From: Lachnospiraceae bacterium
GTDB lineage: Bacteria; Bacillota; Clostridia; Lachnospirales; Lachnospiraceae
DNA length: 64,000 bases
Direction: 5' to 3'
Assembly: GCA_016286035.1 (NCBI GenBank)
Contig: JAEERY010000059.1
Coordinates: 1 to 64,000, forward strand
This document shows, in pieces, positions 1 through 64,000 of the stretch; within the stretch, counting starts at the first letter, position 1; each line of letters starts with the position of its first letter. Position numbers and translations under genes: made by a program. The notes beneath the pieces are model-generated. The model did no database searches. It was given only the letters and a program-made list of their open reading frames with translations, and was not told where the DNA came from.

Positions 1-69
1 AGTATGCCGGCGATAGAGATATCAGGCATACTGCGTAGGGAACTATATGTTCTGCCCTGCGATGGGTAA
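1..69 (+). CDS. possible C-terminal tail of TnpB (5' end outside window)
   Basis: The first plus-strand frame is open from the window edge for 22 codons and stops with TAA at 67-69. It reads SMPAIEISGILRRE and onward. A short tail with a P-x-x-E pattern just before an IS200/IS605 right end would fit the C-terminus of a TnpB nuclease, whose 3' end commonly overlaps its guide RNA. With so few residues this is inference from position only; it may be non-coding omega RNA. Confidence 0.3.
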   Translation, partial: SMPAIEISGILRRELYVLPCDG

Positions 70-175
70 TGGCATACCCATACCTTGCACTGCGACCTAC
101 CGGAAACGGACTGGTCAGCCACTATGTAGTGGCAGGTAGCAAGAATCCCACGACTTTAGTCGTGTGGAGTGTCAA
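1..175 (+). mobile_element. IS200/IS605-type right end with omega-RNA-like tail
   Basis: The segment is rich in short hairpins: a perfect stem at 118-133 (gccacta/tagtggc) and a second at 149-164 (cacgact/agtcgtg), followed by GGAGTGTCAA at about 166-175. A hairpin of the form AATCCCACGAC..GTCGTG followed by GGAG and TCAA is the usual look of the right end of IS200/IS605 elements, where the omega RNA guiding TnpB also ends. The transposase or TnpB gene would lie left of the window. Assignment is from remembered family features, not a search. Confidence 0.6.
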
Positions 176-187
176 AAGATCATACAC

Positions 188-228
188 AAAAAATGAACCG
201 CCAGCTCCTAACTTTCGGTTCATTTTTT
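188..228. terminator. bidirectional intrinsic terminator
   Basis: A perfect 13-base inverted repeat (188-200 and 216-228) carries A-runs on one side and T-runs on the other, so it can end transcription on both strands. It lies between the IS-like right end (plus) and topA (minus), whose stop codon is at 313. Confidence 0.75.
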
Positions 229-312
229 ACTGAATAAACAGGGAAACCGTCTATCGGTAACACCTTTTATATGCTAAATTTACATCATCCGCAGGTAAAA
301 GTCAAACTTACA

Positions 313-2361
313 TCAATTCCCGCTTTCGGAATAATTACACTCCTCTGACATGCAAACCAGTTTGCCGCCACGATGAAGAAGCATCTGTCCGCACTTAGGA
401 CAAAGCTTTCCAGAAGGCTTCTGCCAGGTCATAAAGTCACAATCGGGATTATCGATACATCCATAATATCTTCTTCCCTTTCTTGTAGCCTTTACAACGA
501 TGTCCTTGCCGCACTTAGGACAGGTAACACCGATCTTTTCAAAGTAAGGCTTTGTAAAGTGACAATCCGGGAATCCGGAACATGCCTGGAACTTGCCGTG
601 AGGACCGTATTTGATAAGAAGAGGTTTACCGCACTCTTCACACATCTCACCAGATTCCTCATCACGTATCTCAACGTTTTCCAGTTCCTTTTCAGCTGCA
701 GTGACAGCTTCATCAAGATCCGGATAGAAATTGGCTATGATAGTCTTCCACTTGACAGTGCCTTCTTCAACTGCGTCAAGCAGAGCTTCCATGTTTGCTG
801 TAAATGTAACATCAACTATGCTGGGGAATGCCTCTTTCATAAGGTTGTTTACTATCTCTCCCAGTTCGGTTACATATATATTTCTGCCTTCCTTGACGAT
901 ATAACGTCTGCCAAGGATGGTACTTATAGTCGGTGCATACGTAGAAGGGCGTCCAATGCCTAACTCTTCAAGAGCCCTGACTAAACTTGCTTCCGTGAAA
1001 TGAGCCGGAGGCTGTGTAAAATGCTGCTTGGGTTCCAGTTCCTTGCAGTCAAGCTTATCTCCCTGCATAAGGTTGCACAGCAGAGAATTGCCGTTATCTT
1101 TTGCATCATCAGCTTCAATATATACATTTCTGAAGCCTTCAAATGCTATCTTGCTCGCTCCCGCTGTAAATATATGCTTACCTGCAGAAAACTTAACAGA
1201 AGTCGTATCATATACGGCTGCAGCCATACGTGATGCAACGAATCTCTTCCATATTAATTGATACAGTCTTAACTGATCCCTAGAAAGCGAATCCTTTATA
1301 AGCTGTGGAGTACGTGCTATATCAGTAGGTCTTATGGCTTCATGTGCATCCTGGATCTTGCCGCCTTCCTTTTTGGCTGCAACTTCCTCACCTACATATC
1401 TCTCGCCGTACTGAGATGCGATATACTCACGTGCATTCTTTAAAGCTTCGTCGGATATTCTTGTAGAATCGGTTCTCAAATAGGTGATGATACCTACAGT
1501 ACCCTGTCCTTTGATCTCCACGCCTTCATAAAGCTGCTGAGCTATACGCATGGTCTTGGTCGTAGAGAAATTAAGCGCTTTGCTTGCTTCCTGCTGAAGC
1601 GTAGAAGTCGTAAAAGGAAGAGGTGCCTTCTTGGTACGCGTTCCCGTCTTAACCTCATCTACGGTAAACTCTGCACCTTTAAGCTCCTTTACAATGTTCT
1701 CTATCTGTTCGCTTCCCTTGATATCACCGCTGTAGCTGACCGTAAAATCCTTGCCCTTACGACGGCATACCAGACCAGCATCAAGTGTCCAGTACTCTTC
1801 CGGTACAAAGTTAGCTATCTCATCTTCTCTGTCACATATGATCCTTAATGCAACAGACTGTACACGCCCCGCACTGAGTCCACGCTTAACCTTAGCCCAC
1901 AAAAGAGGCGATATACGATATCCCACACATCTGTCAAGGCATCGTCTTGCCTGCTGTGCATCAACAAGATCCATATCTATCTCGCGTGCATTCTTAAGCG
2001 AATCCTTTACAGCATTTTTAGTGATCTCGTTAAAGGTTATACGATATACTTTCTTATCATCGAGTTTTAAAGCCGCAAGAAGATGCCAGCTTATAGCTTC
2101 TCCTTCACGGTCAGGGTCAGTTGCAAGATATATCTTGTCAGCTTTTTTTACTTCCTTACGAAGATTCGCAAGAATATCTCCCTTTCCTCTTATTGTTATG
2201 TATTTTGGTTCATAATCATTTTCGATATCTATACCGAGCGATGACTTAGGCAGATCTCTTACATGCCCGTTGCTGGCAGCCACGCAGTAATTACTTCCCA
2301 AAAACTTTCCTATGGTCTTCACCTTTGCAGGTGACTCCACTATTACAAGATTCTTAGCCAT
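313..2361 (-). CDS. topA: DNA topoisomerase I
   Basis: Type IA topoisomerase that relaxes negatively supercoiled DNA by single-strand passage. The 682-residue protein opens with a Toprim domain (VESPAK at 8-13; acidic DPDREGEA at 82-89). The catalytic tyrosine is Y294 in GIITYLRTDSTR. The C-terminus carries three four-cysteine zinc fingers (C574/577/594/600, C614/617/635/641, C654/657/670/675), as is typical for Firmicutes TopA. The ATG at 2361 is preceded by GGGGAATGAGA, an adequate ribosome binding site. It is probably a single-gene unit ending at the hairpin at 188-228. This is a housekeeping gene with no odd features. Confidence 0.97.
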   Translation of the reverse strand: MAKNLVIVESPAKVKTIGKFLGSNYCVAASNGHVRDLPKSSLGIDIENDYEPKYITIRGKGDILANLRKEVKKADKIYLATDPDREGEAISWHLLAALKLDDKKVYRITFNEITKNAVKDSLKNAREIDMDLVDAQQARRCLDRCVGYRISPLLWAKVKRGLSAGRVQSVALRIICDREDEIANFVPEEYWTLDAGLVCRRKGKDFTVSYSGDIKGSEQIENIVKELKGAEFTVDEVKTGTRTKKAPLPFTTSTLQQEASKALNFSTTKTMRIAQQLYEGVEIKGQGTVGIITYLRTDSTRISDEALKNAREYIASQYGERYVGEEVAAKKEGGKIQDAHEAIRPTDIARTPQLIKDSLSRDQLRLYQLIWKRFVASRMAAAVYDTTSVKFSAGKHIFTAGASKIAFEGFRNVYIEADDAKDNGNSLLCNLMQGDKLDCKELEPKQHFTQPPAHFTEASLVRALEELGIGRPSTYAPTISTILGRRYIVKEGRNIYVTELGEIVNNLMKEAFPSIVDVTFTANMEALLDAVEEGTVKWKTIIANFYPDLDEAVTAAEKELENVEIRDEESGEMCEECGKPLLIKYGPHGKFQACSGFPDCHFTKPYFEKIGVTCPKCGKDIVVKATRKGRRYYGCIDNPDCDFMTWQKPSGKLCPKCGQMLLHRGGKLVCMSEECNYSESGN

Positions 2362-2508
2362 TTCTCATTCCCCGTAGGTTGGATATCCTAGAATATGTAT
2401 CTAAGACTTCTCTCCACGACATACCTTCAATAATTTATAAATCAGTTTCGGTCAACACTATACAACAAAAAAACTGCTATGTCAAAAACTATTTTCAAAA
2501 TCTTCAAT

Positions 2509-2532
2509 AAAAAAAGAGCCGAAGCTCTTTTC
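2509..2532 (-). terminator. intrinsic terminator of the small HTH gene
   Basis: On the minus strand AAAAGAGC-TTCG-GCTCTTTT is followed by a T-run. The hairpin begins immediately after the stop codon of the gene at 2533-2847, so it is that gene's terminator. The UUCG loop is an unusually stable tetraloop. Confidence 0.85.
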
Positions 2533-2847
2533 TTATTTTACTTTCTTCTTAAGTTCCTCATATTTGATCTTGTATACCATAAGACGCTCAACCTGCTTTT
2601 TAAGGTCTGCATTTTCCTTGATAAGTTCCTTCATACTAAGGTCTTCGGGTTTAGGTGCCTTCTCCTTCTTTACAGGTCCTTCAAATGCTTCCTTAAGATA
2701 ACGATACATTGTTGCCTGGCTTACATCATACTTCTCCATAAGCTCCTGAACTGTCATGACCTTGGCTTCCTTACGAAGTTCGCTCATTTTGGGCTTATTC
2801 TTGCAAGGTCTTCCACCCTTAGCTACCCAGATCATCTCTTTTGCCAT
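2533..2847 (-). CDS. small HTH protein with C-terminal coiled coil
   Basis: A 104-residue basic protein. Residues about 32-51 (VQELMEKYDVSQATMYRYL) look like a resolvase/Hin-type helix-turn-helix. The second half is lysine- and glutamate-rich with heptad-like spacing (about 70-104) and probably forms a coiled coil. Its first 20 residues resemble the GRP-containing DNA-contact arm seen near recombinase HTH domains. No catalytic domain is present, so it is likely a small DNA-binding regulator or nucleoid-type protein. It is transcribed alone, with a terminator abutting its stop codon. The ribosome binding site is GGAGGG just upstream of the ATG at 2847. I do not recognise a named family. Confidence 0.8.
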   Translation of the reverse strand: MAKEMIWVAKGGRPCKNKPKMSELRKEAKVMTVQELMEKYDVSQATMYRYLKEAFEGPVKKEKAPKPEDLSMKELIKENADLKKQVERLMVYKIKYEELKKKVK

Positions 2848-2952
2848 AGTTTTCCCTCCTTCAATAAGAAACTAATCTATATAAACACTTAGTTAACCAT
2901 GACTATCTTACTATATTATAGAGCATTACCCTTGTGATAATCAAGAATAAAA

Positions 2953-2980
2953 ATATACGGGAGATCTCTCTCCCGTATAT
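2953..2980 (-). terminator. terminator at the end of the pilus operon
   Basis: A perfect 12-base stem (2953-2964 with 2969-2980, atatacgggaga and its complement) with a 4-base loop. Read on the minus strand it runs into TTTTTATTC. It lies 36 bases past the stop of the 1725-residue protein and marks the end of the type IV pilus gene series. Confidence 0.85.
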
Positions 2981-3015
2981 CATATAACATTTTTAGTTTA
3001 AATCTGCTTTAGATC

Positions 3016-6000
3016 TTACTTCAGATCGTACAACTGTGTAAAGTTTACATTCAAAGGCTTCATGCTGTCATTTGCAGGAAGTGATGTAAATGTACCTGTT
3101 GCTGCAAGATCAGTCTTATCATCATCAACTGTCTTGCCCTTGGTCTGTGTTCTCATACGAGTGTAGATAACTGCATGATATCTTGTATTTACACCCTGAA
3201 GGTTACCGTTCATAAGATCACTTATAGCAAATTCCATCTTGTAAACACGACCGTTTGTAAGTACCTGAGGATCAGATACATCATTATATGTAGTTCCGCT
3301 GTTTGAGATCACACACTCTTTTACAGAACCTGCAACAGGCGTTACAGCCTTATAATGCTTTGTTCCTATGGTAAGAATACCAGGTCCGCCTGCTGGAACT
3401 TCAACATAATACTGAGCAACAAGCGGCTTTAAGTTATCCTGAAGATTGTTATTAACTGTCTTAAAGTATACTGTAACAGTATTCTGAAGCCATCCATCAC
3501 CTTCTCCGCCATCAGCTACAGGCTGAGAGAATGCGATATCGTACGGAATATACGTACTGGTGATATCTGTTGCCATTCTTGTATCATTGTTCTTATATGA
3601 TGCAAACGGAGCATGTGTACCTGCATTGTAAGCAGCAACAAGAGTATTAACAAAAAGCTTCTTCTCTACATCACCTTCAATATTGGAATGACCGGCACCT
3701 GTATATGTTATATTACCCTTGTTATAGATGTAGAAGTTATTTCTTACATCATTATAATTCAACTTCAGGTACTTTGACTTTGCATTACCGGGCAAGCTGA
3801 GTGCATACCATACAACGATATCATCATCATAGTTCTCATCCAGATAATTGGTCTCCATATCAAGCTGGAAGTACTGATGGTGAGTCTTTGCTACAGTGAT
3901 ATAAGGATTAGCATAATAATTTGTATCACCGTTAGCTATATTACTCTGCTCAAGAGATCCTATTCTGAATGGATACTCAGTTATCTGTCCTCTGTTAACT
4001 CGTGAAACAGTGTAACCTTCACGCTCATTAGCCATGTATTGATCGGATCCGTTTGAACTGTTAGATGTATTTCTGGTATTCTGAGCTGCTATTTCACCGT
4101 AGTTAATGTTATTTCGTCTCATGAGGTTCGCATCAGAGAAACCAACTGTATTGAAGCCCTCCGGTACTCTTTCATCATATACTGACCTATACTCAGATAA
4201 AGCCTGTCCGTTAGAGAATGTCAGATTTGCTACATTATTCTTAATGTATCCATATCTGTCCATACCCTGAATATCTCTCAGATATCTGTTTGCAAGTTCA
4301 CCCCAATCATTACCGTCATCATTTCTGATTCTTGTAGATGTCAGGTCATGTGTGAACAATACGCTTCGTCCTGAAAGCATGTACTCACGAATACACAGGA
4401 TACCTTCTTTAGAAGTAGCCGTATTTGTTCCTGTCAGGCTGTACATATCAAGGAAACCGAGTACGAGCATATCGTATTCATACATCTTCTCGAGTCTGTC
4501 AACTCCGCCACCGAATATTGTACCGGTGCGGTTCATAAAGTCAGAAGATTTACAATGGTCTACCTTTATGTTGAAGTCAACAACCTGCGTATACAACTCT
4601 TTTAATCTTGTGTCATTCCACAAATTAAGGTTTGTCGAATCACTATTGCCGGAAGTAATCTGCAATATCTTGATAGTAGGCTTGTTAGTCATATCAGCTA
4701 TAGCTGAATAATCCTGAACTGCTGTCTTGATCAGCGAATTAGCATCGCCGTCTCTGTTCTCAATAAATACTAGTTTCCAAGGAACAAGACCTACATATCC
4801 TTCAGGAACTGTTCTGTATATCTTATAAGTTGTTCCTGTTGTTAAATGATACTTTCCTGAACTGTCAGGATTGATATAATCATTATTATCCTCATTGGTT
4901 ATATCAAGACTGTCAAGTCTTTCTACTGTCTCGAAACGGCCGTCACCATCATGATCGATATACAGCTGACAGTCATAATCAGTCTTGGTTGTATCAACCG
5001 CTGCATCATTTGTAAGTTTTACAGTATACTCGAGTGCATACTGACCCAAATTGTTCATTGCAAGATAGTAATGCTTGTTACTATCGTTTGTGTCATACGG
5101 ATTATATAACGGAGGCTGTTCCTTAACTTCTACCTGAAGTTTAGAGATATTTACATATTTGATGAAATTTTCTCTGTGAACCAGAGGTGCCTGGCCGTCA
5201 GTTGTTGCTGCTGCAACTGTTGAAGTTCCTGTAGTCTCAAAGTTTTTGGTTATGTCAACATTCTTGTAAAGATAATTATACTTACCATCTTCCTTTGATA
5301 TACACCATTCAATAAAATCATAAAGATATGATTCTTCTTCAATTCTGCTGTCATCGATCTTATCTATGCTGCCATCTGCCTTGTAGATAAAGAACTCATC
5401 CGATAACAATACTGCGTATCCCGCTTTTACATAATTCTGAAGTTCACGGAACTTATCAGGTGTTATATCATTACCACCCAAGTTCCAGGTTCCGTCACCA
5501 CCTGTCTGTCCATTGGTCGTGATATAATCTCCGTTATGTCTGTAAACATAAGACTTACCGTCGTTGCCGACTACATTCTTAGACTTATAGTATTTATTAT
5601 TCTCTCTTGTTATTGCTGTATTTAAATATGCGGTATCCATTCCAATATAGATAAGATCATAGGATTCATTAAGATCTTCGATCCTACCGATAAATTCCTT
5701 GGTACCCATACCTGTTACAACAATATTTTCCGTTGTATCAGAAACATTATTCTTAAACCATTTCTTAGCAAAGATATCTCTGATCTCGGCAATATTCTCA
5801 ACTGTAACGTTAGATCTGTTGCCCTGCGAATCAACACGAAGAACTTTCTTCAGATCATCAACATCCTTGTAATCCTCTACTATGCCTTCAACATCTCTTG
5901 AATAGTAAGGCTCAAGATCAAGTACTCTTATAGCCGTCTTACCAACCACACGTCTGTCACCATAGTTAAGGATATATCTGATTGAAGTTGCTTTGCTTAT

Positions 6001-8193
6001 CTTATCATTGAAAGTTGAAACATCCTTGCCCGCAACGTCCAGATAGAATTTTTCTTCATCAATATCTTTCTGAACTTCTTTGAAGCTATAGGTTGCACCA
6101 TCCAAAGTGAAACCGTTAACCTTTGTTGCATCGTATGCTGTTGCAAAATCCGCTGCTATCGCTGCTGTTCTTGTTCCAAGGTTATCATTTACAAATACAG
6201 AGCCTGCAACGTGGCTGACATCACTTCCTGTTGTTGAAGCATTGCCATAATACGACAATCCAAGCTGAGTAAGAGCGTTTGACTTATCAGTACTAATATC
6301 CCAACCTGTTGCACCAACACACTGGCTTATACCGTCTATATCACTCTGAAGCATCAGAAGAACAGTGTTTTTAAAGTTTGTAGGTATATTGAATATGGTA
6401 CCTGCATTCGTTGCACTCAGATCAATAATAACAGGCTTGTGTTCATTATCTACAGCTGTAATAAGAGCAGCAGCAGTCTCGTAAGGCAGATCCTTTACGC
6501 CCGAAGAATCACTGTCATAAGCTCCAGCACCTGTGAAGTAGATCAAATTTGCAGAACCAATGTCTTCAGGTGTCACATCAGCAAGCTTTTTCGTGATAAC
6601 ATCTATGCAGATATTAGGGCAATCAGCCGCATCTACATCTAATACTTCTCGCTTGAACCATTCATTATTATTATAACCGCCGAGATAGTAATATGTATCT
6701 ACAACCTCCGCTGTGAAATCATGAACAAAGTCATAATGTCCACTAGTACCAACATACTGGTAAGGTGATGTAGTCTGAGACTTGTAATACCATTCATGAT
6801 ACCAGGGATTGCCTGTTCCAACCTGATCCGTCTCTTCTACTATTCCATATTCTTCAGGTAAGAAGTTAGGATCATTTACAGCTGAAAAATTGGCTGTAAG
6901 GAAATCATAGATACCATCGGCATCCTGTACGATACCTGAAATATAATACTTTGTTACTGCTGCACCGTCACCTGAGTTTGCAGTTCTGACTGTCACATAC
7001 TTTGTAATGCTGTTTTCATAAACAGTGTGTGCAAAAGATTTCTTCGCACTGTACACCGGGTTTCCATCAGCATCAACAACAGGATTTCCATATTCATCCT
7101 GATCTGTAACACCATCTGTAAGAGGCATCATATCATCCGGAATACCATCATTGTTTGTATCAAATCTGAAGTTTGTACCATCTACGTAACCATAGAATAC
7201 AAGCTTGTCGTCTCCGTCATCGGTAAATACAACATCGCCGTTTGCAGGTATAACAGTAGATGTAAACTCATATGTATCATCAGATGAATCTGTTACATCA
7301 TGCTCATCCAGATTTGCCTCAAATCTCTCATTTGCAACATATCGATTGTCATCATACCACTGATATGCTGTGGTTATATCAGGCTGATAGTCTCTGTTCT
7401 CCAGTTTGAAAGGGAACTGCCATGCATTCGCTGAAGTTATAACATCATACTGCTTGATAAAATATCTTCTGCCTGAAAGAGTCGTATAATCAGGATCTGA
7501 AGGATCAAGCGGATCAGCCTTAACCAATCCACCGTAGTTCATATAGAACACACCGGTCTGATCGGTATTCGGAAGCTTCTGATATATATCATCTATGGTT
7601 GCATTTCCATCGGTAGCAGTTGTACCGTCATTGACTAACTTATAATCTCCTGATACGTCTGCAGGATCATATTTGCCGGTAGTTGAAGCATTCTTTTCAA
7701 ATGTACCGTATGATTTTCCGGTCTTAACATTTGGAGTATCAGCTTTATATGCTGTAGACGGATCGGTTGCCGGATTATCACCCCAATCAAAAGCAACTGT
7801 TTCATCATATGTAAAGGCTTTATCCTTTAATTCAGTATAAGCACCAAATGATAATGAATTCTTATTGGTCACACCGGGAACCATGTAATTGTTGTAACGC
7901 TCACCATATGATGCCATATCTGAAAGAGCCTGTGCCTGATCATTGCCCGGCTCTTCTCCCGCAACGGTATAACCGGTACGAGCGCTATCATACTGATCCA
8001 CGATCTCCAAGATCTTAAACGGCTGATTAGTACTGTTTCCGTTTACTATCTCTTCAATTCCCGGAAGCGAAGGTCTTGCCAAAGCTATAGAAGAATCCTT
8101 ATACAAGGCTGTACCTACAATAGCTACAGTCAATACTCCGGCCAGTGAAGCCGTTATCCATTTTTTTCTTCTTCCTCCATTAATTCGATGCAT
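3016..8193 (-). CDS. giant membrane-anchored surface protein of the pilus locus (DUF5057-like)
   Basis: A 1725-residue protein with a short basic N-terminus and one hydrophobic segment (about 13-31), so it is exported and anchored or signal-cleaved; there is no prepilin G-F-x-x-x-E site and no LPxTG sorting signal. The ectodomain is rich in Asp, Asn, Thr and Tyr. Two regions contain KILEI/KILQI strands followed by Rossmann-like alternation (about 58-66 and after residue 1180; for example YDLIYIGMD and YDMLVLGFLD), which resembles the DUF5057 proteins of Lachnospiraceae. It is the last gene of the pilus operon, 61 bases after the PilW-like prepilin. By position it may be a pilus-associated adhesin or tip-docked protein; no enzymatic motif was recognised. 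Confidence 0.75.
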   Translation of the reverse strand: MHRINGGRRKKWITASLAGVLTVAIVGTALYKDSSIALARPSLPGIEEIVNGNSTNQPFKILEIVDQYDSARTGYTVAGEEPGNDQAQALSDMASYGERYNNYMVPGVTNKNSLSFGAYTELKDKAFTYDETVAFDWGDNPATDPSTAYKADTPNVKTGKSYGTFEKNASTTGKYDPADVSGDYKLVNDGTTATDGNATIDDIYQKLPNTDQTGVFYMNYGGLVKADPLDPSDPDYTTLSGRRYFIKQYDVITSANAWQFPFKLENRDYQPDITTAYQWYDDNRYVANERFEANLDEHDVTDSSDDTYEFTSTVIPANGDVVFTDDGDDKLVFYGYVDGTNFRFDTNNDGIPDDMMPLTDGVTDQDEYGNPVVDADGNPVYSAKKSFAHTVYENSITKYVTVRTANSGDGAAVTKYYISGIVQDADGIYDFLTANFSAVNDPNFLPEEYGIVEETDQVGTGNPWYHEWYYKSQTTSPYQYVGTSGHYDFVHDFTAEVVDTYYYLGGYNNNEWFKREVLDVDAADCPNICIDVITKKLADVTPEDIGSANLIYFTGAGAYDSDSSGVKDLPYETAAALITAVDNEHKPVIIDLSATNAGTIFNIPTNFKNTVLLMLQSDIDGISQCVGATGWDISTDKSNALTQLGLSYYGNASTTGSDVSHVAGSVFVNDNLGTRTAAIAADFATAYDATKVNGFTLDGATYSFKEVQKDIDEEKFYLDVAGKDVSTFNDKISKATSIRYILNYGDRRVVGKTAIRVLDLEPYYSRDVEGIVEDYKDVDDLKKVLRVDSQGNRSNVTVENIAEIRDIFAKKWFKNNVSDTTENIVVTGMGTKEFIGRIEDLNESYDLIYIGMDTAYLNTAITRENNKYYKSKNVVGNDGKSYVYRHNGDYITTNGQTGGDGTWNLGGNDITPDKFRELQNYVKAGYAVLLSDEFFIYKADGSIDKIDDSRIEEESYLYDFIEWCISKEDGKYNYLYKNVDITKNFETTGTSTVAAATTDGQAPLVHRENFIKYVNISKLQVEVKEQPPLYNPYDTNDSNKHYYLAMNNLGQYALEYTVKLTNDAAVDTTKTDYDCQLYIDHDGDGRFETVERLDSLDITNEDNNDYINPDSSGKYHLTTGTTYKIYRTVPEGYVGLVPWKLVFIENRDGDANSLIKTAVQDYSAIADMTNKPTIKILQITSGNSDSTNLNLWNDTRLKELYTQVVDFNIKVDHCKSSDFMNRTGTIFGGGVDRLEKMYEYDMLVLGFLDMYSLTGTNTATSKEGILCIREYMLSGRSVLFTHDLTSTRIRNDDGNDWGELANRYLRDIQGMDRYGYIKNNVANLTFSNGQALSEYRSVYDERVPEGFNTVGFSDANLMRRNNINYGEIAAQNTRNTSNSSNGSDQYMANEREGYTVSRVNRGQITEYPFRIGSLEQSNIANGDTNYYANPYITVAKTHHQYFQLDMETNYLDENYDDDIVVWYALSLPGNAKSKYLKLNYNDVRNNFYIYNKGNITYTGAGHSNIEGDVEKKLFVNTLVAAYNAGTHAPFASYKNNDTRMATDITSTYIPYDIAFSQPVADGGEGDGWLQNTVTVYFKTVNNNLQDNLKPLVAQYYVEVPAGGPGILTIGTKHYKAVTPVAGSVKECVISNSGTTYNDVSDPQVLTNGRVYKMEFAISDLMNGNLQGVNTRYHAVIYTRMRTQTKGKTVDDDKTDLAATGTFTSLPANDSMKPLNVNFTQLYDLK

Positions 8194-8254
8194 ATTGCAC
8201 TCCTTTGTTTACAGAACTATAGGTGTCCTCATTTTTTATATCTGATAAACTGAT

Positions 8255-10567
8255 TTAATATGTTTCAATATAAGCAGAATCATTGAGCTTATTAGGATCG
8301 TATACGATATTGTATCTCATGTCCTTAGCAGCCGTAAGATCACTGTCATCATAGTAATTGCTACCAGTCAGGTAATATGTTTCAACAATATTTCCGTAAC
8401 TATCCCATGCAGAGAATATAGGTGCAACTGTCTGAGGTATCTTAGTTTTATTCAAAGGTGATCCCGCCATATCCACAAAATACTGTTTAAATTCGCTATT
8501 ATTCATAGCTACGCCGAATGATACGGTAAATCCGTTCGAATAACAGTAGTCATAAATACCAAAGTACTTCTTGAAATTAACACTCGGAACAGGGTTCTTA
8601 GAATCTGCTGAATTGTAGAACAGGAACTGACAGTTCTTCGCGTTATTCAAATTATCAGAATCATGAATCTTTACATTACCTGTCTTTGTTGCATCGAAAT
8701 CAACACCACGAGCATAGATCTCGAAAGTTCTGACTGTCAACTGATCATACATACTGTATGCAGGATTATAGTTGCCCAAATAATCCTTTGTACCATCAGA
8801 TGCTCTCTTAAGATCAAGTGAAGTATTAAATTTCTTATTATTGGCAACATTATCATTCTGCCTGTACAAAGCAACAGGTTTGAGAACAATCTTAACCGGC
8901 TCGTAAGTTACAAGCATTGATACGGGACCTGTATAGTTATTTTCTGCTTCGCTTCCGATACCATACTTTCTTCCCTGACTGTCCTCAGCAAAACATTCTA
9001 CCTTTACCTGATACTGTTTTGTCCAATCAAGCCACGGCTCACTCTCTACATATATATATCCGCGTGCATCAGGAGTTGAATAGAAGCCATCACCTTCATC
9101 GGTAAGAGTTACTCCTCTACCACCGCTTATACTTATAGTTTTACTGAAACGCTTAAGATCTGGATCAGTTGATTCTGTAGCCCAGTTTTCACCGTAAGAA
9201 GATAATCTCCAATAGTATTTGAAACTTGTGTTGTTGGAATTCTGCCATGAAGCGATTACTGTAGAACTTATTCCTCTGCTATTATAAAGTGATTCTACAC
9301 CACTCAGACTCAGTTTCTGATTAGCAACATAATCGCCTACACCTTCAACAGGAAGCTGTAAGGTTGCATGTATATATGTACCGTCAGCTTTAGGAGCTTT
9401 CAAAGTAGCCTTGAATGTTACTGTCGTACCATTAAGTGTTGGAAGCGCTGTAAAGGTTCCTGTAGTCTGATCGTATATACATCCTTCCGGAAGAACCGGT
9501 GAGACCACCCATGTGCATAATGAACTCTCTTCAGATGTAGATCCGTCAGTATATGTAACCTTAGGCAGTATACTGTAGTTTCTGTAGCCATCGTAATCAA
9601 TATGCCCTTTGTTCTGCAATACAAGTGACTGAGGATATACTCCCGAATCAGTAACAGAAAGAACTACCGTCTGAGACTTTGAAGCATCATCAACACTTGT
9701 ACATCTTAAAATATTTGTAGTACCTGCAGGTACTGATGCGTCAACCGTAACAATACCGGTTGCCGAATCTACAGACATACCAGCTACAGAGTTATCCAAT
9801 GACCAGGAAGCCACATATGTTCTTCCCGAAAATTCATTTGCCGTAACAACATAAGTAAACGGTACGCTCAGTGTTGTTGATCCGGCTTTTGCTATTTCGG
9901 ATGTTCCGCCAGCCGGAAGTGCTATACCGTTACGATATATTGTGATGTAATCAATAAAGCTGTCTACAAAGATAGTTGAACTTGTATAAATAGCAGACGG
10001 ATCATCACTGTTTATAACTCTGTTTCTAAGTGAAACAACCTGTTCTGAAACAAGTTCTTTTCCTTCTGCTTCGAAAGTTATAATAAATCCGATCTTACCC
10101 TCAGCAATATCGGTCAGATCAAATGAAATATCCTTTACTTCTTCACCAAGTAATTTCGCATCGTCATCAGATATAGTAGATATATCCACACCGTCTGTTC
10201 CGGTTATATCATCAAATATCTTTGAAACCTGCTTAAGCTCTGTTCCGCTAAGGAATATCTTGGTTACTTTATACTTATAGGTATGCGTTGTTGCGCCGGG
10301 AGCTGTGGGGCCCATATCTTCCTGGTTGTATACATATAATGTCTTAGTCGAATCATCATATGACAGAGCATTACTTGACTCAAGAAGGACATCTCGCAGT
10401 TTATTAACAACAACCTGCTGTTCATACTGCAATCCAACATCCTGACCAGTTCTCTTAAAATGCATCGTTCCTGTGCTCATCAGGCCATATACAGCTAAAC
10501 CCGCAATCGCCAGAATCGCGAATGAAACAATCATTTCAACTAATGAAAAACCTTTGTTATCTCTCAT
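8255..10567 (-). CDS. large PilW/GspJ-like minor prepilin with Ig-like ectodomain
   Basis: The protein starts MRDNKG|FSLVEM, a textbook class III prepilin cleavage site with Glu at mature position 5, then a hydrophobic helix. I prefer the ATG at 10567, about 8 bases after GGGT, over the in-frame GTG at 10573. At about 770 residues it is far larger than ordinary PilW/GspJ (about 200-350). After a pilin-like N-terminal region there are bacterial Ig-like stretches, for example SVDSATGIVTVDASVPAGT near residue 265 and a second near 330-390 (YTDGSTSEESSLCTW), then a long beta-rich C-terminus. It sits last in the V-X-H-W-like set, matching the minor pilins that prime and cap the fibre. It would be processed by the PilD encoded in the same locus. 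Confidence 0.85.
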   Translation of the reverse strand: MRDNKGFSLVEMIVSFAILAIAGLAVYGLMSTGTMHFKRTGQDVGLQYEQQVVVNKLRDVLLESSNALSYDDSTKTLYVYNQEDMGPTAPGATTHTYKYKVTKIFLSGTELKQVSKIFDDITGTDGVDISTISDDDAKLLGEEVKDISFDLTDIAEGKIGFIITFEAEGKELVSEQVVSLRNRVINSDDPSAIYTSSTIFVDSFIDYITIYRNGIALPAGGTSEIAKAGSTTLSVPFTYVVTANEFSGRTYVASWSLDNSVAGMSVDSATGIVTVDASVPAGTTNILRCTSVDDASKSQTVVLSVTDSGVYPQSLVLQNKGHIDYDGYRNYSILPKVTYTDGSTSEESSLCTWVVSPVLPEGCIYDQTTGTFTALPTLNGTTVTFKATLKAPKADGTYIHATLQLPVEGVGDYVANQKLSLSGVESLYNSRGISSTVIASWQNSNNTSFKYYWRLSSYGENWATESTDPDLKRFSKTISISGGRGVTLTDEGDGFYSTPDARGYIYVESEPWLDWTKQYQVKVECFAEDSQGRKYGIGSEAENNYTGPVSMLVTYEPVKIVLKPVALYRQNDNVANNKKFNTSLDLKRASDGTKDYLGNYNPAYSMYDQLTVRTFEIYARGVDFDATKTGNVKIHDSDNLNNAKNCQFLFYNSADSKNPVPSVNFKKYFGIYDYCYSNGFTVSFGVAMNNSEFKQYFVDMAGSPLNKTKIPQTVAPIFSAWDSYGNIVETYYLTGSNYYDDSDLTAAKDMRYNIVYDPNKLNDSAYIETY

Positions 10568-10612
10568 AATCACATACCCGTAAAAACTTACAATAATCTA
10601 CTATTATTCCAA

Positions 10613-11233
10613 TTATCGTTCAACCGTATGCTTACCGGTCTCACTGATAAATAAAATCTTATATGATCTCAATCCGCTTGTCAGTTCAAGTGATTCCGGC
10701 TGAGCACTCACAGTTGTAAATGTAACATTACCGCTTGTATCCAATCCGCAATCGGTTCTTATATCCTTAAACAAACCAGTTGATCTGTCAAACGTAATGC
10801 CTATACCGTTTCCATCGGAGGGGCTCACAGTATAACTTCCGCCATCATAGTTTAATACCATGCTCACTCTTCCATTGCATATATATCTGTGTTCTGCACC
10901 CAGGTATAATGTTGTCGGAAGGCCGGTAGAAGAATCTTTAGTAAACGAATACAGCTGCTTAACAACGTAATAGCCTTCTTTGTCCGCCCAATCATAAGCC
11001 GTAGGATCGCTTACATATACAATATTCAGATCCTCATCGTATCGGCTCATTGATCCGGTTTTTGCTTCATTAAGCTGTGCACTGATCTTGTCACAGGCCT
11101 GTCTTGCTTCCGATCCGGTAAGCAGCGACATCGCAAGAGAACCCATTCCAACCATGATAGCCATGATGGCAAGTATCACAATAAGCTCTATAAGCGAAAA
11201 ACCTCTGTTGTTTAAAACCTTCTCTTTGTTCAT
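10613..11233 (-). CDS. FimT/GspH-like minor prepilin
   Basis: 206 residues with the leader MNKEKVLNNRG followed by FSLIELIVILAIMAIMVGMG: a cleavable prepilin with Glu5 and an N-terminal assembly helix. The size and the conserved region after the helix (SEARQACDKISAQLNEAKTG) fit the FimT/GspH class. It is separated from the PilX-like gene by only 3 bases and from the PilW-like gene by about 45, so the three are co-transcribed. The expected role is as a component of the initiating tip complex with the neighbouring V-, X- and W-like subunits. Confidence 0.85.
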   Translation of the reverse strand: MNKEKVLNNRGFSLIELIVILAIMAIMVGMGSLAMSLLTGSEARQACDKISAQLNEAKTGSMSRYDEDLNIVYVSDPTAYDWADKEGYYVVKQLYSFTKDSSTGLPTTLYLGAEHRYICNGRVSMVLNYDGGSYTVSPSDGNGIGITFDRSTGLFKDIRTDCGLDTSGNVTFTTVSAQPESLELTSGLRSYKILFISETGKHTVER

Positions 11234-11236
11234 AGC

Positions 11237-13630
11237 TTATTCCTTCTTCCAGTTCTCATAAGTAACAAGACCTGTGAGTGATGTATCACTCGTACTGCCA
11301 CTTCCGTATGTTGCATAGATGTAATCATTACCATTTGCCAAGCAGCTTGCTATAGCATATGTAAGACCGCCATCTTCATATCCGTAACCAAGACACTTTC
11401 TTACAAGATCAGGGCTCTTTGTCATTGTCTGCGCTGATGTACCGGAAAGTGTAAGCTTTCCATTGCAAAGGATAACGCCGTTGAAACCTGTAGTTGTGCA
11501 GCTTACATTGCCTGTCGTGATTACCAAATTGATGTTTGAATCATTTACTGTAATATTCTCAGTAGAAACTATAGCTATGGAACCATCACTTGAATCAGTG
11601 AATTTCATCGTCTTATTTGTTCCAGCACCGCTTATATCAACAGTAACTGTACCAAAAGTCTGTCCGTCAAGTCCATCATCGTTTGCTCTGTCAATATACT
11701 CTAAAATATCAGCCTCATTAGAAGCAACATTTTCAAATACGACCTGACTTGTGATGTCATCCATATCATTTGATGCGCATCCCGTAAGTTCTGAGAAGTT
11801 AGGAACAAGCTTCGTCGTGTATGCTTTAAACTTCTGAAGATTTTCAGATGAATCCTGACTCATTACAAGACTTGCGGAAACCTGAGACTGAGGCCATACA
11901 GTAAGTCCGTCATTCTCAACATCTGTTGCATCAGTTACATATGCTCCACCTGCCGTAATAGAATCCACGAGGTGGGGGAATTTTATCTCATCAATATAGG
12001 TCTTCGTATATTTTGCAAGTGATTTTTCATTGTTCTGGTAGTATAACGAAAAATACTCATTTGCTTTAACTTCGTCAGGGAATAACATATAGAAGTATAC
12101 GAGATATCCCGTTGAAGAATCGTTAACTCTTACCTTGTGTTCATAAACAGTAGGTAAAGAAGTTGGCCCGTACTTAACATACGGTGCTATTGTTCCACCT
12201 GCGAGAACAGAGATAGGTGCTGTGTCGGATACCATCACATAATGTGTTGTACTGTCCGCATGTGTACTATCATATGTTACATGTGCTGCCATGTCCTCAT
12301 ACTGTGCCTGAGTAAGAGGGTTGGAATTGTATAAAGATCTTCCCGAATTCTCATCAACGCCTATAGCCTCTGCAGGTACAAGATACATCAACTGGTCTGA
12401 CTTGGCTGCTACTGATTCACCTGTATATATATCGGTATATGTTGCTGATGTGTAGTTATGCTCAGTGTTGGTAGCAGCAGCACTCATTCCAAGGAATGCA
12501 TGGCCGGAGATTTTCATCTTTGTAACATCGTTGAAATCTACTTTTGCTTTTCTACCGTTTATAAGTATTGCAGAACTATCATCCGCATTATCTATCGAAC
12601 ATCCGTATCCGTTGAATTCACCCTTTAGCGTTATCTTCGGCAGGTTTCCAAGAAGATTCAAATCATTCGAAAGGTTTAGGGAACCATCTATATTTACAGT
12701 TGCTCCTTTGGCTTTGAAATTATCCGCCCATATATTGCAACCGGCACCTGTCTTAAACGACTCTCCGTCTATGCTTATGTCATGTTTTACAAGTATAAGA
12801 TTGTTATCACTGAAATCAACGTTAACGCCCTTGGTTGCAAAACTATTTGCATATATATTTCCCGTTAGTCCAAGGTCTCCGGAAGCTGTTCTTTCAAATC
12901 CGCCATCAGCTATGAAACAGTAGTCGGCGATATCAGCCATTGAAGAGTTTCTTGCGAAATCGAATTCAGGATAATTAAGTCTTATATCACTCTGGATAAC
13001 AGATACGAATCCGTTAACGTCTCTGTAGTATACTTTTATGTTCTTAAGAACAATACCCGTATCAGAGAATGTAAGCATATCTCCGTAGTTTGCGGATTCA
13101 ATCTCGTTTCCCACAGCATCATTTGTAACAGCAACAAGAATTGCACCAAATCCCTCATCGGTATCCTCTGTACCGTCGCCATTCAAATCATATGTATGAT
13201 ACTTCGTACTGTTTTTTAAGAAACTCTCGAGAGTTGCTACGGAATACTTTGTATGATCTGTAGGTGAGTATGAAAGATATTCCCATACTTTTTCATAATA
13301 TCTTGTCTGGATCATCTGTTTCTTTCTTGTATTATCAAGAGTAGAATCACCATAGTTTTCAAGAATCTCAGTATAAGATGAGCTCAGTGAATCAGAAACT
13401 ATTCTCTGAAGTCCTACAGTTATCTCATCGAAAACCTGCTCAGCCGAATAGAAAGTATCCGTACCCTTCTCGTTTACTACCTTCATCTTGTAGTTGACCA
13501 GCGTGGTCATGAGAAGTATGCTGACCAAGGCTGCAATAAATCCTATCGCAATGATAACCGTTACCAATGCAATACCTTTATTATTCCTGGTATTCTTTTT
13601 AATCCTTTTCAGTAATTTCGATTCTCTCAC
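11237..13630 (-). CDS. very large PilX/GspK-like minor prepilin lacking Glu5
   Basis: 797 residues. The N-terminus RNNKG|IALVTVIIAIGF has the glycine cleavage position and hydrophobic helix, but Thr instead of Glu at mature position 5, as in PilX/GspK proteins that cap the pilus tip. The classic PilX N-terminal region continues to about residue 80 (YSAEQVFDEITVGLQRI). Residues about 240-400 have short alternating strands with Asn and Gly (GNIYANSF, GSLNLSNDLNLLG, and similar), suggesting a stacked beta-helix. This is two to four times the usual length. The start ATG at 13630 follows GGATGAAGCTGTGAG. Tip position is inferred from family knowledge of GspK. Confidence 0.82.
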   Translation of the reverse strand: MRESKLLKRIKKNTRNNKGIALVTVIIAIGFIAALVSILLMTTLVNYKMKVVNEKGTDTFYSAEQVFDEITVGLQRIVSDSLSSSYTEILENYGDSTLDNTRKKQMIQTRYYEKVWEYLSYSPTDHTKYSVATLESFLKNSTKYHTYDLNGDGTEDTDEGFGAILVAVTNDAVGNEIESANYGDMLTFSDTGIVLKNIKVYYRDVNGFVSVIQSDIRLNYPEFDFARNSSMADIADYCFIADGGFERTASGDLGLTGNIYANSFATKGVNVDFSDNNLILVKHDISIDGESFKTGAGCNIWADNFKAKGATVNIDGSLNLSNDLNLLGNLPKITLKGEFNGYGCSIDNADDSSAILINGRKAKVDFNDVTKMKISGHAFLGMSAAATNTEHNYTSATYTDIYTGESVAAKSDQLMYLVPAEAIGVDENSGRSLYNSNPLTQAQYEDMAAHVTYDSTHADSTTHYVMVSDTAPISVLAGGTIAPYVKYGPTSLPTVYEHKVRVNDSSTGYLVYFYMLFPDEVKANEYFSLYYQNNEKSLAKYTKTYIDEIKFPHLVDSITAGGAYVTDATDVENDGLTVWPQSQVSASLVMSQDSSENLQKFKAYTTKLVPNFSELTGCASNDMDDITSQVVFENVASNEADILEYIDRANDDGLDGQTFGTVTVDISGAGTNKTMKFTDSSDGSIAIVSTENITVNDSNINLVITTGNVSCTTTGFNGVILCNGKLTLSGTSAQTMTKSPDLVRKCLGYGYEDGGLTYAIASCLANGNDYIYATYGSGSTSDTSLTGLVTYENWKKE

Positions 13631-13659
13631 AGCTTCATCCTCTACTTAATCTTATACTC

Positions 13660-15000
13660 TTAACCCTGTCTAAGTTTTGTTCCTTCCATCTTTGAAATAG
13701 GAAGATCAACAGATGTATCTGCTCCTTCTTCAAAGATCTTTATTCTAACCCTGTATATTCTGACATTTCTTTCTTCACTGTTTACCGTCTTTCCATCTAT
13801 ATCAGAAACAGTCAGTCCTTTTATAGCTTTGTTCAATGTAGCATAATCCGTAGGATTGGTATCTGTTGTCGAATTTGCAGAATACACATCTGTACCAGGC
13901 TTGTATGTCAAATTGAATCCCAATCTGTAATCATTGTTATCATATGAACTGTAAGGAGTTCTAAGCGTTGTAACATCACACGTCTGCAACAGATTGGTTC
14001 TTAATGTAAGCTTTCCCTTATCATTTGCATCCAAAGCAGGCTCGCTTATCGTAAGATTTAAACCTTTTCCCGCGAGCAGATATGTTGCTTTTGTTGTTGT
14101 TGAATAGTCAGCCGCACCATTCATTGCTACTATATAAAGATCAGTGCTTATACCCGCATTGTTCTTTACTGTAATAGTTTCTTTGTTTCCTGATGCAGCA
14201 GCTGCGTATCTGGGATAATAGAACAGATATATTCCATTCAGTTCCTTATGAGATGATGTGTTATCAAACAGATAAGCTTCTGTCGCTGTATAATCCTTCT
14301 CTGCAGAAGTCTGTACAATATTTGAATCACTGATGTGATAATCAATCTTTATCTTAACTCTCACCATCTGCTGAGATTCGCCTTCAGGATCTACGTATGT
14401 TCCGGCATCCTCAGTGGTAATAGTAATATTCCTGGTTAATTTGCTCTTGCAGTCATTAGCATCCCATACTGTTGTTGTAGCAGGGTTTGCATTACGTCTT
14501 GCTTCATTTCTTGCAAGAATTACATTGTATGCATTGCTGTCAAAATCATCTGCCATTGTATATATAGCGCAATCTCTTACTGATATAGGATTAAAATCAG
14601 AAAGATTAAGGCTGTTGGCGTTCGGATAAGCGAGATCCGTTCCTGATCCTTCAGGATCCATTTCTACAGTTGCGAAGTATCCTGCAGGAAGATCAGCTTT
14701 AAGATCAGCGTCATCATCAATAACAAGATCGATCTTTCCGTTTGAAGCAACACTACCGCTATATGTAGTCAACATATCCTGAATCTCTTCATCGGACATG
14801 TTCTTGATCTTCTCCATTACATTTTCCGCAGCTGTCGTTGCCTTCATCTGCATTTTTGCTTTTGCATTTGTCTGTGCGCTTGTAGCAAACGAACGTAGAA
14901 GCGGCACACAGACTATGCTCAGTATAACCATTGCTATCAGCACTTCAAGCAGTGTGAAACCGCCATTATTTGATTTTACCTTCATAACTTCTTTTTTCAC
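13660..15000 (-). CDS. PilV/GspI-like minor prepilin (GTG start)
   Basis: 446 residues. The leader ends NNGG|FTLLEVLIAMVILSI, a canonical site with Glu5, followed by the PilV/GspI-type segment in which a transmembrane helix leads into a region ending AAENVMEKIKN. GTG at 15000 is the supported start: AGGAG lies 7 bases upstream, whereas the ATG at 14985 has none. The C-terminal 250 residues are a beta-rich ectodomain absent from short GspI proteins. It heads the V-X-H-W series, about 30 bases before the PilX-like gene. A strong intercistronic stem-loop separates it from pilO. Confidence 0.85.
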   Translation of the reverse strand: MKKEVMKVKSNNGGFTLLEVLIAMVILSIVCVPLLRSFATSAQTNAKAKMQMKATTAAENVMEKIKNMSDEEIQDMLTTYSGSVASNGKIDLVIDDDADLKADLPAGYFATVEMDPEGSGTDLAYPNANSLNLSDFNPISVRDCAIYTMADDFDSNAYNVILARNEARRNANPATTTVWDANDCKSKLTRNITITTEDAGTYVDPEGESQQMVRVKIKIDYHISDSNIVQTSAEKDYTATEAYLFDNTSSHKELNGIYLFYYPRYAAAASGNKETITVKNNAGISTDLYIVAMNGAADYSTTTKATYLLAGKGLNLTISEPALDANDKGKLTLRTNLLQTCDVTTLRTPYSSYDNNDYRLGFNLTYKPGTDVYSANSTTDTNPTDYATLNKAIKGLTVSDIDGKTVNSEERNVRIYRVRIKIFEEGADTSVDLPISKMEGTKLRQG

Positions 15001-15034
15001 GCTTCTACTCCTAAATCATGTTCTTCATATATCC

Positions 15035-15064
15035 GCATAAGAGAGGCGCAAACCTCTCTTATGC
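15035..15064. other. intercistronic 12-bp stem-loop between pilO and the PilV-like gene
   Basis: A perfect 12-base inverted repeat (15035-15046 with 15053-15064) with a 6-base loop. On the minus strand it is followed by GGATATATGAAG, not a T-run, so it is a poor terminator. Its place between two genes of one operon suggests an mRNA processing or stability element that lets the alignment-complex and minor-pilin halves be expressed at different levels. Confidence 0.6.
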
Positions 15065-15085
15065 AAATTTTACCTTTATAACAAA

Positions 15086-15814
15086 TTATTCCCTTTCGCC
15101 TTCAGGTTCATATCCTGCAGCAATATCGCTTTCCAGGATAACCTTCGTGTTTGATGAATGATACGGATTAGCAACTCCGGTAGGAACACTAGGTATAGTT
15201 GCAGGTATGTGGTCTTTTCCTGTACCAACCATATAATACATGTTCATATCGAGAGTACCTTCAATATTACCAGTCTCCTCGTTATATTCAGCCGCTAAAC
15301 CTTCTATGCTCTTCTTGTCATTCTGAGCAAATACATAATCAACCATGCCCTTTAAACCGTCATAAGTTGATTTGAATGTATAGTTAACAGGGGCCTTGTA
15401 AAGATGAAGCTGTGTCGCTCCTTCCTGCTTTTCACCCTCTGTCGTCTCCTGTCCTTCGACAAAAACTTCCTGAAGGCTTGACATTGCAATATTTTCAAGC
15501 GCCAACTGACCGGCGTTTGCACGTTCCATGTTAGCCCAGTACATGATTCTGTCTTCTGTTATCATACCAGCAGGATATGCCTCAAGAAGTTCTTCCCTCT
15601 CAGCCTGAAGTGCTGTCATTCCTTCTTCGTACTTTGCTTTTTGCGAATTAACAGCTTCATACTCTTCCTTCTTAACCTTAAGTTCAGCATTTTCTGCAGC
15701 GAGAGCTTCTTTTTTATCCTTTATCGGACTTGCAACAAACATCCAAACAAGAACAGCAAGTACTATACCTATGAGACCTTTTATAAGATTCTTTTCTTTA
15801 TTACCTAATTTCAT
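15086..15814 (-). CDS. pilO: PilO-like pilus alignment protein
   Basis: 242 residues: a short cytoplasmic N-terminus, one transmembrane helix (about 11-29), a charged coiled coil (about 32-80, rich in EEYEAVNSQKAKYEEG-type heptads) and a C-terminal alpha/beta domain. This is the architecture of PilO, which pairs with PilN through the coiled coil and links the PilM ring to the platform. It directly follows the PilM-PilN fusion, 13 bases downstream, the usual M-N-O order. It lacks the PilP partner, as expected without an outer membrane. Confidence 0.85.
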   Translation of the reverse strand: MKLGNKEKNLIKGLIGIVLAVLVWMFVASPIKDKKEALAAENAELKVKKEEYEAVNSQKAKYEEGMTALQAEREELLEAYPAGMITEDRIMYWANMERANAGQLALENIAMSSLQEVFVEGQETTEGEKQEGATQLHLYKAPVNYTFKSTYDGLKGMVDYVFAQNDKKSIEGLAAEYNEETGNIEGTLDMNMYYMVGTGKDHIPATIPSVPTGVANPYHSSNTKVILESDIAAGYEPEGERE

Positions 15815-15827
15815 GATATCGCCCCCT

Positions 15828-17627
15828 TTACTGCTCTACAGCCGCTTCGGCAGCCGGATCTTCATAAACAACTTCGTCTTCAACTTCGAGTTCCTGAGGA
15901 GCATATATCATTTCAGCTATGAACGAGTACTTGATCTCGCCGGTTTCTTCTATAATCATCTCTGTTACAGAAGTAGTATCAGCAGTAATGAATCCATCAA
16001 CCTGTTTAAGTTTACTGATAGCGTAAGCTACTTCCTCTTTGGTTGCTACCGTCGCATCAAGAAGAACCATATCTTCGCTAGCAGTAAGGCTGTTCAACAT
16101 GAAGGTACTAGGCATCTGATTCTCAAGTGTTCCAAGGAATTTGACGAGATTCTCATTTCTGTTAACTGTAGCAGAATCAAGCTGTTCTACATACTTAACA
16201 TCATTCTCCAGTTCAAGATAATTAAGGTACATATCATAAACCGGCTGAAGTTCATTTATTGTAGCTTTGTAACTCTCGTTAAGTTCCTGTTCCTGCATAT
16301 ACGGAACCATCGTAACCGCTATCATCGCAATGGAAGCAATTACGCCTGCAGCAAGAACGCCCCAACCTATTGCATTACCAACAGAATTGGCATCTTTGCC
16401 CTTTCTGTCTTCTTCTTCAGCACTTTCAGGATAGAAACCTATCGGAGAAAGAGCAGCACCGATACATCCTACAAATTCACTGTATGTTGTGCCTCTGAAT
16501 ATTCTGTCGATATCTACACCAGCGACTCTGGTAATATCTCTGATCTTAAGTCCGATCTCACTTGTGAGAAGAACATCAAGTCCTGTAAAATCAGCACCCA
16601 AACCAGTAATGAGCATTTTCTCAACAGGTCTCTGACCGTGATTTGCATTGTAATAATCTATAACTCTTATGATACCGCCGGCAAGAGATCTGAGGGTAAG
16701 CGTAATCTCACTTCTTACTGCAAACTCTTCCTTGGGATCTTCGGTATCACACTCTTCAAAGGAAGGCATAAGAACCTGCTTTGATCTTGATATATTTACA
16801 GCCTTTTCATAATCTTTAGTATCACCAAAGATATCAGTCTGCATCAAAGCTTTGATAGCATCATCCACACCATAAGGTATTGTTCTGTTAAGTGTAGTTG
16901 CTCCATCTTCGAGAACCATGAGAAGAGTACCCTTCTCATCAACCTTAACAATAAGCTGTACGCCATCTCGACATTCGTCCTTAGCTGCCTGGAAAACAGA
17001 GTTACCATTGTAGTCAAGGGCTGCTATAGACAATCCAATGGACTGCGCAAGTTTTTCGTAACTCTGTATCAGCTGCTTAGGAGCTGCGAGGAGTAATAAC
17101 TTGTAACCGATAGCTTTTCCTCTCTTCTGTTTGCCAGCAACCTTAGCTGTTCCAGAATCAAGTTCAGCCTTTACCTGCTCTGCCTTTGTAAGAGGAGCCT
17201 TGCTCTCGTCCTTCTTATCTTCAATTGCTTCAGTCTTATCTTCCTTGCTCTCGTATTCCACGCCGATCACGCTGTGTGAGAACATGTACTGACTACCATC
17301 AATAGGGAAGTAGTCATTAAGATTGGTTCTTACCAGATCTTTGATCTTGCTTTCCTTACAATAAGGAATGCGTGCTTCTCTTGTGGCAATCTTAGAAGAA
17401 GATATAGTGAATATAGCTCTTCTAGTCTTGATACGCTTAACAGTAAGCATACGCAAGAAAGTGTTGACGAATTCGTCATCGGCATCTACGATACCGTCTT
17501 TCAACATGCCATCGGGGGTATTGACCACGAAGCTGTTGTAGATTTTGGGGCTCTTAGCGCCAAGATCTGTTTCGATAACCTTGGTGAGTGAGCTTCCCAT
17601 CTCGATACTTAATACTCTCTCTGCCAT
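15828..17627 (-). CDS. pilM: fused PilM-PilN pilus assembly protein
   Basis: 599 residues that combine two proteins normally encoded separately. Residues 1 to about 395 are PilM, an actin-like ATPase: LSIEMGSSLTKVIE near the start is the phosphate-1-type motif and KMLITGLGADFTGL (337-350) the adenosine-type motif. An acidic linker (400-415) leads to a transmembrane helix (about 420-443), a coiled coil (445-495) and a ferredoxin-like PilN domain (about 497-575) with an acidic tail. In other bacteria the N-terminus of membrane-bound PilN docks into cytoplasmic PilM; here the two are covalent. The ribosome binding site GGAAGGGAA precedes the ATG at 17627. Confidence 0.88.
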   Translation of the reverse strand: MAERVLSIEMGSSLTKVIETDLGAKSPKIYNSFVVNTPDGMLKDGIVDADDEFVNTFLRMLTVKRIKTRRAIFTISSSKIATREARIPYCKESKIKDLVRTNLNDYFPIDGSQYMFSHSVIGVEYESKEDKTEAIEDKKDESKAPLTKAEQVKAELDSGTAKVAGKQKRGKAIGYKLLLLAAPKQLIQSYEKLAQSIGLSIAALDYNGNSVFQAAKDECRDGVQLIVKVDEKGTLLMVLEDGATTLNRTIPYGVDDAIKALMQTDIFGDTKDYEKAVNISRSKQVLMPSFEECDTEDPKEEFAVRSEITLTLRSLAGGIIRVIDYYNANHGQRPVEKMLITGLGADFTGLDVLLTSEIGLKIRDITRVAGVDIDRIFRGTTYSEFVGCIGAALSPIGFYPESAEEEDRKGKDANSVGNAIGWGVLAAGVIASIAMIAVTMVPYMQEQELNESYKATINELQPVYDMYLNYLELENDVKYVEQLDSATVNRNENLVKFLGTLENQMPSTFMLNSLTASEDMVLLDATVATKEEVAYAISKLKQVDGFITADTTSVTEMIIEETGEIKYSFIAEMIYAPQELEVEDEVVYEDPAAEAAVEQ

Positions 17628-17680
17628 CTTAGTTCCCTTCCTGGATAATATTATCTCTATACATTAAGATCTATATGGGT

Positions 17681-17697
17681 AAAAAGGCTAAAGCCTT
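17681..17697 (-). other. small stem-loop with T-run in the pilM leader
   Basis: On the minus strand AAGGC-TTTA-GCCTT is followed by TTTTACCC. The stem is only five pairs. It lies between the promoter-like element at 17744-17772 and the PilM-PilN start, so it could attenuate transcription weakly, but it may have no function. Confidence 0.3.
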
Positions 17698-17743
17698 AAT
17701 ACTTTCGAACACAAAAAATAGAAATAGTAAACTATTTATGTAA

Positions 17744-17772
17744 ATTATAATTATGTTAATCTATAAAATCAA
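17744..17772 (-). promoter_or_regulatory. sigma-A-type promoter for the pilMN-pilO segment
   Basis: On the minus strand TTGATT (17772-17767) and TATAAT (17749-17744) are separated by exactly 17 bases, inside a 227-base AT-rich gap between pilD and the PilM-PilN gene. This would allow the distal half of the locus to be transcribed independently of the proximal pilin-motor half. Sequence match only. Confidence 0.6.
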
Positions 17773-17854
17773 GCAATTATTGCAATTTTTTCAACTTTTT
17801 TGTCTTTTTTATATAGGAAAAACTTAAAAATGCCTTATATTATGTCAATCTGAT

Positions 17855-18619
17855 TCAGATACCGGCCATGTTAAGATACCAACCAATTAGTTTTTCTCCC
17901 CATAAAACCGATATTAATATGCCAATACTTAAGTACGGCCCCATAGCTAAAACCCTGTCTGCACCCGATAGTTTCATCCTGATCATATGTACCGGAGCTC
18001 CTATTATACAGCCCAAAGCAAAAGCCAATACCACCAGCTTCCATCCAATCAGCAATCCTGCTGTGGCCATAAGCTTCATATCACCACCGCCGATACCGCG
18101 ACCATCTGTCACGATAATGATGATATATAATGGTATACTGACAGCGAGGAAGCCGATCAAATGGTCTAACCATTCAGTATAATGCAATACTGTCATGATC
18201 AGCCCCAGTGCCAGTATAAATATGTTGATTCCTGCAGGAATCTCATAAGTTCTAAAATCAATTACGCTCAATGTTAATAACGCAGAGAAAAGCAAGGCGT
18301 AGAGTAGGGTATCTACGCTTAACCCTCTGACTATTGCCACCAGCAACCACAATAAACCATTAGAAGCTTCAATGATTGGATACTGTGGAGAAATGGGCGC
18401 TTTACAATATCTGCATTTGCCGCCCAACATCATCCAGCTGAGAAGTGGTATATTGTCATACCACTTCAGCTGATGATTGCATGTCATGCAATGAGATCTG
18501 ACTATAGCGATATTCTCTTTCTTGGGTATACGATATATACATACATTCAAGAAACTACCGACTACTATTCCGTATAGTAATACAATTATGTAGATAGGGA
18601 TTAATATCGCGTTCGTCAT
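17855..18619 (-). CDS. pilD: prepilin peptidase
   Basis: A polytopic aspartyl protease of 254 residues that removes prepilin leaders and N-methylates the new N-terminus. The cytoplasmic N-terminal domain has the two CxxC pairs C44/C47 and C69/C72, the zinc-binding form found in bifunctional enzymes. The two catalytic aspartates are D121 (VIDFRTYEIP) and D180 in the GGGD signature. About eight hydrophobic segments follow the usual order. It lies 32 bases after the major-pilin-like gene. All six prepilin-type proteins of this locus are its expected substrates. Confidence 0.95.
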   Translation of the reverse strand: MTNAILIPIYIIVLLYGIVVGSFLNVCIYRIPKKENIAIVRSHCMTCNHQLKWYDNIPLLSWMMLGGKCRYCKAPISPQYPIIEASNGLLWLLVAIVRGLSVDTLLYALLFSALLTLSVIDFRTYEIPAGINIFILALGLIMTVLHYTEWLDHLIGFLAVSIPLYIIIIVTDGRGIGGGDMKLMATAGLLIGWKLVVLAFALGCIIGAPVHMIRMKLSGADRVLAMGPYLSIGILISVLWGEKLIGWYLNMAGI

Positions 18620-18651
18620 ATCCGATTATGCACTAAACCAACTCGTTTAAA

Positions 18652-19044
18652 TTACGGTACCTTGTAAAGTGATACGCCAGAAGTTGTTGAAAGGTTGTAA
18701 GAACCAAGTGATACTTCACATGTTCCAGCGGGTGCATTGTAAGAGATTGAGAAATCGCTACCTACGCCAACTTTATTACCTTTAGCCTTGGGAACTTCGC
18801 CAAGAGTAGAAGGTGAGCTAGCCTGACATGTAGATGAAGCACTTGATCCAGAAATAAGGCCCTCAGCGATATCAGCAAGAACTGCTGATCTGATTGTCTC
18901 AGCGTTAGAAACGTCTGTAGATCTTCTTGAGCTCTCTACATACTTAATGAACTGGGGCGCAAGTACACCAACCAGAACTGCCATGATCGCAATAACAACG
19001 ATCAACTCAACGAGTGAAAAACCTTTGTTGTTCATTTTCTTCAT
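18652..19044 (-). CDS. probable major type IV pilin
   Basis: 130 residues; leader MKKMNNKG then FSLVELIVVIAIMAVLVGVL, with Glu5 and a typical pilin N-helix ending in APQFIKYVESSRRSTD. It is the smallest prepilin here and has a compact head with one pair of cysteines (in STCQAS and GTCEVSL), as in the disulfide-bonded D-region of PilA/PilE. The ribosome binding site AAGGAG is 7 bases before the ATG, among the best of the locus, and it is preceded by an 83-base gap, consistent with strong expression. The assignment as major subunit rests on size, position between pilC and pilD, and this translation signal. Confidence 0.85.
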   Translation of the reverse strand: MKKMNNKGFSLVELIVVIAIMAVLVGVLAPQFIKYVESSRRSTDVSNAETIRSAVLADIAEGLISGSSASSTCQASSPSTLGEVPKAKGNKVGVGSDFSISYNAPAGTCEVSLGSYNLSTTSGVSLYKVP

Positions 19045-19127
19045 AATGAATTTTCTCCTTTTCTTTGTTTAGTTTTCATCTTTTTATCTTAAGCATCGAA
19101 CCCCTACAATCCGATGTTTAATTCTTT

Positions 19128-20342
19128 TTACATATTATCCATTGCCTGGTACATTGCAAGCATCGGCGCCATGATAGCTCCGATAAGTACGCCAACAACT
19201 CCAGCAAGCACAAGGATGATCGCCGGCTCCATGAGAGCCATCAAAGACTGTGTCGCCATCTCAACTTCTTCATCATAGTAATCAGCAAGTTTTGTAAGCA
19301 TTTCTTCAGAGTTACCAGCTTCTTCTCCGATTCTCATCATATGATAAAGCATTGGCGGAAATAATCCACTGTCTTCTATAGGTTCAGATAAGGGAACACC
19401 TTTCATTACCTCATCTCTAGAAAACCTCAACGCATCCTGAATCAATACATTCGTCATTGTATCGGATACTATTCCAACAGCATCCGTTAGGCCAACGCCC
19501 GCAGCGAGAAGAGTCGAAAGTGTTCTCGCAAGCGAAGAACAAGCACTCTTTACAACAAGATTCCTAATAGCAGGTACTTTTAACTGAAAAGTGCTCCACG
19601 TAAGCTTTCCTGAATCAGTCTTAAACCAAGCCTTAATGCCAACAACTACAGCAACAACAATTGGAACAATAATAAACCAATAGTCAATCAAAAAATCACT
19701 GGCCGCCACAACCATCTGAGTAATCTTCGGTAGTTCTGTTCCCAGATCATCAAACATATCCGTGTAAGCCGGTATAACCTTGATAAGCATGAGAACTACA
19801 ACGCCAAGCGCAACACACGCTACAACGATAGGATATATCATCGCTTTTTTTACGAGAGCCTGCGTTTTTGCAGATTTCTCAAACTGATCAGCCATTCGAT
19901 CAAGACTGACTTCCAGCGATCCGGAAGCTTCGCCTGCAGCAATCGTAGTACACATCAAAGACGGGAATACATCAGGTTGCGACTCTAAGCCATAAGCAAG
20001 CGTTTCACCTTTCTCAACGCTAGTCTGAACATCTCTGATAGCTTGAGCGAGTCTCGGATTTTCAGTCTGTTCTCTCAGAAGATTTAAACACTCAATAATT
20101 GTAACGCCTGCTTTAGACATTGAAACGAACTGTCTGCAGAAAACCGCAAGTTCTCTCGGCGTTATTTTCTTCTTAAGTCCGAAAGTAATCTCTTTGTCGA
20201 GCATACCCTGCTCTTTGACATTTGTAACAACCAAACCCTGATTTTTGAGCTGCGCTCTGGCTGAATCGGGATTTTCAGCCACAATAGTACCTTTTACCTC
20301 TTTGCCATTCGCCGAAATGGCTTCGTAGCTATAATCTGCCAT
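19128..20342 (-). CDS. pilC: type IV pilus platform protein PilC
   Basis: 404 residues of the GspF/PilC inner-membrane family. The N-terminal segment MADYSYEAISANGKEVKG is the standard opening. Two repeated cytoplasmic helical domains follow (ELAVFCRQFVSMSKAGV and the related SSLARTLSTLLAAGVG), each ending in membrane helices, and a final hydrophobic hairpin near the C-terminus (ALMEPAIILVLAGVVG). It forms the rotor-like platform turned by PilB. It follows pilB by 70 bases. Confidence 0.95.
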   Translation of the reverse strand: MADYSYEAISANGKEVKGTIVAENPDSARAQLKNQGLVVTNVKEQGMLDKEITFGLKKKITPRELAVFCRQFVSMSKAGVTIIECLNLLREQTENPRLAQAIRDVQTSVEKGETLAYGLESQPDVFPSLMCTTIAAGEASGSLEVSLDRMADQFEKSAKTQALVKKAMIYPIVVACVALGVVVLMLIKVIPAYTDMFDDLGTELPKITQMVVAASDFLIDYWFIIVPIVVAVVVGIKAWFKTDSGKLTWSTFQLKVPAIRNLVVKSACSSLARTLSTLLAAGVGLTDAVGIVSDTMTNVLIQDALRFSRDEVMKGVPLSEPIEDSGLFPPMLYHMMRIGEEAGNSEEMLTKLADYYDEEVEMATQSLMALMEPAIILVLAGVVGVLIGAIMAPMLAMYQAMDNM

Positions 20343-20412
20343 AATTATGCTCCTGTCCCTTCAAAAATCTCTATACATTAATCTATATCGACACGCTTTT
20401 GCATGTTGATAA

Positions 20413-22128
20413 CTACTCATCAAACGAAACTTTTTTCATTTCGCTTATTGATGTTATGCCATTAAGCACATATCTCGTTGCACTCATTCGCAGTGTGCTC
20501 ATGCCATCCTTCAAGGCCTGCTCTTTGATGTCATCTGCCGTGCCACCCTTTGATATAACAAGTTTGAGTTCATGAGAAAGTTCCATAATCTCATATACAC
20601 CTATTCGCCCTTTATATCCCGTGTCATCGCACATTTTGCATCCATTAGGCTGAAATATCGTATACGAATCGCCCGGCCTTATATTAAGAAGCTCTTTCTC
20701 CTCTTCGGTAGGTTCATACTCTTTCTTGCAAGCAGGGCATAGTCTTCGAACAAGTCGCTGCGCCATGATACCAACCACGGAATCTGCTATCAAGTACGGT
20801 TCTATTCCCATATCTGCCAGACGAGTAACTGTACTTGCAGCCGAGTTGGTATGCAATGTGCTAACAACCATATGTCCAGTGATTGAAGCCTGAACCGCAA
20901 TCGAAGCCGTTTCGTTGTCTCGAATCTCACCGATCATGATAATGTCCGGGTCCTGACGCAGGATAGATCTAAGTGCTGAAGCAAAAGTAAGTCCCGCTTT
21001 ATTATTTGTCTGAACCTGGTTTATTCCATCTATGTTCGCTTCGACAGGGTCTTCAACAGTGATTATATTAACCTCGGTCGAATTGAGTTCCGAAAGTGCC
21101 GTGTACAATGTTGTTGATTTACCGGATCCTGTAGGTCCCGTAACTAGCAATATTCCATGAGGATTCGAAAGGATGTGATCGAAAACTTTAAGTTCCTGAG
21201 GATTGAATCCAAGATCAGCCTTATCTCTCGTAAGTCCCGTCTTGGAAGTAAGTCTCATAACTATCTTCTCGCCATAAACGGTAGGAAGGACAGATACACG
21301 AATATCGTACTCCTGTCTGTCAACCACCTGAGTAATACGACCGTCCTGCGGTTTTCTTTTCTCAGATATGTCCATTCCGCCTATAATCTTAATACGCGCA
21401 ACTATGGCTGGCAAAAGTTGAGGCGAATAATGACTTCTAACAAACAAAGTACCATCTATTCTATATCTGATTCGAACACCGCTTTCCATAGGCTCTATAT
21501 GAATATCCGATGTCCTCTGTCTAACAGCCTGTTCGATCATGCTCTTAACGAGCTGAACAATCGGCGAGTTCTCTATCTCAACATTTGACTCTTCGTCAGC
21601 ATTCTGCGCTTCCTTCGCTTTACGCTCATCAGCATATGATTGGAGTTTTGAATCAACATCTTTATGTCCAAAGACTTTATCTATCGCTCTGGATATGTCC
21701 GACGTCGTGGACACAACCGGTTCAACCTGCATATTGGTTATGATACCGATATCATCCATCGCCATCATGTCCATCGGATCAGCCATGGCTACATGAAGTA
21801 TGTTAGCAGAGTCCGCAGCTATTTCGTATGGAATGCAATTATACTTTTTCAGCATCGCAGGCGTTAACTGCGGATACATCTCAAAAAGTTTCTTGTCAAT
21901 CTCTACTTCAGCCAGGTTTACCATGTTGTATCCCAGCTGATTCGCAAGCGCAACCGCTATCGAATCATCTGTAGTTACGCCAAGATCAACAAGAGCTTCT
22001 CCTAGCTTCTTGCCGCTTTCCCTCTGTTTCCGAAGTCCCATCTCCAGTTGTTCCGGAGTGATGGTTCCATCCTTTATAAGTAAATCACCCAAGCGCATCT
22101 TTTTGCGCTGTAATGCTATCATGCTCAA
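20413..22128 (-). CDS. pilB: type IV pilus extension ATPase PilB
   Basis: 571 residues. The N-terminal GspE-type domain (about 10-155) is followed by the AAA-like motor: Walker A GPTGSGKS at 331-338, an Asp-box near ITVEDPVE (356-363), Walker B DPDIIMIGEIRD (393-404) and a His-box near 418-427. A four-cysteine zinc site (C464/467/497/500) is typical of PilB and absent from PilT. It powers pilus extension with PilC. The start is TTG at 22128 with GAGGA 7 bases upstream; the ATG at 22122 is 13 bases away, so TTG is better supported. No PilT retraction ATPase exists in this window. Confidence 0.95.
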   Translation of the reverse strand: MSMIALQRKKMRLGDLLIKDGTITPEQLEMGLRKQRESGKKLGEALVDLGVTTDDSIAVALANQLGYNMVNLAEVEIDKKLFEMYPQLTPAMLKKYNCIPYEIAADSANILHVAMADPMDMMAMDDIGIITNMQVEPVVSTTSDISRAIDKVFGHKDVDSKLQSYADERKAKEAQNADEESNVEIENSPIVQLVKSMIEQAVRQRTSDIHIEPMESGVRIRYRIDGTLFVRSHYSPQLLPAIVARIKIIGGMDISEKRKPQDGRITQVVDRQEYDIRVSVLPTVYGEKIVMRLTSKTGLTRDKADLGFNPQELKVFDHILSNPHGILLVTGPTGSGKSTTLYTALSELNSTEVNIITVEDPVEANIDGINQVQTNNKAGLTFASALRSILRQDPDIIMIGEIRDNETASIAVQASITGHMVVSTLHTNSAASTVTRLADMGIEPYLIADSVVGIMAQRLVRRLCPACKKEYEPTEEEKELLNIRPGDSYTIFQPNGCKMCDDTGYKGRIGVYEIMELSHELKLVISKGGTADDIKEQALKDGMSTLRMSATRYVLNGITSISEMKKVSFDE

Positions 22129-22152
22129 AGTCGTATCCTCGTGATGTCAGTA

Positions 22153-23220
22153 TTATTCGTATTCATCAGTGTTCTTCATGCGATACCAGTTACCGAACTT
22201 ATTACCGCCATGTACGTTGTTGACAGTAGGCAACTTAGCGTATTCCTGTCCCTGATGGAAATATATGTATCTATCAGTTCCGTTATAGTATATCGTTCCG
22301 CCGCTTATCATATACTCTTCGTTATCTGCAGTAATGTTCGCATCATCGCTAGCTTTCTTAAGACCCGCAACTTTGGTCGCCGCTTCCGTAATGCTGTCAT
22401 ATGTATACTCTGTACCATTCGTTGCTATAACACATTCAGAATCCCTTCCGCACAAATAACCAGAAGGATCAAAAGCATTCTCTATATGTATGTCCGCATG
22501 CCCGGTTCCGTTCTTATCTATAAGTACATAATATGCCGTAACTCCGCTGGAATTTCTCATTGCAAATTTACCAGAAGGAGCATTTAAACTAATCTTCGAA
22601 CCCGAATATCTGCCGACAGCGTCCCATCTCGGATCGTCAAGATAAGGCCAGAAAGAACTTGATATCGGCTGAGTTGTAGGTGTGGGCGTAGGTGTGGGCG
22701 TAGGTGTGGGTGTGGGTGCTACAGGCGTTGTTCCAACAGTAGGAACAAGGAATCCCGGATCAACGGTGGTATCACCAACTCCTCCCCATTCAGATACATC
22801 AGCCACAACATCTTTGGTTCCGTGCTCCGAACAAGAAGCTGTAATTATTCCGGTTGACACATTTACGGTAACCGTCATTGTGCTGCCATCTACCGGGCAT
22901 ATCCAATGTGATTTCAAAGCTTCTTCATATTCTGTAGGAATAGAATGAGTGGTAGCAGTTCCCGTAGATGTTATTTCAGCTACGCAAGCCTGAATTTCAG
23001 AAAGCGGAACCCCGCTATAAACCATCTTCTCGCAGATATTAACAACCGCATCTCTGTTCTCAACGCAAGCCGTTTCTTTTTTGGTTGTTACATACTTCAT
23101 AAACTGTGGAACAATCAGTCCAACCAATGTTGTCATGATAGCAATAACCACAATCAATTCTACGAAAGTTACTCCGCTGTTATCTTTCTTATTATAAGAA
23201 GAATGATCAAAATGTCTCAT
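22153..23220 (-). CDS. modular prepilin with Thr-Pro linker
   Basis: 355 residues, first gene of the pilus series. Residues 16-17 form the cleavage site (NSG|VTFVEL, Glu5 at residue 21) and residues 17-40 the assembly helix. The proximal head contains CPVDGSTMTVTVN..ASCSEHG, a Cys-Cys-His arrangement common in Firmicutes pseudopilins of the ComGC type. A Thr-Pro repeat at about 171-188 then joins a distal domain (about 190-355) with no family I recognise. This resembles a pilin carrying an extra displayed domain on a stiff stalk. The ribosome binding site AAAGGAT precedes the ATG. Confidence 0.82.
   Translation of the reverse strand: MRHFDHSSYNKKDNSGVTFVELIVVIAIMTTLVGLIVPQFMKYVTTKKETACVENRDAVVNICEKMVYSGVPLSEIQACVAEITSTGTATTHSIPTEYEEALKSHWICPVDGSTMTVTVNVSTGIITASCSEHGTKDVVADVSEWGGVGDTTVDPGFLVPTVGTTPVAPTPTPTPTPTPTPTTQPISSSFWPYLDDPRWDAVGRYSGSKISLNAPSGKFAMRNSSGVTAYYVLIDKNGTGHADIHIENAFDPSGYLCGRDSECVIATNGTEYTYDSITEAATKVAGLKKASDDANITADNEEYMISGGTIYYNGTDRYIYFHQGQEYAKLPTVNNVHGGNKFGNWYRMKNTDEYE
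22677..22715. repeat. 12-bp tandem repeat encoding the Thr-Pro linker
   Basis: About three copies of gtaggtgtgggc (with minor drift at the end) lie in frame inside the prepilin gene and encode alternating Pro-Thr. Because the unit is a multiple of three, slippage would lengthen or shorten the linker without a frameshift. Confidence 0.85.
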
Positions 23221-23341
23221 AACATATCCTTTCAGACATACTTTAGCCCATTTAGTATCTTTATGTTAACACATCATTATTTATAATACAATACATTTTG
23301 TTAAAAAACTTAAATTTTTTATAAGATTTCTATCCTTTTTC

Positions 23342-25918
23342 TTAATTTTTCTTAAGATTGTTCTTGTGGATCAATACAAACGCCAAACACACTCCAACCA
23401 AAGACATGATCACTCCCGCCGTGATACCTCTCACTTTATATTCAAATTCCAGTTTATAATCACCTTTTCCAGGTAATTCTACGCCTAAAAAGGCACCGTT
23501 GATCAGTGAAACTGTTTCATGTCGCTTTCCGTCAACCTTTACTTTCCATGACTCATCATAAGGAACAGATAGAATCAAGAGTCTTCTATCATCTTTAACA
23601 GTTACACTGCCCTTTATATATCCGTCCTTTATATCTTCAATGACCAATTGTTCATTTTTAAGTTGCTCGTAAGCTTTTTCAAAATCTTCTTTATTAAATA
23701 CGCCGAACAGTATATCATCTATATGTTGAACAGCGGTATTGTCTCTGGCTATTATATCCAAAGACATCTTATCTCCATTTCTTATCATAGGTTTTAAATA
23801 AGATACTGATAACTCCCCTAGATTTCCAACATTGTTTTCTTCTCCACCGTCAAGTAAGAATCCCTGACCATATTTTAGCGATTCCCTATTATATATGTAT
23901 GCATAGTAATCATCTTCAGAATTGTAAGGTATATCAAATGATATTTTTCCACCTTTTTCGGAATCTGCTAGAATGTAATATCCCGTTTCATCTTCGACAA
24001 ATTTTAATCCCCGTTCGCAAATCTCAGCCTGCGACACGTCTATCTTTTCAAATACTCTTATATCATCTCCTGTCATAAGAGATAACAATATATTATTATA
24101 AGAAAAAACATCTTCACACGAAATATCGTAATCCTTGTCATCTCCTGCTATCATGTAACCAAGATTTAAAACCGTCGTGTTTTTTTCAATTCCTGCATAT
24201 AGATCATCTTCGCTCATATTCTGATGTAAATACGCACCATGCACATCATATTTTACACCTAGCAGCATCTTACTAACCGGAGTAAGTCCATATCCCAGAA
24301 CCATTCTCGGCGTAGTATACAGGCCCATATCGCGAAGCGTCTTTCTCAGATTCTCGTTTTCCGCACTCGAAAAATATGCAACAGTATTATAACCCTGATA
24401 CAAACCCGAATTAATACAGTAATCTGTGGCGTAGTTTACTCTATAAAAACCATTGTCAGCCTTAAAAGCTTCGTTACTCTCGTTAGTCGTAAGATTCCAT
24501 ATATCATATTCATCCGAAAGCATATCACACTTCAATAGTGGCTGATCGTAATAAGATAATACGCACTCTGCTACCGCAAGTAAGATCATAATGCCAACTA
24601 TTATATTTGTGTCACTTTTCAATCTAAGATAACAAATAAGTAGAATACTCCATGTAATGATAAAAACAGCATTCTGTATAATTACCTTCCATTCAGCCTG
24701 TCCATACCATATATACATAATAGAACCGAACAGCAAAGTTAAAGCAATTGCGGTGATTATTATATTTCTTTCTTTTATTCTCTCAGAGTCTCTTGTAGCC
24801 TTTGCGGCCATTGAACATAGCATAAAACTTATAATGTATGAAAATCTGTAAGTCCATCCATCCGGTGCATCAAATCCATGCCATAACATATACAATGGAT
24901 CTACAACACACGAGAGCAGTAAACAGAAAAGCATTGCGCCATATATTATTTTTTCTTCCTTGCCTATATTTTTTTTCAAAAAAAACAGGACTGCAAGGAT
25001 GAGAGTTAAGATGCCACAGTACAAATTGGGAATATCCGCATCAAAACCAGCAAGCTGTCTAAAGTATAACTGATCAATAATATCAGGTATATGTGCTTTT
25101 AATCCCATAAAGCCTGTCGCATCAGATACTTTATGTCCCATTGTATAAACAGCAACAGGCGCCCAAACCAAAGCCGAGATGAGCATTGCAATAGCCATAC
25201 TTAAGATGTAATTTTCAATTACCTTTGCATTATCAGTCCGTTGCCTTTCTTTTCTATATATAATGACATGACATGCAAAATATAACACACCGATCATTCC
25301 TATCATATAGCCCATGTAGAATTGGGTAATAAATATATATGAGTAACATATTATAAGCCCACATATTCTTTGATCTGCCAGAAGCCTGTCTAGCGAATAG
25401 AATACCATCGGAAGAATGATAAGTGCATCCATCCATATGATATTTGTAATATTATAGGAAATCTGAAACGCGCATGTTGAATAGAATAATGAAAATATGA
25501 CTGCAAACCTAAAATCACAATCATGAGATTTTACAGCATACCAATAGAATGCACCTGCGGCAAGTCCCGTTTTTGTAACTATCAATATGGCAACTAAAGA
25601 AGTGTCACTAATCCCTAACGGAATAAGAAACAGTATATTAAAAATACTATATGCAGAGAATGCATTATTGAGCACTGTATTCATTCCCAGGCCTGCATTC
25701 CATGTGTAATAAACACTTTGTCCATTAACAATATCTCTGCACAGATTCTTTATGATCGGTATATAGATATTAAGAGCATCGCCATGTATCAAACTAAAGT
25801 CTCCACCTATATACCCCAGATTGACCAGAGTTATATACATACAAAGAGATGCTACAATAAATGCAGCACCCTCTCCGATCATATTCTTTTTCATCGAACT
25901 CAAACTCTTATTATCCAT
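23342..25918 (-). CDS. YfhO-family membrane protein (copy 1)
   Basis: About 858 residues. A long N-terminal part with a dozen or more hydrophobic helices (GT-C-like fold) is followed by a soluble extracytoplasmic domain and a last helix (GVIMSLVGVCLAFVLIH). Shared YfhO marks include the first-loop HGDALNIYIPIIKNL and YYTWNAGLGMN, and the C-terminal VPYDESWKVKVDG. I prefer the ATG at 25918: it overlaps the preceding stop as ATGGATAA, the same 8-base coupling used by the next gene upstream, while the TTG at 25954 lacks a ribosome binding site. In B. subtilis YfhO serves lipoteichoic acid glycosylation; a similar extracytoplasmic transferase role here is inferred. Confidence 0.88.
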   Translation of the reverse strand: MDNKSLSSMKKNMIGEGAAFIVASLCMYITLVNLGYIGGDFSLIHGDALNIYIPIIKNLCRDIVNGQSVYYTWNAGLGMNTVLNNAFSAYSIFNILFLIPLGISDTSLVAILIVTKTGLAAGAFYWYAVKSHDCDFRFAVIFSLFYSTCAFQISYNITNIIWMDALIILPMVFYSLDRLLADQRICGLIICYSYIFITQFYMGYMIGMIGVLYFACHVIIYRKERQRTDNAKVIENYILSMAIAMLISALVWAPVAVYTMGHKVSDATGFMGLKAHIPDIIDQLYFRQLAGFDADIPNLYCGILTLILAVLFFLKKNIGKEEKIIYGAMLFCLLLSCVVDPLYMLWHGFDAPDGWTYRFSYIISFMLCSMAAKATRDSERIKERNIIITAIALTLLFGSIMYIWYGQAEWKVIIQNAVFIITWSILLICYLRLKSDTNIIVGIMILLAVAECVLSYYDQPLLKCDMLSDEYDIWNLTTNESNEAFKADNGFYRVNYATDYCINSGLYQGYNTVAYFSSAENENLRKTLRDMGLYTTPRMVLGYGLTPVSKMLLGVKYDVHGAYLHQNMSEDDLYAGIEKNTTVLNLGYMIAGDDKDYDISCEDVFSYNNILLSLMTGDDIRVFEKIDVSQAEICERGLKFVEDETGYYILADSEKGGKISFDIPYNSEDDYYAYIYNRESLKYGQGFLLDGGEENNVGNLGELSVSYLKPMIRNGDKMSLDIIARDNTAVQHIDDILFGVFNKEDFEKAYEQLKNEQLVIEDIKDGYIKGSVTVKDDRRLLILSVPYDESWKVKVDGKRHETVSLINGAFLGVELPGKGDYKLEFEYKVRGITAGVIMSLVGVCLAFVLIHKNNLKKN

Positions 25919-28529
25919 TTTGTTCTGCTTTTTGTCTTGTCCCATATTTATCAAGAAACATCAGAGCAATCATAATTACAAGTGAAGCCGCAGTAATAAC
26001 TGCGCCCTCTCTGCTACCCAGTGCATGGAATTCAAATTCCAATTCATAGTCACCTTTATTCGGCAATTCCACAGCAATAAAAGCATCATTTAGTATGGGA
26101 ACAGTCTCTGCTTTATCACCATTCACTCTAACAGCCCACCCTTTATCATAAGGTATTGATGTAAACAAAATATGCTTATCTCCATTTACATCCACGTGCG
26201 CTTCAATATATCCATCCTTTAATTCTTTAATCCGAATCTGCTCCCTTTGTAAATCATCATATGCTTTATGTAATTCATCAGCATTTAATTCATAGATATA
26301 AACATCGTCAAATCTGGCATCAGTAACATCACCTTGTGGGGATATCCTAACGTAATTCGCAGCATCCTTTTTTTCCATTTCCTTTATATATGGAATCCTA
26401 ATATCGCCAAATTTAGAAATTGTATTCTCGTATCCGCCTTCCATTACAAAATAATCATTCCCAGTTATTTTTTTTGAATTCTCACTATAAACATATATAT
26501 ATCTGCTTTTATCCTCATCATTACTAACCGTTATATAAAATTCGCTGTTTTCATCTGCTTCCTTCTCCCTATGAATCCAATATCCAGTTTCCTCAGGAAC
26601 AACACTAATACCAGTCCCATAACATGTAACCATTTCTGGCTGAACACTGTCAAAGGCCCTTATATTCATACCGGTCATAGTAGACAAAAGATAATTATTA
26701 TTCTCAAATGCGTTATTGCCTGAATAGTCATAATCATTAAGATTTCCACTAACCATATACCCCAAATTCAACACTTCATCATTAATCTCCACCCTTCCGG
26801 CACAATCCTTTAAACTTTTCTCAGTATCAATCACCTCTTCTATACCATTATACATATCGTATTTCACATCAAAAATCATCTCTGTAACTGGTGTTAGTCC
26901 ATAATTAAAAAACAGGCGTGGCGAAGTATAAAACCCCAATCGTCGCATCTCCATCCTTGCATTCGGATTTTCAGGCGAAGCAAAATAAGCAATTCCATTA
27001 TATCCCCAAAAGGTTCCCGAGTTGCAACACATATCATACAAGCTGTTAATCCTGTAAAAGTCTCCATCTTCACTGATTTCTCTCGGATTAGAATAAAATG
27101 ATTCCTTCCAAACGTTATATAATTCTATGGTCCTTCCTCGAAAATCCACTCTCATACCCGAAGAAACCAATTCTATCATTACACCGAATATAATTGCTAT
27201 TCCCCAAACCATATGTCCAATGCGATCACTCATTTCATACCTTATCAGAGCAACTCCCCATATAATCGCACATAACAGATTTACGCCTATACGAAGTGTG
27301 TCACCTCTGTACAATTCCCTGTTATGAGCATAATTCCATACCTCGGTTCCAACAAATAACAAAATCACAGCTATAATTGCCCACACTATATACAGTACAT
27401 TACTTTTGGATATATGTTCACTTGCAATCGCTCCAATAGTACAAAGCAAAAAACAAAATATAAATGAAAACCTGTAATACCAACCATCGGGATTATCAAA
27501 GCCATGAAAAAACATATATAATTTGCCAGATAAACAAGATGCTGCCATGAAAGCAAATAAAATAAGATAAGTTATCTTATCTGTCGTTTTGATTTCCTTG
27601 ATTATCAGAAATAAGAAAAAGAAAAGAACCGCGACTAGTCCACAATAAAGATTCGGAACATCTTCATACAGCATACTATTATTACCCCAAAACAACTGTC
27701 TGAAAACATCCAGGAAGTTCTTAGGCGTTATTGCATTATTGGTTGAATCCGATGCCCTGTTATTAATTATGAAATATAGCGCTGGTAACCATAAAAAAGC
27801 ACTTACGCCTACAGCCCCCAAAACAGATATAACCCAATCTTTAACTAACAATATACGGTTCGGTGATTCACAAAAAAGCAAACATAATACAAAGAAAAGG
27901 AAACTGATAATTCCAATCATGTATCCCATATAAAACTGTGATATGAAAATAAATGAATACCAAAAAAACAAGCCAAAGTATCTCTCTGTTTTACATAATC
28001 TGATTATGTTTAGAAATACCATTGGCAGAACAAACATGGCATCAAGCCATATGATATTAATTATATTAAATGAAATCTGATATGCACACAAAGAATATGA
28101 TAAAGCAAAAAGAATAGAGTACACCCCTTTAACATTATACGCTTCACGCACAAACATATTGAAGCAAAACGCCGCCAATCCCGTCTTTAAAACAACAACA
28201 ACAGCCGTAACAATATTCTCGTCTGCATTAAAAAAAATAAGATATATAATATTAAATGGGCTTGCCGCATAAAATGCATTGTACAATGAAGTATTCATAC
28301 CCAATGCGGTATTCCATGAATAATAAATACTTTCATGATTTAATATATCTCTACACAGATTCTTGATCGCAGGAACATATATTTCGAAAGAATCGCCATA
28401 CAAAAGAGCATGGCTTGCCCCAAACAGCACACCATTACACTGTAGTATGACAAGCATTCCAAAACAGCCTAAAATAAAGCTCACAAACGCAGTCTTTTGT
28501 TTTAGTAAAGCATCACAAAGTTTATTCAT
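25911..28529 (-). CDS. YfhO-family membrane protein (copy 2)
   Basis: 872 residues, closely related to its downstream neighbour: both share the loops YGDSFEIYVPAIKNLCRDI and YYSWNTALGMN, the GFDNPDGWYYRFS loop (GFDAPDGWTYRFS in copy 1), and an extracytoplasmic tail ending IPYDKGWAVRVNGD then a final helix. The pair is a tandem duplication that has diverged. It overlaps the O-antigen-ligase-like gene by 8 bases (ATGAATAA), indicating translational coupling. The role is probably transfer of a sugar from a lipid carrier to a surface polymer; the acceptor is unknown. Confidence 0.88.
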   Translation of the reverse strand: MNKLCDALLKQKTAFVSFILGCFGMLVILQCNGVLFGASHALLYGDSFEIYVPAIKNLCRDILNHESIYYSWNTALGMNTSLYNAFYAASPFNIIYLIFFNADENIVTAVVVVLKTGLAAFCFNMFVREAYNVKGVYSILFALSYSLCAYQISFNIINIIWLDAMFVLPMVFLNIIRLCKTERYFGLFFWYSFIFISQFYMGYMIGIISFLFFVLCLLFCESPNRILLVKDWVISVLGAVGVSAFLWLPALYFIINNRASDSTNNAITPKNFLDVFRQLFWGNNSMLYEDVPNLYCGLVAVLFFFLFLIIKEIKTTDKITYLILFAFMAASCLSGKLYMFFHGFDNPDGWYYRFSFIFCFLLCTIGAIASEHISKSNVLYIVWAIIAVILLFVGTEVWNYAHNRELYRGDTLRIGVNLLCAIIWGVALIRYEMSDRIGHMVWGIAIIFGVMIELVSSGMRVDFRGRTIELYNVWKESFYSNPREISEDGDFYRINSLYDMCCNSGTFWGYNGIAYFASPENPNARMEMRRLGFYTSPRLFFNYGLTPVTEMIFDVKYDMYNGIEEVIDTEKSLKDCAGRVEINDEVLNLGYMVSGNLNDYDYSGNNAFENNNYLLSTMTGMNIRAFDSVQPEMVTCYGTGISVVPEETGYWIHREKEADENSEFYITVSNDEDKSRYIYVYSENSKKITGNDYFVMEGGYENTISKFGDIRIPYIKEMEKKDAANYVRISPQGDVTDARFDDVYIYELNADELHKAYDDLQREQIRIKELKDGYIEAHVDVNGDKHILFTSIPYDKGWAVRVNGDKAETVPILNDAFIAVELPNKGDYELEFEFHALGSREGAVITAASLVIMIALMFLDKYGTRQKAEQNG

Positions 28530-29928
28530 CTAAACTATTCTCTTTATCCTGTTCTTTATTTAGCAAAAAGCCAATAAACATAAACAAGTATGCTACAGTA
28601 TGAAACTTCCTCACGCCGAAAAAAGCACTTATCTGATATCCGATCACACTGCATGCAAAAACCAATGTTATGAACGGTAATTCTTTAAGTTTTCTTACAC
28701 GATTCACAAACAAATAGATTAGTCCGCCAAGGTACATAACCAATCCAGGAATTCCCATAAACAGGGCGCATTCCAGAAACTCATTATGGGGTGTCATGGA
28801 CACAACCGGTTGCCCCCATCTATCATACATCATATCCGGACCATATCCAAGAATCGGCCTATTCGATATTGCCTCTATCGCCTGTTTCCACAAAAGAATT
28901 CTGTTAGAGCCTGCCTTTTCATACCCAACTTTTCTTCCCGCCACATTAAAGATATCCTGAAGTAAAACAGCTAAGCTAGTGCCCGTTGTAGTCCCCAATA
29001 AAGACTTGATCACTCCAATATAACTCAAATATACAAAGATAATCAGGATAATCATCGGAAGGAAATGATAGAATCCAAGTTTCCTTCTTCTTATCTTCCA
29101 AAATATAAGCATGAAAACAAGGGCAAAGAATACCCCCAAAAAGCCACCCATGCAATCATTGATCACCATAGCCCACATATTAATGGCAAATGATAGTATG
29201 TATATAATACTCCATATTCCTTTCTTTGAATCTTGAGTCTCTTCAATATTCACATAAAACATACCAGCCATCAAAGGAAGGGACATTGCCAAATAATATC
29301 CATAATGGTTCGAATTAGTAAACACCGAGCAGCCACAATATCCAGTAAAGTTATAGAAGAAAGGAATATTATATTCCAAAGACAGCATTACCATAGCAAG
29401 AAAATCCGCAACTATAACATGCACCTTTACGATCCTCATTCTGCCTTCACAGTTTACAAGATACGCACATCCCATAAGACAGATCATAAAAACATGTGAT
29501 ACATATCCCGAAGAGAGTTCTGTAACACCTACAAACGCTCCACGAATATCTACTGCGGATACACTGGTTATTATTCCCCACAGCAACAAACATAGCCAGA
29601 ACAGAAGCCACGGTTCTCTTTGTTTTATTCTATTTATAACTTCAACTATATTCCCTCTATTGTATAATGTTTTTCCCACAACATATATCATAAAAACTGA
29701 AAGCATCAACACAAATCCAATCTCGGAAATCAGCAAGCAGGCATCATTATACAAGTACGGATCATAGGATGGTACATCCAACAGCATAACATAATTTACA
29801 AACCCAGATAAAACAGGTGTAATACAAAGAAGAATAATTAAACCTTCTGCATATTCTTGAAACTTCTCTTCTCCTATTTTTTCATATATGTATGCTAATG
29901 CACTGACCTCTTTTAATTTATTCAGCAT
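28522..29928 (-). CDS. O-antigen ligase/Wzy-like membrane protein
   Basis: 468 residues with about ten to twelve hydrophobic helices. The large loop contains NSNHYGYYLAMSLPL and, near residue 345, SNRILLWKQAIEAISNRPILGYGPD followed by TPHNEFLECALFMGIPG; the R-x-x-x-W, GYGPD and H-N-E-F elements are the signature of the Wzy_C (O-antigen ligase/polymerase) family. The ATG at 29928 has GAGG 6 bases upstream and overlaps the preceding YfhO gene by 11 bases. It probably polymerises or attaches the surface glycan made by this cluster. A broken paralogue of its N-terminal third lies at 57735-58324. Confidence 0.88.
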   Translation of the reverse strand: MLNKLKEVSALAYIYEKIGEEKFQEYAEGLIILLCITPVLSGFVNYVMLLDVPSYDPYLYNDACLLISEIGFVLMLSVFMIYVVGKTLYNRGNIVEVINRIKQREPWLLFWLCLLLWGIITSVSAVDIRGAFVGVTELSSGYVSHVFMICLMGCAYLVNCEGRMRIVKVHVIVADFLAMVMLSLEYNIPFFYNFTGYCGCSVFTNSNHYGYYLAMSLPLMAGMFYVNIEETQDSKKGIWSIIYILSFAINMWAMVINDCMGGFLGVFFALVFMLIFWKIRRRKLGFYHFLPMIILIIFVYLSYIGVIKSLLGTTTGTSLAVLLQDIFNVAGRKVGYEKAGSNRILLWKQAIEAISNRPILGYGPDMMYDRWGQPVVSMTPHNEFLECALFMGIPGLVMYLGGLIYLFVNRVRKLKELPFITLVFACSVIGYQISAFFGVRKFHTVAYLFMFIGFLLNKEQDKENSLDE

Positions 29929-32359
29929 ATTTTTCCTCTCTTTTCAAATTGCCCTCTTTATCACCTAGATGTATCCCATCGCTCAAGTACTTTATCCTTA
30001 CTATATATGACACAGCCATCAAAAGTACAGCTGATATAGCAATAGCTACTCCAGTATAAACCCCAGGTGATGTATAACCAATTCTAACTGTATGCTTGCC
30101 CTCCGGCATCGGTACTATAAGCATAACGCCTCTATAATCACTGAACCTTACTTCTTTATCATCCACCTTTATATGCCATCCATCCATGTACGGAAGCGAA
30201 AGTAGCATATTCCCTCCCCTTCCTGCATCAATGACACCAGTAAAAGTGCCGTTTTTATGCTCAATTAACCGTAACTGCCTTTTATTCAGACAGTCTATGA
30301 TATCAGAGTATACTCTCTTATCCATATATGCAATATTAACGTCTTCAAAGTATACTGTGCTGCCTACCTCGATATCAATACAATCACCTTTACTATGATC
30401 TCCCAGAAACACCAAATGAAAAGAATTATCACTTCTAAATCCCCCATATGGCTCTCCATTAACAAGAAGATCTGTATTCTCACGTGTATCTTTCAGACTT
30501 TTTTCTTTTTCTACATCTCTATCAGTCTCAGTAACATACAGCCACACCGGTGCATCCGTCGGTATCTCAACCGTTAACTTTACAGCTTTTGCATAATCAT
30601 CTAACTCAATTTCTTCATATACTTCAGGCATTATTTTCTTGAAAACATCCTCATCCAAACCAGTTAGTTCTTCTGCCAATTTGTTCTGATTATCAAAAGC
30701 ATTTTTACTTATCGCAGATGAACTTATATCAGAATCTAAATATGTCATATATCCTAAAGACAGTGCATCCCGATTTTTAGAAACCGCATATAAACCTCTT
30801 CGATATATTTCATCCTCCTGATCTCTCGTGTCCCCGAAAGTAAACCTGTATTTGGCACCAAGTAAACTCTCTTCCAATGGCGTTCTGTCCCCATCCTTTA
30901 GCACATGATATGACTGACATTCCCCCAAGTCTCCAAGATAATTCATGACCTTAAGGTTATAACATGACGAGAAATATCCCAGGCCGTTATATCCAAGCCA
31001 AGCACCATCATTATATGTATACGGACACTTGTCCGAAATACGATAGAAATCCTCATCATTAATAAATCCCAACAGTTCTTTCTTTGTCTGCAACTCACGA
31101 ATATATTCTTCTCTCGGATTGTAATGTAATTCAACCATCAATCCCGCTATAAGTATTGAACTGTTCAAAAACAATTCCACCATAACAAAACAAACAGCAA
31201 TGCTACTTATAACTTTTGAAGCATTGTATTTCTTCAAAAGTTCCAGCAAATCATTTATTCCCTTATACGCTATGATGAGCAACAGGCAACTGAAAGCATA
31301 TGAATATCTGACCTCAAAACATGTTGTTTCTCTGAATCCATGCATTATCCTGTCAAGAGGAATAAATATCATCGAAAAAAGATAAAAAGCAATCACTTCG
31401 GCATATAATATCTTTATGAAAGTTCTAGCTTTATTATTCTTCAAGAAAAATATAATAACCAATAACAAAGTTCCTGTTCCACAGAATATGAGCGGTAAAC
31501 CATCATCATAAACCGTATCATATCGTCCTGAAAACAGCTGCTTCAAAACATCAATAAAACTGTAGCGAAAAAACGCATCAAGAGGATAAGACTCTTCATC
31601 CATTTTTCCATTTTTCAAAGCCAAGATTCCAGGCAATACCACCGGCATTGAAAGCATAATAGATATCGCTGTATTATAGAATATATAAAGCGCTCTTTTA
31701 AAACTCCATTTATTCAATTCAAAGAGTCTTACAAATATATAGAATGCCACAAAAATCAACGACATAAACGTCAAATAATAGTTGCAGATCATTGATGCGA
31801 ATATCGAGATAATATAGATAACAGGCCTTCTCCCTTTCAATATCCGTTCTGCTCCTGTCAGTATCCAAGGAAGTAACAGCACAGCATCAAGCCAAATAAG
31901 GTTTATCGAATACCCAATATTGTATGACATAAGAGCATAACAGCAAGAAAGCAACAAGGCTCCAAGATAATGCTTTTCTTCATACGAATCCAATAAATAG
32001 TAGCAAAATCCTAAACCGCACAATCCGATGCGCAATATGGTGATCACATAAATGGCATCAGGAAGATATTCTAGCGGCAAAAAAGCAGTCACCCAAATCA
32101 TTGGCGAAAACAGATTATAATATACGGATCCGAGATAATTATTTCCCAAAGCCCCAGATAAGTTCAAAAAAATCGAATTATCCGATCTGCCAATATATCT
32201 AAGTACTGCAAAAAATGGCATATACTGTGCCTGCATATCCATTGCAAGAATTGTATTTGGGCCACCAAGATATATTCCCTTAATCGCATAAGCAACGAAA
32301 GCTATCAGCATAGGAATTATCATTGATAGTATTATAATGAATATCTTTTTTATTCTCAT
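29918..32359 (-). CDS. YfhO-family membrane protein (copy 3)
   Basis: 813 residues. First loop GGPNTILAMDMQAQYMPFF, then many membrane helices, the GFRETTCFEVRYSYAF loop, and a soluble domain ending LPYMDGWHIKVDDKEV with YRGVMLIVPMPEGKHTV, then a terminal helix. It differs more from copies 1 and 2 than they do from each other. It is the closest relative of the C-terminal relic at 59389-60192, which shares LSLGYMT, GGNMLLxLPYMDGW and the final helix. It is translationally coupled to the ligase-like gene. Confidence 0.88.
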   Translation of the reverse strand: MRIKKIFIIILSMIIPMLIAFVAYAIKGIYLGGPNTILAMDMQAQYMPFFAVLRYIGRSDNSIFLNLSGALGNNYLGSVYYNLFSPMIWVTAFLPLEYLPDAIYVITILRIGLCGLGFCYYLLDSYEEKHYLGALLLSCCYALMSYNIGYSINLIWLDAVLLLPWILTGAERILKGRRPVIYIISIFASMICNYYLTFMSLIFVAFYIFVRLFELNKWSFKRALYIFYNTAISIMLSMPVVLPGILALKNGKMDEESYPLDAFFRYSFIDVLKQLFSGRYDTVYDDGLPLIFCGTGTLLLVIIFFLKNNKARTFIKILYAEVIAFYLFSMIFIPLDRIMHGFRETTCFEVRYSYAFSCLLLIIAYKGINDLLELLKKYNASKVISSIAVCFVMVELFLNSSILIAGLMVELHYNPREEYIRELQTKKELLGFINDEDFYRISDKCPYTYNDGAWLGYNGLGYFSSCYNLKVMNYLGDLGECQSYHVLKDGDRTPLEESLLGAKYRFTFGDTRDQEDEIYRRGLYAVSKNRDALSLGYMTYLDSDISSSAISKNAFDNQNKLAEELTGLDEDVFKKIMPEVYEEIELDDYAKAVKLTVEIPTDAPVWLYVTETDRDVEKEKSLKDTRENTDLLVNGEPYGGFRSDNSFHLVFLGDHSKGDCIDIEVGSTVYFEDVNIAYMDKRVYSDIIDCLNKRQLRLIEHKNGTFTGVIDAGRGGNMLLSLPYMDGWHIKVDDKEVRFSDYRGVMLIVPMPEGKHTVRIGYTSPGVYTGVAIAISAVLLMAVSYIVRIKYLSDGIHLGDKEGNLKREEKYAE

Positions 32360-32446
32360 TTATAATATATTCCTTAAATATTGGAGTATGTTATAGGTCT
32401 GTTAATATTATTGAGAATTCACTGCATCGCCTTATCTTCTAATAAC

Positions 32447-33682
32447 CTAACAAGCATCTGGTGTATTATCAGTAATAGTATTATCCTCTTCTTTCCTTTT
32501 AACCCTTACTATCAACACAATGAAGATTATGTTCAAAATAAGAGTACATACTATCGCCAAATAACGCATAAAATACAGCTTATATAACATGCTATATGTC
32601 ATCTCAACTGATTTGTTTATTAATTCCAATCCATATGCATTTACAATAATCCGATTGTAAAGAAGCATTCCCACTTGGGATACAGTGGTAGATATTGTAA
32701 TAACCAGGTATGCTTTTTTATATTCCACCTCATCATATATATATAATGCTACAAACACTATAAACATTGAATAAATCGTATATCTTCCGTGCTGAGAAAC
32801 AGTAAGCATAAAAACAGAAATCATATATACTAAAGACGCATATAAATAATCATTTGTTTTCTTATATACGTATATCCCAATTAACATACAACCAAACAAA
32901 AGGAGCGTTGATAAGTGCTCTATTATTGGTGGTAGAGGCCAATACTCAAAAATCCCCCAAAGGTTCCCGGCCACAGAGCCAAAAACTTTATGAATGCTGA
33001 ATTCATACATATATAGTTTAATCGCTATCAGATAATCTCCTGATGTGATGGCAAATGGTAAAAAAACTAAATATCCCAATCCTAAACTCGAAAAAGCCGC
33101 AATTACCAATCGCTTTGCCTGTATTCTTACCGCATAGTAATATAAAAGAAGAATGAATATAAAGTATATTCCCTGTGGTTTCAGCAAACAAAATACAGTA
33201 ACAACAATAGCTGGTTCAAACCATTTTTCTTTTTTCATATAATAGAACAACAGAACGATAAGAAATCCAATCATACCATCGCGCTGCCCGTATATAACAA
33301 TATTTACCAGTAACGCTGCATTAACAGACCATTTCCATGCCGCTTCAGGTGATATCTTTTTGTATATGAATATCTGGGCTAGAAACTCAACAGCTAAAGG
33401 TAAAGTTTTCATCACCAACTGAGTGTAATTCGACAATACCTCTCCAATCATGTTTCTTATCATATACAACCAAACAAGATAAAGTGGCGGATAATCCACA
33501 GGCATCTCTATATCCCAGGAATCATAAATATGTAAAAGGCCATATTGCTTCATCCACTGAATCCATTTATAATCAGTTGTTAATATATCCAAATAATTCA
33601 CAAGATAGTATGCCGCAATAACCGAGATCACGTCTAATATTATTATCTTTTTCCATATGGATAATTTGATTTCTTCTTTCAT
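32447..33682 (-). CDS. polytopic glycosyltransferase (GT-C, GT39/GT87-like)
   Basis: About 411 residues with roughly ten membrane helices. The first extracytoplasmic loop carries DSWDIEMPVDYPPLYLVWLY; acidic residues followed by a YPP motif in loop 1 are usual in polyprenyl-phosphate-sugar-dependent mannosyl- and glucosyltransferases. VFCLLKPQG near the middle is also common in this class. The ATG at 33682 is chosen over 33718: GGAG lies 6 bases before it. The enzyme probably adds a sugar from a lipid-phosphate donor outside the membrane. Donor and acceptor are unknown. Confidence 0.8.
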   Translation of the reverse strand: MKEEIKLSIWKKIIILDVISVIAAYYLVNYLDILTTDYKWIQWMKQYGLLHIYDSWDIEMPVDYPPLYLVWLYMIRNMIGEVLSNYTQLVMKTLPLAVEFLAQIFIYKKISPEAAWKWSVNAALLVNIVIYGQRDGMIGFLIVLLFYYMKKEKWFEPAIVVTVFCLLKPQGIYFIFILLLYYYAVRIQAKRLVIAAFSSLGLGYLVFLPFAITSGDYLIAIKLYMYEFSIHKVFGSVAGNLWGIFEYWPLPPIIEHLSTLLLFGCMLIGIYVYKKTNDYLYASLVYMISVFMLTVSQHGRYTIYSMFIVFVALYIYDEVEYKKAYLVITISTTVSQVGMLLYNRIIVNAYGLELINKSVEMTYSMLYKLYFMRYLAIVCTLILNIIFIVLIVRVKRKEEDNTITDNTPDAC

Positions 33683-33787
33683 ATCGTTCTCCGAATCACT
33701 CAATTTTATTCTCTTCATTTGTGATCATATAGGATTATCGAAATATATTTTTGTCTTATACTGTATATGCACCAACATATCTAATAA

Positions 33788-36463
33788 TCAACGCATACTA
33801 ACCAACCTGTTTATCACTCCCACTATAAGTGGGATAACATACATTAAAACAATTATTGAATAACACAGCAACAAAAACATATAATATAGGATTTTTCCTG
33901 CCCATACTTCTCTCTTCTCCGTTTGCTTATGTGCAAGTATTTCATATAGTACTACTATCATCACCGCCAACACAGAAAGAAGTACGCCCCAATTCAAGCA
34001 AGGAATTTTATATCTTATATCAACCGTAACATCGCCTTTTTTTACCGGGATCAACAAGAACGCATCTTTTATGGCCGCAAAATACTCAGTCCCAGCATCA
34101 TTTACCCTTATATCCCATCCTATGTTATATCCTATCGGTAGCAAAAGATTTCCATCTTCATTAATTCTGCCGGTGATTTTTAATCCTTTCTTATCAAACT
34201 TGACATCCAATGCTTGTTTATTGTCCAGTTTTTCATACTCATTTTCCAGCAATTGCATATCCAGGCCACCTATCTTAAGATCGTTTTTCCACCCTTCCAA
34301 TCCTTTTCCATAAGTATCCTGAACATGTATAACAATGTGTACATCCTCATCGTTATACGAACCGCATTCTATTAATCCATTTCTGAAAAAAGCCGGATAC
34401 GTGTTATTATCCTTATGCATCAAAAAAGGCAACGATTTATTTACAGAATTTATCTCGAAAGAATATGTGTATTCACCTGTTAAGGAATATAGATATATGG
34501 TTTTTTTACCTTCTACAGGTATTATTATTTGTACTTCTCCTTCAATGTTTTCAGAGTCTTCAACAATAATCTTTTCGATGTCATATTCCTCGATCAACAG
34601 CTGCTCATTCCCGGTTATTTCAGAAAATAGTCTATTCTGATTATCAAATACATCTTCTGAAAACTCCTGTGTCAGAAATGACTCAGTTACTATCCCAAAC
34701 GGTAAAGAATATTTATAATTATAATAATCCGTAACTTCACCGGATTTGTAAAAAGAGTATAACTGATCATTAGGAGTTTCCGAAGTTATCAGTTTCTTAA
34801 TGCCCATGAGATTGTCTGTAAAGATCGTTCCGCCATTATCCACAAACCTCGTATAATTATACGAATAACCCAGTTGTTCCATAGCTCTTCGTATGTTAGG
34901 ATTGGTTCCCCATGTCCAGTTTTCAACTGCCGGAATACGGGTAATGAGTGGCCAGTTAGTGATCAATGACGAATCTTCATTCTTATACCTGATCGTCAGA
35001 TCAGCCTCTTCACCATTCTCATTTCCAACAGTCACGGCATTTTTTAAGAGATCCATATTGCACTCAACAGAACTGTACTCCGGAGCCACAAAGCCATAAG
35101 AACCCAACAAAGATTGTGACACGATAATTATTGCCAAAACACTTATAGCGATTTTAAGATTTTTTGAATAACACGCCAATGCTACGATAACAACAGAAAA
35201 AAGAATTATCAGCCAATAACTGTTATAAGCATCACTGTCCAAAGTAGCAAACGTCAAAAAGCCCTCTGTGAAAGCATGTAGCACCGCAATAAAAAGAGGC
35301 AGTATAACTATGGCTGCATATCCTGCTATTCTTCTGTAAACAGATAAATCCTGCCAAAGGCACCATCTTTTTGAACTAAAAAATTCTATAGATAGACATA
35401 TCGCTTCAAACGAAAGCATATAGCCAAACCGCATCGGAAAACTTACATATCCACCGGGATGCCATAGAATATTGATACCCTCAACAAATATAGGTAGCAA
35501 TAACATGACCAGTATAATGAGATGCCTGCTAAAAGCTTTTAATTCCTTTCGTTCAAGAAGAATAATACTCCCAATAGCAAGTACTCCCTCAGATCCATAC
35601 AGCATAAACAACTTCTGCTCAGGATTCGTACATACCGAGGATACCAAAGTACTAAAATATCCACCTGATGTAGTAGCTATACTTGCCCTGCCTGATCCCA
35701 TTAATTGTATGACCATCGGTAACCACGCCCATGCAGAAAGCAATAACGCCAGTATAGTAGCAATAGCCAGTCTGGACACTATATGTGTCTTATCTTCTTT
35801 CTGCTTGTATCTGATATCCAGAAATGCCTTAATGATCAGATAAACACATATCATATACATTAACTGAATATTGGTAACAAATCCCAGTATCATCAGTGAT
35901 ACGTAATATCTGATCCTGTCTTTTTCTATCAGATAATCCAGAGACAAGATAATCAAAGGAAAGATCATAACAATATCAAGAAATGTAATGAAGCAGTAAT
36001 ATTGTAAGACAAATCCACAGGTAGCATAAGAAAGAGCTCCTATCAAATTCCCAAATATTGGAATACTACTATATTTCTTCGAAATATAAAATGACATAAA
36101 AAAAGATGATAATGCCATCTTAATTATGAGGAAGACAGACATGAATTCAACTATGTGATCACGCTTTATAAATAAAAAAAGAAGATTGATAGGATTTAAC
36201 ACATAACTTCCCACTCTATCGGTCATTGATCCTCCCATACCGGAGTACCAATCCCAAAGGAGTGCTTTCTTTCCATGCAAAACATCCCAAGTATGATAAT
36301 AAGAAGGAATAACAGATTGACTCATATCCCAATAGGATACACTTTTTATTCCAAACGGATATATCCCTTTAAATGCATATATAATGAGCATAACCACTGT
36401 AACGGTAAAGACACTGCATATTCCGCATACTACTAATCTTCTGTTTTGATTCTCCAAATGCAT
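33788..36463 (-). CDS. YfhO-family membrane protein (copy 4)
   Basis: About 891 residues with many hydrophobic helices, YfhO loops (YWDMSQSVIPSYYHTWDVL; FGNLIGALSYATCGFVLQYY) and an extracytoplasmic C-terminal domain with YNIGWDIRVNDAG and a last helix. It is the most divergent of the four. I choose the ATG at 36463 because AAGGTGG sits 5 bases upstream; the earlier TTG/ATG (36502, 36499) abut a rubrerythrin hairpin and lack a ribosome binding site. It is first of the membrane-transferase run 36463-23342. Confidence 0.85.
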   Translation of the reverse strand: MHLENQNRRLVVCGICSVFTVTVVMLIIYAFKGIYPFGIKSVSYWDMSQSVIPSYYHTWDVLHGKKALLWDWYSGMGGSMTDRVGSYVLNPINLLFLFIKRDHIVEFMSVFLIIKMALSSFFMSFYISKKYSSIPIFGNLIGALSYATCGFVLQYYCFITFLDIVMIFPLIILSLDYLIEKDRIRYYVSLMILGFVTNIQLMYMICVYLIIKAFLDIRYKQKEDKTHIVSRLAIATILALLLSAWAWLPMVIQLMGSGRASIATTSGGYFSTLVSSVCTNPEQKLFMLYGSEGVLAIGSIILLERKELKAFSRHLIILVMLLLPIFVEGINILWHPGGYVSFPMRFGYMLSFEAICLSIEFFSSKRWCLWQDLSVYRRIAGYAAIVILPLFIAVLHAFTEGFLTFATLDSDAYNSYWLIILFSVVIVALACYSKNLKIAISVLAIIIVSQSLLGSYGFVAPEYSSVECNMDLLKNAVTVGNENGEEADLTIRYKNEDSSLITNWPLITRIPAVENWTWGTNPNIRRAMEQLGYSYNYTRFVDNGGTIFTDNLMGIKKLITSETPNDQLYSFYKSGEVTDYYNYKYSLPFGIVTESFLTQEFSEDVFDNQNRLFSEITGNEQLLIEEYDIEKIIVEDSENIEGEVQIIIPVEGKKTIYLYSLTGEYTYSFEINSVNKSLPFLMHKDNNTYPAFFRNGLIECGSYNDEDVHIVIHVQDTYGKGLEGWKNDLKIGGLDMQLLENEYEKLDNKQALDVKFDKKGLKITGRINEDGNLLLPIGYNIGWDIRVNDAGTEYFAAIKDAFLLIPVKKGDVTVDIRYKIPCLNWGVLLSVLAVMIVVLYEILAHKQTEKREVWAGKILYYMFLLLCYSIIVLMYVIPLIVGVINRLVSMR

Positions 36464-36504
36464 AGAAACCACCTTGATCATCTTCATATATTTATTCATC
36501 AATT

Positions 36505-36526
36505 AAACGGGGCATTAGCCCCGTTT
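36505..36526 (-). terminator. hairpin after the rubrerythrin gene
   Basis: Minus-strand AAACGGGGC-TAAT-GCCCCGTTT, a perfect 9-base stem, lies two bases past the rubrerythrin stop. The T-run after it is short (TTTAATTG), so it may be a partial terminator that lets some transcription continue into the YfhO gene at 36463. Confidence 0.7.
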
Positions 36527-36528
36527 GC

Positions 36529-37092
36529 TTAATAATTCTCGGCTTTCAACTGGAAATAATCTCTAGGATGATTGCAAACGGGGCACACTTCTGGGGCTTC
36601 CTTGCCAATCACAATATGTCCGCAATTACTGCATTGCCATATGCAATCACCATCGCGCGAAAATACAATCTTATCCTCAATGTTCTTAAGTAACTTTCTG
36701 TATCTCTCCTCATGCTCTTTCTCAATAGCAGCTACACCTTCAAATAGTTCGGCAATTTCCTCAAACCCTTCTTCTCTGGCAGTCTTAGCAAATGAAGGAT
36801 ACATCTCATTCCATTCGTATGACTCACCCTCAGCCGCTTCCTTAAGATTATCTATAGTACTTCCAATACCCATCAGAATCTTATACCATATCTCAGCATG
36901 CTCTTTTTCATTTGCTGCAGTTTCAGCGAATATATTAGATATCTGAACATATCCTTCCTTTTTTGCCTTTGAAGCAAAAAAAGTATACTTGTTACGAGCC
37001 TGTGATTCCCCAGCAAACGCTTCTTGCAAGTTCTTCTCTGTTTGTGTTCCCTTAAGTTCTTCTGATCTACATCTCCATTTGTTTTCTGACAT
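36529..37092 (-). CDS. rbr: rubrerythrin
   Basis: 187 residues: a four-helix diiron domain with [22 protein letters not shown] and [12 protein letters not shown] ligand segments, then a rubredoxin-like Fe(Cys)4 domain ([17 protein letters not shown]). It reduces hydrogen peroxide in the cytosol of anaerobes. The ATG at 37092 has GGAGGG 6 bases upstream; the longer frame to 37143 lacks a signal. It interrupts the glycan cluster and has its own hairpin at 36505-36526, so it is likely an unrelated passenger, though it lies on the same strand. Confidence 0.95.
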
Positions 37093-37146
37093 ATCCAATC
37101 CCTCCATATGTTTCTTTAGACAAATACCAATTATAATAGACAAGTA

Positions 37147-38130
37147 TTATTTCATTATCACAATTGAGCCCGACTCATCGGGAATTGGTACATACATTAC
37201 TCTTTCTCCAATCTCCTCTTCATAATCAGAAAGTGCTTTCTTTACTCCCACAGAAAACTTGGGATTATTATAATCATGTAACATTATATATCCCCTATTA
37301 GATAATCTCGGAAAAAAATACCGTAGCCCATCAAGAATCGGTTGATATAAATCACAATCAATTGACACAAACGCAAAGCCAATTGGTTCATCAGGAATTG
37401 TTTCCGGAAATAATCCTTTCCTAATGATGACTCTATGGGGATGAATCATTTTTTTCATCACGGTAGAAACACATGTATCCGAAAAATCGCTATTCATAAT
37501 ATCAATCTCTCTTGAAAATCCACTAGATACATTTTGCATTTCCTGTTCTTTCCAAAAGCCCTCAAACGTATCAAAGAGATACAAGTTTCTATCAGGGAAT
37601 GCCTCATTAATATATTGAGAAAAATCGCCTCGATACACCCCCAGTTCCGCAACGTCACCAATAATGCCCCTCTCATTAATCTCTCTAGCCAAAAGTTGTA
37701 ACGTACCGCGGCGGCAATAATCCTCATTTATCACCAATTCAGTATTGTTTATACTTCCAATTCTATTACCATACACCATTCCTGATTCCACCATCATTGA
37801 AGTAAGAACAGCTGGTACTCTCACTCTAACATCAAGTTTGCCGTATTGTTTCAAATATTCATATACCAACCCAACATAGCAAAGAACTATTTTCTCTTTT
37901 TTTATTCCGACCTCAAGAATTTGAACAACCGTCTCGAAATGAGAATTTGCAATGTCTAGCTCATCGAATTCCACTTTACATAAATCCGAAATATGAAAAA
38001 CATTCTCAGAATTCTGTGGTAATGGAATATCATCAGATATAACATACCCTTTTACATTCTCTCTTACCATACGATATGTATCTAAGTATTTCTCAGAAAC
38101 AATGCCGTTACCACATAATAAAATCCTCAT
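37147..38130 (-). CDS. TylF/macrocin O-methyltransferase-like protein
   Basis: 327 residues. The C-terminal 190 residues match the TylF/MycF family of SAM-dependent sugar O-methyltransferases: SAM site VAELGVYRGDFSQYIN, NLYLFDTFEGFW, a metal-binding acidic segment SIDCDLYQPILDGLRYF and YIMLHDYNN. The N-terminal 110 residues are a separate Rossmann-like segment (ILLCGNGIVSEKYLD) of unknown job. It probably methylates a sugar of the surface glycan. It overlaps the HAD gene upstream by 4 bases, so the two are coupled. Confidence 0.82.
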   Translation of the reverse strand: MRILLCGNGIVSEKYLDTYRMVRENVKGYVISDDIPLPQNSENVFHISDLCKVEFDELDIANSHFETVVQILEVGIKKEKIVLCYVGLVYEYLKQYGKLDVRVRVPAVLTSMMVESGMVYGNRIGSINNTELVINEDYCRRGTLQLLAREINERGIIGDVAELGVYRGDFSQYINEAFPDRNLYLFDTFEGFWKEQEMQNVSSGFSREIDIMNSDFSDTCVSTVMKKMIHPHRVIIRKGLFPETIPDEPIGFAFVSIDCDLYQPILDGLRYFFPRLSNRGYIMLHDYNNPKFSVGVKKALSDYEEEIGERVMYVPIPDESGSIVIMK

Positions 38131-38768
38131 AAATAATTGTCCTCCATTTCAAATATCTCCTGTAATGAAGAAAATGACTTAATATTTCTATGATTCCAGT
38201 AATCCTTACTTCGAAATCCCCTATTCAGGACATACACCTTAACCTCAGCTGCTATAGCCTCATCATAATCATTTTCAGTATCACCTATCATCACCACATC
38301 AGTATAATAGCCTTTCAAACGAGCCAAGACATCCCTCTTTCTCTCGCTATTGGAAGGATTAACAACAAACGTTTCTTTTGATAACTCGTTAAGTCTAAAT
38401 CTTTCAACTTCACCAAGAGCCGCATCAGAACGTTTCCTTGATGTCAAAAAGAAGACATCTTCCTTATTCAGTTTCTTTAATAAAGGGATCGATTCGATAT
38501 ATAGTTTATCCAAATCAAGCATATCATCAGATTCTATTTCTTCAATCCATCTACGATGTATACTAGCAGAAACAATATCTGGCAGTTTTAAAACCGAAGA
38601 TAAAAAATCTAATCCATCTTTTCCCAGGCGCTTATACTCAAGATACTTCTCGTCAATCTCATTTCCATAATCAAGATTTTCTTCAGTTAACAATTTCTTC
38701 AAAAGAATTACATGTCTTTGTGTACTATCAATTATTGTTCCATCTAAATCAAAAACATATTTTGACAT
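38127..38768 (-). CDS. HAD-superfamily phosphatase
   Basis: 213 residues. HAD motif I FDLDGTIIDS at 6-15, motif II FLTSRKRSD and motif IV VMIGDTENDYDEAI, with a small helical cap between. This is a phosphoglycolate-phosphatase-like hydrolase. It sits between an ATP-grasp protein and a TylF-like methyltransferase, so it may dephosphorylate a sugar or a small precursor used in glycan decoration. The substrate cannot be read from sequence. Confidence 0.85.
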   Translation of the reverse strand: MSKYVFDLDGTIIDSTQRHVILLKKLLTEENLDYGNEIDEKYLEYKRLGKDGLDFLSSVLKLPDIVSASIHRRWIEEIESDDMLDLDKLYIESIPLLKKLNKEDVFFLTSRKRSDAALGEVERFRLNELSKETFVVNPSNSERKRDVLARLKGYYTDVVMIGDTENDYDEAIAAEVKVYVLNRGFRSKDYWNHRNIKSFSSLQEIFEMEDNYL

Positions 38769-38802
38769 ACTAGATTCTCCGCGTACTCACATCTCAAAAG
38801 CA

Positions 38803-39738
38803 TTAATCATAGTTGATTTGAGGATATACAAGTTCCTCATAATAACGCGTTACCAACATATTCCACCTTGTATCAGCATTTATTTCTCCAAAGTCTTTTT
38901 TTCCATTGATAACATCTATGTATCTTTTCAAATAATCTGGCGACGTTGCTAATGTTGCAGCTCCGCATCCTGAAAATCTATAATTCACCTCTATAAACCA
39001 CTCTGCTCCATCTGCATCCTTTATAAACTGTACATTTGAAAATCCTGGCAACGTAAATCTTTTTAATATAGTCTTAACATGTTCTATCATTCGTTTATCT
39101 TCCAATATTAATGTTTTCGTAGCAATTCCACTCTTCACCTCTATCCTTTTTCTAGGAACAATATAAACAGGATTTCCATCTTCATCAGCCAAGACATCTA
39201 TAGTATATTCTTCTCCCTCTATAAATCTCTGCAGGAATCTGTCTCTTATATCATAAATCGGACAAATTTCCCCTTCACAAATCACTTCTATCCCTTTGCT
39301 TCCAACTCCCAATCTATCTCTAAGGATTCTCTTACTATAAGGCTGATCTTTCGCAAGAATTTCGGGTACAGGAATACCTAATTCTTTTACAATACTACTA
39401 CATACGTACTTATCTCTTAATTGTCTTATAGTATCTGGATTTGGTATAAGGCATTTGCACGGAATATCATTTTTTCTCATTGACAAAGCATATACTTCTG
39501 AATCATTTACCGGAATAAGTACATCTATTTTTTCTTTCTCAATTATATCCAATATCTTTTCTACATAATCAGTACTTATCGCTAACGGTACTTTTAAAAA
39601 AGAATCTACCAAAAGGCTACCTGCCGTCATGCCAATATCATTTATATCAGTTCCAACTATATACGCACCATTTTTGCTGAAATATTTTATTAAATTCACA
39701 CTTGTCGCCGTACCGACAGAAGTAATTAAAACTCTCAT
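38803..39738 (-). CDS. ATP-grasp enzyme (carbamoyl-phosphate-synthase-like fold)
   Basis: 311 residues. The Rossmann-type N-terminus RVLITSVGTATSVNLIKYF and GTDIND is followed by an ATP-grasp domain: LIPNPDTIRQLRDKYVCS, the lysine-rich loop region near GVGSKGIEV, FIEGEEYTIDVL and the metal-binding FIEVNYRFSGCG. Such ORFs in polysaccharide loci join a carboxylate to an amine or thiol with ATP. With FdtB supplying amino sugars in this cluster, acylation of an amino sugar with an amino or carboxylic acid is a reasonable guess. It ends 35 bases before the HAD gene. Confidence 0.8.
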   Translation of the reverse strand: MRVLITSVGTATSVNLIKYFSKNGAYIVGTDINDIGMTAGSLLVDSFLKVPLAISTDYVEKILDIIEKEKIDVLIPVNDSEVYALSMRKNDIPCKCLIPNPDTIRQLRDKYVCSSIVKELGIPVPEILAKDQPYSKRILRDRLGVGSKGIEVICEGEICPIYDIRDRFLQRFIEGEEYTIDVLADEDGNPVYIVPRKRIEVKSGIATKTLILEDKRMIEHVKTILKRFTLPGFSNVQFIKDADGAEWFIEVNYRFSGCGAATLATSPDYLKRYIDVINGKKDFGEINADTRWNMLVTRYYEELVYPQINYD

Positions 39739-40074
39739 ATATATTCACATCTCTTCTTCATTTAGTATAACCTATCAGATAGCAATACTATTTTCCATAA
39801 GCATAAATTTCCCAAGTTAACTCAACCATTTCAAATAAACATCTTTATAGTATCTGTGCAAATTCCATCCTTGACGTGGTGCCGCACCACTTATAGCACC
39901 AGTTGCATCTTTTTAAAAGTCTATATTTCTATTTTTCGATTAATATATTTTTCATATAGCCAAATTAAACACTTGTATCTTGCCAATAAGGTGTCAGTTA
40001 TCAATCATCGAAAATGCAAAATGGATCAAACAGCTCTAGCAAAGATATAATTGTTGGTCTGGCTATTTAAGAAA
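39739..40074. other. 336-base gap in the glycan cluster
   Basis: AT-rich spacer between the flippase gene and the ATP-grasp gene. It contains one 31-codon minus-strand fragment with protein-like composition (39817-39912, listed separately) and a short inverted repeat within ggtgcggcacc near 39880. I see no convincing promoter, RNA gene or terminator. Confidence 0.5.
39817..39912 (-). pseudogene. possible C-terminal gene remnant
   Basis: A 31-codon minus-strand segment bounded by stops, reading GAISGAAPRQGWNLHRYYKD and ending VYLKWLS then TAA. The mix of Gly, Trp, Tyr and Arg is unlike the translated AT-rich spacer around it and looks like the tail of a lost gene. No start codon or ribosome binding site is present, and I cannot name a family. 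Low confidence. Confidence 0.3.
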
Positions 40075-41517
40075 CTATCTACTAGAAATTTTCTTCATTT
40101 TTTTCTTTACTACGTTTAAAAGTCCTTCTATTTCGATCTTATACATAAATATTTCACTACCCGTAACCACTAAACAAGCCACAGTACCAATTATAATCTT
40201 ATTACTAAATAACAATCTCCATAACAAAAAAAATACAATCATGATGGAACAAGAAATCACAAAACGCCGAGATATAATCAACAGTTTCATACGACATAGA
40301 ACAATCGCACATACAATGTCTGAAACAACATATCCCGCCAGTGTAGCAATAGATGCCCCCTCTATTCCCAAAAACGGAATAAGTAAGTAGTTTATAATAA
40401 TATTCAACACAGCCCCAGATGATAAGATAAAAAGATTTGGCCATGTCTTCTTAACAACGATAAACTGATTAGCTGCCACCTGAAACAGCATTTGTAGCAA
40501 TGGAGCAAGAAAAAGGTATGGAGCAACAATATAACCACTGAGATAATCAGGCTTAAATAATAACTTGAATATGCCTGAACTCCATGCACATATGAAGCTT
40601 GTTGCTACAAAGGAAATGATCCCAAGATACTCAAAGATCTGAGAATTGGACTCTACCTGGTTATCTTCCTTCATTGTGGAAAAAGCAAAGAACTGCCACC
40701 CCCCAGCAAACGCTGTGTATATCAACTGGCTTGCATGTCCAATTTTAGAGCCAACGGAGTAGATTCCCGATGCTCCAATTCCTATCATATTCGTTATCAT
40801 AACCTTATCACATGAGTTGAACACCCAGTAAATCAGAAAGTTTGGAAGCAACGGAACGGCAATCACTAGTAGTTGTTTCAATATATCTTTATTAAATTGA
40901 TTTAGAACAAACCACTTCCTGTTCATTACACCAAAAGCAACTTCCATAGTTACTCCGGATATAACAGCCGCCAAAGGAAGCGCTATCACATAATGGCCTG
41001 CAAGCAATAAAGGAATAGATATTGAATAAGAAAGAAAGGGACCTATAGTATTGGTTACTAGGTATACCTTTCTTTTATTTTGCATCCTCGTAGGGGCCGA
41101 TATTATACCATTAGTAGCCCCAACCAATGTTGCCATGGCTGATAAATACACAATATAAGCATACTGACGATCACTAAAAAAATACTGTGCTATGACACCC
41201 TTCAGTATAATCATTATCAGGAATACTACTAATGAGGTAATACATGTGAACAGCAAAGCTGTTGAACAAACTGTCCTCTTGTACTCCTCCTCTTCTTTCT
41301 CAAAAAACATACGGTACATCGCATCATACATTCCCATGATAGCGATTGCACTGCCAAACTGAACTACTGTATTGGACAGATCACTTATCCCGTAATAATC
41401 TGTACTCGGCATAATCCAAGTTATTATAGGGACCATGATAAGGGGAATTATCTTGCTGATTATCCCCCCTAAACCATATACAAGAAAGTTTTCTATAAAC
41501 AGCTTCAGCTTATTCAC
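40075..41517 (-). CDS. wzx: Wzx-type polysaccharide flippase
   Basis: 480 residues with 12 to 14 membrane helices, of the MATE/MOP polysaccharide-biosynthesis family. The opening NFLVYGLGGIISKIIPLIMVP is typical of RfbX/Wzx proteins. It flips undecaprenyl-linked repeat units across the membrane. The start is GTG at 41517 with AAAGGG upstream, overlapping the small upstream ORF by 8 bases (GTGAATAA), so translation is coupled. Together with the Wzy-like gene at 28522 it gives the cluster both a flippase and a polymerase/ligase candidate. Confidence 0.9.
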   Translation of the reverse strand: MNKLKLFIENFLVYGLGGIISKIIPLIMVPIITWIMPSTDYYGISDLSNTVVQFGSAIAIMGMYDAMYRMFFEKEEEEYKRTVCSTALLFTCITSLVVFLIMIILKGVIAQYFFSDRQYAYIVYLSAMATLVGATNGIISAPTRMQNKRKVYLVTNTIGPFLSYSISIPLLLAGHYVIALPLAAVISGVTMEVAFGVMNRKWFVLNQFNKDILKQLLVIAVPLLPNFLIYWVFNSCDKVMITNMIGIGASGIYSVGSKIGHASQLIYTAFAGGWQFFAFSTMKEDNQVESNSQIFEYLGIISFVATSFICAWSSGIFKLLFKPDYLSGYIVAPYLFLAPLLQMLFQVAANQFIVVKKTWPNLFILSSGAVLNIIINYLLIPFLGIEGASIATLAGYVVSDIVCAIVLCRMKLLIISRRFVISCSIMIVFFLLWRLLFSNKIIIGTVACLVVTGSEIFMYKIEIEGLLNVVKKKMKKISSR

Positions 41518-41752
41518 AAAAAAGCCCTTTCTTTAACTTCGCATCTATCATAGGCAAATTGATTCTAGTCGATAGTGCTTTGAAAATTAGATTCTTAACA
41601 AAATGATAAAGCAAATATACAATCCAACACACAACATAAATCGCCACAATACATATAATCGCAAGCAGAATCATTATAGTTAGATTCCCTGTCACAAATC
41701 TCTCAACTCTTAGATAGGACAGAAGTAAAGTAAGCGTTTGTACAACAAACAT
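41510..41752 (-). CDS. small membrane protein or C-terminal remnant
   Basis: 80 residues with two hydrophobic stretches (about 3-13 and 25-50) and a basic tail. The frame stays open a further 8 codons upstream (YWKKVIK) to a stop, and no good ribosome binding site precedes the ATG (GGAAAAAAG only). The pattern of a last helix followed by a basic segment resembles the C-terminal end of acyltransferase-3 or similar polytopic enzymes, so it may be the remains of such a gene. Its stop overlaps the flippase start, which could still make it a useful leader for coupled translation. Confidence 0.5.
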   Translation of the reverse strand: MFVVQTLTLLLSYLRVERFVTGNLTIMILLAIICIVAIYVVCWIVYLLYHFVKNLIFKALSTRINLPMIDAKLKKGLFCE

Positions 41753-41838
41753 TTTGATAACTTTTTTCCAATATCATCATCTGAAACAGATAAAAAAGGG
41801 TACTGTTGCCACAATCACGAGAGAATTACAATATTCCC

Positions 41839-42936
41839 TTATTTAAACTCATTTATCTTTTCGATAACATATTCTATTTCTTCATCCTTCATCCCATAAT
41901 ACATAGGGATGCTTAATTCGGTCTTGCTTATTTCCTCCGCTATAGGAAAATCACCTTCAACATATCCCAGATCCCTGTAACATTCCTGTAGGTGCATTGG
42001 TATCGGATAATGCTTGTTTGTTCCAATGCCGTTATCGTTCAAATAACTCTCAAGGCGATTTCTCTCATCGCATCTGATTCCAAAAATATGCCATACAGAA
42101 GCCATATCATTCAGAACCATTGGTAGAGCAACTTTAGGGTTTTTGATCTCATTTAGATACCGATTTGCGATTCTTCGTCGCTCTTCGTTAAACTTGTCAA
42201 GCGAAGGGAGCTTAGCACTTAAGAACGCTGCCTGAAGTTCATCCAATCTGCTATTGTTTCCCTTGTAGATATGATGATATTTGTAGTCAGAACCATAATT
42301 TCCTAAAGTCCTTATTCTCTTCGCCAGTTCCTGATCATCTGTAACCACTGTACCAGCATCACCTAGAGCACCGAGGTTTTTCCCCGGATAGAAGCTAAAC
42401 CCGGCAGCATCACCAAATGTCCCTACTTTTTTTCCTTTATATGTGGCACCGTGTGCTTGAGCACAGTCCTCTACAACTCTTAGACCATGTTTCTTAGCAA
42501 TCCGCATAATCTCATCCATCTCACAGGCTTGACCATAAAGATGAACAGGAATAATTGCCTTTGTCTTTTTTGAGATCGATGTTTCAATGACTTCCGGGTT
42601 GATATTGAACGTCTCAATCCGAGGTTCAACGAACACAGGCTTCGCGCCAACATAAGTAACTGCAAGCGCTGTAGCTATGTAAGTATTGGAAGGAACAATA
42701 ACCTCATCGCCTTCCCCGACTTCCAGTGCTTTCAGCGCTAACATCAAGGCATCAAGTCCATTGCCAACACCAATACAATATTTGATTTTACAATACTCAG
42801 CAAACGCTCTTTCAAATGCCTCATCCTCCATACCATCTATATACCACGAACGTGTAAATACCCTTTCAAACGCTGATCTTAATTCTTTTTCTAGCTCACG
42901 TTCCATAGGAATAAATGTTACAAAAGGAATCGTCAT
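41839..42936 (-). CDS. fdtB: sugar aminotransferase, FdtB/DegT family
   Basis: 365 residues of the PLP-dependent DegT/DnrJ/EryC1/StrS family. The PLP lysine is K186 in [16 protein letters not shown]; the phosphate-binding [11 protein letters not shown] (58-68) and [11 protein letters not shown] (154-164) are intact. It lies one base after an FdtA-type 3,4-ketoisomerase, the pair that makes dTDP-3-amino-3,6-dideoxyhexose (Fuc3N or Qui3N) from dTDP-4-keto-6-deoxyglucose. GAGGTG precedes the ATG at 42936. No FdtC-type N-acetyltransferase is adjacent. Confidence 0.88.
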
Positions 42937-42937
42937 C

Positions 42938-43366
42938 TCACACCTCTTCTGCTGATTCTATATCATCGCATTTTTCCACATAATCCAGGAATTCATCGTA
43001 ATCTCTTATATAGTCAGCTTCATCATATATTTCTGATGCAAATACCATCAATACCGCATCCGGCGAAAAATCAAACATTTCACGCCACATATTACTAGCA
43101 ACATATAACCCTTCATATGGTTTTTCAAGAACTACAATTTTCTTTTCTTTTCCATTATCTAATCGTATTTTACAACTACCATGCACGCATACCAAAATCT
43201 GCTCCAATTTCTTGTGTGCGTGCCTTCCGCGTATAACATCAGGTATTGTATCATACATATAATAGACACGTTTGATTCTAAAAGGTATGTCATTATATTC
43301 CTCGAGTGAAACCAATTGACCTCTTTCATCTCCATGTGGTTGAAATGTATATTTTATAGTCTGCAT
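42938..43366 (-). CDS. fdtA: dTDP-4-keto-6-deoxyglucose 3,4-ketoisomerase, FdtA-like
   Basis: 142 residues forming a single cupin. [11 protein letters not shown] near the N-terminus and [16 protein letters not shown] in the centre (about 47-62) carry the histidines that act in FdtA/QdtA/Tyl1a isomerases. It moves the keto group from C4 to C3 of the dTDP sugar so that the adjacent FdtB-like enzyme can aminate C3. AGAGGGAAAT sits just before the ATG. Galacto or gluco outcome cannot be told from sequence by eye. RmlA/RmlB, needed for the substrate, are not in this window. Confidence 0.88.
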
Positions 43367-43502
43367 ATTTCCCTCTTTTCATTAACAACTAAGTCATCCT
43401 CGTTTTTCAGGATTTATTATAAATATCTCTTTGCCTTTTCCCTCAATTCCTTATTCTCATATTAATTAATATTGTTCTATAGTCCCCAAAATATCAAATA
43501 GA

Positions 43503-44435
43503 TTATGTATTCAGTAAACATCTATGAATTCTATATAAACAATAGATAAACGCCCCCACAGGGTGCTTTAATGTGACACCAAATTTCCCCAGTTTGTTTT
43601 CCTTTTTAAAGCTCTCAACTTCATATCTGATTATATCTCGTACTAACCACTCCACTTCATCAATATGCTTCATTTGTCCTATATACTTATATGTTTTATA
43701 ATCTTCAGTAAGATAAGGATTCTTACAAGATGTAATCCCGCCTTCACGATATTTAATAGATACTATATCGAAAGCACAATTAAGATAATTGTCCCACATA
43801 TAATCTGCAAAAAAAGGCATATCTTCAAGTAATAGATATCTTTCATCAAAATATCCCCATTTTTCAATAAAGGCTTTTCTTAAATATAGAACGCTTCCAG
43901 AACAAACTTCAAAAAAACGATGTGTGATAAATCTACTATACTGTTTTTCTTTTTCATCATACGATCTCAAAATCTTTGCTTCTTTTGAGTTTGGAATAGT
44001 TCTTACATATTCATTATGATTGTTGTATACAGCACGGCTTGTTATCAGCACATCACAATTTCTCTTTTCAAATTCTTTCACAATCCTGCCAACTACTTTA
44101 TTATCAAAAAATGTATCGTCTTCAGCAAGCGGAAGGATAATATCTCCATCCGCAATTTTGTATGCACCATTTGCATTCTTGACAGTTCCCTGATTAATCT
44201 CATGTGTAAGCACCAAGTAATTGCATATATTCTCAGAACAGTTTTTCTTTAAATACTCATCTATACTATCATGAGGAAAACCAGTCGATCCATCATCAGA
44301 GATAATCAATTCAATATTCTGATAATCTTGATTGATGACAGAATCTATAGCATTAAAAAGATTATCAAACCGATTATAAGTCGGGATTACTACACTTACC
44401 TTTAACATTTTATTGTTCTTTTTATCTTTTTCCAT
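43503..44435 (-). CDS. family 2 glycosyltransferase
   Basis: 310 residues with a GT-A fold: VSVVIPTYNRFDNLFNAIDS at the start, IELIISDDGS and the metal-binding acidic stretch LAEDDTFFDN. It is a cytosolic enzyme that adds a sugar from a nucleotide donor to the lipid-linked repeat unit. The start ATG overlaps the upstream glycosyltransferase by 14 bases; the internal ATG at 44408 is an alternative. Confidence 0.88.
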   Translation of the reverse strand: MEKDKKNNKMLKVSVVIPTYNRFDNLFNAIDSVINQDYQNIELIISDDGSTGFPHDSIDEYLKKNCSENICNYLVLTHEINQGTVKNANGAYKIADGDIILPLAEDDTFFDNKVVGRIVKEFEKRNCDVLITSRAVYNNHNEYVRTIPNSKEAKILRSYDEKEKQYSRFITHRFFEVCSGSVLYLRKAFIEKWGYFDERYLLLEDMPFFADYMWDNYLNCAFDIVSIKYREGGITSCKNPYLTEDYKTYKYIGQMKHIDEVEWLVRDIIRYEVESFKKENKLGKFGVTLKHPVGAFIYCLYRIHRCLLNT

Positions 44436-45300
44436 AATCTATTTTCTTATCAATTATCTTCCACGCTATTGTTCTAGACAAACCATAAACAAACTGTAAC
44501 AACCTGACCCAAATCATCTGTATCGTACCAGCATGCAAGTATTCCTTAAAAAAAATAATTTCAGATTGCATAACCAACTTGTTTCTTTTTATTTTCTCTT
44601 CCGCTGTTTCCGCTGAATAGTTATGATTATGGATAAAATAGCAGTTCTCAACCACTGCCCCTCTATATCCTTTTTTTTTCAATCTCTCTCCTAATATTTC
44701 TTCTTCTCTATACAAAAATACTTTGTCATCAAATCCTTTGATATCTTCTAAGGCTTGTCTTTTAAACACCAAAAAACTTCCCGGCAAGAAAGATTGTAAG
44801 ACAATCCCATTTTGCTTTTCACATCTATGCTGTGTGACTCTATCCATAAACCTTTCCGAAATCACAATTCTTAACAACAATCTCATATATCCGAATTCTA
44901 AACTTCGAAGCGGAATAATATTTCCATTTGGGTCTTTCATGTATGGTGCTACAACACCCAGATTGTTCTCACAAAGTTTAGCTATACACTCATTAATTGT
45001 CTTTTCTTCAACCCAAACATCACTGTTTGATATAATTATATAATCAGAGTCTTCTTCATTTATTAAATAATCTATTCCTATATTATTCCCTTTGGAATAT
45101 CCTAAATTCTCATCCTCAAACAAGAAAACACATTTATCGATATCAGTGAGATTATCAACTTCTTTTTTTATGCCCTCCGTCGCAGCATTAAAAACCACAA
45201 CTACCGAAGATATCAATTTCATCATCTGATACATTCGAACACAAGTGATTGTCTCATCAAAGTTATTATAACTCACTATAACAACACCAATTCTAGGCAT
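44422..45300 (-). CDS. family 2 glycosyltransferase, rhamnosyltransferase-like
   Basis: 292 residues. IGVVIVSYNNFDETITCV, FEDENLGYSKGNNIGIDYL and IISNSDVWV form the GT-A nucleotide-sugar site seen in WcaA/RfbF-like rhamnosyltransferases; a later PGSFLVFKRQALEDIKGFD and FLYREEEILG complete the catalytic part. The ATG at 45300 has AAGGAG 6 bases upstream, better than the TTG at 45303. It follows the GT4 gene by 18 bases. Confidence 0.88.
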   Translation of the reverse strand: MPRIGVVIVSYNNFDETITCVRMYQMMKLISSVVVVFNAATEGIKKEVDNLTDIDKCVFLFEDENLGYSKGNNIGIDYLINEEDSDYIIISNSDVWVEEKTINECIAKLCENNLGVVAPYMKDPNGNIIPLRSLEFGYMRLLLRIVISERFMDRVTQHRCEKQNGIVLQSFLPGSFLVFKRQALEDIKGFDDKVFLYREEEILGERLKKKGYRGAVVENCYFIHNHNYSAETAEEKIKRNKLVMQSEIIFFKEYLHAGTIQMIWVRLLQFVYGLSRTIAWKIIDKKIDYGKR

Positions 45301-45318
45301 CAAAGTCTCCTTGCATAA

Positions 45319-46362
45319 TTACCCAAACATCAAATTATATAAAAACTGAGAAGATCGATTCCAACCATATCTATCAAGAATCTCTTTTCTTTCTCTTTCG
45401 CTAATTGTTTTAGTTATTTTACAGCTACACCTATAATCAAACGGGTCTATATAAGTTGCATGTTCTCCATATATTTCGTGCATACAGGGAATATCTGATA
45501 AGACTATGTTTCGAGCACCCGAAGCCAAAGCCTCAAGCGGCGGAATCCCAAATCCTTCATATAATGTAGGAAAGATAAAAGCTTTGCAATTCTTCATCAA
45601 TGACTTTGCTTCTTCATCAGTTACATATCCCAAACACTTAAGATTACTAAGACTCGTATACTCTTCATCGACCACCTGTTTAAGTTTACCGCCACCGGCA
45701 ACAACAAAACATTCTTCCGGATTGTTCTTTGCAGCATTAACGATCCATTTAAAATTCTTGTTTGGTGCCATTGTAGCTAACGAAAAGTAATATTGTCCCT
45801 CGGCTAAATCTGCTCTTTCGAGGATAGTCTCATCATAATCAACACATAACATATGCTGCCACGCATTGTTAATAACTGTTATCCTATCATCATCAACGTG
45901 ATAATACTTCATTATCTCAGATTTAGAAAACTCCGATACTGTTACTATCTTCATAGATGATCTAAAAATCAGCTTGTACAGATATCTGCGCCACAGTATT
46001 GAACATATGTCATTAAGATTCTTGTTAAACAGATTCGGATTGACCTTTAAGCTTATATCGTGTACTACAACTATGCCTTTTCTATATGTTACTGGTATTG
46101 TGTTTTCAAAGAAGATTCCCTGTGCATCGTTGTTCTTAAGGTACTTAACCAGATCAACCTGTTCCCAGAGTCTTCCTGTTTTATTTCCATACTTTATTAT
46201 CCTGATATTCTCCAGACTAAAATCCCCCTCATAGTATTCAGGGACAAGAAGCTGTATCGAATCTTTTTCAACGATCTTATCCAATTCCTTGGTAATCTCA
46301 ATCGCGTATCTCTGAATGCCGGTGATTCTCTTTGTTAGATAAATACCATCAATAACATACAT
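45319..46362 (-). CDS. family 4 glycosyltransferase
   Basis: 347 residues with GT-B fold. The N-terminal YLTKRITGIQRYAIEI and the C-terminal donor site FPTLYEGFGIPPLEALASG (E-x7-E motif) match WbaZ/MtfB-like mannosyltransferases. It acts at the cytosolic membrane face on the lipid-linked glycan. The gap to the upstream GT4 gene is 13 bases, indicating one operon. Confidence 0.9.
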   Translation of the reverse strand: MYVIDGIYLTKRITGIQRYAIEITKELDKIVEKDSIQLLVPEYYEGDFSLENIRIIKYGNKTGRLWEQVDLVKYLKNNDAQGIFFENTIPVTYRKGIVVVHDISLKVNPNLFNKNLNDICSILWRRYLYKLIFRSSMKIVTVSEFSKSEIMKYYHVDDDRITVINNAWQHMLCVDYDETILERADLAEGQYYFSLATMAPNKNFKWIVNAAKNNPEECFVVAGGGKLKQVVDEEYTSLSNLKCLGYVTDEEAKSLMKNCKAFIFPTLYEGFGIPPLEALASGARNIVLSDIPCMHEIYGEHATYIDPFDYRCSCKITKTISERERKEILDRYGWNRSSQFLYNLMFG

Positions 46363-46375
46363 ATCATTTCATCCA

Positions 46376-47518
46376 TCATAATTCAGCTAACAGTTCACGA
46401 AAGCGTTCTCCAAAATGCTCTGACAAAAACAAATCTCTAACTCTTCGTCCAGCATTATCCCCCAATCTGTGTCTCGTATCAGGATCTTCCGCAAGTTTTC
46501 TCAAAGCATCTGCATATGCTTTTACATCTGCATTAGGGACTTCTAATCCGGTTTCATCAGCGATACTTACATAATTCACTCCACTGCCATGTATCGTAAA
46601 AGTTACCGCAGGTTTTCCAAAATACATTCCTTCGGCAAGAGCTATGCCGAATGCTTCATTTTTCGTTATTGAAGGAAAACAGAATATATCACAGGATGCC
46701 AGATATGCTTTTAATGTTTTATGGTCCGCCTCTCCTATAAGATGAATATTGTCCATACCTGAAGAAAGCCTTTCCATCTCAGATGTCGACTCACCTTTCC
46801 TTCCGACAAGGTAGAGTTCAAATCTGTCATCAAGTTCCTTTATTGCTCTGATAACATATTCAAATCCCTTGTATGGAACCTGTCTTCCGACACCCACACA
46901 TATGATCTTATCTGCGTTTTCTGTTTTTATACGTTCTATAATGCTCTGCGTTTCATCATCAATGTTCAGATTATTTTCTTCTATACAGTTCGGTATAACC
47001 GTACATTTATTCTTATACCTGGACAGATATATGCTGTCATCGATATAATTGGGGCTTGTTGCAATTATCCTGTCAGCCCTATCAAGTAGCTTAAAGACCA
47101 TATTTCTGAACAGTCTCTCTCCAAGGACCTGCTTTACTATATCCGAATGCCAGTACACTATAAGTTTTGCTCTATCGCTGATATACTTAAGCGTCAGATG
47201 TGTTGTGAACGGATTTGGAAGATGTATGATCACTATATCCGGATCATAACTCTCCATGAGTCCCTTCATCTTTTTTTTCATACTAAAAGAAAGCTGTTGA
47301 GAATCCACAACCGCCTTCGTTCCGCATCTTATCAGCTCCGTTGAGCCTATATATTCTGTTTTATCCTGTTTATCATGTGTAAAACAGATTATCTTTTCTT
47401 CGTATTGTCCTTCTACTGCTTTCGATATGGCCTGAGCTATCTTTTCTATACCCCCAAGCTCCGGAAAATAGTAGTTTGATATCTGCAATATTCTTTTCTT
47501 TTCAGTCTCTTTTTCCAC
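46376..47518 (-). CDS. family 4 glycosyltransferase (GTG start)
   Basis: 380 residues with GT-B fold. ISNYYFPELGGIEKIAQAIS gives the acceptor-side glycine-rich turn, and FCFPSITKNEAFGIALAEGM the donor-side E-x7-E. The start is GTG at 47518; GGAAC lies about 9 bases upstream. It is the first gene of the glycan cluster; the 230-base region upstream is AT-rich and contains an extended -10-like TGGTAAAAT near 47570, without a clear -35. Confidence 0.88.
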   Translation of the reverse strand: MEKETEKKRILQISNYYFPELGGIEKIAQAISKAVEGQYEEKIICFTHDKQDKTEYIGSTELIRCGTKAVVDSQQLSFSMKKKMKGLMESYDPDIVIIHLPNPFTTHLTLKYISDRAKLIVYWHSDIVKQVLGERLFRNMVFKLLDRADRIIATSPNYIDDSIYLSRYKNKCTVIPNCIEENNLNIDDETQSIIERIKTENADKIICVGVGRQVPYKGFEYVIRAIKELDDRFELYLVGRKGESTSEMERLSSGMDNIHLIGEADHKTLKAYLASCDIFCFPSITKNEAFGIALAEGMYFGKPAVTFTIHGSGVNYVSIADETGLEVPNADVKAYADALRKLAEDPDTRHRLGDNAGRRVRDLFLSEHFGERFRELLAEL

Positions 47519-47682
47519 CTGTCCAGGTTCCTGTTCCTTCGTATTTTGTAAAACCTTAATTTTTCTTAATATTTTACCACATTCAAGTGATAAATAAAAG
47601 AAAAAGCCACTAAATTCAACGGTTTAATAGTATTATTCATCACTAGGTCAGAATTATCTGATAATCGTTTTTCATTAAATGC

Positions 47683-47716
47683 AAAAATGCCGGCAGATCA
47701 CTGACCCAACCGACAC
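47683..47716 (-). terminator. probable terminator downstream of traX
   Basis: On the minus strand TGTCGG pairs with CCGGCA (one G-U) around a long loop and runs into TTTTTGC. It lies about 35 bases past the TraX stop and before the glycan cluster promoter region. Confidence 0.55.
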
Positions 47717-47750
47717 TTTGTCAATATCCTCATATTAAAATTATGTAAAC

Positions 47751-48446
47751 TCATCCATGCATAATCCTAAGCAATGCCCAAATGGCTAGCAGGTGCCCGG
47801 GATAGAATGCATAGAAAAGCCATTTAAGGCCCTTTCCTCTCTTGTGATTATATAAGAGTATCGGAATAAATCCCAACAGTCCGAACCAGTATATACCGAC
47901 ATTTCTGAAAAGCATATGCACGCCTGCTGCCGCAGGATATCTTATATGATCTCCTTTTTCTCTCAGCAGATAGAATACAAATATGAGCGACACGGCAACC
48001 ATGTTGTAGTCAAGCATAAATACCAGCGAAAGGATTACAAACAAGATAAATACCAAAACCCGCAAAAGATTCTTTGCCCATGTCCTAAGCTCGCTCTTAC
48101 CGATCTTTTCAAATATAAGGAGTCCCAAAATAGCCCACGAAAAGGTTAACATAATGTTTTGATGTGAGAACTCCAGCACTTCCCTTGCCGTAACAAGATC
48201 AAAGGGTATCTCGCTTATTATCCCGAAGATGATCATCCTTCTTAAATACTTTAGCCTGTCATGTGTATGGATAAACCCTTCGGCTAAGCAGAAAGCAAAT
48301 ATCGGCATCGCTATCCTGCCAATACAGCGCATCCATTCCATTTCCGGAAAGAAGTTGTCTCCCACATGATCAAATATCATTGAGATCATGGCTATGATCT
48401 TTAAAGCCGTCCCGTCAAGGACTTTAAATCTGTCAAATTTCTTCAT
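47751..48446 (-). CDS. TraX-family membrane protein
   Basis: About 231 residues with seven or more hydrophobic segments. KVLDGTALKIIAMISMIFDHVG at the start and RIAMPIFAFCLAEGFIHT are the hallmark of the TraX family, an acyltransferase-3-like group named for F-pilin acetylation. In Firmicutes these are chromosomal with unknown substrate. The ATG at 48446 has GGGGAG 3 to 5 bases upstream; the frame open to 48509 overlaps the preceding gene. A link with acetylation of the pilins encoded 25 kb away is only speculation. Confidence 0.88.
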   Translation of the reverse strand: MKKFDRFKVLDGTALKIIAMISMIFDHVGDNFFPEMEWMRCIGRIAMPIFAFCLAEGFIHTHDRLKYLRRMIIFGIISEIPFDLVTAREVLEFSHQNIMLTFSWAILGLLIFEKIGKSELRTWAKNLLRVLVFILFVILSLVFMLDYNMVAVSLIFVFYLLREKGDHIRYPAAAGVHMLFRNVGIYWFGLLGFIPILLYNHKRGKGLKWLFYAFYPGHLLAIWALLRIMHG

Positions 48447-48462
48447 ACTCTCCCCTTTATCC

Positions 48463-48735
48463 TTACTCAGAATCCTTCTTCTGCGATGCCTTTCTGACAC
48501 ATGATACAAAAAACATAATGATCGCTATGGCAAATATAACGACGGTGATAAGTCCAAACAGCATAAAGGCTATCAAGGTGAAAGCCGGAGCAGGATGCCC
48601 CTGCATGTTTGCCGCATCCGCATATATCACCGAATCAAGGTAAGCAGCGCCCCACATAACGAGTGCATCTATAACGATCTGTATGGGTATCAGAAGAAGC
48701 CATTTAAAAGGCTTAATTGTTTTATTCTTTGCCAT
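48463..48735 (-). CDS. small two-helix membrane protein
   Basis: 90 residues with hydrophobic segments at about 11-30 and 50-78 and a basic-acidic tail. GAGGGA sits 5 bases before the ATG. It lies between sbcC and traX with gaps of about 20 bases on either side, so it is probably co-transcribed. I do not recognise the family. Confidence 0.7.
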   Translation of the reverse strand: MAKNKTIKPFKWLLLIPIQIVIDALVMWGAAYLDSVIYADAANMQGHPAPAFTLIAFMLFGLITVVIFAIAIIMFFVSCVRKASQKKDSE

Positions 48736-48756
48736 CTAAGTCCCTCGCTTCAATCT

Positions 48757-51522
48757 CTAAACGTTTAGCTTTATTGAGCTTCCGCCGCTCTTGTTCTTTG
48801 TTACAACGATCTGCTTGTCTATGCGCTCCTTAAGATCACCCACATGGGATATTATACCGACAAGCCTGTTTCCTTGCGTAAGACTTGCAAGTGCTTTATA
48901 TGCCTGATCGAGAGCCTCCGGATCCAGGGAACCGAAGCCCTCATCCACAAACATCGTATCTATCTGTATGCCTCCGGCAAGAGACTGGATCTCATCAGAA
49001 AGCCCCAATGCAAGAGAAAGGGATGCCATGAACGATTCTCCACCCGAAAGAGTCTTAACACTCCTTTGCGTTCCATTATAATGATCTATTACTCCAAGAT
49101 CGAGTCCGCTCTGACTCCTTGCATTTGCAGCCTCTTTTAAGCGTACCAGCTCGTACTGCCCCGCAGACATTGTCATAAGGCGAAGGTTTGCCCTGTTTAT
49201 TATGCGGTCAAAATAGGTCATCTGTATATAAGTTTCAAGCATGACCTTATCCTTGCCGTTCAATCTTCCGCCGGCTGTATCTGCAAGGGATTTCATCCAC
49301 TGCAGCTTCTTTTCGATCTGCGCGGTCTTTGAAGCTTTTTTAGCTATGTTATCTCTTATAGATTCATTTGTCTCTATTCTTGAAGCTACTGTTTTGCCTC
49401 TGTCTATGCATTCTTTCTGATCTTTGTTCAGGCTTTCCTGCTTTTGTAACTCACCTTCAAGATCTATGGCCTTACTCTCTTTTATAGTCTTTTCCTGACT
49501 CTCTATGGCTGCTCTTAACTGAAGGATCTCTTCTTTTTTATCCTTGAAGGCTTTGTCTTTGTCTTCAAAATTCTTTTGAAGTTTTTCTGCCTGCTCTTCA
49601 AGACTTTGTATATGTTTTAAAGCCTCATTTTTGTCTTCAAACGCCAGACCCTTTTTAAGAGTATTAAGATTCTTTTCTTTCTCGCTTATCAGAGATGTCT
49701 TTGCAGCTGTTTCTTCTTTAAGTTTTTCTATATCCTTTGTTGTTTTTGATATCTCTTCTTCAAAAGAAGGTATCGTCTTTTCAAGGAAGGCTTTTCTTTC
49801 ATTGTTCTTTTTAGCTTCCTTAATCTTATCTTCAGTCTCTCTCTTTCTTGTCTCGCAGTCTTTTATTGCTTTATCAAGGTTTTCTTTGATCTTATCGATA
49901 TCATCTGTCCCAAGAAGTTTTTTTGAATCCTTTTTTATTAGATCCTCTTTTGTCTCATATGCCTTTAAAAGTGCCTTTGCATCCGACAGAGAATTCTCCA
50001 TATCCTTTCTTGCCTTGTCTGCTTTCTTTTTGGCATCATCAAGTTCCTTTTGTGATGGCACCTTATCGGAAAGCTGTGCAGGATCAGGATGAGAGGTCGA
50101 TCCGCATACGGGACATTTTTCACCTGCCTTAAGATCTTTAGCCAGAATGCCTGCCTGGGCATTTCTGAAATCCCTGTCCATTAACTCATACAGATCATTT
50201 AACTTCTTGTATTCTTCATCCTTCTTTGAGTATTGCTCCTGAGCCTCTTCAAGTGATTCCTTTTCCTTTTTATGCTCATCAAGCGCATCTGAAAGTTCGT
50301 TTAAGGCCTCCTCTTCAGACTCCGTCTTTTCAAAGATAGCAGACAGCTTTGCAGTCTCTTCCCCGGAATCCTTTATAAGGCTCTGCTCATCTTTCATATC
50401 CTTAAGTTCATCTTCTTTTTTCTTAAGGCTCTTCGTAAGATCGTTAAGCTTATCTGTATTTGACTCGTTTTCCTCTTTTTCTTTTGCTATCTCTGAAGAT
50501 AGTTTTTCCAAGGCATCATAATCAGGAAGACTTGCTTCTGTCTTTGCAGCTTCCTTTTTAAGTGCCTCCTTATCCTTTAAAGCTTCTTTTGCCTTTTTTA
50601 ATTCATCTTCAAGTATGGGAAGCTTAGGCTCTTCTTCGTTTAGTTTACTCTTTGCTTCTTCGAGAGCTTTCTTTGCATTGATCAGGGCATTTGCGGCACC
50701 TAGCGAAGTATTTACCTGTTCAAGGTTTAAATTTATGTCAACCAATTCTTTGTCAAGTTCATCCTTGATTGCCAGATCTTTATCCGTAAGCCTGTCAAGA
50801 AGCTCAAGCACATCATCGGTAGTCATCTTTCCGTCTTTTGCTTTTTCTACTTCCAACGATAAGACATCATCCTTATCGACCTGAATGCCTGCTATAAACT
50901 GCGTAATGCTCTTTATGCCGTCAGATACCTGTTCATAGACAGCTCTCTGTTTTTCATCGAGCATCTTTTGAAGGGTCATGTAGTTTTTTGTCTTAAACAG
51001 CTCCCTGAATATCTCTATCCTGCTCGTAGTCCCGGCCAAAAGTAGTTTTAGGAATTCACCCTGTGAGAGCATGGCTATCTGAGTAAACTGATCCTTGTTT
51101 ACTCCCAGTATCTCTTCTATAGCTGCGGTCACACCTGAGACCTTTGTTATAACCTTGCCGTCAGGCATGTTTAGCTGTGCATCGGGAAGCTGTTTTGTGA
51201 GCTTATCCCCATGCTTGGACAGACGCATATATTCAGGATTTCTCTTTACCGTATAGGTCTTGTTCGCGTGAGTAAATACAAGTTCTACTTCTGTAGGCAC
51301 ATCATCAGGAGCATACTTTGACCTGAGCATATTTGGATCCCTGTTTGATCCGCTGGCCTCCCCGAAGAGAGCAAAGCAGATGGCATCAAAGATCGTTGTC
51401 TTTCCCGCACCGGTATCTCCCGTTATAAGATAGAGCCCGCTTTCTCCAAGCTCATCCATGGGTATCGTTGTGCTTCCGGCATAAGGACCGAAAGCGGACA
51501 TTTTAAGTGTTACCGGTCTCAT
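48757..51522 (-). CDS. sbcC: SbcC exonuclease subunit
   Basis: 921 residues, SMC-like ATPase partner of SbcD (Mre11-Rad50 type), processing hairpins and blocked DNA ends. Walker A GDTGAGKT is at 35-42. Two very long coiled coils flank a zinc hook CPVCGS near residue 470. The ABC signature TLSGGESFMASLSLALG and Walker B MFVDEGFGSLD are in the last 110 residues. It starts 3 bases after the SbcD stop, GAGGTGTAGGAT serving as ribosome binding site. Confidence 0.96.
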   Translation of the reverse strand: MRPVTLKMSAFGPYAGSTTIPMDELGESGLYLITGDTGAGKTTIFDAICFALFGEASGSNRDPNMLRSKYAPDDVPTEVELVFTHANKTYTVKRNPEYMRLSKHGDKLTKQLPDAQLNMPDGKVITKVSGVTAAIEEILGVNKDQFTQIAMLSQGEFLKLLLAGTTSRIEIFRELFKTKNYMTLQKMLDEKQRAVYEQVSDGIKSITQFIAGIQVDKDDVLSLEVEKAKDGKMTTDDVLELLDRLTDKDLAIKDELDKELVDINLNLEQVNTSLGAANALINAKKALEEAKSKLNEEEPKLPILEDELKKAKEALKDKEALKKEAAKTEASLPDYDALEKLSSEIAKEKEENESNTDKLNDLTKSLKKKEDELKDMKDEQSLIKDSGEETAKLSAIFEKTESEEEALNELSDALDEHKKEKESLEEAQEQYSKKDEEYKKLNDLYELMDRDFRNAQAGILAKDLKAGEKCPVCGSTSHPDPAQLSDKVPSQKELDDAKKKADKARKDMENSLSDAKALLKAYETKEDLIKKDSKKLLGTDDIDKIKENLDKAIKDCETRKRETEDKIKEAKKNNERKAFLEKTIPSFEEEISKTTKDIEKLKEETAAKTSLISEKEKNLNTLKKGLAFEDKNEALKHIQSLEEQAEKLQKNFEDKDKAFKDKKEEILQLRAAIESQEKTIKESKAIDLEGELQKQESLNKDQKECIDRGKTVASRIETNESIRDNIAKKASKTAQIEKKLQWMKSLADTAGGRLNGKDKVMLETYIQMTYFDRIINRANLRLMTMSAGQYELVRLKEAANARSQSGLDLGVIDHYNGTQRSVKTLSGGESFMASLSLALGLSDEIQSLAGGIQIDTMFVDEGFGSLDPEALDQAYKALASLTQGNRLVGIISHVGDLKERIDKQIVVTKNKSGGSSIKLNV

Positions 51523-51525
51523 ATC

Positions 51526-52656
51526 CTACACCTCCCAGATCGACTCGATGCATTCGATCGCAAACTTTCTCTGTTCATTGCTCATCTTTGTATTATTCTG
51601 CTTTTCATAGAACTCATCAAACAGTTCTATGGGTGTCTTCTTTTCAACGTTTTGAATATCTGTTATCTGTCCCGACTTTTGAGTACGTGTATTGTCATAG
51701 CTTAGTTTCATCAGGTTCGGATAAATGACCCTGAGTTTACCTATTGCATCTATGACATCATCCTCATCTGTAAGTATCGCATGTATATAGTCATCGGTAG
51801 CGGTATTCTCATAATTCTTTTTTGAAGTGAGTTCCAGATAGGTTCCTTTTATCTGTCTCAGATCATGCAAAGGTGTAAGAAGGATTTCTGAGATACTTAT
51901 CTTTTTGTTTTCATCTATATCTATGACCGTAATAGATTTCTTATGATCCTTTTCAGAAAAAGAATACTTAAGAGGTGTTCCGCAGTATCTTACCTCATCC
52001 CTTTTGATCCTTTGTTTTCCGTGGATATGTCCGAGTGCAACATAATCAAAGTCATCAAATACCGAAGAGTCCACGTTGTCCAAGCCTCCTACGGTGACCT
52101 CTTCCGATTCACATCTTTGAGCTCCCGTAACAAACTGATGGGCTATAAGTATATTTGTCTCATCCTTTTTTATGTTCATATGCTCTATCGCAACACGACA
52201 GGCATCAGTGTAATCATCTATCTTTTCATCCGGAAAGATGCTTCTTATAACGGCAGGCTTTATAAAGGGGAGCATATATATGTTCACACTCACCTTTTTA
52301 TCACTAAGAGTATAATGTTTTGCCTTTCCGTCATAGACAGGTGACAGATGTATTCCCGCACTGTCCACAAGCTGACCATGATCTGAAAATCTTATGGCCG
52401 AATCATGGTTTCCGCTTATGGCAAAGACTTCTATCTTCTTTTCACAAAGGCTTACCAAAAACTCATCCCACAGCTTCATGGCATCCTCCGAAGGGACGGA
52501 TCTGTCATAGACATCTCCCGCTATAAGAATGCCGTCGGGCTTTTCTTTATTCACTTGTGTCAGTATCTCTTTTAAGATATATCTCTGGTCATCTATAAGA
52601 GAAAACTCGTTTAATCTCTTGCCCAGATGAAGATCCGAAAGATGAAACAGCTTCAT
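51526..52656 (-). CDS. sbcD: SbcD nuclease subunit
   Basis: 376 residues, calcineurin-like metallophosphoesterase with all phosphoesterase motifs: DLHLGK (8-13), AGDVYDRS, SGNHDS, and ALGHIHGKQ. It forms the nuclease core of the SbcCD complex with the coiled-coil subunit encoded directly downstream. Confidence 0.96.
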   Translation of the reverse strand: MKLFHLSDLHLGKRLNEFSLIDDQRYILKEILTQVNKEKPDGILIAGDVYDRSVPSEDAMKLWDEFLVSLCEKKIEVFAISGNHDSAIRFSDHGQLVDSAGIHLSPVYDGKAKHYTLSDKKVSVNIYMLPFIKPAVIRSIFPDEKIDDYTDACRVAIEHMNIKKDETNILIAHQFVTGAQRCESEEVTVGGLDNVDSSVFDDFDYVALGHIHGKQRIKRDEVRYCGTPLKYSFSEKDHKKSITVIDIDENKKISISEILLTPLHDLRQIKGTYLELTSKKNYENTATDDYIHAILTDEDDVIDAIGKLRVIYPNLMKLSYDNTRTQKSGQITDIQNVEKKTPIELFDEFYEKQNNTKMSNEQRKFAIECIESIWEV

Positions 52657-52699
52657 ATGTTGCTCCTAATACTTTTCTTATCAATACCGAAATGAAATG

Positions 52700-53737
52700 T
52701 CATTCTACCTGTCTGTTTCCTGCCAAGACTTCCCTGTAATCCTCAAGATTCTTTTTAAGAAGAGACGGGATATCAAGTCCGTAGGGACACTTTGAAAGGC
52801 ATGCACCGCATTCGATACACTGCGTTATCTTTTCCATCTCACCCTGCCAGTAGTCACTAAGCCATACCTTGCTCGGAGCTCGTCTGAGTAACAGTGACAT
52901 ACGGTTGCACTGGTTTATCTGTATATCCATCGTGCATGGCATGCAGTATCCGCAGCCTCTGCAGAAATCTCCTTTAAGCTCATCCTGTTCCGACTTAATA
53001 AAGGCTTTTATCTCATCATCCATTAAGGGTGGATTATCCATATATGAGAGCCACTCATCAAGCTCACTTTCCTTTTGTATGCCCCATATGGGAACAATGC
53101 CGTCAAACTCATTTATAAAAGCCATTGCAGCCTTTGAGTTGTTTATAAGACCTCCGGCAAGCCCCTTCATAGCTATCATTCCAACATCTTTTTTGTTGCA
53201 CAGTTTTATGAGTTCGATCTCCTTTTGATCCGCAAGATAGCTTATCGGGTACTGCAGAGTATCATAAAGCCCTGAGTTTACGATATCTATGGCAACACCG
53301 AGTTTATGTGCTGTTCCACCTATATGGCGGATCTTTCCCTGCTCTTTTGCCTTTACCATGCATTCATACATGCCGTTATCTTCACCGGGCTTCCAGCACT
53401 CGTTCATCATATGGAACTGATATATGTCTATATAGTCTGTCTTTAGTTTGTCAAGCGAGGTCTCAAGATCCTTCCAGAAATCCTCGGGATTCTTTGAGGG
53501 TGTCTTTGTCGCTATTATTATCTTATCCCTGTCAATATATCCGTCACCGAATGCTTTTCCGAGTTTTTCCTCGCTGTCGCTGTAGGCTCTTGCGGTGTCG
53601 AAGAATCTCATTCCACCGCTGTAGGCTTTTCGCAAAAGCATCACGGCTTCATCTTCAGAAACCCTCTGCACAGGAAGGGCGCCAAAACCGTTTTGAACAA
53701 CAACTATACCTGTTCTCCCAAGTCTTACTTCTCTCAT
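52700..53737 (-). CDS. aldo/keto reductase with C-terminal 4Fe-4S domain
   Basis: 345 residues. The first about 250 form a TIM-barrel aldo/keto reductase (FFDTARAYSDSEEKLGKAF with catalytic Asp and Tyr; later TKTPSK and IGGTAHKLG). The tail has two cysteine clusters, CRGCGYCMPC and CIECGACLSKCPYG, typical of the clostridial ferredoxin-like members of this family. It is a cytosolic oxidoreductase with unknown substrate. AGGAGG precedes the ATG at 53737. Confidence 0.93.
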   Translation of the reverse strand: MREVRLGRTGIVVVQNGFGALPVQRVSEDEAVMLLRKAYSGGMRFFDTARAYSDSEEKLGKAFGDGYIDRDKIIIATKTPSKNPEDFWKDLETSLDKLKTDYIDIYQFHMMNECWKPGEDNGMYECMVKAKEQGKIRHIGGTAHKLGVAIDIVNSGLYDTLQYPISYLADQKEIELIKLCNKKDVGMIAMKGLAGGLINNSKAAMAFINEFDGIVPIWGIQKESELDEWLSYMDNPPLMDDEIKAFIKSEQDELKGDFCRGCGYCMPCTMDIQINQCNRMSLLLRRAPSKVWLSDYWQGEMEKITQCIECGACLSKCPYGLDIPSLLKKNLEDYREVLAGNRQVE

Positions 53738-53798
53738 ATGGTGATCCTCCTATCTGTGTGCAAAGTTTTTTACCTATGGGGATATTATATAACAAAAC

Positions 53799-54923
53799 TT
53801 ACATATCCGCCTCATATTTGGTTACAGTAATAACATCGTTGCTTATGAGCTCGGGCTCATTCTTTATACCCTTAAGATATGTATCAAACATCTCCAGATG
53901 ACATCTGCAAAGATTCTCATGCATAAGATCAGGATCAAGCTTTCCCGCGGTAAGTCCCGGTTTCATCATATGCTTCACATCGGAAAACCCTATATGCTGC
54001 ATGTCTTTAAAGAGTGCCTTGAAAACAGGCTTTGTATGTCTTATATATACTCTGGCTACTACCTTTTCATTGCTCTTGCAGCTTACCTGCAAAAACGGTT
54101 TATTAAGAACACAGTTCGTATAGTCTCCAAAGAGAGCTCCGTCAATGTTTATGCCGCAGACATAATCCTCCTTATCACAGCACAGTCTGTAGGCCGTATT
54201 TCCTCCCATTGAGTGACCGCATACTCCTATTCCCTTATCAAAGTCTATAAGGTCATTTAGATTCTCCTTTGCATAATCAAGTGTAGCATCATTATCAAGG
54301 ACCCATTCATCTAGTCTGCCCATCAAAAACCTTGAGTATACCCTTTGAAATTCATCAAACCTTTTTGCCATTTCGCTGTCGCTTCCCTTAAACCTGCTAA
54401 GCTTAAGGATATTTACGGCTCCCTTTAAAAAAGGCTGATACTGTTTCTTTAAGATGCTCTTGTCAAACCATTCGACAGATCCGTCATCAAACTCGGTGCA
54501 GGCTGCTTCCATCGAATGAGATACGCTGATCACCACATATCCATGGGATGCAAGTTCTATGCACAGAAAAGAATTCCCCTCTCTGTATGAGGCCATCCCG
54601 TGATGAAACATGATAAGAGGAAATCTTACTCCTTCAATCCTTTTTGCATTTTCATAGCACTCGGAGTATATCTCGCCTTTTTCTTTCATTTTCTCATAGT
54701 TTATGGGTATCTTGAATGCTTTTGTGATACCCTTGGCCATGTTTTCGGATAAGCCTATCGATGGTTTAAGATCCTTTACAGAATCCTTATCTATCGGGTA
54801 ATAGACTCTGGAAGCTACACTTCGCATCTTTGTCTTATCCATCACTTCTTCTCTTGCATCTTTTACGGTATAGGTGAATGTTCCTACCGCATACTCTCCT
54901 GTGGGCTTTGGTCTTTTATTCAT
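53799..54923 (-). CDS. alpha/beta hydrolase (PAF-acetylhydrolase/dienelactone-hydrolase-like)
   Basis: 374 residues. RFPLIMFHHGMASYREGN is the oxyanion-side strand and turn; the nucleophile is S238 in GHSMGG. The order matches the platelet-activating-factor acetylhydrolase group of esterases. No signal peptide, so it is cytosolic. Its start overlaps the TetR stop by 4 bases, so regulator and enzyme are made together from the operator-controlled promoter at 55607-55652; the substrate is likely an ester or lipid-like compound sensed by that regulator. Confidence 0.88.
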   Translation of the reverse strand: MNKRPKPTGEYAVGTFTYTVKDAREEVMDKTKMRSVASRVYYPIDKDSVKDLKPSIGLSENMAKGITKAFKIPINYEKMKEKGEIYSECYENAKRIEGVRFPLIMFHHGMASYREGNSFLCIELASHGYVVISVSHSMEAACTEFDDGSVEWFDKSILKKQYQPFLKGAVNILKLSRFKGSDSEMAKRFDEFQRVYSRFLMGRLDEWVLDNDATLDYAKENLNDLIDFDKGIGVCGHSMGGNTAYRLCCDKEDYVCGINIDGALFGDYTNCVLNKPFLQVSCKSNEKVVARVYIRHTKPVFKALFKDMQHIGFSDVKHMMKPGLTAGKLDPDLMHENLCRCHLEMFDTYLKGIKNEPELISNDVITVTKYEADM

Positions 54924-55588
54924 GAGTTTTCTCCTCCAAACAAGAAAATGATCGTTTTAGCAAGTGTGTCAAAAAGGGGCTTTGGACTGACCTCTAAGTG
55001 AAGAGCCCCGTTTCCGTAGCAGGCAGAAAGAATACAGTTTAATTCAATGCCCGTATAAGCGGATGATATAAAGTCGTAGAGTTCTTCAGGGCTTCCCTTT
55101 AGTTTAAGATCATGTTTTTTTGCTGCTTCATTTAAAAGAGGCAGGGCGACTTTAGCAAGGTAATCAAAGTTACCTCTTCCCTTTATGTTTCCGATGATCT
55201 TTTTTGCCCGTTCCGGCTCGTTTATGGCCATGACCGTAAGATCAAAGTTTATCTTTTGTATATCCAACAGATGCTCTTCCATGGTGGAGGCAAGTACATC
55301 GCATACCTTTTTTACAGCCTGTTCAAATGAAAGGTCCTCCGAATCATTAAATACATCTTCAAGGCCGTCTATCAGGTTGTAGTTTGATCTCATCATGGTG
55401 ACCATATCGCTTAATATCTCATCGAGGTCTTTGTAAAAACGGTATATCCCTCCCTGGGAGAGCCCTGTCTGTTCTATCACATCCATCATCGTGACCATCT
55501 GGGCAGGTTTTTTAAGACAGACCTCATAGGCCGCATTAACGATCGATCGTTTTTTGTTATCAAAATACTCCTGTGATACCTTTGGCAT
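54920..55588 (-). CDS. TetR-family regulator
   Basis: 222 residues. The N-terminal helix-turn-helix spans about 15-60 (VTMMDVIEQTGLSQGGIYRFYKD), the classic TetR DNA-binding pattern; the rest is a helical ligand-binding domain with no recognisable effector site. GGAGG lies 5 bases before the ATG. A palindrome overlapping its own -10 element (55607-55628) is the likely autoregulatory operator, also controlling the coupled hydrolase gene. Confidence 0.93.
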   Translation of the reverse strand: MPKVSQEYFDNKKRSIVNAAYEVCLKKPAQMVTMMDVIEQTGLSQGGIYRFYKDLDEILSDMVTMMRSNYNLIDGLEDVFNDSEDLSFEQAVKKVCDVLASTMEEHLLDIQKINFDLTVMAINEPERAKKIIGNIKGRGNFDYLAKVALPLLNEAAKKHDLKLKGSPEELYDFISSAYTGIELNCILSACYGNGALHLEVSPKPLFDTLAKTIIFLFGGENS

Positions 55589-55606
55589 GTGAACCTCCGT
55601 GCATTA

Positions 55607-55652
55607 AAAATGAAACTGGTTTCATTTTAATTTTAATATAGTCACATGTCAA
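55607..55652 (-). promoter_or_regulatory. TetR-controlled promoter with palindromic operator
   Basis: On the minus strand TTGACA (55652-55647), a 17-base spacer and TAAAAT (55629-55624) form a near-consensus promoter. A perfect inverted repeat with 10-base arms (aaaatgaaac/gtttcatttt at 55607-55628) overlaps the -10 and the expected start of transcription. This is the standard arrangement for TetR repression. Confidence 0.85.
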
Positions 55653-55712
55653 GAACAGGAAACAGCGTGCGGTTTACATAAATTCAAGTGTGCTCGAACA
55701 CAGAAAAATTTA

Positions 55713-55754
55713 TCTGCATTTCGTGCACGAATTTCTGCATTTCGTGCACAAATC
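55713..55754 (+). repeat. two 21-bp direct repeats, probable regulator sites
   Basis: tctgcatttcgtgcac plus 5 more bases occurs at 55713-55733 and again at 55734-55754, identical in 19 of 21 positions and spaced by exactly 21 bases, two helical turns. Upstream lies a near-palindrome gtgctcgaacac (55690-55701). The region is non-coding. The layout suggests a dimeric activator or repressor for a plus-strand promoter. Confidence 0.7.
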
Positions 55755-55774
55755 CACTCAGGAAACAAAATCTG

Positions 55775-55865
55775 TGATATGGTAAATACGTAGCAGGCAA
55801 GGTGCTAAAACTTCATCATAATCCCTTTGAAGAGACCCACACCAAAGAGGTCTCTTCTCTTTTTA
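55775..55865 (+). ncRNA. candidate short transcript or leader with terminator
   Basis: An extended -10-like TGATATGGT (55775-55783) lies just after the direct repeats; downstream a perfect 9-base stem (55829-55837 with 55849-55857) is followed by TCTTTTTATC, a good intrinsic terminator on the plus strand. No gene lies between. This would produce a small RNA of about 75 bases, or a premature-termination leader for the small membrane protein at 55999. The terminator is well supported, the promoter weakly. Confidence 0.45.
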
Positions 55866-55998
55866 TCTTCTTTTTTCCATGCAAAGAGCAAAATACACCT
55901 TCATAATTTGTTCCTATGATCATTTATATCCATCCCGATAAGCACTAGAATAAAGGCATAAAGAAACAGTTAACCCTCACAGAAAGGATGTGAAGTTT

Positions 55999-56217
55999 AT
56001 GATAACGATCTTAGTGATAGCAACAATAGCAATAATGTTTAAGATCTTAGTGTTTGGTCTAAAGGCTGCATGGGGGATAGCAAAGTTACTCCTTACACTT
56101 ATAGTCTTCCCGGTTATAATGGTCGCACTCGTGATGTTCGGTCTCATATATCTTGCGATCCCGATCCTTATCGTAGCCGGTATAATAGCACTTGCAGCAT
56201 CATGTGCTACAGCATAA
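55999..56217 (+). CDS. small, very hydrophobic membrane protein
   Basis: 72 residues, nearly all Ile, Leu, Val, Ala and Met, with two to three possible membrane helices and only a few charged residues (two or three Lys near the N-terminal third). The ATG at 55999 is chosen over the GTG at 55990: AAAGGA lies 10 bases before the ATG but only 1 base before the GTG. It ends CATA after an ASC motif, which is not a lipobox because it is C-terminal. It is followed by a terminator at 56267-56300. I do not recognise a family; small peptides of this kind can be stress or toxin-like membrane proteins. Confidence 0.65.
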   Translation: MITILVIATIAIMFKILVFGLKAAWGIAKLLLTLIVFPVIMVALVMFGLIYLAIPILIVAGIIALAASCATA

Positions 56218-56266
56218 GATGATCAATCGAACTTAAGGGATCTAAAGTTCCCTTGATTTCTATACA

Positions 56267-56300
56267 GGAGCCGTCCATACTGCCAATGGATGGCTCCGTT
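56267..56300 (+). terminator. terminator after the small membrane protein
   Basis: ggagccgtccat pairs with atggatggctcc (one G-U) around a 6- to 7-base loop and is followed by GTTTATTTG. A weaker stem (aaggga/tccctt) lies just before it at 56235-56254. Confidence 0.7.
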
Positions 56301-56350
56301 TATTTGCCCTGACTTTTTGTGCTATAATGAACTAAACAAGGAGGATGTTT

Positions 56351-56848
56351 ATGAAAAGATCGCTTATGATATTTTTTCTTTTGCTCACTCTGGGACTTTT
56401 TGCTTCATGCGGAAAGACTGAGGAAACAGAGGATACGCCAGAAGAGACTGTCGCACTCTCCGATCAGGTCTATTTAAATATAAAAAAGGACCTGTCAGCA
56501 CAGGCCGGTGAGATAATAGATGCCTCGCAGAGAGCCGTCTATTCTTCATATGAAGAGGTATATAATGATTATTCGGGAATGCTTTCCGAACTTTACAAGG
56601 CTCAGGCTTCTGATCTTAAAAAAGAGATAGAAGAAGGTGCCGATAATAACGCACTTTCAAAAAGTGTAGCCGACAAGACAGCAAAGCTTAGAGATATAGC
56701 GGCGGACGGTGTGAGCATGATGTCCAAGATGGCCTCCATAAATCCCGTTGATAACGGAGATTACAGTGACTGGAGCAACAAGTTAAACACTATATGCACC
56801 GCATATGAGAACAAGCTGACAGAAACATTTACCGATTCGGCAAAATAA
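56351..56848 (+). CDS. small lipoprotein
   Basis: 165 residues. The N-terminus MKRSLMIFFLLLTLGLFASC is a lipoprotein signal peptide with lipobox L-F-A-S-C at about 16-20. The mature part begins with a Glu/Thr-rich linker (about 22-37) and is then largely helical, with D/E/K-rich segments. AAGGAGG lies 6 bases before the ATG at 56351, ruling out the overlapping ATG at 56345. The function is unknown; no enzymatic motif is seen. It ends at a perfect hairpin that is repeated at 60234-60264. Confidence 0.8.
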   Translation: MKRSLMIFFLLLTLGLFASCGKTEETEDTPEETVALSDQVYLNIKKDLSAQAGEIIDASQRAVYSSYEEVYNDYSGMLSELYKAQASDLKKEIEEGADNNALSKSVADKTAKLRDIAADGVSMMSKMASINPVDNGDYSDWSNKLNTICTAYENKLTETFTDSAK

Positions 56849-56876
56849 TAAAACAATGATATGATAAACAGGCAGT

Positions 56877-56908
56877 TTAAAAGGGATATCCGTTTTGGAT
56901 ATCCCTTT
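56877..56908. terminator. repeated terminator hairpin, left copy
   Basis: Perfect 12-base stem (56880-56891 with 56897-56908, aaagggatatcc and its complement) with loop gtttt, followed by TTAACTG. It ends the lipoprotein gene. A 31-base stretch (56877-56907) is identical, in the same orientation, to 60234-60264. Confidence 0.85.
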
Positions 56909-57041
56909 AACTGTAAACAAAGCGGTTTTGAGAAAACACAATTCTCAAGATCATTTTTTTATAAAAATACTCATCCTGCCATGTGAATTCTTATCGGCAA
57001 AAAATACGGATGATGCTACAAAACAGTTATCCCCGGATAGC

Positions 57042-57389
57042 TTATCCTTCAAGGATATTCAACTCATCCTCTATCGCTCTGGATACAAACTGGTTTATGG
57101 TAATTCCCTCATTGGCTGCGTACAAAGCTATTTTTTTATGTTGTTCAGGTTTAATACGCACATTAAAAGAGCCTTTAAATTCACGCTCAGGGTCTTTACC
57201 GATTTTTTTACAATGATCAAGGTAATTATCTATGCAGTCACGCATGGACTGTGATAGTTCTTTTACAGATTCTCCGTGAAAATTTAAAGAGTCATTGATA
57301 CCGAGAACATGTCCAATAAAGATCTGATCATCCTGATCAAATTCAACCTTTGCATGATATCCATTATATTCCATCAGCGAACTCATCAT
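57042..57389 (-). CDS. hicB: HicB antitoxin
   Basis: 115 residues. The N-terminal partial RNase-H-like fold (YNGYHAKVEFDQDDQIFIGHVLGI, then the HGESVKELSQSMRDCIDNYLDHC helix) is the HicB fold, and the C-terminal 45 residues (FNVRIKPEQHKKIALYA..ITINQFVSRAIED) are a ribbon-helix-helix DNA-binding domain. It neutralises HicA and represses the operon. It begins one base from the end of hicA, so the two are coupled. Confidence 0.92.
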   Translation of the reverse strand: MMSSLMEYNGYHAKVEFDQDDQIFIGHVLGINDSLNFHGESVKELSQSMRDCIDNYLDHCKKIGKDPEREFKGSFNVRIKPEQHKKIALYAANEGITINQFVSRAIEDELNILEG

Positions 57390-57646
57390 TATATTTCACC
57401 CACTTCCTTTAGAAATCCTATTACCATTTTTATCTGATACCTGTATAATTCATTTCCCGGATGCCGTCCGTCAAATTGAATGATACGTTTTGTTTCAATA
57501 TGATAATAACCTATTCCGGATCCTCTCCCGCCTTCAAATCTCTCACATCCGCACTGCTTCATAAGTAAGTCAGGTTCTCTCGTTGTAAAGTTTGTGGGAG
57601 CCGGTTTAGACAATAGTTTTTCTAATAATTCTGATCTCTTAGGCAC
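57389..57646 (-). CDS. hicA: HicA toxin
   Basis: About 85 residues, an mRNA interferase with a dsRNA-binding-like fold. The catalytic His lies in GSGIGYYHIETKRIIQFDGRHPGNE. The promoter at 57678-57706 would start transcription near 57671, which excludes the frame's first GTG at 57679. The two remaining starts are ATG at 57652 (signal 1 base away) and GTG at 57646 with AGAGG 7 bases upstream; I prefer GTG, giving MPKRSELLEKL, a common HicA opening. Confidence 0.9.
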   Translation of the reverse strand: MPKRSELLEKLLSKPAPTNFTTREPDLLMKQCGCERFEGGRGSGIGYYHIETKRIIQFDGRHPGNELYRYQIKMVIGFLKEVGEI

Positions 57647-57658
57647 TGCCATACCTCT

Positions 57659-57706
57659 GCAACTAATTTCTAGTTGCACTATATCATTTTATTTTATTCT
57701 CGTCAA
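57659..57706 (-). promoter_or_regulatory. hicAB promoter and probable HicB operator
   Basis: On the minus strand TTGACG (57706-57701), 17 bases and TATAGT (57683-57678) form a near-consensus promoter. The inverted repeat gcaacta-5-tagttgc (57659-57677) begins right after the -10 and covers the expected transcription start, a suitable site for autoregulation by the ribbon-helix-helix HicB. Confidence 0.8.
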
Positions 57707-57734
57707 TCGGAAATGCACTTCAGGTTTTTTCGTC

Positions 57735-58324
57735 ATTTTATAATTAAACGAAATCATTATGATCGCTAATATGTCTGATACTACAACATATGTATTAATA
57801 ACCCTTCTTCGTCCATCTTCATTCAAAAGATATGCACATATCATCACGCATATCATATATATATGGGTTATATAGCCCGACTAAAGGATCGTTCCACCAA
57901 ATAAAGCTGATTTAGGATAAGCTGAAGCAACAACCGTAATAATCCCCCAGACCAATAGAGCTATCCACCAGAGTAACCATGGTTCCCTGCATTTAACCTT
58001 TCCCAATATGCCCTTTATCCCAAGATGTTCTTGCACTATCTTTCCTCTCACAAAGAACACAGCAAAAACTGTCATGAGGATAAACCCAATGCTTGAAACA
58101 ATTATACACCTGTAATTATATAAATAAGGATCATACGAAGGTATGTCCAACAGCATAATATAATTAATAATACCTATGATCAAAGGCGTCACGCAAAGCA
58201 AACGCAAAAGCCACTCAGCAATCTCTGCAAACCCTTCTTTCCCGATTCTGTCGTAAATACTTATTAATGATCCTCTTTTTCCCTTTTCTTCCATAACAGT
58301 TTTGTCCTTCACTTCACTATTCAT
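57735..58324 (-). pseudogene. broken O-antigen-ligase-like gene (N-terminal third)
   Basis: The reading frame matches the intact ligase-like protein at 28522-29928: shared IMLLDIPSYDPYLYN, REPWLLWW, LLVWGIIT. An in-frame TAG at 57881-57883 then interrupts it, but the same frame continues with homology: SGYITHIYMICVMICAYLLN followed by a segment ending VVVSDILAIIMISFNYK, matching the intact SGYVSHVFMICLMGCAYLVN and VIVADFLAMVMLSLEYN. Homology stops near 57735, just before the hicAB promoter. The start is uncertain (ATG at 58324 or 58294, neither with a clear ribosome binding site). This is a relic with a nonsense mutation and a 3' truncation. Confidence 0.88.
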
Positions 58325-58355
58325 ATTTGTGTTATAATAATCAGGAGGCTCAAAC

Positions 58356-59414
58356 ATGAACAATACTTCCAATCATTACATACAACTAGATTTTATAAAA
58401 GTCATGGCAACAATCATGATCATATTCCACCACTATCAACAGATTTTCGGTGTTTACTTTTATAATCATGTGAATTATTATTTTGGTCTGTTTGATTTTG
58501 GCATATTGGTAGAATTATTCTTTCTTATTTCAGGTATAGTTATTTCTAAACATGAGCAAAGTATACAGAACTCTGATCATACTTTTAAAAAATTCTTCAT
58601 CAATCGGTATCTGCGCCTCATTCTCCCGATAATGGGCTCTGTAATCGCCTATGAAACAATCAGTTACTACGCCGGAATTATGAACGTTGAAAACTGGCTG
58701 TTTGAAACCGGAATAAACCCCCTCGGGGCTGTTGTTGCCTCGCTTGGTATTTCAGCATGGGGAATTCTTGATAATCCAATGATCAATAATCCCATATGGT
58801 ATGTTTCTGTTTTATTTTTATGCTACCTAATATTCTATCTGATTCTAAAAGCATCTAGAAAGCTCAATTGTTCTGCTATATATTTTTACATTCTTATAAT
58901 AGTATTAGGCATATCCACTCAATTGTTAAGCATTAATATTCCTTTACTTAATTATTCAACCTCACGTGGATATATCGCATTCTTCTTTGGTGTTATTCTA
59001 TCTCATAGAATAAACAAGACCAGCACCCCATCGCTTCCAGAAGTAATAACATGCATCATACTAATCATGTTGTTTATTCACTCATATATACATTACTACA
59101 ATTATATAAAACCGATAATATTGTATCTGCTTGTTTTTATACTCTATCCATCACTCATTCGCATTATCATGGCTACTGATTTCACACTTATCAAACATAG
59201 TATCTGGACCAAACTAAACCGGTATGCATATTATGTATTTGTTATGCATCTTCCCACATTGTTTGCGCTATTCGTTGGAATAAACCTAAATATCATTCAT
59301 TATGATATTACATTAAGATCTAATATGTTTTTATTTGCTCTAATATCATATATCATTGGCATAATATACTACTATATTATTTACTTAATCACGCCAAAAC
59401 ATGATTTGTCTTAA
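58356..59414 (+). CDS. membrane acyltransferase, family 3
   Basis: 352 residues with about ten hydrophobic helices. YIQLDFIKVMATIMIIFHHYQQ near the N-terminus carries the conserved acyltransferase-3 His in the first helix, and NPIWYVSVLFLCYLIFYLI the second conserved region. Such enzymes O-acetylate surface polysaccharides. AGGAGG sits 7 bases before the ATG, a strong signal. It is the only large plus-strand gene among minus-strand relics and overlaps the 3' end of the YfhO relic by 26 bases, so it was probably inserted between the relics' two halves. Confidence 0.88.
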   Translation: MNNTSNHYIQLDFIKVMATIMIIFHHYQQIFGVYFYNHVNYYFGLFDFGILVELFFLISGIVISKHEQSIQNSDHTFKKFFINRYLRLILPIMGSVIAYETISYYAGIMNVENWLFETGINPLGAVVASLGISAWGILDNPMINNPIWYVSVLFLCYLIFYLILKASRKLNCSAIYFYILIIVLGISTQLLSINIPLLNYSTSRGYIAFFFGVILSHRINKTSTPSLPEVITCIILIMLFIHSYIHYYNYIKPIILYLLVFILYPSLIRIIMATDFTLIKHSIWTKLNRYAYYVFVMHLPTLFALFVGINLNIIHYDITLRSNMFLFALISYIIGIIYYYIIYLITPKHDLS

Positions 59415-60192
59415 AGTTATCCTTGTTATCAGTCAAATGCTTATTATTTAGAAGTATGATCATAATCCATAGACAAGCAGAAATGAGCATACTTATCAAT
59501 CCAGCTATTAACCCAGGCGGAAAGAAAGCAATTTCAACGTTATGTTGCCCTCCAGATAACGGAACGATTATCATGGTATCTCTGTAATCACAATATTCAA
59601 CCCGATGTCCATCAACCTTAACCTTCCATCCATCCATATATGGTAAGGTAAGCAACATATTCCCACCTTCACCGGCATCTATAGTACCTTCAAAACGTAC
59701 TTTAGAATGCTCTGTTATATTAAGTTGATTCTTTGACAAAGAATTCAAGATATTATGATATGCTTCCTCATTAAAAGAAAAGACATGCATGATACCATAG
59801 TATTTTTCACTTAAGACTTCAATATTAAGTTTTTCTCCCGATACGTGTTCACCCAAAAACACCATATAAGCCGATTCATTATGAGGATCTATGAATTCAC
59901 CAACGCTTTCACCATTTAAAAACAATTTATTATCAGCTTTGAGTGCTTTTTGTTCTTTTGACAATTGTCTGCTATTATCAATCTCGAAATAAGCCCAAAT
60001 ATTTTGATTTTCAAACGCATTTCCACTTAATACTCTACGTGCATCCCCTTCCTTAAGTCTTGTCATATATCCCAGTGACAGTGCATCATCATCTTCATAT
60101 AGCGAATAAAGCCCCTCAGAAGCAATCAATCTGCCATATATAGGCTTATCAACATACAGCAATTTATACTTTAAGATAGGAGGGTATACCAA
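59389..60192 (-). pseudogene. YfhO gene relic, C-terminal third only
   Basis: 267 codons equivalent to the end of the intact YfhO copy at 29918-32359: ALSLGYMTRLKEGD, FENQNIWAYFE, the GEGGNMLLTLPYMDGWKVKV strand, MIIVPLSGGQHNVEI and the last helix. All membrane helices of the N-terminal two thirds are missing, the frame opens with TTG and has no ribosome binding site, and homology begins abruptly near 60180. Without the transmembrane part it cannot work as a YfhO protein. With the ligase relic at 57735 it preserves the YfhO-then-ligase gene order. Confidence 0.85.
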
Positions 60193-60196
60193 AAAT

Positions 60197-60230
60197 AAAC
60201 AAAGCCAGGATGAGATCCCTGACTTTGTTT
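60197..60230 (-). terminator. second hairpin in tandem terminator
   Basis: aaacaaagccagg (60197-60209) pairs with cctgactttgttt (60218-60230), one G-U mismatch. On the minus strand it is followed by ATTTTTGG. Together with the repeated hairpin next to it, it gives the DUF1508 gene a double terminator. Confidence 0.65.
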
Positions 60231-60233
60231 AGA

Positions 60234-60264
60234 TTAAAAGGGATATCCGTTTTGGATATCCCTT
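60234..60264. terminator. repeated terminator hairpin, right copy
   Basis: The same aagggatatcc-gtttt-ggatatccctt hairpin as at 56877-56908, identical over 31 bases in the same orientation. On the minus strand it runs into TTTTAATCT and lies just past the stop of the DUF1508 gene, which it terminates. Confidence 0.85.
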
Positions 60265-60272
60265 CAACTTAC

Positions 60273-60641
60273 TTATTTCTCTGTTATCTTGCCGTCCTTT
60301 GCGTTCTTCTGGACTGAAGCAACACCCTTTAGGCAGCTGTCTAACTTTGAGTAGCCCTCTCCTGTTGCTATTATCTGTCCGTTCTTTGCTTTAAGACGGA
60401 AGCGGAACTCGCCCTTCTTATCCTTGTAAACCTCAAACTTGGGATTTGTAACAGCCTTGAATCCTTTTTCTGTCTGGTCCTCAACCTTTGCGATCTGCGA
60501 ATTTGTCATAACAGATGCGATGCCCTTTTTAGCTGAAGCAGCGCTCTTGTAAACCTGGCTTGATGCTATGATCTCGCCATTACCTGCAACAAGATTGAAT
60601 TTGTAACCGTTCTTTGCTTCTGATAATACGAATTTGCCCAT
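60273..60641 (-). CDS. DUF1508 (YegP-like) tandem-repeat protein
   Basis: 122 residues made of two copies of the about 55-residue YegP/DUF1508 fold: FVLSEAKNGYKFNLVAGNGEII..SKASAKKGIASV-type in the first, FEVYKDKKGEFRFRLKAKNG and KLDSCLKGVASVQKNA in the second. The protein is small, cytosolic and basic; family function is not firmly known. GGAGGG lies just before the ATG. It is monocistronic, with tandem terminators. Confidence 0.92.
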   Translation of the reverse strand: MGKFVLSEAKNGYKFNLVAGNGEIIASSQVYKSAASAKKGIASVMTNSQIAKVEDQTEKGFKAVTNPKFEVYKDKKGEFRFRLKAKNGQIIATGEGYSKLDSCLKGVASVQKNAKDGKITEK

Positions 60642-60728
60642 TTAAGAATCCCTCCTTCAATTATGTTAGATTATTGGATGATTATATAATAGCAAATCTT
60701 TTTATCAATTTACAGCATTTTTATAAGA

Positions 60729-62405
60729 TCATTCCTCAGGTTGCAAAGTATCCTTGTATTTAACCTTGTAAACTCTTGCAAGTGAATCGTTTATCCTGTG
60801 CTCGTCTATGGTCCCGTCGTTGACTGCATCTATTACACCGTTGTAGGCAAGTTCAAAGTCTTCCGGCATGAGTATCATGTCGGCACCTGCCTTTAATGCC
60901 TTGATGGCTGCCTCATCAGCCCCGTAATACTCCGAGATGGCTGCCATGCTCATAGAATCTGTTATTATCACGCCGTTATATCCCATATCGACTCTTAACA
61001 GATCCGTCATGACCTCTCTTGATATCGAGCAGGGAAGAGGTTCCTCAGTAAGAGAAGGTGCAGAGAAGTGACCGACCATGATCATATCAACTCCGCTCTC
61101 GATAGCGGCTTTAAACGATAAGAGCTCGCAGCTTTCCATCTCAGATCTTGACTTTGTTGTGGATGCCAGAGTCTGATGAGTATCACCGTTAACATCTCCC
61201 TGACCCGGGAAATGCTTGACACAGGTATATACACCCGCTTCATCAAGTCCTTTTACGGCACTTGATACCATGTTGCTGACAACATCGGCATCTGCACCAA
61301 ATGAACGGTTGCCGATAGCCTTATTGTCCGGATTGGTCAATACATCCGCAACAGGCGCAAAATCAAGGTTAAAGCCGTATTCTTTCATATAGTTGCCGAT
61401 ACTGTTGTATGTATCGAATGTTGTTATCGTGTTATTCTCTTCTCCAAGCTCTGCGGCTGTGGGGATCTTGTCAAGCTTAAGAGCCTGCTGGATTCGTGTG
61501 ACATCACCGCCTTCTTCGTCAACAGCGATAAATAAAGGATATCTGCTGTAACTGACAGTGTTGTCGATCATCTCTTTTATCTGATCGGCAGAAGTTATGT
61601 TCTGCTTGAAATAAACTATTCCTCCCACGGGATACTTTTCAAGCGCTTCCTTTGTTCCGTCACCTGCTTTTGTTACAGCCTGCTGGCCGGTTAATGACTC
61701 GGGTGTCACAATGAATAATCCTGCGACCTTCTCTTCAAGGGTCATCTCGGATATCATGTTTGTGACCATTTCTTCCAAAAGCTCTTCTTCAGACTGAACT
61801 TCCGGAGTTGGTTCTTCCTCTTCCTGTTCTTCTTCCTCCTGGGTTATAAGAGGCGTCATGTCTATTACAGGTTCTGTTACTGCGGGAGTTATCTCTTCCA
61901 CTACCGCAACAGGTTCATCCTTATCTGTGTTCTCGGAAACAAATTTTGCTCCGAAAATACTTCCTATCGCTATGAGCGCAACAATGACAAAGAATACCGT
62001 GAAGGCTATTATCCTGTTTGTCTGTCTTCTCTTTTGTCTTGCCAGTCTTTTTTCTTCGGAAGTGATCTTCTTTTTAGGTTGTGTATCATCCCCATCCTTT
62101 GGAGGTTCACTCTCTGGGGGTGTAACATTGTCCTCGGGAGCTTCCGTCATGTTCTCATGTATGGCATCCCAGCTCTGTGTCTCACCGGGGTCAGAAGAAA
62201 CTTCTTCGCTTTTTTCAGGCTCTTTTTTAGTCTCTTCTATCTCGTCTGTTTTCTTTTCCTCCTCAGCCTGTTTAGCCTCAGCCTCTTTTATCTCAGCTAT
62301 GGGTTTTATCACACCTGTCTCTTCCATAGCGGCAATGGCTTCCGGGATATCCGAAAGATCCAGAGTTTCTATATCATCATTCAGAAAATTATTGTTATCT
62401 GACAT
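60729..62405 (-). CDS. nagZ: membrane-anchored GH3 glycosidase, NagZ-like
   Basis: About 558 residues. An acidic, proline-rich cytoplasmic N-terminus (1 to about 130) leads to a signal-anchor helix near 135-155, a Glu-rich linker and the GH3 barrel. KHFPGQGDVNGDTHQ is the NagZ-type loop with the His general-acid/base dyad region, and GVIITDSMSM holds the nucleophile Asp. It probably cleaves N-acetylglucosaminyl linkages in cell-wall material outside the membrane. The ATG at 62405 with GGAG 7 bases upstream is preferred over the ATG at 62408. The long charged cytoplasmic tail is unusual for NagZ. Confidence 0.88.
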   Translation of the reverse strand: MSDNNNFLNDDIETLDLSDIPEAIAAMEETGVIKPIAEIKEAEAKQAEEEKKTDEIEETKKEPEKSEEVSSDPGETQSWDAIHENMTEAPEDNVTPPESEPPKDGDDTQPKKKITSEEKRLARQKRRQTNRIIAFTVFFVIVALIAIGSIFGAKFVSENTDKDEPVAVVEEITPAVTEPVIDMTPLITQEEEEQEEEEPTPEVQSEEELLEEMVTNMISEMTLEEKVAGLFIVTPESLTGQQAVTKAGDGTKEALEKYPVGGIVYFKQNITSADQIKEMIDNTVSYSRYPLFIAVDEEGGDVTRIQQALKLDKIPTAAELGEENNTITTFDTYNSIGNYMKEYGFNLDFAPVADVLTNPDNKAIGNRSFGADADVVSNMVSSAVKGLDEAGVYTCVKHFPGQGDVNGDTHQTLASTTKSRSEMESCELLSFKAAIESGVDMIMVGHFSAPSLTEEPLPCSISREVMTDLLRVDMGYNGVIITDSMSMAAISEYYGADEAAIKALKAGADMILMPEDFELAYNGVIDAVNDGTIDEHRINDSLARVYKVKYKDTLQPEE

Positions 62406-62450
62406 CATATATCTCCACTTACTGCTTTTTCACATAATTTCACAAGTGGT

Positions 62451-62479
62451 AGTATATCACATATTCGGTAAATACAAAA
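62451..62479 (-). promoter_or_regulatory. extended -10 promoter of the GH3 gene
   Basis: On the minus strand TTTTGT (62479-62474), 17 bases and TATACT (62456-62451) preceded by TGA make an extended -10 promoter. The leader to the ATG at 62405 is about 40 bases. Confidence 0.6.
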
Positions 62480-62524
62480 TATAATATTTCTTAAGGATTT
62501 TTTAACTTTTTTCAGGCGCACAAA

Positions 62525-62800
62525 TTAAGCGGGTACCAATCCTGATTTATATTGATACCCGCCCTTAAACCGATGAATCCAATGGACTTTACCTCGCTTT
62601 CTGAGTTGTTTTTTCATCTTCTATTCAGTTGTACTCGACATTTACCGGCGTATCCTCTTATTGTACCCACGTACTGTAACACCTGGATCCTACTCTCATC
62701 TTTTATTCGGATCTCATACGGCTGTCACCAACTTACGCCCCACTAACCATGTCATATATGATCATACACTTATCTTTCCGGTGGACCGTTCCTCCTTTGT
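62525..62800 (-). ncRNA. candidate structured RNA or mobile-element remnant
   Basis: A block of about 275 bases that is visibly richer in G and C than the AT-rich flanks (62460-62520 and 62810-62980). On the minus strand it opens with AAAGGAGGAACGGTCCACCG and ends with a 12-base hairpin (62529-62540 with 62551-62562, one mismatch) and a weak T-rich tail. All six frames contain stops; the longest minus-strand pieces have no family I recognise. It could be a structured RNA or a decayed insertion element. It lies between aspartokinase and the GH3 promoter. No named RNA family could be assigned. Confidence 0.4.
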
Positions 62801-62983
62801 TAGATTTGTGTTTGTTTTATTATGTCTTTATTATATACACCTGTTTTATATTTGTCAATACAATTTATGAAAAAAATTAATTATTTTGTATCAAATTAAA
62901 GTTATGTAATCTTGCTTTTGTATATTTTATTGCTTTTGTTGGAATATTTCAGATAATTTATTTTTCATCTTTTTCATATAAAA

Positions 62984-63010
62984 AGAGACAGAACGCAATT
63001 GTCTGTCTCT
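62984..63010 (-). terminator. terminator of the aspartokinase gene
   Basis: agagacag (62984-62991) pairs perfectly with ctgtctct (63003-63010). On the minus strand the hairpin is followed by TTTTTATATG and lies about 25 bases past the stop at 63035. Confidence 0.85.
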
Positions 63011-63034
63011 AAAAAGTCTTGTATTTTCAATGTA

Positions 63035-64000
63035 TCAGCCAAGCGCTGCCGTAACAAAGATGTCGTAGATCGCTTTTATCGCTGTCTCGAAATCGGCATT
63101 TGATACACCGATAATGATGTTAAGCTCGCTTGATCCCTGGTCGATCATCTTAACGTTTACATTGGCATGTGCGAGTGCAGAGAAGATCCTTCCTGCTGTA
63201 CCGCGCTGGCTCTTCATGCCTCTTCCAACGACTGCGATGAGTGCAAGGTCTGCCTCTATCTCTATAGTGTCGGGATTTGCCACTCTGTGGATACCGGAAA
63301 CTACTCTCTGCTCCTTGTCCATGAACTCATCCTGATGAACAAAGACTGTAAGTGTGTCTATTCCGGAAGGCATGTGCTCAAAGCTTATGCCGTTATCCTC
63401 AAATACGCCGAGAACTCTTCTGCCGAAACCTATCTCGGAGTTCATTTTGTCTTTTTCTATGTTTATAGAACAGAAGCCCTTCTTGCCTGCGATACCCGTT
63501 ATGGTGTACTTTGACTTCTGGCAGGTGCTCTCAACGATCCATGTACCGTTGTCTGAAGGCTTGTTTGTGTTTCTGATGTTTATCGGAATACCCTCGATAC
63601 GAACGGGGAAGATAGAATCCTCATGAAGTACGCCTGCTCCCATGTATGAGAGCTCTCTGAGTTCCTTGTATGTGATGGTATCAATTCCTTCAGGATGATC
63701 TATGATCCTGGGATCTGCTACAAGGAAGCCGGATACGTCTGTCCAGTTCTCATATACATCAACGTGAGCCGCTCTTGCAACGATGGAACCTGTTATGTCT
63801 GAACCTCCTCTTGAGAAGGTCTTTACCTTTCCGTCCTCCAAGCTTCCGTAAAAACCGGGTATTACGGCATTGTCAAGCTTTGAGAGTCTCTTTCCCAAAA
63901 GCTCGTTTGTCTTTTCGGCATTAAAATCACCGTTTGGATCAAACTTGATGACCTCAGCGGGATCGACAAATGTATATCCGAGATACTTTGCCATTATCTT
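63035..64000 (-). CDS. lysC: aspartokinase (5' end outside window)
   Basis: 322 codons are visible; the frame stays open to the window edge (codons AAG and ATA precede the ATG at 63994), so this ATG is internal. The visible part has the end of the amino-acid-kinase domain (SRGGSDITGSIVARAA, the substrate loop; VDVYENWTDVSGF and VADPRIID) and then two ACT domains (TGIAGKKGFCSINIEKDKM and VVGRGMKSQRGTAGRIFSAL) for feedback control by lysine or threonine. It catalyses the first step of lysine, threonine and methionine synthesis. The N-terminal KFGGSS motif lies right of the window. Confidence 0.93.
   Translation of the reverse strand, partial: KIMAKYLGYTFVDPAEVIKFDPNGDFNAEKTNELLGKRLSKLDNAVIPGFYGSLEDGKVKTFSRGGSDITGSIVARAAHVDVYENWTDVSGFLVADPRIIDHPEGIDTITYKELRELSYMGAGVLHEDSIFPVRIEGIPINIRNTNKPSDNGTWIVESTCQKSKYTITGIAGKKGFCSINIEKDKMNSEIGFGRRVLGVFEDNGISFEHMPSGIDTLTVFVHQDEFMDKEQRVVSGIHRVANPDTIEIEADLALIAVVGRGMKSQRGTAGRIFSALAHANVNVKMIDQGSSELNIIIGVSNADFETAIKAIYDIFVTAALG

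Follow-up and report, generated by a model that had tools for sequence, protein, structure and literature searches.

Between a lipoprotein-like gene and a DUF1508 gene, the stretch of DNA analyzed here (64,000 nucleotides, referred to as the window) carries a 3.3-kb accessory block with the same hairpin at each end. A preliminary description took the hairpins as the limits of one insertion, which would have entered a terminator shared by the two converging genes and duplicated it. Is the block a single inserted unit bounded by its repeats, or is it accessory DNA that came to lie between two conserved genes in another way? We compared the window with the remainder of its genome (G000, a 3.02-Mb draft of 95 contigs from a rumen-type Lachnospiraceae bacterium) and with related genomes, among them a sister species of the same genus (G012). 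The features of the locus are as follows.

56345..56848, plus strand: lipoprotein-like gene, left flank (ORF; G012 ortholog in the same place, 88% amino acid identity over the last 121 residues)
56877..56907, no strand assigned: left hairpin copy (29/29 core bases the same in G012)
56924..56952, plus strand: second terminator-like hairpin after the lipoprotein-like gene (G012 homology extends to 56962)
57042..57389, minus strand: HicB-family antitoxin (PF05534, E 4.5e-20)
57389..57679, minus strand: HicA-like toxin (PF07927, E 2.7e-5; 24.6 bits, below the curated cutoff of 27)
57706-57678: promoter-like site of the HicA-like toxin (sequence scan)
57740..58414, minus strand: wzy (O-antigen ligase family) 5' fragment and upstream region, truncated, with one internal stop (84.8% nucleotide identity to G012:C42, L070 11346-12026)
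58356..59414, plus strand: acyltransferase (Acyl_transf_3; PF01757, E 8.9e-21, residues 10-339 of 352), full domain, antisense to its neighbors
59365..60171, minus strand: yfhO 3' fragment (PF09586, E 2.4e-27; 78-80% nucleotide identity to G012:C42, L070 10406-11351)
60196..60231, minus strand: terminator-like hairpin beyond the right hairpin, in the DUF1508 sense (scan and folding)
60234..60264, no strand assigned: right hairpin copy (repeat search and folding)
60273..60641, minus strand: DUF1508 gene, right flank (PF07411, E 1.3e-39; G012 ortholog with 98% amino acid identity)
22153..36502, minus strand: present yfhO/wzy cluster of G000 (four YfhO and one Wzy_C among the proteins scanned; its allele differs from the block fragment)

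The twin hairpin has so far been found in two species only

The repeat search bore out the identity and direct orientation of the two 31-base hairpins (56877-56907 and 60234-60264). The window has no longer exact direct repeat, and at 20 bases or more there is just one other, an overlapping 23-bp repeat at 22676/22688. Kept in register, the repeat covers 39 nucleotides, 37 of them identical (56874-56912 versus 60231-60269), and no match at up to 3 mismatches arose when the window was shuffled 100 times with its dinucleotides preserved. A strong hairpin fold was predicted for both copies, the palindrome being made of two self-complementary GGATATCC units with a spacer between them. The palindromic stem and the similar trailing bases also allow the two hairpin regions to be aligned in inverted orientation (42 nucleotides, 81%), but the loop matches in the direct alignment only. 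The score of the trailer likeness was reached in 179 of 20,000 draws of window 25-mers and in 74 of 20,000 shuffles, so that the significance of the inverted alignment is modest. Just inside both hairpins lies a 9-bp inverted match (TAAACAAAG...CTTTGTTTA).

As originally described, a plus-strand lipoprotein-like gene and a minus-strand DUF1508 gene each end near one hairpin copy, the left hairpin starting 28 bp after the lipoprotein stop and the DUF1508 stop codon lying 8 bp from the right hairpin. The lipoprotein-like ORF had no Pfam match, and the word lipoprotein rests on its N terminus as read by eye. A bidirectional intrinsic terminator between convergent genes is a hairpin whose symmetry and A and T tracts let it act on either strand. 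The present hairpin is likewise symmetric with A/T tracts; here, however, it occurs twice, and beyond each copy, in the sense of its gene, lies a further terminator-like hairpin (plus strand, 56924-56952; minus strand, 60231-60196). Of the marks of an intrinsic terminator, a stable stem and a T run after it, the shared hairpin has a strong stem and a short T run (TTT or TTTT), and it was absent among the terminator-like sites found by the window scan. The label of terminator is therefore uncertain for the shared hairpin, and a stronger terminator backs each of its copies.

At up to 2 mismatches, the 20 genomes of the genus held two copies in G000 and one in G012, while the other 18 had none; the search of all 3,024,764 bases of G000 revealed no third copy beyond the pair. 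Of 397 genomes sampled from the family, G000 matched at up to 1 mismatch and the other 396 did not, and viral contigs contained neither a relative of the lipoprotein nor an exact hairpin. The pattern GGATATCC-N5-GGATATCC occurred in 23 of 184 loci compared, every one from G000 or G012, and looser spacing of the units (2 to 12) added one unrelated site, in G014. A terminator in common use after many genes, the reading that the preliminary description had named as speaking against its proposal, is ruled out by these copy counts. The twin hairpin is thus a 3' element confined so far to this species pair. As to the terminator at 60196-60231, matches of 21 to 22 bases in G006 and G008 were taken as chance, since they lie inside apparent coding sequence (judged by eye).

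Counting G000, the lipoprotein was recovered in 9 of 61 genomes (weakly in two of them), and 5 of the 20 genus genomes have DUF1508. In G007, G009, and G014, both genes are present on separate contigs, and the only other window matches in these stretches were two weak ones (28 to 33% amino acid identity), in G014. None of the 80 DUF1508 loci listed from named records had the hairpin; the syntenic run was common to one of them, the G012 record (L077), and five others shared one other gene. After DUF1508 of G007 and G009, a terminator weakly resembles the hairpin, at scores that shuffles reach in 16 and 46 of 2,000 cases, respectively, a likeness that could mean that the DUF1508 copy is the older one.

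The sister species carries other content at the same junction

Contig C67 of G012 is colinear with the window over 47.7-56.96 kb, and C8 is colinear with 60.27-82 kb. The end of C67 and the start of C8 are IS-like ends (GGGGCTGTCGC...), at which the assembly breaks. With both sides colinear up to these ends, G012 has the same junction, its content being partly assembled. Allowing up to 2 mismatches, ends of this type are present 12 times in G012, mostly near contig ends. The inner sequence at the C8 end is unlike the other copies, and no target duplication was seen between the two G012 flanks at the junction, which suggests that the two IS-like ends may come from separate insertions.

The order in G012 is the lipoprotein gene, one hairpin, 55 bp with the second terminator, and then mazEF. 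The hairpin core is identical between the species in 29/29 bases, loop included, and the next stretch, up to window position 56962, is identical in 46/55 bases (counted on the alignment). After this left flank, G012 encodes PemK/MazF and MazE, versus HicB and the HicA-like protein in G000. As homology runs 55 bp past the hairpin and through the second terminator, the left hairpin is probably not the edge of the block, and the initial view that the hairpins delimit it was not supported. In the simplest reading of the alignment, the hairpin and the second terminator would together be the lipoprotein gene's own 3' end, with accessory DNA starting beyond; alternatively, the 55-base stretch may be the left end of an insertion that predates the species split. 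Beside the G012 DUF1508 gene, no hairpin was found in the assembled bases, where an IS-like end occupies the site. Given this end and the assembly break, the second hairpin may have been lost there or never have been present. The preliminary interpretation is supported in part, in that the same flanks border a variable junction in G012. One hairpin lies at that junction, but this copy comes with other content and an assembly gap, and a single-hairpin empty site lacking the block was not found. As one relative shares the locus, its variability is an observation of two states, the G012 state having an assembly gap.

The block is a mosaic

A Pfam scan of the five block ORFs identified HicB, a HicA-like protein, an acyltransferase, and two gene remnants. 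In agreement with the preliminary description, which had seen neither integrase nor transposase inside, the five ORFs had no recombinase, integrase, or transposase domain. Of the contents named at that time, hicAB, the acyltransferase, and two remnants were recovered; the remnants, listed then as two separate relics, are by the alignments adjoining parts of one stretch consisting of a truncated wzy, an intact antisense acyltransferase, and a truncated yfhO.

Among the 19 other genus genomes, three have HicB relatives (two at 52 to 56% and one weak at 31% amino acid identity), and hicBA was not found in G012. With the block as a DNA query against 250 family genomes (best two candidates per genome scored), at least 14 genomes, G000 included, gave matches, the best of which corresponded to hicBA at 66 to 71%. 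The acyltransferase had one weak match in the 19 other genus genomes (27% amino acid identity over part of its length).

The wzy and yfhO matches are contiguous in G012:C42, where they overlap by 6 bases; relative to G012, the block yfhO is missing its first part as well as 135 bases from its interior. Between wzy and yfhO, G012 has a decayed stub of the acyltransferase N terminus (MNNTTSNNHYGQLD...), indicating that the common ancestor probably had the acyltransferase and that G012 lost it by deletion. Decay is therefore complementary, G000 having a complete acyltransferase with broken neighbors and G012 the reverse. The G012 stretch sits within the cluster matching window 22-36 kb, where orthologs of window 36529-37143 and 22153-23220 lie on either side of it. 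Matching genes of the two clusters share about 35 to 55% amino acid identity, versus 65 to 98% for the bordering genes; window 32447-33718 and 33788-36502 had no match in the G012 cluster at 1e-8, and beyond window position 37143 the G012 stretch compared is not colinear with the window.

The block pieces are 47 to 49% (wzy) and 34 to 40% (yfhO) identical at the amino acid level to the genome's own cluster, versus 85% and 62 to 72%, respectively, to G012. An origin of the relics as copies of the present cluster was ruled out, since they are far closer to the G012 genes. The G+C content of the block parts is 0.32 to 0.37 (0.32 to 0.36 for the cluster fragment), compared with 0.357 for the cluster and 0.41 and 0.42 for the flanks. 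As the wzy/yfhO stretch lies within the divergent cluster of G012, the block core is a leftover or an import of another cluster allele. Allele replacement in O-antigen- or capsule-type clusters leaves divergent genes within conserved neighbors; the divergent cluster and the leftover piece of another allele recall this pattern, but here the leftover, a 2.4-kb fragment, lies about 21 kb from the genome's own cluster. The block is thus a mosaic of a toxin-antitoxin pair and a yfhO/wzy cluster fragment, not a unit.

Origin of the block and of the second hairpin

We consider it probable that the lipoprotein-DUF1508 interval varies in its accessory content while the genes on either side are conserved, and that ordinary recombination fills it. 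The same flanks are colinear in G012 (C67 and C8) with different content, as seen in one relative, and the G+C content of the block is cluster-like, not flank-like. Against this reading, both hairpins lie flush with the flanking genes in direct orientation (37/39), as a split terminator would give. Exchange at the conserved flanks with DNA of relatives would bring accessory content into the interval, illegitimate joins and deletions would truncate wzy and yfhO, and the second hairpin at DUF1508 would stem from duplication on splitting of a shared site or from copying or conversion. The locus showed neither a donor junction nor an empty site nor a recombination tract. We infer how the exchange took place and where the second copy came from; the copy numbers, the mosaic make-up, the content difference between the two species, and the conserved flank past the left hairpin are read directly from the comparisons.

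How the second hairpin arose is the subject of two accounts, either of which could hold alongside a variable site. One hairpin may have served both convergent genes until DNA entered and duplicated it, for instance through a single crossover with a circle that carried the same hairpin or as a long target duplication. The direct repeat flush with both genes, the stop-to-hairpin gaps of 8 bp and 28 bp, as in a compact convergent pair, and the count of one copy in G012 with no third in G000 all fit such an entry. Since G012 keeps the 55 bp and second terminator beyond the left hairpin, however, it would have to predate the split, with this stretch as part of the insert; the contents are apparently of separate origins (the cluster fragment and hicBA, the latter not found in G012), and each gene has its own second terminator, so that we regard it as rather unlikely. 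Somewhat better placed, and possible rather than probable, is that both genes had a hairpin before the block (through terminator copying, template switching, or conversion) and that the block entered between them later. The hairpin core is conserved between species more strictly than the 55 bp that follow, so that hairpin identity need not imply recent copying; each gene has a hairpin plus a second terminator, and the trailing bases are alike in the gene sense (TAAACAAAG), as in the 42-nucleotide inverted match. Yet the loop agrees in direct alignment only, the trailer likeness was chosen post hoc, the G012 trailer being TAGACAAAG, and the G012 DUF1508 gene has no hairpin in the assembled bases, though an IS-like end occupies the site. 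Direct orientation, matching loop, and flush position favor the splitting of one shared site, while the conserved left flank, the second terminator of each gene, and the constraint on the hairpin between species favor two separate copies. A tandem duplication ending at the hairpin and followed by deletion was rejected, as it does not account for the G012-like flank after the left copy.

Mobile elements of known types fit less well. Integrase-att islands have a repeat at both ends, and REP-type palindromes are palindromic intergenic units. The block resembles the former in its terminal repeats, but no recombinase was found in its five ORFs; the hairpin resembles the latter, but with only two copies in the genome it is not dispersed. 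A small element with inverted ends (TAAACAAAG...CTTTGTTTA) and a target duplication of 36 to 39 bp is a very doubtful reading of the block. It would explain the 9-bp inverted match, but a transposon with target duplication would have terminal inverted repeats and a transposase, and beyond this match nothing of the kind was seen: the five ORFs scanned have no transposase domain, no further copy of the right end was found in G000 (10 of 10 candidates scored, against 2 of 48 for the whole block, so that the left end is less well covered), and the left end is flank conserved in G012 with different cargo. A draft contig misjoined at the 31-bp repeat is the least credible explanation. The genome is a 95-contig draft, but both flanks are colinear in G012 around the junction, the cluster fragment has gene content and G+C content in keeping with the same genus, and 31 bp is shorter than the usual final assembly k-mer, which counts against a misjoin. 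It is improbable, though less so than a small element, that the palindrome is a recombination seed or protein-bound site where accessory DNA is exchanged with no recombinase encoded by the element, and that such exchange leaves a copy beside each of the two flanking genes.

Most likely, then, the interval is a variable spot of an ordinary kind and no new mobile element. Horizontal-transfer hotspots without mobile elements are explained in PMC5635113 by exchange at core flanks. Here, likewise, content varies between conserved genes and no integrase was seen, but the present case comprises two states only, with conserved flanks in one relative. On alignment with a single close relative, a tidy "repeat-bracketed island" resolves into unrelated pieces, and the locus preserves an orphaned fragment of a surface-polysaccharide-type allele that still has its counterpart in the sister species. 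If it is true that the hairpin seeds exchange, this would bear on the turnover of hotspots that are devoid of mobile elements.

Insertion sequence-like ends and reading frames

Insertion sequence-like ends of two types (GGGGCTGTCGC) were found at 12 places in the sister species G012, most of them with contig ends nearby, and related ends were also present on contigs C1 and C67 of the window's own genome.

G012, ends of locus L068 and start of locus L069: insertion sequence-like ends, GGGGCTGTCGC

In G012, the reading frame of the lipoprotein is broken at about 1815-1960 of locus L019, with three stops within the match and a run of A nearby, possibly owing to a frameshift or a sequencing error. 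The window also encodes an SbcC-like ATPase (48757-51522; Pfam AAA_23, SbcC_Walker_B). Palindromes are a known substrate of SbcCD action, and the occurrence of this gene in the same window as the palindromic hairpins is probably coincidental.

The yfhO/wzy cluster and the acyltransferase gene

The gene at window 22153-23220 contains a 23-bp overlapping direct repeat (22676-22710) with a period of 12 bases.

The complete acyltransferase gene of the window's block is matched in G012 by an N-terminal stub (locus L070, about 11350-11410), located between yfhO and wzy. When the window was compared with G012, the yfhO/wzy cluster (window 22153-36502) was strongly divergent while the bordering genes were conserved, which suggests that the cluster underwent allele replacement.
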